NCBI GenBank assembly: GCA_014763665.1
Contig: JACXUY010000017.1
Coordinates: forward strand, 1-32,733
DNA length: 32,733 bases
Origin: Gammaproteobacteria bacterium
Lineage (GTDB): Bacteria; Pseudomonadota; Gammaproteobacteria; Thiomicrospirales; Thiomicrospiraceae
Direction: 5' to 3'
Shown here: positions 1-32,733 of the stretch, in pieces
How positions within the stretch are numbered: the first letter of the stretch is position 1
How the letters are laid out: the number at the start of each line of letters is the position of its first letter
Translations under genes and position numbers: made by a program
The notes under the pieces: model-generated
Told to the model about the DNA's origin: nothing
Database searches by the model: none
What the model saw: the letters and a program-made list of their open reading frames with translations, nothing else

Positions 1-77
1 ATGACAACAGGAGCGGCAACACAACCGGACAGTAAGGATAGGGCCGTTAGGCTCACTAAAACAGGTTTTAACAGCAT
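1..77 (-). CDS. dolP: DolP/YraP-like outer-membrane lipoprotein, 5' part only
   Basis: This gene is cut by the left edge of the window; only the first 25 codons are visible. Read on the minus strand, an ATG at 77-75 follows an AGGAGA ribosome binding site just after the yraN stop. The peptide is a lipoprotein signal: a hydrophobic stretch, then a lipobox LSGC, followed by VAAPVV. E. coli YraP/DolP begins in the same style (QGCVAAAVV), and in E. coli yraP lies downstream of yraM(lpoA)-yraN-diaA. DolP is a BON-domain outer-membrane lipoprotein that supports envelope integrity. Here it follows yraN directly, so diaA is missing from this position. The identity rests on the signal sequence and gene order; the BON domains are outside the window. 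Confidence 0.6.
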   Translation of the reverse strand, partial: MLLKPVLVSLTALSLLSGCVAAPVV

Positions 78-88
78 GAATGATTCTC

Positions 89-460
89 CTAGTAGACAGA
101 TGTGGCATCAAAGGCCGAACAAATCCATTGTGGCGATTGATGGTTGGTGTCAAATAATACTACATCAAAGCGTAAGTTGCAGTCTTGATACTGTGGATGC
201 GTGAGTAAAAAATATCGACTGCAATGAATGATGCGTTGTTGCTTGCGTAAGGTAATGCTTTCAGCGGCAGAGGCATATCGGGTTAGACTGCGGCTGCGCA
301 CTTCGACAAAAACGAGCGTTTGGTCGTCAGTTATGCAAATTAAGTCAATTTCACCTTGCTTGCAACGAAAGTTACGCTGAATGCAAGTGAGACCTTGCCG
401 CGTTAGGTAGGCAGCTGCAAGCGATTCACTGGCTTGACCTTTGGCAAGCGTACTGGTCAT
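89..460 (-). CDS. yraN: YraN family (UPF0102) endonuclease-like protein
   Basis: This 123-residue protein has the UPF0102/YraN pattern of a small restriction-endonuclease-like fold: an early AxxYLxRQG helix, NFRCKQGEIDLI (the acidic GEIDLI strand), then LVFVEVRSR. These correspond to the D...ExK-type core of the family. The biochemical role of YraN is not settled; a nuclease linked to DNA repair or uptake is usually proposed. Its start overlaps the end of lpoA by 4 bp (ATGA type), so it is translationally coupled in a minus-strand operon lpoA-yraN-dolP. This gene order is typical of gammaproteobacteria. Length is normal for the family. Confidence 0.9.
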   Translation of the reverse strand: MTSTLAKGQASESLAAAYLTRQGLTCIQRNFRCKQGEIDLICITDDQTLVFVEVRSRSLTRYASAAESITLRKQQRIIHCSRYFLLTHPQYQDCNLRFDVVLFDTNHQSPQWICSAFDATSVY

Positions 461-1749
461 GGTTGCTTGTGATTGACTAACCGGCCATCCTGAATTTGCA
501 TCCAGTTGAGTTGACGGCGTAATTGATTATTTTGGTTCGTCAATTTGCCAGTTTGTGTGTTGGCTGAATAGGCTAATGGATTGGCTAATAATAGGTAACT
601 ATCCCAGCCAAGCGCTTCGAATAGGCTGCTTGGCCCTGAAGTATTGATGAGGTAAGGTGGCGTCAGTACAGAGACGCCATTGAGTTCTGGTTCATTGAAT
701 GGGTCAGTACTTTTACTGGGTAGGAGTTGACTGGTGGCATAGATAGGCCAGTTAATACGATAGTAGCTTAAACTGGGCATGATAGACTTCAGTTGCTTGG
801 CGTTGCCCAAAAAAATGAGTGCTTGTATATCCTGACGCGCTTGGGGCAGGCTGTCCGAAAAGTCGCCTCTTACTAAGTTGGTCATGCGTTTAATCCGATC
901 TTGACTGGATTGAATGCCTCCTTCGTTGATTAGCCAGTCTCGTAGGTCTGGATTCTGCTTTTCTAACGTTACACTGCTCACATTAAAAGCCAATGCTTTG
1001 GCTTTCTGGTTGAGTTGGGTAAGTAAACGCTGATCGCTTGCATGATTGCTGGCTACGACCAGTAGCTGTCCCAGTTGGGGTTGGAATTGCGAGAGCAGTT
1101 GATCGATTTCATCTTCCAGGGGAAGCCCAATTTGTAATGCCGTGGTTGGGGTGTCGAGTCGATTGAGAACAATATGGCGATCATTCGTTAGTGATTGAAT
1201 ACTCTGAATATCGCTTTTGGTTAAGGGGCCAATGATCCAGTCCGGCGTGTAGGCATTGGCTTTTTGCATCAAGGCTTCACCGTTCAGTGCATCGTGAAGC
1301 ACGATGATTTGTAAATGTGGGTTGTGCGGCTGGAGTTGATGGGCAGCACGAATGCCTTTTTCAATATCACGATTCACTTCTGACAGACTGGGGCGATCGG
1401 GAAGCAGGACAACCACTTTCCTTAAGTTTTTTTGCGCTTGTTTGATGTTTTCTTCATTTAGAGCTGAGTTAGCTGATGCCAATGGTGCTGTAGTTTCAGC
1501 TGTTGATGGTGTCTGGGGTATTGCTGGAGCAGGAATGTCAACCACTTTGTTGTTTGGCACTGATTGATTTTCTGGTATGAGTATGGGTTTGCTAGGTGCG
1601 GCTATAACCGTTTTAACTGGTTCATTTTGCGTGGGGTGAACGATAGGGGCGGGTGATTTGGTTTGGTTACTGCTGCCACAGCCGGTCAATGTCAGTGAGA
1701 GTGGCAATAAAATAGCCAACAGGTGTGTGTAAGAGAAGCGGTTATTCAT
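457..1749 (-). CDS. lpoA: LpoA-type penicillin-binding protein activator lipoprotein (short form)
   Basis: This 430-residue lipoprotein has an N-terminal signal with lipobox LTGC (Cys24) and then a low-complexity Pro/Thr/Ala-rich tether to about residue 100. The rest is a periplasmic-binding-protein-like domain of the LppC/YraM family, starting near VVVLLPDRPSLSEV and including DWIIGPLTKSDIQSI and ALIFLGNAKQLKSIMPSL. In E. coli, LpoA anchors in the outer membrane and activates PBP1A. E. coli LpoA is about 680 residues with an N-terminal TPR-like domain; that domain is absent here and replaced by the short tether. No clear Shine-Dalgarno precedes the ATG at 1749. It is divergent from rsmI, with only 37 bp between the two starts. 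The family is clear; the activation of PBP1A is inferred. Confidence 0.85.
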   Translation of the reverse strand: MNNRFSYTHLLAILLPLSLTLTGCGSSNQTKSPAPIVHPTQNEPVKTVIAAPSKPILIPENQSVPNNKVVDIPAPAIPQTPSTAETTAPLASANSALNEENIKQAQKNLRKVVVLLPDRPSLSEVNRDIEKGIRAAHQLQPHNPHLQIIVLHDALNGEALMQKANAYTPDWIIGPLTKSDIQSIQSLTNDRHIVLNRLDTPTTALQIGLPLEDEIDQLLSQFQPQLGQLLVVASNHASDQRLLTQLNQKAKALAFNVSSVTLEKQNPDLRDWLINEGGIQSSQDRIKRMTNLVRGDFSDSLPQARQDIQALIFLGNAKQLKSIMPSLSYYRINWPIYATSQLLPSKSTDPFNEPELNGVSVLTPPYLINTSGPSSLFEALGWDSYLLLANPLAYSANTQTGKLTNQNNQLRRQLNWMQIQDGRLVNHKQP

Positions 1750-1786
1750 AATATACTAGCGTCTTAAAAATAGAGGTGAATGAAAC

Positions 1787-2656
1787 GTGCAACAAACAAC
1801 TTGGGTTTTACCTGGACAATTATATATGGTGGCAACGCCAATTGGTAATTTAGCCGATATGGGGGCGCGCGCTCAGGCGGTATTACTGCAGGTTGATGTG
1901 GTTGCTGCCGAGGATACCCGTCATACAGGTCAGTTGTTGAGTGCGTTGGGTATTCGTAAGCCCATGATCAGTGTGCATGATCATAATGAGCGCGCGCGGT
2001 CGCAAGAAGTGGTTAAGCGCTTACAGGCTGGGGAATCGGTGGCTTATGTGAGTGATGCGGGTACACCGGCTATTTCCGATCCGGGCGCTCTGTTGGTGCA
2101 AGCGGTTGCGGCGGAGGGTATTAAGGTTGTCTCTGTTCCCGGTGCTAGTGCTGTGCTCACTGCTATTGCTGCCTCGGGTTTGGATGTGCGGGCTGGGTTT
2201 TGTTTTTTAGGGTTTTTGCCGACAACGCAGAAGGCGAAGCTAGCATGGCAAAGTGAATTAGCGCAAAGCCATCGGGTGAGTGTCTTTTTTGAAGCGCCAC
2301 ATCGTATTATGGATACACTCGCTTGGTTGGCTGAGGTTTTTCCGCAACGTCAGTTGGTATTGGCGAAGGAGTTGACCAAGTTGCATGAGCGTTTTGTGCG
2401 CGGCACAACGACAGAGGTTCTGGCTTTGATGCAGGCGCATAAAGATTGGCAAAGAGGTGAATTTGTCTTATTGCTCGCACCAGCTGAGAAAAAAGATGAT
2501 GTTGATGAGCAAACATTGTCTTTAATGCAAGTATTGCAGCCGTTATTAGTCGACTTGCCTTTGTCTCAAGCAGTTAAGTTGACTTGCGCTATTACGGGGC
2601 AGAAAAAGAAGCAGGTTTATGATTTGGCGTTGCAGTGGCAACAAAAAAATCAGTGA
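1787..2656 (+). CDS. rsmI: 16S rRNA (cytidine-1402 2'-O)-methyltransferase RsmI
   Basis: This 289-residue tetrapyrrole-methylase-fold enzyme 2'-O-methylates C1402 of 16S rRNA using SAM, in the cytoplasm. Family motifs are visible: LYMVATPIGNLADM at the N-terminus, AAEDTRHTGQLL, VSDAGTPAISDPGALLV and FFEAPHRI. The C-terminal TGQKKKQVYDLAL tail is also typical. The start is a GTG at 1787 preceded by GAGGTG with 8-nt spacing; an ATG seven bases earlier is in another frame. RsmH, which methylates the same nucleotide on N4, is encoded about 1.2 kb downstream. The gene is divergent from lpoA, as in many gammaproteobacteria, and its 3' end overlaps the predicted rnpB promoter. Confidence 0.96.
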   Translation: MQQTTWVLPGQLYMVATPIGNLADMGARAQAVLLQVDVVAAEDTRHTGQLLSALGIRKPMISVHDHNERARSQEVVKRLQAGESVAYVSDAGTPAISDPGALLVQAVAAEGIKVVSVPGASAVLTAIAASGLDVRAGFCFLGFLPTTQKAKLAWQSELAQSHRVSVFFEAPHRIMDTLAWLAEVFPQRQLVLAKELTKLHERFVRGTTTEVLALMQAHKDWQRGEFVLLLAPAEKKDDVDEQTLSLMQVLQPLLVDLPLSQAVKLTCAITGQKKKQVYDLALQWQQKNQ

Positions 2657-2681
2657 CTTTCAGTCGCTTGCCTGCTAGACT
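2653..2681 (+). promoter_or_regulatory. Predicted rnpB promoter
   Basis: GTGACT (2653-2658) and TAGACT (2676-2681) are separated by 17 bp. This places initiation close to the 5' end of RNase P RNA at about 2688. Each hexamer matches the sigma70 consensus at four of six positions. The -35 overlaps the rsmI stop codon. The spacing and the agreement with the RNA end are the main support. Confidence 0.5.
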
Positions 2682-2687
2682 GCATGA

Positions 2688-3050
2688 GAGTGGATTAAAC
2701 AATCGCTGGCAGGTAACTGCTGGAGGAAAGTCCGGGCTCCATAGGGCAGGATGCTAGGTAACGCCTAGGCAGCGCGAGCTGACGGAAAGTGCAACAGAGA
2801 GCTGAACCGCCAAAGTAACGCAAGTTACTGGTAAGGGTGAAAAGGTGCGGTAAGAGCGCACCGCAGGACTGGTAACAGGACTGGCAGGGTAAACCCCATC
2901 CGGAGCAAGACCAAATAGGGGAACCATTCATGCTTGCATGAATAGAGATGGCCCATCTCGTTCCCGGGTAGGTTGCTACAGGTGTTGAGCGATCAACATC
3001 GCAGACGAATGATTGTTCACGACAGAACCCGGCTTATCGATCCACTCAAT
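2688..3050 (+). ncRNA. rnpB: RNase P RNA, bacterial type A
   Basis: This is the catalytic RNA of RNase P, which removes tRNA 5' leaders. The hallmark 5' core GAGGAAAGTCCGGGCTCC lies near 2722-2739, and the 3' core ACAGAACCCGGCTTA near 3023-3037; these pair in helix P4. The ends close by GAGTGGA (2688-2694) pairing with TCCACTC (3041-3047), as in helix P1. Internal elements such as GGTAAGGGTGAAAAGGTGCGGTAAGAGCGCACC fit the type A layout. The location between rsmI and mraZ matches several gammaproteobacteria. Ends are good to a few bases. Open frames reading through this region on the minus strand are not genes. Confidence 0.96.
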
Positions 3051-3083
3051 TTTCTCTCTTTTTTCTGCTGAATCTGTCTTTTT

Positions 3084-3105
3084 TTGAGCTTTTTGCTCAA
3101 TTTTT
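3084..3105 (+). terminator. Intrinsic terminator after rnpB
   Basis: TTGAGC and GCTCAA form a 6-bp stem with a T5 loop (3084-3100), followed immediately by TTTTT. It lies about 40 bases past the mature RNase P RNA end, in a pyrimidine-rich stretch. Confidence 0.6.
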
Positions 3106-3354
3106 CTTTTTTCTTCATCGCGTTTTTGTCGGTCTCATATTTTGCATGACTGTCTTCTTGTATGTCTTTTGTTTAGTCAACCACTATCTATTGTGTGTTT
3201 AAGCCCGCATGCTAAGTTATTCATTTTATTTATGATTCACAAAAAAGATTAAGTGATTTTTTTTTATCTATTTTCAGTTTAGCTAGGTTTCTTAACTTAT
3301 TGAATTTTAAGTTTAATGAATGCAATAAATTCAAATTTGGGCTGTTTGCTTGCG
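3106..3354. other. AT-rich gap between rnpB and mraZ with no gene seen
   Basis: This stretch is rich in T and A and contains no open frame with a ribosome binding site. An 8-bp inverted repeat, TTGAATTT (3300-3307) and AAATTCAA (3327-3334), lies about 20 bp upstream of the predicted mra promoter. It may be a regulator site or A/T-rich upstream DNA that strengthens the promoter. I see no RNA gene in it. Confidence 0.5.
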
Positions 3355-3383
3355 TTGAGAAGTGGTTTTTGCGTTGGTAAAAT
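3355..3383 (+). promoter_or_regulatory. Predicted mra promoter heading the dcw cluster
   Basis: TTGAGA (3355-3360), a 17-bp spacer and TAAAAT (3378-3383) each match the sigma70 consensus at five of six positions. Initiation would be near 3390, giving a leader of about 24 bases before the mraZ start. The -10 lies inside the first of the five MraZ-box-like decamers, which fits autorepression. Confidence 0.7.
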
Positions 3384-3423
3384 ATGGGCCAATGTGGTGA
3401 AAAGTGGGAATAAGTGGAAAAAC
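3374..3423 (+). promoter_or_regulatory. MraZ operator: five in-phase TGG(G/T/A) decamers
   Basis: Five consecutive 10-bp units start at 3374, 3384, 3394, 3404 and 3414. Each has the form N-TGG-(G/T/A) followed by an A-rich or mixed pentamer: TTGGT, ATGGG, GTGGT, GTGGG, GTGGA. Direct TGGG-type repeats with a 10-bp period upstream of mraZ are the known binding pattern of the MraZ repressor. Here the array runs from the -10 across the transcript start and ribosome binding site, and its last unit contains the GTG start codon. Confidence 0.75.
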
Positions 3424-3902
3424 AATCGTCCATTACCTTTCGCGGGTTACAAGCAGCGACCTTAGATGATAAGGGACGCATGGCTGTACCTAAGCGATTC
3501 CGAGAAACCTTGCAACAAGTTTGTCAGGGTGAGGTGGTGTTGACGGTCGATATCCATGATGCCTGTTTATTATTGTACCCGATGGCGGATTGGCGGGCGA
3601 TTGAGGCCAAGTTGATGGCGATGCCCAATATGGATCCAGCAACACGTCGGGTACAACGATTGCTCTTAGGTCATGCAGTGGAAATGGAGATGGATAGCGC
3701 TGGTCGAATCCTAGTGCCCGATTTATTGCGTGACTATGCTCAGATGACCAAGGAAGTGATGTTGGTCGGTCAGGGTAACAAAATCGAGTTTTGGTCGGCG
3801 GAAACATGGCAAGCGCAACGTGAGTCTTGGATTCAGGCAACGCGCGAAGAGTTATCAACAGACTTATCGCCAAGCAGCCCGTTAATGGGGTTGAGTTTGT
3901 GA
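3414..3902 (+). CDS. mraZ: MraZ transcriptional regulator
   Basis: This 162-residue AbrB/SpoVT-like regulator represses its own operon by binding TGGG-type repeats. Both half-domains are visible: FRGLQAATLDDKGRMAVPKRFRE near residues 9-32, and a second copy, HAVEMEMDSAGRILVPDLLRDYAQM, near residues 87-111. The repeated DxxGRxxVP signature is diagnostic. The start is a GTG at 3414, directly after an in-frame TAA (3411-3413), so no longer form is possible; GGGAA just upstream acts as the ribosome binding site. The start codon lies in the last operator repeat, so bound MraZ could also hinder initiation. The TGA overlaps the rsmH ATG. It heads a dcw operon that here includes ftsZ as third gene. 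Confidence 0.96.
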   Translation: MEKQSSITFRGLQAATLDDKGRMAVPKRFRETLQQVCQGEVVLTVDIHDACLLLYPMADWRAIEAKLMAMPNMDPATRRVQRLLLGHAVEMEMDSAGRILVPDLLRDYAQMTKEVMLVGQGNKIEFWSAETWQAQRESWIQATREELSTDLSPSSPLMGLSL

Positions 3903-4807
3903 TGACTTCTCATGTCCATGCGCCTGTGCTGTTTCGGGAATGTTTGGATGCTTTGGCAATCAAGCCAGATGGTGTTTACGTAGATGGCACTTTTGGTCGA
4001 GGTGGGCATAGCGCTGGTATTCTTGCTCACTTGGGTGTGCAGGGACGTCTCGTTGCTTTCGATCAAGATGCGCAAGCGATAGCTTTTGGTCAAGCTAAGT
4101 TTGCTGATGATAAACGGGTTGCCTTTGTGCATGCGAACTTTGCTGAGTTGGCAAGCAGACTGATTGAGCCAGTTGATGGCATTTTGTTGGATTTGGGGGT
4201 TTCGTCACCTCAGCTAGACAATGCGGATCGGGGCTTTAGTTTTATGCAAAAAGGCCCGCTGGATATGCGTATGAATACCAATGCGGGTCTGACCTTGGCG
4301 GAACGTTTGGCGCAAACCAGTCTCGATGAATTGACTTGGGTGCTGAAAACCTATGGTGAAGAGAAGTTCGCGCGCCGCATCGCGACTGCCGTATTGTCGG
4401 CGCAGCAGGCGGGTGTTTTGACGGATACGCTGAGCTTGGCCGAAGTGATTGCGCAAGCACAGCCAGTGAAGGATAAATATAAACATCCAGCAACGCGGAG
4501 TTTTCAGGCGTTGCGGATTTGGGTTAACGATGAGTTGGGTGTGTTGCAGCGGGTATTGTCCGATGCGATTGACCAACTCAAACCAGGCGGACGGTTGGCG
4601 GTGATTAGTTTTCATTCGTTGGAAGATCGCTTGGTGAAACAGTTTTTTCGCGATCAGTCGCGTGGTCGTTATGACGATGCATTGCGACAGGTGGTGACAG
4701 AGCCAAGGGTGAAATCTTTAGGTAAGGTTTTTCCAAGCTTGGCAGAAACAGAGCAAAATCCACGTGCGCGTAGTGCCATATTACGTGTCGTGGAACGGTT
4801 AAATTAA
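3902..4807 (+). CDS. rsmH: 16S rRNA (cytosine-1402 N4)-methyltransferase RsmH (MraW)
   Basis: This 301-residue SAM-dependent methyltransferase modifies N4 of C1402 in 16S rRNA, the same nucleotide targeted by RsmI. Motifs: HAPVLFRECLDAL at the N-terminus, YVDGTFGRGGHSAGIL (SAM-binding loop), DGILLDLGVSSPQLDNADRGFSF, GPLDMRMN, and the C-terminal RLAVISFHSLEDRLVKQFF. The open frame extends 25 codons upstream into mraZ, but the ATG at 3902 matches the family N-terminus and overlaps the mraZ stop (ATGA). Normally ftsL follows directly; here 32 bp separate it from ftsZ instead. Confidence 0.97.
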   Translation: MTSHVHAPVLFRECLDALAIKPDGVYVDGTFGRGGHSAGILAHLGVQGRLVAFDQDAQAIAFGQAKFADDKRVAFVHANFAELASRLIEPVDGILLDLGVSSPQLDNADRGFSFMQKGPLDMRMNTNAGLTLAERLAQTSLDELTWVLKTYGEEKFARRIATAVLSAQQAGVLTDTLSLAEVIAQAQPVKDKYKHPATRSFQALRIWVNDELGVLQRVLSDAIDQLKPGGRLAVISFHSLEDRLVKQFFRDQSRGRYDDALRQVVTEPRVKSLGKVFPSLAETEQNPRARSAILRVVERLN

Positions 4808-4839
4808 TGTGGTGAACAGACAAAACAGGGGTGGTTGTG

Positions 4840-6057
4840 ATGAAATTTGAACTCGAGGAAGCAGCTGTCAATATGAATGGCATGCCGGTAATTAAGGTGA
4901 TTGGCCTAGGTGGCGGTGGTTGTAACGCGCTGGATTACATGGTGCGTAGCCAAATCATTGGTGTGGATTTTGTCGCGGCTAATACCGATGCGCAGGCATT
5001 GAATAAGTCAAAAGCGAGTACGCGTATTCAATTGGGTAAGTCTGGTTTGGGTGCGGGTTCGAATGTTGAAAAAGGCAAGCAAGCGGCAACGGAAGATATT
5101 GACCGCGTGCGTAGTGCATTAGATGGTACGCATATGCTGTTCGTTACGGCGGGTATGGGCGGTGGTACGGGTACCGGTTCTGCGCCAGTCGTTGCTAAGG
5201 CAGCGCGTGATATGGGTATTTTAACCGTAGGCGTGGTAACCAGTCCTTACAGTTTTGAAAAACGTGATAAAATTGCTGCTGAAGGTATTGCTGATTTAGA
5301 GCAACACGTTGATTCTTTAATTGTTATCCCTAACGAAAAATTGCACAAAGTAGCCGGCAAAAAGTTAGGCATGTTAGATGCCTTTAATATGGCCAATAAA
5401 GTGTTGCATAACGCGGTACGTGGCGTTACCGAAGTGGTGACACGTGAAGGGTTAATCAACGTTGACTTTGAAGACGTGCGTACCATGATGGGCTTCCGTG
5501 GTTTGGCGATGATGGGTGTGGGTTCGGCAACGGGTGATGAACGTGCTAAGAATGCGACTATGGCGGCTATTTCCAGTCCTTTGTTAGAAGATATTAGCAT
5601 TAATGGTGCGCGCGGCATTCTGGTCAACGTTGTCGCTTCAGATGACTTGGGTTCGGATGAGTTTGAAGAAGTGGGTCGTTTAATCGAAAGCTTTGCTCAT
5701 CCTGAAGCGATGATTAAAATTGGTTTGGCGTTCGACGAAAACCTGGGTGATGAAGTACAAGTCACCATCATTGCAACGGGTTTAACGTTGTCAGTTGCTA
5801 AAGCACAACCTGTTGCTGAACCGGTTAAACCTGTTGCTGCTGAGCCAGCGCCTGTGGCAGAAGCAGCTCGTCCTTCTCGTTGGGTAACGCCAAATCTGAC
5901 GCCTTCTGCAACCGCACCTATGCCGAATATTCCTGGTTTGGTCGGTGGCAATATTGCTGGATTGCGTCAGGGCGCTCCTGGTGTGATTGGTGCACCTCAC
6001 AATGAAAGTCATGCCTACTTAAACATTCCTTCGTGGATTCGCAAACAAGCCAATTAA
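4840..6057 (+). CDS. ftsZ: Cell division protein FtsZ, at an unusual position in the dcw cluster
   Basis: This 405-residue tubulin homologue forms the Z-ring. The GTPase is complete: VIKVIGLGGGGCNAL, NTDAQAL, tubulin signature GGGTGTG (residues 107-113), and the T7-loop catalytic triad Asn207, Asp209, Asp212 in NVDFEDVRTMM. A Pro/Ala/Val-rich linker of about 70 residues leads to the conserved C-terminal peptide YLNIPSWIRKQAN, which in E. coli FtsZ binds FtsA and ZipA. I chose ATG 4840, preceded by AGGGG at 8-nt spacing, over an in-frame GTG at 4831. ftsZ normally follows ftsA; here it lies between rsmH and ftsL, and none follows ftsA. Differences from E. coli FtsZ include GGGGCN and GFRGLAMMGVG after the T7 loop. 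It appears intact and functional. Whether a second ftsZ exists elsewhere cannot be seen. Confidence 0.97.
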   Translation: MKFELEEAAVNMNGMPVIKVIGLGGGGCNALDYMVRSQIIGVDFVAANTDAQALNKSKASTRIQLGKSGLGAGSNVEKGKQAATEDIDRVRSALDGTHMLFVTAGMGGGTGTGSAPVVAKAARDMGILTVGVVTSPYSFEKRDKIAAEGIADLEQHVDSLIVIPNEKLHKVAGKKLGMLDAFNMANKVLHNAVRGVTEVVTREGLINVDFEDVRTMMGFRGLAMMGVGSATGDERAKNATMAAISSPLLEDISINGARGILVNVVASDDLGSDEFEEVGRLIESFAHPEAMIKIGLAFDENLGDEVQVTIIATGLTLSVAKAQPVAEPVKPVAAEPAPVAEAARPSRWVTPNLTPSATAPMPNIPGLVGGNIAGLRQGAPGVIGAPHNESHAYLNIPSWIRKQAN

Positions 6058-6086
6058 TGGTTTGCTTTGCTGAATTCACGCTTTAG

Positions 6087-6416
6087 ATGATGAAGAACGC
6101 CCCGTTACCCGGATTGTCAATTCTGTGGTCATGGGGCGCTTTTGTCTGGATTTTACTGATTGTTTCGCTCATCACCAGTGCAATTGCGGTAGTGTGGGTA
6201 AAGCATCAGGTCCGTCTTACCTCGACACAGCTTCATAAAAGCGTGAAGCAGGACTATGCCCTACGCGTAGAAGAGGGGCGTTTGCAATTAGAGTATAACC
6301 ACTTGTTGTCTAGTACTCGTATTGAACAAATAGCACGCAACAAGCTTGGTATGTCGCCTATTACAGCGGCACAAGAGCGGGTGTTGTTGTTGCCAGAAGG
6401 GTCGATTCAACCATGA
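6087..6416 (+). CDS. ftsL: Cell division protein FtsL
   Basis: This 109-residue bitopic membrane protein is part of the FtsQLB complex that activates FtsWI. A short cytoplasmic N-terminus is followed by one membrane segment (about residues 15-38, FVWILLIVSLITSAIAVVWV) and a periplasmic coiled coil (KHQVRLTSTQLHKSV...). The end shows the typical ARNKLGMSPIT-like motif. Length is normal. No strong ribosome binding site precedes the ATG at 6087; the next codon is also ATG. The stop overlaps the ftsI start. It lies 29 bp after ftsZ, whereas it usually follows rsmH. Confidence 0.93.
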   Translation: MMKNAPLPGLSILWSWGAFVWILLIVSLITSAIAVVWVKHQVRLTSTQLHKSVKQDYALRVEEGRLQLEYNHLLSSTRIEQIARNKLGMSPITAAQERVLLLPEGSIQP

Positions 6417-8071
6417 TGCGTGGTAGTCAACGCGATCGGGTGATTTTTGCCTTAATTGTGCTGGCCTTTGCTGCACTCCTCTTTGGCGCTTGGCGTGTCA
6501 TGATTGAACAAGCCAGTTTCTTGCAGCAAGAAGGGGATAAGCGTCAAATTCGTCATGTCACTTTGCCAGCAGCACGGGGTCCGATTTTAGATAGGCGTGG
6601 TCATGTGTTGGCCATGAGTACGCCGATGATTTCGGTCGCTATCGACCCTAAAACCTTACAGGGGCAGACGGATTATCAAACTTCATTGGCATCGGCATTA
6701 CGTATGCCGCTGGAAGTGGTTCAAGAAAAAATCGAAGCCAATGCGAGTAAACGCTTTTACTATTTGAAGCGTGGTTTGACACCAGAAGCAGCTAAGTTGA
6801 TTGAGCGTTTACCTTTGGAAGGGGTGCATTTAGTTCCTGAGTTTAAGCGTTTTTATCCCTCTGGTGAAGTGATGTCGCACGTGATTGGCTTTACCAATAT
6901 TGATGATAGTGGCATTGAAGGCATTGAGCTGAGTTACAACGATTGGTTGAAAGGCAGCCCAGGCGTACGTAAGGTCATTCGTGATAATTTGGGTCGCGTG
7001 ATTGAAACGGTAGATGAGATTCGTCCGGCGCATGAGGGTAAAGCGCTGACCTTGTCGATTGATCGCGATTTACAGTTTTTTGCCTATCGTGCACTGAAGC
7101 GAGCCATGATTGAGCATCAGGCGAAAGCGGCTGGGTTAGTGCTGTTAGATGTGAAAACAGGTGAGATTTTGGCTATGGTCTCTCAGCCAGGTTTTAATCC
7201 TAACGATCGCTCGCAGGTGACGGCTAATCAAACGCGCAATCGCGTGGTAACGGATGTATTCGAACCGGGTTCTACCATTAAACCGGTTATTGTGGCTGGT
7301 GCGTTAGAACTGGGAACGATTAAACCCGATGCGGTGATTGATACTGGAAATGGCAAATATATGTCAAATGATAAGCTGGTTAAGGACCATCATGGTTATG
7401 GTCAGTTGGACTTGGCGGGCATTTTGCGCAAATCTAGTAATGTGGGCATGGTTAAAATTGTAGAGGGCATGTCGCGAGAGGAAGTGTGGCGTTTTTTACA
7501 TTTCTCCGGCATTGGTCAGGAAACCGGCATTGTTTTTCCCGGTGAGCAAACAGGGCGATTGCGCGATCCGCTAGAGTGGTATCCGGTAACGAAAACAACG
7601 GCTGCCTATGGTTATGGTTATAACGTGACCTTATTACAGTTGGCACGATCTTATGCAGTATTAGCCAATGATGGGGTGTTGTTGCCATCGAGCTTGATCA
7701 AGCTTGAAGGGCTACCCACGCAGGGTAAGCGGGTATTTAAGTCAGAAAATGCGCGTTTGGTGGTGCGCTTGATGGAAGAAGTGGTCAGTATGCAGGGTAC
7801 GGGGCGTAAAGCGGCGATTCCGGGCTATCGGGTAGCAGGCAAAACAGGAACGACACGTAAAGCGAATAAGGGCTATGATTCGGATAAATATCGTGCTTTG
7901 TTTGTGGGCATTGCACCAGCAACAGCTCCCCGTTTCGTAATGGCGGTAACCGTGGAAGAACCCAGTCGCGGAAAATATTATGGTGGGGATGTGGCCGCGC
8001 CCATTTTCAAAGAAGTGATGGAGGAGGCGCTACGCTTGATGGCAGTTCCCCCTGATGATGTGGCGAGATAA
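6413..8071 (+). CDS. ftsI: Septal peptidoglycan transpeptidase FtsI (PBP3)
   Basis: This 552-residue class B penicillin-binding protein cross-links septal peptidoglycan in partnership with FtsW. A membrane anchor lies at about residues 6-28. The dimerisation/pedestal domain opens with ARGPILDRRGHVLA. The transpeptidase domain has the nucleophile motif STIK (Ser287), the SSN triad (341-343) and KTGT (Lys477). Length is close to E. coli FtsI (588). It overlaps ftsL by 4 bp and is followed closely by murE. No truncation or missing catalytic residue is seen. Confidence 0.97.
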   Translation: MMRGSQRDRVIFALIVLAFAALLFGAWRVMIEQASFLQQEGDKRQIRHVTLPAARGPILDRRGHVLAMSTPMISVAIDPKTLQGQTDYQTSLASALRMPLEVVQEKIEANASKRFYYLKRGLTPEAAKLIERLPLEGVHLVPEFKRFYPSGEVMSHVIGFTNIDDSGIEGIELSYNDWLKGSPGVRKVIRDNLGRVIETVDEIRPAHEGKALTLSIDRDLQFFAYRALKRAMIEHQAKAAGLVLLDVKTGEILAMVSQPGFNPNDRSQVTANQTRNRVVTDVFEPGSTIKPVIVAGALELGTIKPDAVIDTGNGKYMSNDKLVKDHHGYGQLDLAGILRKSSNVGMVKIVEGMSREEVWRFLHFSGIGQETGIVFPGEQTGRLRDPLEWYPVTKTTAAYGYGYNVTLLQLARSYAVLANDGVLLPSSLIKLEGLPTQGKRVFKSENARLVVRLMEEVVSMQGTGRKAAIPGYRVAGKTGTTRKANKGYDSDKYRALFVGIAPATAPRFVMAVTVEEPSRGKYYGGDVAAPIFKEVMEEALRLMAVPPDDVAR

Positions 8072-8074
8072 CAA

Positions 8075-9505
8075 ATGAAGACAACGCAAGTGAAAACTTG
8101 GCAAGCCTTATGTGAATGGTTGGGGGTTTTGGGTGAGCAAGATAGCGCGCCCTTGGCGCACTTGACCCGTGATTCACGCCTCTGTCAACAGGGCGATGTG
8201 TTTATTGCTTTGCCAGGAGTGCATCAGCATGCTGCTCATTATGCCCTGCAAGCGCGTGCACAGGGTGCATGGGTCGTCTCTGATGTGATGCGCGAAGGAG
8301 TGCATCTGTGTGTGCCTGATTTGGCGCATCGTTTGGGCGCATTATTGAATTGGTTTTATGATAATCCGAGTCAATCCATGCGCTTGGTCGGTATTACAGG
8401 TACCAATGGCAAGACGTCGGTGAGTCATTATGTGGCGCAGTGGTTGCATCAGCTGGGGGATTCGGTTGCGGTATTGGGCACGGTGGGTAATGGGCGTTGG
8501 GGGCAGTTGCAATCATCAACCCATACCACATTAGATGCGCCTTTATTGTATCGGCAATTGGCGCAATGGCGTGATGAGGGTGTTTCGGTGGTGGTGATGG
8601 AGGTTTCTTCCCATGCCATTCATCAAAATCGGATTGCGGGCTTGTCCTTTGCTGTCGTGGCGTTAACCCAAGTAACGCGAGATCATTTGGATTATCACGG
8701 TTCGATAGCGGCTTATCGTGCCGAAAAAGCGCGTTTATTTACCGATTGGCCAGCACAGGTTGCGGTGTTAAATCTGGACGATGGACTGGGTGCTGAGTTG
8801 GCGTCAACTGTTTCATCAGTATTAACTTATGCGGTGAAGCATGAGGCAGCGCTGATGGCAAGGTCAGTTGATTGTGTCTCTGAAGGCCTGCGTGTTGATC
8901 TCAACTTGAGTCAAACGTCATGGCAGGGGGTGTTGCCGCTTTATGGGTTATTCAATGTTGAAAATGTGTTGTGTGCCTTGGGTTGTATGCAGGGTCTCGG
9001 CATTCCTTTAGCCTCTGTTGTGAAATGCTTACCAACAACGCAACCCGTTGCGGGGCGGATGCAATGGATGCGTCAGCAACCGCGAGTGCTGGTCGATTAT
9101 GCGCATACGCCAGATGCGTTAGAAAAAGCGTTACTGGCACTACGCGCTCACGTGCAGCATGGTCGTGTATGGTTGGTTTTTGGTGCAGGCGGTGACCGTG
9201 ATCAGGGTAAACGTCCCTTAATGGGTGCGGTGGCTAACCGTTATGCTGATGTGGTGATTGTTACCGACGACAATCCTCGCTCGGAGGTTCCAGCTGACAT
9301 TGCCGCCGCAATATTGCAGGCATGTGATAAAGACAAGGCGACCTATATTGCCGATCGCGCAGCAGCGATTTGTCGTGCTATTTTTAATGCCAAGGACAAT
9401 GATGTGGTGTTGATTGCCGGAAAAGGTCATGAAGATTATCAAGAGATAGCGGGTGTGCGTCATCCTTTTTCAGATAGGGAAGTGATTCAACAATGCATGG
9501 CATGA
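8075..9505 (+). CDS. murE: UDP-MurNAc-tripeptide synthetase MurE (meso-DAP adding)
   Basis: This 476-residue cytoplasmic ATP-dependent ligase adds meso-diaminopimelate to UDP-MurNAc-L-Ala-D-Glu. Motifs: HLTRDSR in the N-terminal domain, P-loop GITGTNGKTSVSHY, MEVSSHAI, VDYAHTPDALEKAL, and DNPR at residues 399-402, which marks the meso-DAP-specific enzymes. The C-terminal IAGKGHEDYQ motif is present. It begins three bases after the ftsI stop and ends overlapping murF. Length is typical. Confidence 0.97.
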   Translation: MKTTQVKTWQALCEWLGVLGEQDSAPLAHLTRDSRLCQQGDVFIALPGVHQHAAHYALQARAQGAWVVSDVMREGVHLCVPDLAHRLGALLNWFYDNPSQSMRLVGITGTNGKTSVSHYVAQWLHQLGDSVAVLGTVGNGRWGQLQSSTHTTLDAPLLYRQLAQWRDEGVSVVVMEVSSHAIHQNRIAGLSFAVVALTQVTRDHLDYHGSIAAYRAEKARLFTDWPAQVAVLNLDDGLGAELASTVSSVLTYAVKHEAALMARSVDCVSEGLRVDLNLSQTSWQGVLPLYGLFNVENVLCALGCMQGLGIPLASVVKCLPTTQPVAGRMQWMRQQPRVLVDYAHTPDALEKALLALRAHVQHGRVWLVFGAGGDRDQGKRPLMGAVANRYADVVIVTDDNPRSEVPADIAAAILQACDKDKATYIADRAAAICRAIFNAKDNDVVLIAGKGHEDYQEIAGVRHPFSDREVIQQCMA

Positions 9506-10950
9506 ATTGGACATTGGCTGACATAGCATCGGTTTTAGCGGTAGAAGTGGTTGGCAACCCAGAGGCGTTGATTCAACGGGTCATAACCGATAGTCGTATA
9601 GCCAGTGCCGGCGATTTGTTTGTTGCCTTAGTGGGTGAACGAGCCAATGGACATGATTTTGTGGCTTCGGTAATTGAACAAGGCGCCCTTGCCTTGTTGT
9701 TGACGCAAGCGCCTAAACAGCCTCTATCGGTGCCCTATTTGCTTGTCGAAGATGCAGTAACCGCCATGCAACAATTGGCTGCCGCTTGGCGGTTGAAACA
9801 TCGGCTTAATCCGGTGGTGTTGATCACCGGTAGCAATGGTAAAACCAGTGTCAAAGAAATGATTCGTGCTGGCTTATCGGCACGAGATGGAACAGGCGTA
9901 CTGGCGACGCAAGGTAATTTGAATAATCACCTTGGTGTGCCGATGACGCTTTTGTCTTTGTGTGATGAGCATGATTCGGCGGTGATTGAGGTGGGTGCGA
10001 ATCATGTGGGTGAAATCGCTCAGCTAGGAGCTTTAGCCGCCCCCAGTGTGGCGGTGATTACCAGTATTGGACGAGCCCATGTTGGAGAGTTTGGTTCTTT
10101 AGATAATATTAAACGAGCTAAAGGCGAAATTTGGCAGGCCTTACCCGCAACGGGTGGTGTGGCAGTCGTTCCTGTGGTTGAAGCTGATAGTGAGTTTGAC
10201 GGTTGGTCTTTCTGGCAAGATGCCTTAGCACCGCATAGAGTGATTGCCTTTGGTGACATGACTAACTTGAGTGTTAATCGGGGCTGGCAAGCGTGGGTGG
10301 GTGTGGTTGAGCGTCAAGCAACAGCCGATGGTCAGCTGGTTCGTTTAGCCACCAGTGATTGGGGTGATGCGACGCTTCAGTTACCGATTGCGGGAGCGCA
10401 TCAAGCCAATAACTTTGCAGCGGTGGTGGCTGCTTTGTTGGCATCGGGGTTAAGTTGGCAAAGCATTCAAACTGGGTTGAGTGAAGCTAAGCTACCAGGT
10501 GGGCGTTTACGGTTGTTAACGCCTTTACCAGATTTACTGATTATTGATGATACCTATAATGCCAACGCAAGCTCCATGAAAGCGGCGATTGGTGTGTTAA
10601 TGGAACAATCGGCGAAAACTCATGCCTTTGTTATGGGGCCGATGGGTGAATTGGGTGATGAGTCGCAAGCTTTGCATGAGCAAGTAGTTGATTTCGCTTG
10701 TGAAGCTGGAGTGAAAGCATTCTTGGCTTCAGGGCCATTGAGTGCGTCTTTAGTGCAACGATTTGATGTGCAGCAGCCTTTAGCTGATGTGACTTTGGCT
10801 AGTGAGGATACGCAGCGATTGGCGGAAGCCTTGTGGCAGCTGTATCAACAAAAAGGCTCGATGGCTGTTTTGGTAAAAGGTTCTCGCTCTGCACGTATGG
10901 AACGGGTTGTTGAGGCATTAGTCAAACTGGCCAGTCAGTCGGCCAATTAA
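9502..10950 (+). CDS. murF: UDP-MurNAc-tripeptide:D-Ala-D-Ala ligase MurF
   Basis: This 482-residue Mur ligase adds D-Ala-D-Ala to UDP-MurNAc-tripeptide, completing the cytoplasmic pentapeptide precursor. Motifs: TDSRIASAGDLFVAL (substrate domain), ITGSNGKTSVKEM (P-loop), GNLNNHLGVPMTLL, VIEVGANHVGEIA, IIDDTYNANASSMKAA and VLVKGSRSARMERVV. Two in-frame ATGs are possible (9493 and 9502). I chose 9502 because it forms the usual ATGA overlap with the murE stop and gives the family-like start MNWTLADIASVL. The N-terminus is uncertain by three residues. Confidence 0.96.
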   Translation: MNWTLADIASVLAVEVVGNPEALIQRVITDSRIASAGDLFVALVGERANGHDFVASVIEQGALALLLTQAPKQPLSVPYLLVEDAVTAMQQLAAAWRLKHRLNPVVLITGSNGKTSVKEMIRAGLSARDGTGVLATQGNLNNHLGVPMTLLSLCDEHDSAVIEVGANHVGEIAQLGALAAPSVAVITSIGRAHVGEFGSLDNIKRAKGEIWQALPATGGVAVVPVVEADSEFDGWSFWQDALAPHRVIAFGDMTNLSVNRGWQAWVGVVERQATADGQLVRLATSDWGDATLQLPIAGAHQANNFAAVVAALLASGLSWQSIQTGLSEAKLPGGRLRLLTPLPDLLIIDDTYNANASSMKAAIGVLMEQSAKTHAFVMGPMGELGDESQALHEQVVDFACEAGVKAFLASGPLSASLVQRFDVQQPLADVTLASEDTQRLAEALWQLYQQKGSMAVLVKGSRSARMERVVEALVKLASQSAN

Positions 10951-10965
10951 TTTAATGGGTTAGTA

Positions 10966-12048
10966 ATGATTTTAGAGCTCATGGCTTGGTTGCAGCAGTG
11001 GTTTGGTAGTTTTAATCTATTTAACTATGTTACGTTTCGCGGGCTAATGGCGGCCTTAACCGCTTTGGTGATTTCTTTGTGGGCAGGTCCGGCGGTTATC
11101 CGTTGGTTAACGCGCCTAAAAGTGGGTCAGGCGGTACGTACCGACGGGCCGCAAACCCACTTGGTGAAAAGCGGTACGCCGACGATGGGTGGTGTGCTCA
11201 TCTTGTTGTCTGTGATTGTCAGCGCCCTTCTGTGGAGTGATTGGGATAGCCGCTACGCTTGGCTGTTGATTGTGATGACACTGGGATTTGGTGCTATTGG
11301 TTTTGTCGATGACTATAAGAAAGTGGTGTACAAAGATCCCAAGGGGCTAGCTTCGCGTTGGAAATACTTTTGGCAGTCGGTTTTGGGTTTGCTGGCCGCT
11401 TATTTGATGTTCCAATGGGCGTATTTACCAGCACATACGGAACTGCTGATTCCGTTCGCTAAAAATCTGGTATTTGAGTTGGGTCCTTGGTTCGTGCTGA
11501 TGGCTTACTTTGTTATTGTCGGTACTTCTAATGCGGTCAATTTGACCGACGGCTTGGATGGCTTAGCCATTATGCCAGCGGTATTGGTGTCAGCGGCCTT
11601 GTCGGTGTTTGCTTATTTATCGGGACATGCGGTGTTTGCCGATTACCTGAATATTCCCTTTATTCCTGGTGCAGGAGAAGTGGCTATTTTTGGCGCGGCA
11701 TTGGTCGGTGCTGGGCTGGGTTTCTTGTGGTTCAACACCTACCCAGCGCAAGTGTTTATGGGCGATGTGGGTGCTTTAGCTATTGGAGCTGCCTTGGGAC
11801 TGATGGCGGTTATGGTGCGACAGGAGCTGGTGTTGGTCATTATGGGCGGTATTTTTGTTATGGAAACCTTGTCGGTGATGATTCAGGTCGCCTCGTTCAA
11901 ATTGACAGGCAAGCGCGTGTTCCGCATGGCACCCTTGCATCACCACTTTGAGTTGAAGGGTTGGCCCGAACCGAAAGTGATTGTGCGTTTTTGGATTATT
12001 ACGCTGATTTTGGTTCTGGTTGGCCTAGCCAGTTTGAAGGTTAGGTAA
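10966..12048 (+). CDS. mraY: Phospho-MurNAc-pentapeptide transferase MraY
   Basis: This 360-residue integral membrane enzyme transfers phospho-MurNAc-pentapeptide to undecaprenyl phosphate, making lipid I. It has about ten hydrophobic segments. Family motifs: [25 protein letters not shown] (the DD pair), [32 protein letters not shown], and the [14 protein letters not shown] loop near the C-terminus. Length equals E. coli MraY. It lies 15 bp after murF. Confidence 0.97.
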
Positions 12049-12051
12049 CTT

Positions 12052-13404
12052 ATGTCGGTATTAGTGGCAGGATTGGGTTTGTCGGGGCAAGCGGCATTGC
12101 GCTTTTTAGTAGCGCAGGGCGATGCCTGTATTTTTGCTTATGATACGCGTGCCGACTTGGATATTCAGTCTTTGCAGCTTAGTTTCCCTCAAGTCACCTT
12201 TGCCTGTGGTGAGTTGCCAGCAAGCTGGGCAAGGCAAGTGCAAATGCTGGTACTCAGTCCAGGCATTGATCCTAAAGCGCCTTGGGTTCAGTCATTGGTG
12301 AATGCGGGCGTGAGTTTGGTCGGTGAAATTGAACTTTTTTGTCGTTCTTTGCCCGCGGACAAACCGGTCGTTGCCATTACTGGCAGTAATGGCAAAAGCA
12401 CGGTCACCACTTTGGTGGGCGAATTATTGAAAGCGCAGGGCTATCAGGTCGCAGTCGGTGGTAATTTGGGTACACCCGCCTTGGACTTACTCATGCAGTC
12501 TGCTGATGTTGATGTGTTTGTGCTGGAATTGTCGAGTTTTCAATTAGAAACGACGCAGAGTTTGTTAGCAACGACGGCTACAGTCTTGAACATCAGTCCC
12601 GACCATCTCGATCGTTATGGCGATATGGCGAATTATATCGCGGCAAAAGCGCCGATTTATCATATGACCCGTTTGGCAGTAGTAAATCGTGATGATGCCG
12701 TCGCGGCTGGTTTGGCCGATGCACGAGTGCCTCAGTTGCGTTTTGGGCTACAAGCTCCTGAACAAGCGGGAGATTATGGCTTAACACAGGTGGATGACGC
12801 GGAATGGTTGAGTCAGTGGTTGTTTGATGAGCCAGCGCCGCGTTTGCTCATGAAAACGGCACAGGTAGCACTGATGGGGCGGCACAATCTGAGTAATTGC
12901 TTGGCCGCTTTGGCCTTGTGTCAGCCGTTCGGCTTGCACATTCAGGTGATTGAACAGGTGTTGTCGCGTTTTGGCGGTTTAGCCCATCGTGCCCAGCTGG
13001 TTCGTAAGCTCAATGGTGTGCATTGGATCAATGATTCTAAAGGAACGAATGTCGGCTCGACAGTTACGGCGTTACAGAGTTTGGGTGCGCAGGCGCGCAT
13101 TATTTTATTAGCTGGTGGTCAGGGTAAAGGGCAGGATTTTTCTGAATTGTCGCAACCATTGGCTGAGTTCGCGCGCGCGCTGATTGTTTTTGGTGAAGAT
13201 GGCGAGCAAATCGCACTTTGTGCACCTGATGGCTGTCCGGTTTATGCTGTTTCAGATATGCCGGCTGCGGTCACGCTGGCAAACAGCTTGGCGCAGGCGG
13301 GTGATGTGGTGTTATTGTCGCCAGCCTGTGCCAGCTTTGATCAATTCCGTAGCTACATGCATCGTGGCGAAGTCTTCACGCAAACGGTGATGCAACTGTC
13401 ATGA
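12052..13404 (+). CDS. murD: UDP-MurNAc-L-Ala:D-Glu ligase MurD
   Basis: This 450-residue Mur ligase adds D-glutamate to UDP-MurNAc-L-alanine. Motifs: VAGLGLSGQAALRFL at the N-terminal nucleotide-like fold, LSPGIDP, AITGSNGKSTVTTLV (P-loop), GGNLGTPALDL, LELSSFQLE, NISPDHLDRYG, WINDSKGTNVGST, and the C-terminal LLSPACASFDQFRSYMHRG signature typical of MurD. The start is three bases after mraY and the end overlaps ftsW. Confidence 0.97.
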   Translation: MSVLVAGLGLSGQAALRFLVAQGDACIFAYDTRADLDIQSLQLSFPQVTFACGELPASWARQVQMLVLSPGIDPKAPWVQSLVNAGVSLVGEIELFCRSLPADKPVVAITGSNGKSTVTTLVGELLKAQGYQVAVGGNLGTPALDLLMQSADVDVFVLELSSFQLETTQSLLATTATVLNISPDHLDRYGDMANYIAAKAPIYHMTRLAVVNRDDAVAAGLADARVPQLRFGLQAPEQAGDYGLTQVDDAEWLSQWLFDEPAPRLLMKTAQVALMGRHNLSNCLAALALCQPFGLHIQVIEQVLSRFGGLAHRAQLVRKLNGVHWINDSKGTNVGSTVTALQSLGAQARIILLAGGQGKGQDFSELSQPLAEFARALIVFGEDGEQIALCAPDGCPVYAVSDMPAAVTLANSLAQAGDVVLLSPACASFDQFRSYMHRGEVFTQTVMQLS

Positions 13405-14687
13405 TGAAGTTGATGAAACGTGGATTTCAAATCCGTCCTTGGCGACTTGAGGATAATGCCTCCATTGATTGGACTTTAGTGGGTGTGATGCTCATGCTTT
13501 CTTGTCTTGGCGTGGTGATGGTGGCGTCCGCATCGGTGGCCATTGCGGAAAGACGCTTTGGTATGGAACTACGCTATGCGTTGCAACAGCTGGTGTTTCT
13601 GTTGGGGTCACTGGTCGTTGCTGTCTGGGTCGTTCAAAAAACAACGCTCAGTTGGTGGAAAGAAAATCGGGGGTTATTGTTACTGATTGCGATGGTATTG
13701 GTGATGATGACTTTGGTATTAGGGCGAGAAATCAATGGTGCTAAACGCTGGCTGAGTTTGGGTTTTTTTAATTTGCAACCGTCCGAGTTTTTGAAACTGA
13801 TTGTCATCGTGTTTATGGCAGCCTACATCGAAAAGAACTTCCAACAACAGCAGGATGCACAGGGTAATCGCGATTGGAAATTAGAAAAAAAACAACAAAT
13901 GCAAGCCATTAAGTTGCTGATGTTGCCCCTAATCCCTATTTTCTTACTACTGTTACTACAACCCGATTTCGGTAGTCTGATGGTAGTGTTGTTGCTGGTT
14001 TTTGCCATGTTATTGATTGCGGGCGCACCCTTGCGGCTATTGCTGTCAGTGGTTCCGTTAGGTTTGGCGCTGGTTGTGGTGATTATTATCGAGCCTTACC
14101 GATTGGCTCGCGTGGTGAGCTTCTTAGATCCGTGGAAGGATGCACAAAATACCGGTTATCAATTGACCCACTCGCTGATGGCGTTGGGGCGGGGTGATTG
14201 GTTTGGTGTTGGTCTGGGTAACAGTGTTGAAAAGCTCTTTTATTTGCCCGATGCCCATACCGATTTTCTGTTTGCCATTTATGGTGAAGAATTTGGTTTC
14301 ATCGGTGTTGTCGCCTTAGTGTTGCTTTATTTAGTGATGATCTGGCGTATTTTCCGCATTGGTCGCGTGGCCGCCGAGCGTGAACAAACCTTCGCCGCGC
14401 TGATTTGTTACGGTGTGGGCGCTTGGGTCGCGCTGCAGGCATTGATTAATATGGGCGCCAATTTGGGGCTGCTGCCGACTAAGGGTTTAACCTTGCCGTT
14501 GGTCAGCTATGGCGGTTCCAGCTTATTAATGTCAATGCTGGCACTGGGCTTGGTGTTACGCATTGATTGGGAAAATCGCCATGCCCATTTGGTGGTGGTC
14601 ATGCCGACCGCTGCCCCTGTGTCGAGCGATCTGGTGGATACCAAAGGTCTGAGAACGAAAATTCATGCAACGGAGAAGTCGGCATGA
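13401..14687 (+). CDS. ftsW: Septal peptidoglycan glycosyltransferase FtsW (SEDS family)
   Basis: This 428-residue SEDS-family membrane glycosyltransferase polymerises septal glycan together with FtsI. About ten transmembrane segments are visible. Family motifs: FFNLQPSEFLKLIVIVF, LLQPDFGSL, DPWKDAQNTGYQLTHSLMALGRG, and the extracytoplasmic loop FYLPDAHTDFLFAIYGEEFGFIG with the essential acidic residue. The C-terminal GLTLPLVSYGGSSLL motif is present. A cytoplasmic insert of charged and Gln-rich residues (near KNFQQQQDAQGNRDWKLEKK) follows the third or fourth helix. It overlaps murD and murG by 4 bp each. Confidence 0.97.
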   Translation: MMKLMKRGFQIRPWRLEDNASIDWTLVGVMLMLSCLGVVMVASASVAIAERRFGMELRYALQQLVFLLGSLVVAVWVVQKTTLSWWKENRGLLLLIAMVLVMMTLVLGREINGAKRWLSLGFFNLQPSEFLKLIVIVFMAAYIEKNFQQQQDAQGNRDWKLEKKQQMQAIKLLMLPLIPIFLLLLLQPDFGSLMVVLLLVFAMLLIAGAPLRLLLSVVPLGLALVVVIIIEPYRLARVVSFLDPWKDAQNTGYQLTHSLMALGRGDWFGVGLGNSVEKLFYLPDAHTDFLFAIYGEEFGFIGVVALVLLYLVMIWRIFRIGRVAAEREQTFAALICYGVGAWVALQALINMGANLGLLPTKGLTLPLVSYGGSSLLMSMLALGLVLRIDWENRHAHLVVVMPTAAPVSSDLVDTKGLRTKIHATEKSA

Positions 14688-15793
14688 AGGTGATGATTGC
14701 CGCAGCAGGAACGGGTGGTCATGTGTTTCCCGGTTTAGCGGTAGCTGAAATGCTCAAACAACAAGGTCATGCTGTGGTGTGGTTGGGAACAGAACAGGGA
14801 AAAGTGGTGCAGTGGGTGGAGCAGGCCAGTGTGCCCTTTTGTGCCATTGCCATGCGGGGTGTGCGTGGTAAGGGCTGGCGCGGCTGGTTGGCGGCGCCCG
14901 TTCAGTTGTGGCAAGCCTTTCGACAGGCTTTACAGCACTTGCGTGAGCAAAGCCCTGATGTGGTGTTGGTGATGGGGGGGTATGTCTCTGTTCCAGCTGG
15001 TTTGGCAGCTCGTTGGTTGCGCATTCCTTTGGTCGTGCACGAACAAAATTCCATTGTGGGTTTGAGTAATCGTTTGTTGGCGCCGCTGAGCCAGTCCTTG
15101 CTATTGGGCTTGCCTTTGCAGTCAGTGCCAATGGGATGGGCTCGAGCGCATTGGGTAGGTAATCCCTTGCGTGCTATGTTGCAGCGTCAGGTCAAGACAG
15201 CTCCAGCTCGACCCTTACGCGTTTTGGTTATCGGTGGTAGCCAAGGAGCGCAGTTCCTCAATGAATGCTTGCCAGAGGTGATGCGCGATTGGTCAGCGCG
15301 TCACGAGCTGAGCTTGTGGCATCAAACTGGCTCACAGATGCAGGTACAAGTTGAAACAGCTTATCAGCAAGCTGGTGTGAAGGCGCGTGTTACCAGCTTT
15401 ATTCAGGATATGGGTGAAGCCTATGCATGGGCGGATGTGGTGATTGCGCGAGCAGGGGCGTTAACGGTCACAGAGTTGCTGCAAGTGGCACGCCCAGCCG
15501 TGTTCATTCCTTTTCCCCATGCGGTCGATGACCATCAGTACACCAATAGTCTTGTGCTGGTTCAGATCGGCGTGGCCGATGTGCTGCGTCAATCAGAAGC
15601 GAGTGTTGAGGCATTACGTGACCGATTGAGCGATTACCTTTACAATCCTCAATCTTTAAGTCATCGCTATGCACTGCTCAATCAGCAAGCGGAAAACAAA
15701 GCAGCGGAAAAGGTCGTGCAAATTTTAATGGACGTGGTGATGTCATCGCATACCGAAGGTCTCACAACGAAAACCACAACAGAAAAAGAATAA
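14684..15793 (+). CDS. murG: UDP-GlcNAc:lipid I GlcNAc transferase MurG
   Basis: This 369-residue peripheral membrane GT-B enzyme adds GlcNAc to lipid I to make lipid II. Motifs: AAAGTGGHVFPGLAVAE (glycine loop), RGVRGKGW, VVLVMGGYVSVPAGLAA, VVHEQNSIVGLSNRLL, VIGGSQGAQFLNE, and ADVVIARAGALTVTELLQVARPAVFIPFPHAVDDHQ. The open frame runs 39 codons further upstream inside ftsW, but the ATG at 14684 gives the family N-terminus, has GGAGAA upstream, and overlaps the ftsW stop. The C-terminal Thr/Glu/Lys tail is slightly longer than in E. coli. Confidence 0.97.
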   Translation: MKVMIAAAGTGGHVFPGLAVAEMLKQQGHAVVWLGTEQGKVVQWVEQASVPFCAIAMRGVRGKGWRGWLAAPVQLWQAFRQALQHLREQSPDVVLVMGGYVSVPAGLAARWLRIPLVVHEQNSIVGLSNRLLAPLSQSLLLGLPLQSVPMGWARAHWVGNPLRAMLQRQVKTAPARPLRVLVIGGSQGAQFLNECLPEVMRDWSARHELSLWHQTGSQMQVQVETAYQQAGVKARVTSFIQDMGEAYAWADVVIARAGALTVTELLQVARPAVFIPFPHAVDDHQYTNSLVLVQIGVADVLRQSEASVEALRDRLSDYLYNPQSLSHRYALLNQQAENKAAEKVVQILMDVVMSSHTEGLTTKTTTEKE

Positions 15794-15808
15794 TAGGAAT
15801 AGTCAACA

Positions 15809-17197
15809 ATGAGTATGTCAAAGCGAGTCAGTCGCATTCACTTGGTGGGCATTGGTGGTTCGGGAATGTCGGGCATTGCTGAAGTGTTGCTGACGCAAGG
15901 CTTTGTTGTGAGTGGTTCGGATGCGAAAGCGTCGGCGGTTACCGCTCATTTGAGTGCCTTAGGTGCTCAGGTCAGCATTGGTCATGACGCTAGTCTCGTA
16001 CAAGATGCCGATGTGGTGGTGGCTTCGACTGCCATTGCTAAAGACAACCCTGAACTGGTGGCGGCACGAGCGGCACGCGTGCCTGTTATTCCGCGTGCCG
16101 AAATGTTGGCCGAAATGATGCGTGGTAAATTTGGTATTGCTGTCGCTGGAACACACGGCAAAACCACCACCACAAGTTTAGTTGCCAGCGTACTGGCAGA
16201 AGCTGGCTTAGACCCGACTTATGTGATTGGTGGTCGCTTGAACAAAACGGGCACTCATGCCTGTTTGGGAGCAAGTAATTATTTGGTTGCTGAAGCGGAT
16301 GAATCGGATGCTTCCTTCCTCTACTTAAAGCCGATGATGAGTATCGTCACTAATATTGATGCGGACCATATGGAAACCTATGGTGGCAGCTTTGAAGTCT
16401 TGACCGATACTTTTTCACAATTTTTGCACCACTTGCCCTTTTACGGGCTGGCGATTGTGTGTATTGACGATGCAGGCGTGCAGGGCTTACTGCCACGCAT
16501 TACGCGTCCGGTTGTACGTTATGGGCTGAGTGAAGGCGCGGATATTCGTGCTATCAATATTCAGCACCAAGGGTTGCGCTCGACATTCACCGTGCAGGCA
16601 TACCAGCAGACACCTTTTGAGGTCACCTTGAATATTCCCGGTGAGCATAATGTGCGAAATGCCTTGGCGACCATCGCTGTTGCCTTAGAATTGGGTGTGT
16701 CCATTGAGGCCATTCAACGCGCCCTAGCACAATTTCACGGTGTGGGTCGTCGCTTTGATGTCTATGCCAATCGTTCTTTGTTCGATAAACAGGTAACGCT
16801 GGTGGATGATTATGGGCATCACCCGACCGAATTAGCAGCGGTGTTGAGAACAGCGAGAACCGCGTTTGCCCAACAGCGTCTGGTTTCTGTTTTCCAACCG
16901 CATCGTTACACACGCACACGCGATCTGCTCGATGATTTTGCCGCTGCCTTGATGTTAGCCGACTTAGTGGTACTACTGCCCGTTTATTCGGCAGGAGAGT
17001 CTGCTATTGCTGGCGCAGACAGTAAAGCCATTGCTCAAGCCATGCGCTTGCGAGGCTTCCAAAGTGTGGTGGTAGCGGACAGTATGGCGCAACTCAATTC
17101 CGTTGCCAAAGGTCTGCTCTTAGCCGGTGACGTGGTGTTGACCATGGGGGCGGGTGATATTGGACAACTCAGTAAACAATGGCGGGAGGAAGCCTGA
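15809..17197 (+). CDS. murC: UDP-MurNAc:L-alanine ligase MurC
   Basis: This 462-residue Mur ligase adds the first amino acid, L-alanine, to UDP-MurNAc. Motifs: RIHLVGIGGSGMSGIAEVLL, GIAVAGTHGKTTTTSLVA (P-loop), EADESDASFLYL, NIDADHMETYGG, NIPGEHNVRNALATIA, DDYGHHPTELAAVL and FQPHRYTRTRDLLDDF. GGAAT lies upstream of the ATG; an internal ATG two codons later could also be used. It is 15 bp after murG and overlaps ddl by 1 bp. murB is not between murC and ddl, an arrangement also known in gammaproteobacteria. Confidence 0.97.
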   Translation: MSMSKRVSRIHLVGIGGSGMSGIAEVLLTQGFVVSGSDAKASAVTAHLSALGAQVSIGHDASLVQDADVVVASTAIAKDNPELVAARAARVPVIPRAEMLAEMMRGKFGIAVAGTHGKTTTTSLVASVLAEAGLDPTYVIGGRLNKTGTHACLGASNYLVAEADESDASFLYLKPMMSIVTNIDADHMETYGGSFEVLTDTFSQFLHHLPFYGLAIVCIDDAGVQGLLPRITRPVVRYGLSEGADIRAINIQHQGLRSTFTVQAYQQTPFEVTLNIPGEHNVRNALATIAVALELGVSIEAIQRALAQFHGVGRRFDVYANRSLFDKQVTLVDDYGHHPTELAAVLRTARTAFAQQRLVSVFQPHRYTRTRDLLDDFAAALMLADLVVLLPVYSAGESAIAGADSKAIAQAMRLRGFQSVVVADSMAQLNSVAKGLLLAGDVVLTMGAGDIGQLSKQWREEA

Positions 17198-18111
17198 TGC
17201 AGAAGAAACCAATCATTGCCGTATTGCGTGGTGGCAGTGCTAATGAACGTGAGATTTCATTACGTTCTGGCGCGGCGGTTGTCGAGGGCTTGCAGCAAGC
17301 AGGTTATGAGGTGCTCGACTGGCCTGTTGATGGGTTGACTGATGTGATTGCCTTAGTGCAACAAGCGCCTCGTCCTTTATTGGTGTTTAATGTGTTGCAC
17401 GGTCGCGGTGGTGAAGATGGTCAGTTGCAAGCCCTGTTAGAGGTGCTGAAGGTGCCTTACACGGGAAGCGGTTTGTTGGCGAGCGCCTTGTCAATGGATA
17501 AAGTGGTCACCAAACGCATTTGGCAAGCGATGGGCTTGCCAACGGCAGATTATTACCAAGTGACTCAGGCATCTCTAGCGACTTTTGATGTTGATGCAGT
17601 GCGCTATCCAGTTATGGTGAAACCGGCACGAGAGGGGTCGAGTATTGGTATGTTCAAAGTGGACTCTGCCGATAATATGCAATCCGCTTTGACGCAGGCG
17701 CTCACTTTTGACGATCATGTGTTAGTTGAATCATGGATTGATGGTGCCGAATATACGGTCGCGATTTTAGGCGATCAGGCTTTGCCGATGATCCGCCTGA
17801 AAACGCCTAATGTGTTTTATGATTATGAAGCCAAATATCAAGCCAATACCACTGAATATCTCTGCCCCTGTGGGCTGTCTGCGGAAGCAGAAGAAGCTAT
17901 TCAAGCCTTGGCATTGGAAGCTTTCCATGCGTTGGGAGCTAAGACGTGGGGACGTATTGATGTGATGATTGATCAGCAAGGACAACCTTGGTTGCTGGAA
18001 TTGAACACCGTACCCGGTATGACCGATCATAGCTTGGTTCCCATGGCAGCAAAACAAGCAGGGCTCAGCTTCGATCAGCTGGTTGACCGTTTGGTGCAGT
18101 TATCGATATGA
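17197..18111 (+). CDS. ddl: D-alanine--D-alanine ligase
   Basis: This 304-residue ATP-grasp ligase forms the D-Ala-D-Ala substrate of MurF. Motifs: VLRGGSANEREISLRSG, FNVLHGRGGEDGQLQALLE, PYTGSGLLASALSMDK, VMVKPAREGSSIGMFKV, GRIDVMIDQQGQPWLLELNTVPGMTDHSLVP. I chose ATG 17197 (GGGAGGA upstream, overlapping the murC stop) over ATG 17179, which would add six residues. This short form corresponds to E. coli DdlB (306). The end overlaps ftsQ by 4 bp. Confidence 0.97.
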   Translation: MQKKPIIAVLRGGSANEREISLRSGAAVVEGLQQAGYEVLDWPVDGLTDVIALVQQAPRPLLVFNVLHGRGGEDGQLQALLEVLKVPYTGSGLLASALSMDKVVTKRIWQAMGLPTADYYQVTQASLATFDVDAVRYPVMVKPAREGSSIGMFKVDSADNMQSALTQALTFDDHVLVESWIDGAEYTVAILGDQALPMIRLKTPNVFYDYEAKYQANTTEYLCPCGLSAEAEEAIQALALEAFHALGAKTWGRIDVMIDQQGQPWLLELNTVPGMTDHSLVPMAAKQAGLSFDQLVDRLVQLSI

Positions 18112-18875
18112 ATTGGCTTTCACGAGCATGGCAGAAACTAGCCCGTTGGTTCTTGTGGTTTGGTAAAGCGATTTTGCTTACCCTATTCGCGGGTGTGCTC
18201 ACTTGGGGTGGACTGCAAGCTTGGCACTTGTGGAATGGTCACCAACAGGGTGAGCTGATTCAGGTCAAACTGGTGAATGAAGGTGCTAAAGTAACGGAAG
18301 CCGAATTGACGGAGTTACTGCGACCGCAATTAGGTATTGGCTTTTGGCAGCTAGATTTGCCCAGTATTCGTAAGCTGGTTGAAAGTCACCCTTGGGTAGC
18401 TCATGCCGAAGTGTCTCGTTTTTGGCCTAGCACTCTGCGTGTAGAAATTGTTGAGCAGATTCCAGTGGCGCGTTGGGGGGATACGGGGTTTGTCAATCAA
18501 ATGGGTGAGATTTTTTATCCCAGTCAGGGGGTTGAACTGCCAGATTTGATTCGTTTATCGGCGGTGAATCCAGACCCTTTGGCGGTATTGGCTATGCTCA
18601 AACAGGTATTAGCATTGATTAATCCCTATGGTTTGCATGTTGTAGCCATGCACCGATTAGCCGATGAAAGTTGGCACCTTTGGTTGGTTAATGGAGATGA
18701 GTGGCTACTCCCCAAGCAGGAAGCGATACTTGGTTTAAAACAATTGTTGGTGCTTTACGGCACTATTCCGAAACAGGAAGGGACAAAGATGCGTATTGAC
18801 CTTCGTTATCGTGATGGTTTTGCGGTAAAATGGCAACCAGTAGAAAATTCCACACCGTCAGAAAGTCAACCTTAG
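18108..18875 (+). CDS. ftsQ: Cell division protein FtsQ
   Basis: This 255-residue bitopic protein has one membrane segment (about residues 13-37) and a periplasmic POTRA domain beginning near QGELIQVKLVNEGAKVTEAELTELL. The beta domain includes VESHPWVAHAEVSRFWPSTLRVEIVEQIPVARWGD, which is characteristic of FtsQ/DivIB. It scaffolds FtsL and FtsB at the septum. It overlaps ddl by 4 bp and is followed by ftsA after 8 bp. FtsL is encoded about 12 kb upstream in the same cluster; ftsB is not in the window, as usual. Confidence 0.95.
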   Translation: MNWLSRAWQKLARWFLWFGKAILLTLFAGVLTWGGLQAWHLWNGHQQGELIQVKLVNEGAKVTEAELTELLRPQLGIGFWQLDLPSIRKLVESHPWVAHAEVSRFWPSTLRVEIVEQIPVARWGDTGFVNQMGEIFYPSQGVELPDLIRLSAVNPDPLAVLAMLKQVLALINPYGLHVVAMHRLADESWHLWLVNGDEWLLPKQEAILGLKQLLVLYGTIPKQEGTKMRIDLRYRDGFAVKWQPVENSTPSESQP

Positions 18876-18883
18876 GAAATATT

Positions 18884-20170
18884 ATGGCTCGCAGTAAAAA
18901 ACAAGCACCCAATGTTGTCGTTGTGTTAGATATTGGCACTTCAAAAATTGTTGCCCTAGTTGCCAAAGTGAGTCATCACGGCCGCATGGAGTTGATTGGC
19001 ATGGGACGTCACCCCTCGCGCGGTTTGCGTCGTGGTGTGGTGGTGGATATTGATGCGACAGTGGATGCCATTCAACACGCAGTGGATGCGGCAGAGCAAA
19101 TGGCTGGTGTGACTATAGAGCATGCTTACATTGGTATCGCTGGTAGCCATGTGAAGAGTTATAACCAGCACAGCATGGTGACCGTTTCAGGTGATGAAAT
19201 CGGCATCAATGACGTAGAACGGGTGGTTGATGATGCAGTAAAACGTATTTCCATACCAGGGGATCAAAAGCCACTGCATATTCTGACGCAGGAATTTATT
19301 GTCGATAATCAACCCGGTATTCGTCAGCCAGTGGGTATGGCAGGCGTTTCTTTAGAAGCGCGTGTACACATGATTACGGGTGCGGTTTCAGCAGTGCGTA
19401 ACTTAACGCGTTGTGTTGAAAATTGCGGTTTGAAGGTTGATGATGTGGTGCTAGAGCAACTTGCCTCCGCAGAGGCAGTGTTATTGCAAGATGAGAAAGA
19501 TTTGGGTGTCTGCCTCATTGATATTGGTGCGGGTACGACAGATGTGGCTGTTATTCTGCAAGGCGCGATGCACTACACCACGGTGATTCCCGTTGGTGGT
19601 GATCAGGTCACCAATGATATTGCTGCCGTATTGCGTACACCGATTCACGCTGCAGAAGACATTAAGCGCAATTATGGTTGTGCCTTGCCGCAATTAGTTA
19701 GTCCAGATGAAGAAATTGAAGTCGCCAGTGTCGGCGATAGACCTGCACGCATGATTAAGCGCCACACCTTGGTCGATGTGGTTGAAGCGCGTTTTGCCGA
19801 GATTTTCCAACTAGTGCAACAAGAGTTGCACGTCAGTGGTTACGATCAGGCGATTCGTGCTGGCGGTATCGTCTTAACAGGCGGTTCTTCACAAATAGAA
19901 GGTTGTGTTGAGCTAGCCGAGGAAATCTTTGGTATGCCTGTTCGCTTGGGGCTGCCAGAAACCAAAGGTGGTTTAAGTGCACAATTACAAGATGCATCCT
20001 ATGCTACTGGGGTGGGCTTGTTGAAATATGCAAGTGAGCATTTAGACGGTATTACCTTAGTGGAAGATGACGATGATGTTACTGAAACGGTTATTCATGC
20101 ACGTCCAAATGCGCGTGAAGAAGCAGGCATGGTTGATAAAATGAAATCTTGGTTTGCGCGTCATTTTTAA
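18884..20170 (+). CDS. ftsA: Cell division protein FtsA
   Basis: This 428-residue actin-fold ATPase tethers FtsZ to the membrane. Motifs: VVVVLDIGTSKIVALVAKV (phosphate 1), SHS2/1C region with VTIEHAYIGIAGSHVKSYNQ, CLIDIGAGTTDVAVI (phosphate 2), and GGIVLTGGSSQIEGCVELAEEIFGMPVRLG (adenosine). The C-terminus MVDKMKSWFARHF is the expected amphipathic membrane-targeting helix. I chose ATG 18884 (AGGAAA upstream) rather than the in-frame ATG at 18830 inside ftsQ. Its usual downstream partner ftsZ is missing: after 89 bp comes the lpxC start. Confidence 0.97.
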   Translation: MARSKKQAPNVVVVLDIGTSKIVALVAKVSHHGRMELIGMGRHPSRGLRRGVVVDIDATVDAIQHAVDAAEQMAGVTIEHAYIGIAGSHVKSYNQHSMVTVSGDEIGINDVERVVDDAVKRISIPGDQKPLHILTQEFIVDNQPGIRQPVGMAGVSLEARVHMITGAVSAVRNLTRCVENCGLKVDDVVLEQLASAEAVLLQDEKDLGVCLIDIGAGTTDVAVILQGAMHYTTVIPVGGDQVTNDIAAVLRTPIHAAEDIKRNYGCALPQLVSPDEEIEVASVGDRPARMIKRHTLVDVVEARFAEIFQLVQQELHVSGYDQAIRAGGIVLTGGSSQIEGCVELAEEIFGMPVRLGLPETKGGLSAQLQDASYATGVGLLKYASEHLDGITLVEDDDDVTETVIHARPNAREEAGMVDKMKSWFARHF

Positions 20171-20222
20171 TGCCAATGCCAGCGGCTTGAACGAACCTTA
20201 GTCAGTTTAAGTCATCGCTTAT

Positions 20223-20230
20223 GCTATAAT
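20223..20230 (+). promoter_or_regulatory. Predicted extended -10 promoter for lpxC
   Basis: A TATAAT (20225-20230) follows a G and C with the sequence TGCTATAAT, so a full extended -10 (TGnTATAAT) is present. No good -35 is seen at 16-18 bp. Initiation near 20237 would leave about 23 bases before the lpxC ATG at 20260. The promoter lies in the ftsA-lpxC gap, where ftsZ would normally be. Confidence 0.6.
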
Positions 20231-20259
20231 ATGCCAATTTTTTTATGGAAAGCGAACCG

Positions 20260-21174
20260 ATGCTAAAGCAACGGACGATTAAAAACCCAATTCGAGCGCG
20301 CGGCGTGGGTTTGCATACCGGTCACCACGGGTTAATGACCATGCGTCCCGCGCCTGTGAACACAGGCATTGTTTTTCGTCGTGTCGACCTAGATCCTGTC
20401 GTTGAAATTCCCGTTAATCCTAACGCGGTTACCGAAACTGTATTGTGTACAACGCTCAGCGAAGGCGAAGCCAAAATTTCAACTGTCGAGCATCTCATGT
20501 CAGCATTAGCTGGTTTTGGTATTGATAATCTTTACATTGATTTAGATACCGATGAAGTGCCGATTATGGATGGCAGTGCCTCCCATTTTATTTTTCTGTT
20601 GCAGTCAGCCGGTATTGCAGAGCAGGAAGCTGATAAGCGATTTATTCGTATTAAAAAAACCATTCGTATCGAAACGGACAAAGGAGATTGGGCGCAGTTT
20701 GAACCTTATGAAGGATTTAAACTCAGCTTCAGTATTGACTTCGATCATCCTGCATTTGATGAAACGGCTAACCATATCGTCATTGAGTTTTCCTCGACCA
20801 GCTACTTAAAAGAAATCAGTCGTGCACGTACCTTCGGTTTTATGAAGGATGTTGAAGCACTGCGCAGACGTAACCTGGCCTTGGGTGGCAGTTTAGAAAA
20901 TGCCATTGTACTAGACGAAAATGGTGTTATGAATCCTGAAGGATTGCGTAATCAAGACGAGTTTGTACGCCATAAGGTGTTAGATGCAGTAGGGGATCTC
21001 TACATGATCGGTTCGGGCATTGTGGGTGCTTTTTCTGCTTACCGTTCGGGGCATGCACTGAATAACAAATTATTGCGAAGCTTGTTGTCTCAACCGGATG
21101 CGTGGGAGTACACCAGTTTATCTGATCTGGCTGCTACCATTAGCTACGAAGAAAATCCGGGTGCGATCAGTTAA
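20260..21174 (+). CDS. lpxC: UDP-3-O-acyl-GlcNAc deacetylase LpxC
   Basis: This 304-residue zinc deacetylase carries out the committed step of lipid A synthesis. The zinc and catalytic residues are visible in family positions: His78 in [14 protein letters not shown], His238 and Asp242 in [10 protein letters not shown], and His265 in [10 protein letters not shown]. The start at ATG 20260 has GGAAAG upstream and gives [20 protein letters not shown], like other LpxC; an in-frame ATG at 20245 would add five residues. It closes the dcw region next to secA, as in other gammaproteobacteria. Confidence 0.97.
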
Positions 21175-21184
21175 GCTGATTCAC

Positions 21185-21709
21185 TCACTGATTCGTTAAG
21201 GTGTCACTAGGCTTGGGATGAACGACCTCAATGAGTTTTTGTAGAGAGCGTCTGAAGTCATCCTTAGGATCTAGCTGCTGACTGAGCGACAGTAAATTGG
21301 TTAGGGTGTCTTCATCGGGTTGCGTGCGCGTAAACAGGGTTTTAGAGTTACTTTTCTCTGCTGTCTGTGCGGCAATATGAACGCTGATTTGGTGGACATC
21401 GGGATCAGCGCAGGCTTGAATGAGCTGACGAGCGCTTAAGCGTAATCGACTTGCCCAGCTCGCATTGGTAGTGAGCAGATGCAGACTATGATCTTTAACA
21501 TAGGCATCTAATAAGGCTTGTTGTGCTTTGGGTGAAAGACAGCTGCACAAACGTTCGCGTAGGCTCAGTCGATACTGTAATTGTTTCGTGAGACTGGCGA
21601 GCTGATGTTGATGACGAGAAAATAGGGTTTGCATGTTTTTAGCAACACTCACAGAATGAAATGCGTGATGGGCATGAACTTTGCCATATTGACGAATTGA
21701 TAACCACAT
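21185..21709 (-). CDS. dciA: DciA-like DUF721 protein (putative replicative helicase loader)
   Basis: This 174-residue protein matches the DUF721/DciA pattern: a basic N-terminal region with LASLTKQLQYRLSL, then DHSLHLLTTNASWASRLRLSARQLIQ, the WAxRLR signature, and a polar C-terminal tail likely disordered. DciA loads or assists DnaB in bacteria that lack DnaC/DnaI. A minus-strand DUF721 gene between lpxC and secA is also found in Pseudomonas. It is convergent with lpxC (10 bp between stops) and divergent from secA (38 bp). No good Shine-Dalgarno precedes the first ATG; an internal ATG at residue 26 is an alternative start. E. coli-type secM is absent. Confidence 0.75.
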   Translation of the reverse strand: MWLSIRQYGKVHAHHAFHSVSVAKNMQTLFSRHQHQLASLTKQLQYRLSLRERLCSCLSPKAQQALLDAYVKDHSLHLLTTNASWASRLRLSARQLIQACADPDVHQISVHIAAQTAEKSNSKTLFTRTQPDEDTLTNLLSLSQQLDPKDDFRRSLQKLIEVVHPKPSDTLTNQ

Positions 21710-21747
21710 TGAGTAAATCGTAAAAAATATTCTACTGGAAAAATGAC

Positions 21748-24495
21748 ATGATCTCTCGACTCATTAAAACAATTTTTGGTTCACGTCATGAGCGTTTGGT
21801 GAAAGGATACCGCAAGCGGGTTCAAGCCATTAACGCCTTAGAGCCGAGTATGCAAGCCTTGAGCGACGAAGCTCTAGCAGCAAAAACTGATGAGTTTAAG
21901 GCGCGTTTAGCACAAGGTGAACGTCTTGATAATTTAATGACCGAAGCTTTTGCCGTGGTTCGTGAAGCCGCCGTGCGTGTGTTTGCTATGCGTCATTTCG
22001 ATGTACAGCTGATTGGCGGCATGGTGCTGAACGATGGCCGTATTGCTGAAATGTTGACGGGTGAAGGTAAAACCCTGACCAGTACCTTGGCGATTTATTT
22101 GAATGCACTGACAGGCCAAGGTGTGCATGTCATTACCGTCAACGATTACTTAGCGCAACGTGATGCGGCGCTCATGGGGCAGCTTTACGGCTTTTTGGGC
22201 TTGACGACAGGCGTTATTCTATCCGGCCATCAACAAGGTGCCGACGAAAAACGCGCTGCCTATGCGTGCGACATTACCTACGGCACCAACAATGAGTTCG
22301 GTTTCGATTACTTGCGCGACAATATGGTCATGTCATCGGCAGAGCGCGTGCAGCGTGGGCTAAATTATGTCGTTATCGACGAAGTGGACTCGATTTTAAT
22401 TGATGAAGCGCGTACGCCGCTCATTATTTCGGGTGCCAGTGAAGATCAAAGCGAACTTTATCGCGCCATTAATCTCATTACACCGCATTTAAGCAAGCAA
22501 ATTGGTGAAGGTGATGAAGTCGAAACACCGGGTGACTTCACGCTGGATGAAAAAACACGTCAGGTATTGTTAACGGAACAAGGCCACGCACGCGTTGAAC
22601 AGCTCTTGGTCGAATCGGGTTTATTAGCAGAGGGTTCAAGCCTTTATGATGTGGGCAATATTGCCCTAATGCATCATGTGTTAGCCAGCTTAAAAGCGCA
22701 TCATATTTTTGTGCGCAATAAAGATTACATTGTTAAAGAAGGTGAAATTGTTATTATTGATGAGTTCACGGGTCGCCAAATGGCAGGTCGTCGTTGGTCG
22801 GAAGGCATTCACCAAGCGATTGAAGCGAAAGAAGGGGTGTCGATTCAAGCTGAAAGCCAAACCCTAGCATCCATTACCTTCCAAAATTATTTCCGTCAAT
22901 ACAAGCGGTTATCGGGTATGACGGGTACAGCCGACACCGAAGCGGCTGAATTGATGCAAATTTATAATCTGGAAGTGGTACCTATTCCGCCCAATCGTCC
23001 AGTGCAACGTATCGACAGCCAAGATGCGGTTTACATGACGCAAAAGGACAAATATGCTGCCATTGTTGATGATATTGAAAAACGTCGTGCAGCGGGTCAG
23101 CCAATTTTGGTCGGTACGGCATCTATCGAAGCCTCAGAGTTGTTATCGGCTTATTTGACACAAAAAAATATCGCCCATGAAATTCTGAATGCCAAACAGC
23201 ACGAGCGTGAAGCTTATATTATTGCGCAAGCGGGACGTCCCGGGGCTGTCACTATTGCCACCAATATGGCTGGTCGTGGTACCGATATCGTGCTTGGTGG
23301 TAACTGGGAAATGGAAGCTAAGGCCTTGGGTGATGCCGACCCAGCACACATTGAGGCAATGAAAGCGGAATGGAAAGCACGCCACGAAGCGGTTAAGGCA
23401 TCAGGTGGGCTGCATGTGATTGGTACGGAACGCCACGAGTCGCGTCGTATCGACAACCAGCTGCGTGGTCGTTCGGGTCGTCAGGGTGATCCTGGTTCAA
23501 GTCGTTTTTACTTGTCATTGGAAGATGATTTGTTGCGTATTTTTGCCGGTGACAAGTTGCGTGGCATGATGCAAAAATTGGGTATGAAAGACGGTGATGT
23601 GATCGAACATCCTTGGCTTAATCGCTCCATTGAAAACGCGCAACGTAAGGTCGAAGGACGTAACTTTGATGTGCGTAAGCAATTATTAGAATACGACAAT
23701 GTGGCGAACGACCAACGCCAAGCCATTTATGCACAACGTAATGATATTCTCGACGCGCAAGACCTGAGCGATTGGATGAGTGAGATGCGATTGGATGTGA
23801 TGAATCGTGTCATTGATCTCTATATGCCTGCCGCCAGTTTAGAAGAGGAATGGAACCTAGAAGGGCTAGAGCATGCCTTAGCCGAGAACTTCGGTCAGTC
23901 TTTCCCCGTTAAGCAATGGGCAGCAGAAGATACACGTTTGAATGAAGCGGGTATTCGTGCTCGCATTTTGGAAGGTTTAGAAGCCAGTTATGCGGTTAAA
24001 CGCGAGTCGTTTGGTGCTGAGCTAATGAATCATCTTGAACGTGTTTTCTTGTTGCAAACGCTCGATCATTTGTGGCGTGAACATCTCGCCAGTATGGATT
24101 ATTTACGTGCTGGTATTCATTTACGGGGTTATGCGCAGAAAAATCCGGTACAAGAATTTAAGCGCGAAGCCTTTGAAATGTTCCGCGCCTTTATGGATAA
24201 CGTCAAGCTGGAAACCGTTAAAGCGCTATCTTTAGTAAGAGTGCGTAGTGAAGAAGAAATCGCGGCACTGGAAGCCTTAGAACGCTCTCAACAACCCGAT
24301 CTGGTGGCAGAACATGATGAAGCGGCTAATAATGTTTACGGTCATGAGCCGGCGGCTGAGCCTAGCTTTGCCAGTGATCCTTTGCCAGAGGGAAATCGTC
24401 CGTTAGTGCGTCATGATCCTAAGGTCGGACGCAATGATCCTTGCCCTTGTGGTTCGGGCAAGAAATACAAACAGTGCTGTGGGCGTTTAGTATAA
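21748..24495 (+). CDS. secA: Protein translocase ATPase SecA
   Basis: This 915-residue ATPase drives preproteins through SecYEG. Motifs: Walker A GEGKT (Lys108), [52 protein letters not shown] (DEAD-type Walker B), [12 protein letters not shown] and [29 protein letters not shown]. The C-terminal zinc-binding tail [13 protein letters not shown], which can contact SecB and ribosomes, is intact. GGAAAAA precedes the ATG. It is divergent from dciA, and its 3' end is followed within 20 bp by a two-hairpin repeat that probably terminates its transcript. Confidence 0.98.
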
Positions 24496-24515
24496 GCATC
24501 TGCTAGAGACTCTAG

Positions 24516-24572
24516 GGAAGGACTGAATAATGCACTTCACTTCTTATTCAGACTTCCCATTTTTCGTTTTTT
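24516..24572 (+). terminator. Probable secA terminator inside repeat copy A
   Basis: The first arm of the repeat (about 14 paired bases with a 13-base loop) is followed by CATTTTTCGTTTTTT. It lies 20 bp after the secA stop codon and no other terminator is visible there. A 13-bp palindrome CTAGAGACTCTAG (24503-24515) sits between the stop and the repeat. Confidence 0.6.
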
Positions 24573-24629
24573 GAGTGGTTGTAAGGGCATCAATCAACCC
24601 GTTACAGGTTATTTGAGTGAAGCCCTTCC
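24516..24629 (+). repeat. Two-hairpin dispersed repeat, copy A
   Basis: This ~114-bp element starts GGAAGGACTGAATAATG and ends GAAGCCCTTCC, so its ends are imperfect inverted repeats. It is nearly identical, in inverse orientation, to copy B at 31455-31567. Arm 1 pairs 24516-24530 with 24544-24557. After a T-rich spacer, arm 2 pairs AAGGGC (24583-24588) with GCCCTT (24622-24627) around an inner AACCCG-TTA-CAGGTT hairpin. There is no coding frame. It resembles a REP/BIME or MITE; I see no target duplication. Confidence 0.85.
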
Positions 24630-24794
24630 TCCGCACACCTATTCCTTTGTATGTTTCAGATGCTTCCTGGCGCTTTTTGAGTAAAAACTAAGGAAGTCTG
24701 TTCGATTTTGCATAAAAATTGTTATGATGCTCAAAAGACAGCTTATGCGAAGGTTACACGATGACTTAACCTTAGTTTATTTATGCCTTTATGC
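24630..24794. other. Gene-free stretch with a possible decayed repeat edge
   Basis: CTAAGGAAGTCTG at 24688-24700 matches the edge sequence of the repeat family (TAAGGAAGGTCTG), and the preceding CTTTTTGAGT resembles its T-rich spacer. This may be a degenerate fourth copy. A second extended -10-like TGTTATGAT lies at 24720-24728. No convincing gene is present; a 24-codon frame from 24724 has no ribosome binding site. Confidence 0.35.
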
Positions 24795-24823
24795 TTGAAT
24801 TGTCATTATTTGACGAGTAGAAT
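24795..24823 (+). promoter_or_regulatory. Candidate promoter for the chemoreceptor gene
   Basis: TTGAAT (24795-24800), a 17-bp spacer and TAGAAT (24818-24823) resemble sigma70 hexamers (four and five of six). It would give a leader of about 118 bases. I found no well-spaced sigma28 (FliA) match, which is often used for chemoreceptor genes. Confidence 0.4.
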
Positions 24824-24947
24824 GAGATAAGCATAAGTTGAGTAGAATTTTAAAGTTATTTTATATCGAAATAATTTTTGTTTTAGAGGAAATAACAATA
24901 ATCAGCTTAGCTTAGCAATACTCAGGTTAATAAGAGGATTATGAAAA

Positions 24948-27128
24948 ATGACCATTAAAATGAAGCTCATTTTGCTCGCCCTTACCGGCTTGCTGTCTAG
25001 TCTACTCATTGCTGGCTTAGGTTTGTGGGGTATGAGCAGCAATGTGCAAACGGTAAATAGTTTGTATAACGATCGGGTTGTGCCCTTGCGTGACTTAAAG
25101 CAAATTGCAGATAGTTATGCAGTGAATATCGTCGATACCAGTCATAAGCTAAGAAATGGTAATATCGGTTGGGCAGAAGCGAGTAAAAATATTAGTGATG
25201 CGCAAAAACTGATTCATGATAAATGGGAAGCTTATTTGGCAACGACTTTAGTCGCTGAAGAGCAGGTGCTTATTGGTCGCATCAAGCCCTTGTTAGCTAA
25301 GGCTGATGAAAAGGTCGCACAATTGGAAACTATCCTGCGACAGAAGGACATGTCAGCCTTGGAGCAATTCACCATTAACCAGTTGTATCCGGCTATTGAT
25401 CCTATCTCTGAACAGATTGCCAAGTTAATTGAAGTTCAACTGAATGTTGCGGATCTTGATTATCAGCAAATGAGTAGTCAGTATCAAATCAGTAAATGGA
25501 TCATTATCGTCGTTTTATTGCTGAGCCTGGTGTTGATTTTCAGTGTCGCTTTCACTATTATTAAGGAGGTGATTAATGGTACGACGCGCATGAGCGCGGC
25601 GATGAAAGAAGCCATGAGCGGTAATTTCAAGCATCAAATACTCGTGTCAGGTCATGATGAAATTACCACTTCCATGCATGCACTGAATGCACTCATGAGC
25701 TCTCTCGATCAGGCGACCTCTGAAGCCAACCGTGTTGTGGGTGCTATTGCTAATGGAGATTTTAGTCAGCGTATGAAGGGCAATTACGCTGGCGATTTGG
25801 ATCACTTAAAACAAGGTATTAATGCGTCGGCCGATAACGTTGCTTCGGTGATGAAGCACCTAGAAGCGGCGATGGTGGCGCTTAAAGAAGGTCAATTTGG
25901 CGTTACGGTCGAAACCAATGCCCCCGGAAGTTACGGCGTGATGCTGAACAGCGTGGCCGATTCAATGAAAGTCTTATCTTTGGTTATTGCCGACATCAAC
26001 CAAATCATGCAACGCCTGAACGACGGCAACTTTCACGCCCGTGTTAACGCCAATGCCCAAGGCGACTTATTACAGATGAAACAGGCCGTTAATGGCACCC
26101 TAGACACACTAGAACAGCTTGTTGATGATTTAGTGCGCATGTCCAAAGCACAAATGGAAGGCGATCTTACCTTCGTCTCACAAGGCACCTACAAAGGACG
26201 CTTCAAAGAGGTACAAGACTCCTGCTCAGTCTCAAACGCGCGCATTACCGAAGTTGTCACCCTAGCACTTCAAGCATCACACGTGGTTTCCGATTCTGCC
26301 GCGCAAGTATCACAAGGCTCAAGCGACCTCTCCTCACGCGTACAAGAGCAAGCCGCCGCCTTAGAACAAACCAGTGCCACCATGCACCAAATGACCAGTG
26401 CCGTGCAAGCCAACACCGAAAACGCCAGCAAAGTAGCCGAACTCGCCCACCAAGTTCAAGGTCAATCTAACGACGGCGTACACGTGATGCAACAAACCAT
26501 CGAAGCCATGAAATCCATTCAACAAGCCAGCAGCAAAATTGCCGACATTGTAGGCATCATTGACAGCATCGCCTTCCAAACCAATCTACTCGCGCTCAAC
26601 GCCGCAGTAGAAGCTGCGCGAGCTGGCGAACACGGACGTGGTTTCGCCGTAGTAGCCAGCGAAGTGCGCGCCCTAGCTGGCAAATCAGCCGACGCTGCCA
26701 AAGACATCAAAGCGCTGATTGAAGAGAGTGTGCAACGCATTGACGCCGGCACCCAGTTAGCCGACAAATCTGGTGAAATGCTCACAGGCATAAGCGAATC
26801 GATAAAAGAAGTCGCCAACATGATCGAAAGCATCTCATCAGCCTCTAAAGAGCAGACCACTGGCATCTCTCAAGTGAATCTCGCTATTGCCGACATAGAT
26901 CGCGTCACGCAAGAAAATGCCGCTTTAGTTGAACAAACCACCGCTACTGCCGAAAGCCTCAGCCACGAAGCCAACGAACTGCGTCAGAATATGTCCTTCT
27001 TCAAAACAGGACAAAACAACCACTCAAAAGCCATACCAGCGACCAAATCAGCGCCGAATCAGCAGCCCAGCCAAGCGCTACCACCCCCCAAATCGAGTGG
27101 CAACACCGATGAGTGGAATGAGTTTTGA
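24948..27128 (+). CDS. Multi-HAMP methyl-accepting chemotaxis protein
   Basis: This 726-residue transmembrane chemoreceptor has TM1 at about residues 6-28, a periplasmic four-helix-bundle type sensor domain to about 180, and TM2 at about 183-205. After TM2 come several HAMP-like units up to about 430 (recognisable by repeated xxGxFxxxV patterns such as NGDFSQRM, EGQFGVTV, DGNFHARV). The signalling hairpin tip IDSIAFQTNLLALNAAVEAARAGEHGRGFAVVA lies near 535-570. The last residues, EWNEF, fit the xWxxF tether for CheR/CheB. GAGG upstream supports ATG 24948. GC skew flips inside the gene near codon 340, suggesting that the C-terminal part was exchanged with another receptor. The ligand is unknown. 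Confidence 0.93.
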   Translation: MTIKMKLILLALTGLLSSLLIAGLGLWGMSSNVQTVNSLYNDRVVPLRDLKQIADSYAVNIVDTSHKLRNGNIGWAEASKNISDAQKLIHDKWEAYLATTLVAEEQVLIGRIKPLLAKADEKVAQLETILRQKDMSALEQFTINQLYPAIDPISEQIAKLIEVQLNVADLDYQQMSSQYQISKWIIIVVLLLSLVLIFSVAFTIIKEVINGTTRMSAAMKEAMSGNFKHQILVSGHDEITTSMHALNALMSSLDQATSEANRVVGAIANGDFSQRMKGNYAGDLDHLKQGINASADNVASVMKHLEAAMVALKEGQFGVTVETNAPGSYGVMLNSVADSMKVLSLVIADINQIMQRLNDGNFHARVNANAQGDLLQMKQAVNGTLDTLEQLVDDLVRMSKAQMEGDLTFVSQGTYKGRFKEVQDSCSVSNARITEVVTLALQASHVVSDSAAQVSQGSSDLSSRVQEQAAALEQTSATMHQMTSAVQANTENASKVAELAHQVQGQSNDGVHVMQQTIEAMKSIQQASSKIADIVGIIDSIAFQTNLLALNAAVEAARAGEHGRGFAVVASEVRALAGKSADAAKDIKALIEESVQRIDAGTQLADKSGEMLTGISESIKEVANMIESISSASKEQTTGISQVNLAIADIDRVTQENAALVEQTTATAESLSHEANELRQNMSFFKTGQNNHSKAIPATKSAPNQQPSQALPPPKSSGNTDEWNEF

Positions 27129-27157
27129 GATAAAGCCTGATTACTAAGGTATCAAGC

Positions 27158-27183
27158 AAAGCGACCGAATGGTCGCTTTTTTA
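27158..27183 (+). terminator. Intrinsic terminator after the chemoreceptor gene
   Basis: AAAGCGACC and GGTCGCTTT form a 9-bp stem with a GAAT loop (27158-27179), running into a T-rich tail TTTTTTATT. It ends transcription from the left; the convergent metH gene ends 23 bp further right and may use the same hairpin less efficiently. Confidence 0.85.
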
Positions 27184-27205
27184 TTGTGCCTAGGCCTGTC
27201 AGTGC

Positions 27206-30200
27206 TCAGTTAAATTCCTCAGGATCATAGCCTAAGTTGGGCGCTAACCAGCGTTCTGCTTCGGCAATGCTCATGCCTTTGCGTTGGGCGTAGTCTTCTA
27301 CTTGATCACGCCCGATGGCGCCGACGCCAAAATAGCGCGATTCTGGATGGGCAAAGTACCAACCCGATACCGCCGCCGTGGGGTACATGGCATAGCTTTC
27401 GGTAATGGCCAGCCCGATGTGATCCAGCGGGTTAAGCAGCTGCCACAATAAGCCTTTTTCGGTATGTTCTGGGTTGGCAGGGTAACCTGGAGCGGGGCGA
27501 ATACCACGATACTGTTCAGCAATCAGCGCTTCGTTGTCTAGGGCTTCGTCTGGTGCATAGCCCCAATATTCTTTACGAACTAGCTCGTGTAAGCGTTCGG
27601 CAAAGGCTTCGGCCAAGCGGTCGGCAAGCGCTTTGAGCATAATGCTATGATAATCATCGTGCTCGGCTTCAAAGCGGGCGATGTGCTCATCGATACCGAA
27701 TCCGGCACAAACGGCAAAGCCACCGATGAAATCTGCTTTGCCACTGCTGCGGGGCGCAACAAAGTCCGACAAACACTGGTTATAACCACCCCGTTTTTTA
27801 TCCATTTGTTGACGGATATGGTGCAAGTGTAGCCGTTCTGTTTGGCGGCCATCATCGGTGTATAAAATGATGTCGTCTTTGTTATCGGCCTGATTGGCAG
27901 GGAAGAAGCCGAATACGCCGCGTGCCGTGATCCAGCGTTCATCGATGATCTGTTGCAACATCTGCTGCGCGTCGGCGTAGAGTTTGCTGGCTTCTTCACC
28001 CACCACCTTGTCGGTTAAGATGGCAGGGAAAGTACCAGCCAATCCCCAGGCATTAAAGAAGGGCAACCAGTCGATGCGTTGCACTAAGTCGGTAAGCGGA
28101 TAGTCGTTTAATACCTTAATGCCCAAAAAGCTGGGTTTAGGTGGCGTGTAATCTTCCCAATCCAATTGAATGCTATTGGCTCTGGCTTGTGAAAGGGGAA
28201 TACGCGCTGCGCCTTCGCCACGTTTTTTACGTTCTTCACGTACCTGAGCGTATTCTGCTTTGGTTTGCGCTTTGAAGGCATCGCGCAGCTCTTGAGATAA
28301 GAGTGATTGCGCGACACCGACGGCACGAGAGGCATCCTTGACATAAACCACAGCACCTTCGTAGGCGGGGTCAATTTTGACTGCCGTATGCGCACGACTG
28401 GTGGTGGCACCGCCAATGAGTAATGGCATGGTGAAGCCCTGACGTTGCATTTCTTTGGCCACGTGTACCATTTCATCTAGGCTGGGTGTAATCAGACCAG
28501 ATAAGCCAATCATATCGGCACCCCAGTCTTTCGCTGACTGTAAAATCTTCTCGCTCGATACCATTACGCCCAGATCGAGCACTTCAAAATTGTTACACTG
28601 CAGTACCACGCCAACGATATTTTTACCAATGTCATGTACGTCGCCTTTTACCGTCGCCATGACGATTTTTCCCTGACTGTTACCGCAGCCATTTTTTTCT
28701 TTTTCAGCCAGCAGAGCAGGTTGTAACCAAGCGACGGCTTTTTTCATGACTCGTGCTGATTTAACCACCTGTGGTAAAAACATTTTGCCAGCACCAAATA
28801 AGTCGCCAACCACGTTCATGCCGTCCATGAGCGGCCCTTCAATAACGTGCAGCGGACTGCCGATTTTCGCCAATGCTTCCTCGGTATCGGCATCAATAAA
28901 GGCATCAATGCCTTTAACCAATGCGTGTTCCAGACGTTTTTCGATGGGTAATTCACGCCAAACCAAGGTTTCTGTCACCGCTTCGCTGGCACCAGAATGA
29001 GCAAATTCTTGCGCAATATCCAGTAGGCGTTCGGCCGCACCGGCATCGCTGTTGGTGACCACATCTTCAACGGCTTGGCGTAGCTTAGCGGGAATGTCGT
29101 CGATGATGATCATAGCACCGGCATTAACAATGCCCATATCCATGCCAGCTTTGATGGCATGATAGAGGAAGACACTGTGAATGGCTTCGCGTACCGGATT
29201 ATTACCTCGGAAAGAGAAGGAGACGTTACTCACACCACCTGAGATATGACAATGTGGTAAGGTTTGTTTAATGGTGCGTGTCGCTTCAATAAAATCGACG
29301 GCATAGTTGTTATGTTCTTCGATGCCAGTGGCAATGGCAAAGACGTTGGGGTCGAAAATAATATCTTCGGGTGGGAAGCCGTTTGCTACCAGTAAATGAT
29401 AAGCACGCGTACAAATTTCCACCTTGCGGGCATAGGTATCGGCTTGGCCGACTTCATCGAATGCCATCACTACCGTGGCGGCACCAAAATAGCGCAATAC
29501 TTTGGCCTGCTCAAGGAACTTTGCTTCGCCTTCTTTCAACGAAATGGAGTTAACGATTCCCTTGCCTTGCAAGCAGGAAAGTCCGGCAACAATCGCTTCC
29601 CATTTAGAGGAATCGACCATGACGGGGACGCGGGCAATGTCGGGTTCTGAGGCAATTAAATTGATGAAACTAGTCATTTCTTTCACCGCATCTAACATGC
29701 CTTCGTCCATGTTAATGTCGATGATTTGTGCGCCGTTTTCCACTTGTTTGATGGCAATGCTCAAAGCTTCGCTATAGTTACCTTCTTTAATGAGACGGCG
29801 GAACAATGCCGATCCGGTGACATTGGTGCGCTCTCCGACATTGGCAAAAATAATGCGCTCGTCAAGAGTCAATGGCTCCAGACCCGAAAGGCGCGTGTAA
29901 ACTGGAATTTCAGGTATAACGCGCGGTGGGTGAGCCGTCACGGCGGCGGCAATAGCTGCAATGTGCGCCGGCGTTGAACCACAACATCCGCCAGCAATGT
30001 TTAACCAACCATTTGCAGCCCATTCACCCACTTCTTTTGCCATTTCGGCAGCGGCAAGGTCGTATTCACCAAATTCATTCGGTAAGCCTGCATTAGGGTG
30101 AACCGAGACACAACATTCGGCAATGCGGGATAATTCTTCGACATAGGGGCGCAGTTCGGCAGGGCCTAAGGCACAGTTTAAGCCAATGGCAACGGGTTTG

Positions 30201-30919
30201 GCGTGACGTACGGAATGATAAAAGGCTTCCAGTGTTTGTCCTGATAAGGTGCGACCCGAAGCATCGGTGATGGTGCCGGAAATCCAAATCGGAATGTCTT
30301 CACCACCTTCGTCAATCAATTCCAAAATGGCATAAATAGCCGCTTTGGCATTTAGGGTATCGAAAATGGTTTCAATCATCAGAATATCTGCACCTCCTTC
30401 GAGCAGGGCAATGGCTGCTTCTCGGTAGGCGGCTTTGACGGCGGCAAAAGTGGTGGCACGATAGCCGGGATCATTGACATCGGGTGAGAGGGAGAGGGTT
30501 TTGCTCGTTGGACCTAATACGCCTGCTACCCACGCAGCTTTGCCCGTTTCGGCACTAAACGCATCGGCAACTTTGCGAGCCAGTGCCGCACCTTCCCGGT
30601 TCAGTTCCGTAACCAGATGCGCCATATCATAATCTTCTTGAGCGACACTGGTGCTATTAAAGGTGTTGGTTTCGATAATTTGCGCACCCGCATCTAAATA
30701 GGCACGATGAATAGCGCCAATGACATCGGGACGGGTTAAGGTGAGTAGGTCGTTGTTGCCTTTCAGGTCAATGGGGTGATCGACAAAACGCTGACCGCGA
30801 AAGTCATCTTCCTGCAGCTTATAACCTTGAATCATGGTGCCCATAGCACCATCGAGAATCAGCGTGCGCTCATTCAGGGCTTGGCGAAAAGAGTGGCGTC
30901 TGGCAGTGGTTGTATTCAT
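27206..30919 (-). CDS. metH: Cobalamin-dependent methionine synthase MetH
   Basis: This 1237-residue four-module enzyme transfers a methyl group from methyltetrahydrofolate to homocysteine through cobalamin. Modules in order: homocysteine-binding barrel ([12 protein letters not shown]; zinc cysteines in NCALGP and [10 protein letters not shown]), pterin-binding barrel ([24 protein letters not shown]), cobalamin cap and Rossmann module (DVHDIGKN with the axial His at about 762), and the AdoMet reactivation domain ([15 protein letters not shown]). Length is close to E. coli MetH (1227). I chose ATG 30919: a TTG eight codons upstream would lie within a few bases of the transcript start predicted from TATAAT at 30960-30955. 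The gene is monocistronic, and no cobalamin riboswitch is visible in the short leader. Confidence 0.97.
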
Positions 30920-30954
30920 AGCAGGTCGTCGATGTATTAGCAAAAGGGTTGACC

Positions 30955-30960
30955 ATTATA
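30955..30960 (-). promoter_or_regulatory. Predicted metH -10 element
   Basis: A perfect TATAAT on the minus strand lies 36 bp upstream of the metH ATG. No good -35 is seen at the usual distance. The surrounding GTTATAATGGTC recurs at the hslO promoter. Confidence 0.5.
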
Positions 30961-31006
30961 ACGGATAAGAGCAAAGGATGCGCTTGCCATGTTGTTATAA
31001 CAGGTT

Positions 31007-31038
31007 CAAAAACAAACAGCGCCATTAAAGGCGCTGTT
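31007..31038 (-). terminator. Intrinsic terminator of the small gene at 31062-31328
   Basis: On the minus strand AACAGCGCC and GGCGCTGTT form a perfect 9-bp stem with a 6-base loop (31038-31015), followed by TGTTTTTG. It lies 23 bp after the stop of the small gene, which supports that gene being transcribed as its own unit. Confidence 0.85.
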
Positions 31039-31061
31039 ATGTCATGCCTCGAACTTGGCGA

Positions 31062-31328
31062 TTAAGCGTAAGTATCTAAACGGCCTGTTTGTAAATATTG
31101 CTCATAGGCAGCATTAGACGAGGTGCTTGCCTGAGTTTCATCTCTGGCTTGCACGCGTTGTTGCGTTTGCGTTTCACGCACTAAACTCGCTGCTTCCTGC
31201 GTACGACTTTGTCCCGCGCTTGCTAAGGCTTGTGGTGTTGATGATGCACTGTCTGGTGTGCTCATCACCGCACTTTGCAATTGTTGCATACCTAATAGGT
31301 TGCTATTGGTTGCGCTGTTAATGTTCAT
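31062..31328 (-). CDS. Small Gln/Ser/Ala/Thr-rich protein of unknown function
   Basis: This 88-residue hydrophilic protein is not recognised. It has no signal peptide, no membrane segment and no cysteine. The N-terminal half (NINSATNSNLLGMQQLQSAVM) is followed by a polar, probably disordered or helical Gln/Glu/Arg-rich stretch, and the end reads YLQTGRLDTYA. The start is ATG 31328, because GGGAGGAAGG lies just upstream; the open frame would allow 26 more residues without a ribosome binding site. A strong terminator follows. The short Asn/Ser-rich start and a C-terminal Gly-x-x-Asp-Thr-Tyr-Ala loosely recall small putative motility proteins of the YjfB type, but the likeness is too weak to name it. 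It lies between metH and hslO. Confidence 0.8.
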   Translation of the reverse strand: MNINSATNSNLLGMQQLQSAVMSTPDSASSTPQALASAGQSRTQEAASLVRETQTQQRVQARDETQASTSSNAAYEQYLQTGRLDTYA

Positions 31329-31454
31329 ATTCCTTCCTCCCAAAAGGGGTTTCTCACACTGCCAGATTAGAGCAAAATGATTGGAATTGCAATAGCTTAA
31401 TGACAATCAATTGCTAAGGAACATCTGAAAAATACAAAGGGATGGGGGTGTGGG

Positions 31455-31567
31455 GGAAGGGCTTCACCAAAACAACCTGTAACGGGTTGATTTATGCCCT
31501 TCCAACCACTCAAAAAACAAAAATAGGAAGTCTGAATAAGAAGCGGAGCGCATTATTCAGACCTTCC
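31455..31567 (-). repeat. Two-hairpin dispersed repeat, copy B
   Basis: This 113-bp element closely matches copy A downstream of secA, in opposite orientation. It has ends GGAAGGGCT and AGACCTTCC (inverted, eight of nine). One arm pairs GGAAGTCTGAATAA (31526-31539) with TTATTCAGACCTTCC (31553-31567). The other pairs GAAGGGC with GCCCTTC around an inner AACCTG-TAA-CGGGTT hairpin. Loop differences from copy A are mostly transitions (GAAGTGAAGTGCA against GAAGCGGAGCGCA). It abuts the hslO stop codon directly. Confidence 0.87.
31506..31567 (-). terminator. Probable hslO terminator inside repeat copy B
   Basis: Reading from hslO, the repeat arm forms a stem of about 14 bp starting at the base after the stop codon, then runs into TATTTTTGTTTTTTG. 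The orientation relative to the upstream gene is the same as in copy A after secA. Confidence 0.6.
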
Positions 31568-32425
31568 TTAATGTTTTGTTGGTATGCCAAAGATGCCTTG
31601 AACATCGGTTAGACTAAACACATAGCTTCGATTGCACAGCTCATTGCTCATAATCAGCCTGCCTTCTTCGCTGATAATGCGTTCACACTCATCTTGACCG
31701 AGAGAGCGAATCACTTCGATGAGTTTGTCACGCTCATCGGGGCAGTGGTAGATGGCTGGTGTTGGTTGATAGCGTTGAATGACTTCCTCGTGAAATAGGC
31801 GATGCAATAGGGTATCGAGCGAGCAGTCACGCAGTTCTTCATCGGTAAGCGTGCTGGCTAAATGGTTGATGCGTTGCCAGCCATCTGGGTCTTTGGCGTC
31901 GGTATCGGGCATTTTTTCCAACAGCAGTCCGCTGACGTGCTGTTCATCGGCCATCAGCCACAAACGGGTCGGGTGCTGAACGGATTGAGAAAGGTAATCA
32001 GCGAAGACTTGCGTGGCGCTGTCGCCTTCAATGGGAACGATGCTTTGGTAGTTGGTTTGCGTTAATTCGTTGTAGAGCGTTAAGGCCAAATCACCATCGG
32101 CAAAGGCTTCACTCAGAAAGTTGACTTGTTTGAGTTCAGGCGCTTCAATCATGCCACGCAGTTTTAGGTCTTCACGGTCGATTTGACATTGCACTACCAG
32201 CGTTTTCACTGGGCCGTGCCCGCGTAATTGTAAGGTCAACTTGCCTAAGCTTTTCACATCACTGGCGACTAATACCAAAAAGGCAACACATTCGCCCAAT
32301 AGTTGAGTCGCAACTGGGGTGGTGTGGCGATTGGTTTGCCATTGCTGCCATTCACTGGTTAAGCGAACATAACGACCGCGAATGTCGAGTTGGTCGAACA
32401 GAAAAGTGGTGACGTGATTGTTCAT
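31568..32425 (-). CDS. hslO: Hsp33 family chaperonin HslO with altered zinc/redox centre
   Basis: This 285-residue protein matches Hsp33 over its length: FDQLDIRGRYVRLTSEWQ at the N-terminus, ATQLLGECVAFLVLVASDVKSLGKLTLQLRGHGPV, and the C-terminal redox region. E. coli Hsp33 holds zinc with a CxC and a CxxC pair and becomes an active holdase when these oxidise. Here only one cysteine of each pair remains (Cys228 and Cys264); the partners are replaced by Asp230 and Asn261. An extra Cys247 lies between them. Either the redox switch works differently or it is lost. The stop codon is part of, or directly abuts, repeat copy B. No strong ribosome binding site is seen. Confidence 0.92.
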   Translation of the reverse strand: MNNHVTTFLFDQLDIRGRYVRLTSEWQQWQTNRHTTPVATQLLGECVAFLVLVASDVKSLGKLTLQLRGHGPVKTLVVQCQIDREDLKLRGMIEAPELKQVNFLSEAFADGDLALTLYNELTQTNYQSIVPIEGDSATQVFADYLSQSVQHPTRLWLMADEQHVSGLLLEKMPDTDAKDPDGWQRINHLASTLTDEELRDCSLDTLLHRLFHEEVIQRYQPTPAIYHCPDERDKLIEVIRSLGQDECERIISEEGRLIMSNELCNRSYVFSLTDVQGIFGIPTKH

Positions 32426-32458
32426 AACAAGCTTCGGTTCCGTAAGTGAGAAGCGACC

Positions 32459-32464
32459 ATTATA
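32459..32464 (-). promoter_or_regulatory. Predicted hslO -10 element
   Basis: A perfect TATAAT on the minus strand lies 34 bp upstream of the hslO ATG, in the same GTTATAATGGTC context as at metH. A TTGACA is present further upstream but about 32 bp away, too far to pair with it. Confidence 0.5.
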
Positions 32465-32584
32465 ACCAACTTTACCTAAGCATCGATTTGCCTTAATGTC
32501 AAGTTGTTAACAAGAGCGTGTTGACTGGTTGTTGCGATAGGTGGGGCAGGTTGTAAACTACTGTACATGTTGTTCAAGTTAGTA

Positions 32585-32701
32585 ACGTGTAACCACTTGA
32601 TTTAATGTCCTTCCACCAACCCAAAAATGAAAATGGAAAGTCTGAATGAGAAGCGACGCTTTAGCGCTGCGAAGCAGAAGCCATTATTCAGACCTTCCTT
32701 A
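32585..32701 (-). repeat. Two-hairpin dispersed repeat, copy C (diverged)
   Basis: The right part ends CCATTATTCAGACCTTCCTTA, identical to copy B apart from one base, and pairs with GGAAAGTCTGAATGAG (32635-32650). The loop is longer than in A and B and contains an extra AGCG/CGCT hairpin. The left arm keeps TTGATTTAATGTCCTTCC but has lost its pairing partner. It is the same orientation as copy B. The rest of 32465-32584 shows no gene. Confidence 0.7.
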
Positions 32702-32733
32702 AGATTTGTTACTAAATAAATGCCAAGAGTTAC
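32699..32733 (-). CDS. Possible 3' end of a gene entering from the right edge
   Basis: On the minus strand one frame reads NSWHLFSNKS and then a TAA at 32701-32699 that sits at the repeat C edge, just as the hslO stop sits at the copy B edge. With only ten codons this cannot be distinguished from chance; the parallel with hslO is the only support. Confidence 0.2.
   Translation of the reverse strand, partial: NSWHLFSNKS

Follow-up and report, generated by a model that had tools for sequence, protein, structure and literature searches.

A relocated ftsZ close behind a putative MraZ operator in the dcw cluster of Thiomicrospirales

In the order Thiomicrospirales, ftsZ lies between rsmH and ftsL near the head of the dcw cluster, and its usual slot between ftsA and lpxC holds no ftsZ. 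With a probability of roughly 0.8, we take this to be the single native ftsZ, which moved within the cluster, has been inherited vertically, retains its ordinary function and has its expression tied to MraZ and the promoter Pmra. Few gene neighbourhoods in bacteria are as conserved as the ftsA-ftsZ pair, and in E. coli the ratio of FtsZ to FtsA is important for division. An order in which the two genes lie apart, at separate loci in most genera, is a natural experiment on whether this linkage matters. The relocation also brings ftsZ close behind the regulator MraZ, whose purpose is to our knowledge unclear, and offers a natural test of how the amount of FtsZ is set.

Gene order of the window and its FtsZ

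The stretch of DNA analysed here (the window; 32,733 bases) comes from a member of the Thiomicrospiraceae, a family of sulfur-oxidising bacteria, and belongs to a genome of 2.17 Mb in 238 contigs that is 100% complete. Its gene order is rsmI-rnpB-mraZ-rsmH-ftsZ-ftsL-ftsI-murE-murF-mraY-murD-ftsW-murG-murC-ddl-ftsQ-ftsA-lpxC-(opposite-strand ORF)-secA. On the forward strand, the class A RNase P RNA gene rnpB (2687..3052; Rfam RF00010, 321 bits) lies between rsmI and the putative mra promoter and is followed by mraZ (3414..3902; TIGR00242, 156 bits), rsmH, also called mraW (3902..4807; TIGR00006, 343 bits), ftsZ (4840..6057; TIGR00065, 360 bits) and ftsL (6093..6416, with a start at about 6087-6093; TIGR02209, 63 bits vs a cut-off of 42). 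The genes from ftsI to ftsQ then follow in their usual order on the same strand (6413..18875) and were identified with NCBIfam, apart from ftsI and murE, which were assigned from their position and from conserved homologues in relatives. The last division gene of the cluster is ftsA (18881..20170, forward strand; TIGR01174, 450 bits), which adjoins lpxC (20260..21174, forward strand; TIGR00325, 389 bits; alternative in-frame ATG at 20245), and the end of ftsZ lies 12.8 kb upstream of ftsA. Between lpxC and secA, a 174-aa ORF on the reverse strand (21185-21709) had no NCBIfam or Pfam match.

The initial annotation had described a complete ftsZ as the third gene of the cluster, and this was borne out. 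The ORF scored 360.2 bits against an NCBIfam equivalog cut-off of 295.2 for TIGR00065, and all three expected motifs were present: the GTPase signature (GGGTGTG), read from the sequence as AGMGGGTGTGSAP, the T7 loop NVDFEDV, and the C-terminal FtsA/ZipA-binding peptide, retained as AYLNIPSWIRKQAN where most relatives have YLDIPAFLRRQAD. A Shine-Dalgarno-like AGGGG precedes the gene at 4827-4831. No second ftsZ was found by protein and HMM searches of the whole 2.17-Mb genome. The usual slot of the gene, the forward-strand gap between ftsA and lpxC (20171..20259), contains a TATAAT-like element at about 20225; on inspection it held no ftsZ remnant, as had been noted before, and is too short for one. 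No traces of mobile elements were seen at the junctions.

FtsA homologues occur throughout the order, and ZipA-like proteins were found in 61 of its 63 genomes, all of them scoring under the curated cut-off. Judging by its motifs and by the presence of both partners, the protein would polymerise with GTP, with FtsA and ZipA anchoring it to the membrane by way of its C-terminal peptide. It thus appears to be an ordinary gammaproteobacterial FtsZ with Z-ring formation as its likeliest function, and nothing in the data suggests a changed role. Variation in FtsZ was seen elsewhere. Some members of genus g2 (G010, G025, G004, G034, G066 and G076) have a longer FtsZ frame of ~460-500 aa, apparently with a longer C-terminal linker, and the FtsA of the same members is more diverged (42-51% identity to the window FtsA vs 57-61% in most of the Thiomicrospiraceae). 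Two or three FtsZ-like genes are present in some other proteobacterial genomes (G321, G328, G336 and G340).

Extent across the order and origin of the gene

In the taxonomy searched, Thiomicrospirales comprises one family with 63 genomes, of which 44, from seven genera, had a readable ftsZ neighbourhood. In all 44, many of them with a single contig, rsmH is followed by ftsZ and then by ftsL/ftsI, although tblastn missed the short ftsL in some. The four genomes of the window's genus share an identical gene order; in three members (L032, L033 and L034) the contig breaks between rnpB and mraZ, ~1.6 kb before ftsZ. That ftsA-ftsZ is the usual arrangement in Proteobacteria, as the initial annotation had stated, agrees with the ~69 genomes read from Proteobacteria outside the order, of which ~50 belong to the same class and 19 to other classes; every one of them has ftsA directly upstream of ftsZ. 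Coordinates were compared in 120 genomes of the class: ftsZ and rsmH were at the canonical distance of 12-20 kb in 87, on different contigs in 25, more than 20 kb apart in 3 and less than 3 kb apart in 5, the last being three Thiomicrospiraceae and two genomes of one other family (f89). We date the move to the ancestor of the order, so that the clade sharing it is wider than the genus or species.

The position of ftsZ is older than a later split of the cluster. In a concatenated tree, the deepest branches of the family are the window's genus (g1) and then g7 (100/100), and in both the moved ftsZ is found inside a cluster that is intact in other respects. It follows that ftsZ moved before the split after murG that is found in most other, later-branching genera. 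Where one contig holds both genes, ftsA is ~30-60 kb from ftsZ in g2, g3 and g6, and the distance ranges from 40 kb to several hundred kb in g5. In g6 and g2, ~16 kb lie between murG and murC (G057 and G061), a block without counterpart in the window's genus and g7. In G057 it encodes chemoreceptors, lgt, thyA, a ZnuA-like protein, SufB/SufD-type proteins and a class-V aminotransferase, and ORF sizes suggest the same content in G061.

Phylogenetic analysis supported a native origin. In the FtsZ tree, which the initial annotation had proposed as a check, the Thiomicrospiraceae sequences form one clade (SH-aLRT 99) and the FtsZ of other Proteobacteria form their own separate clade (SH-aLRT 99). 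A concatenated tree of ten other dcw-region proteins (4,111 columns) places the family in the same way. Joining the family with the non-gammaproteobacterial rows was not rejected in the FtsZ test; the family may be the earliest branch of the Gammaproteobacteria sampled, and it has this position in the concatenated tree too. The agreement between FtsZ and its former neighbours on the position of the family favours a move of the native gene rather than its replacement.

Two other origins have to be weighed against this one. Misassembly, against which the initial annotation had cautioned, might be suspected in a MAG-like genome where the window is one of many contigs, and it is rejected because the same order recurs in all four genomes of the genus as well as in many single-contig genomes of other genera; an accessory paralogue is rejected as well, as the gene is the only ftsZ of its genome and scores above the equivalog cut-off. 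Either of the two is now scarcely credible. The initial annotation had also allowed for a second ftsZ that was inserted while the original was lost. In its xenologous form, the ancestor of the order would have gained a foreign gammaproteobacterial ftsZ between rsmH and ftsL, yielding an identical gene order. The family FtsZ does sit on a fairly long stem, that of the window's genus forms a long branch within the family, as might be seen had a related gammaproteobacterial gene taken its place at the base of the order, and single-gene trees resolve deep gammaproteobacterial branches poorly. Against such a replacement stand the agreement between FtsZ and the concatenated neighbours, the separate clade of FtsZ from other Proteobacteria, and the clean junctions with neither a remnant of an old copy nor mobile-element traces. 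Its contact partner FtsA, moreover, drops comparably in the window's genus (FtsZ to 52% and FtsA to 53%, vs 70% each). We consider replacement improbable, and a shift of the native gene in the ancestor of the order, from the ftsA-lpxC slot to the rsmH-ftsL slot, accounts for both the gene order and the trees, with vertical descent keeping ftsZ in its new place.

Sequence divergence was compared at three levels: among other Gammaproteobacteria, between the family and these, and between the window's genus and these. Identities were 70%, 58% and 52% for FtsZ, 70, 62 and 53% for FtsA, and 68, 54 and 57% for LpxC. As FtsA and LpxC fall comparably, we do not claim a strongly accelerated evolution of FtsZ after the move. 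FtsZ and FtsA of the window's genus have diverged further than those of the other family members, and MraY, MurC and LpxC have not; in the few genomes at hand, this weakly fits a co-variation of the pair that would have persisted despite their separation.

Putative MraZ control and a second lineage

The initial annotation had placed ftsZ under the mra promoter, a position that can now be sharpened to directly behind a putative MraZ operator. The putative promoter (3355..3383, forward strand; TTGAGA - 17 nt - TAAAAT, extended -10) matches the consensus at 10 of 12 positions and is the best forward-strand match in the region scanned; the scan found 4 matches vs 4.5 expected, no excess over chance, and was used only for the position of the promoter. 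Just downstream of the putative -10 element and running into the start of mraZ is the putative operator (3385..3418, forward strand), an array of TGGG/GTGGT/GTGGG/GTGGA repeats at an exact 10-bp period. It contains at least three repeats and scored 12.5 of 13.5, which none of 300 shuffles equalled. The MraZ box of E. coli is made of TGGG-type repeats with the same 10-bp spacing. A triple MraZ-type array precedes mraZ at 24 of the 25 family loci tested; at the remaining one there is almost no sequence upstream. In the window, ftsZ is the third gene behind this putative promoter and operator.

Control of this kind has precedents. MraZ boxes lie upstream of the dcw cluster in E. coli, and direct AAAGTG[T/G] repeats are found in Mollicutes, as cited in PMC8475190. 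In Neisseria elongata, MraZ regulates the five genes that follow mraZ (PMC9395523), and PMC5061873 attributes many promoters to E. coli ftsZ, citing work on the ddlB-ftsZ region. From the operator position, the five-gene effect in N. elongata and the many promoters of E. coli ftsZ, we infer that FtsZ synthesis in the order follows Pmra and MraZ activity alongside that of rsmH, ftsL and ftsI. The gene would no longer be served by promoters of the kind known from the E. coli ddl-ftsQ-ftsA region, and FtsA would be made from a separate segment, at a separate locus in most genera of the family. Even so, ftsZ might be transcribed on its own from promoters within rsmH. As cultivable members of Thiomicrospirales exist, control of FtsZ by MraZ is directly testable.

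A similar placement of ftsZ was found in f89, an order of six genomes in the same class. In all five in which ftsZ was found (G150, G256 and G345-G347), the order is rsmI-rnpB-ftsZ-mraZ-rsmH, with one ftsZ at 9984-11108 of locus L134 and the others at L135, L183, L184 and L186, and the MraZ-type array stands before ftsZ and not before mraZ. In two genomes followed further, the cluster ends in ftsQ-ftsA-lpxC-secA, with no ftsZ after ftsA. The concatenated tree groups f89 with other Gammaproteobacteria and leaves the window's order outside (bootstrap 96, SH-aLRT 98). Constraining the two orders to group together gave a p-AU of 0.066, close to rejection, in the careful concatenated tree with three rows left out, of 0.87 in a quick tree with all rows, where the constrained tree was the better one, and of 0.43 with FtsZ alone. 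Since the end states of the two orders differ, two moves are a simpler reading than one shared move. A tandem duplication of the whole cluster is an unlikely route for f89, given an operator before ftsZ and not between ftsZ and mraZ. In both lineages, ftsZ now appears to lie in the first part of a putatively MraZ-controlled operon.

Whether the move had any regulatory meaning bears on how these parallels are read. The rearrangement might have been neutral, the cluster being one long transcript anyway: in Burkholderia cenocepacia, Pmra alone transcribes the whole cluster, distal ftsZ included, according to PMC7761207, which also marks putative MraZ-site repeats in that promoter. A new slot therefore does not by itself imply a new regulator. 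The cluster was also generally loosened in the family and later split after murG. However, ftsZ kept its slot throughout the order even as other parts of the cluster separated, the second lineage likewise has ftsZ behind an MraZ operator, and the N. elongata regulator, in the study cited above, acts mainly on the first few genes. A neutral rearrangement seems to us rather unlikely. Going beyond the relocation and inferred MraZ control of ftsZ, we raise tentatively, with less than even confidence, the idea that ftsZ left the ftsQ-ftsA-ftsZ end independently in two lineages and came to lie immediately after the MraZ operator, with selection favouring direct control of FtsZ dosage by MraZ and with a balanced Z-ring not requiring ftsZ to be linked to ftsA.

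Comparison with known systems

In the dcw gene-order literature searched, mostly titles and abstracts with subscription journals largely outside the search, no published account of the ftsZ placement in this order was found. A stable relocation of ftsZ throughout an order, together with another instance in the same class, is apparently new within that literature. Compared with the canonical E. coli-type cluster (mraZ-rsmH-ftsL-ftsI-...-ftsQ-ftsA-ftsZ-lpxC), the window shares all genes, the strand and the remaining order, and lpxC and secA lie downstream as in the relatives read; ftsZ, however, is third, after rsmH, and not after ftsA. The f89 cluster resembles that of the window in having ftsZ at the head behind an MraZ operator and none between ftsA and lpxC, but differs in that ftsZ comes before mraZ and not behind rsmH. 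In layout, the closest known cluster is that of Mycoplasma genitalium, mraZ-mraW-MG_223-ftsZ, as given in PMC8475190, where ftsZ likewise follows close behind mraZ and mraW. The Mollicute promoter described there carries direct GTG-type repeats bound by MraZ, and the window has a similar putative array. Whereas the Mollicute cluster consists of four genes in a wall-less cell, the window has kept the full wall cluster and moved ftsZ within it.
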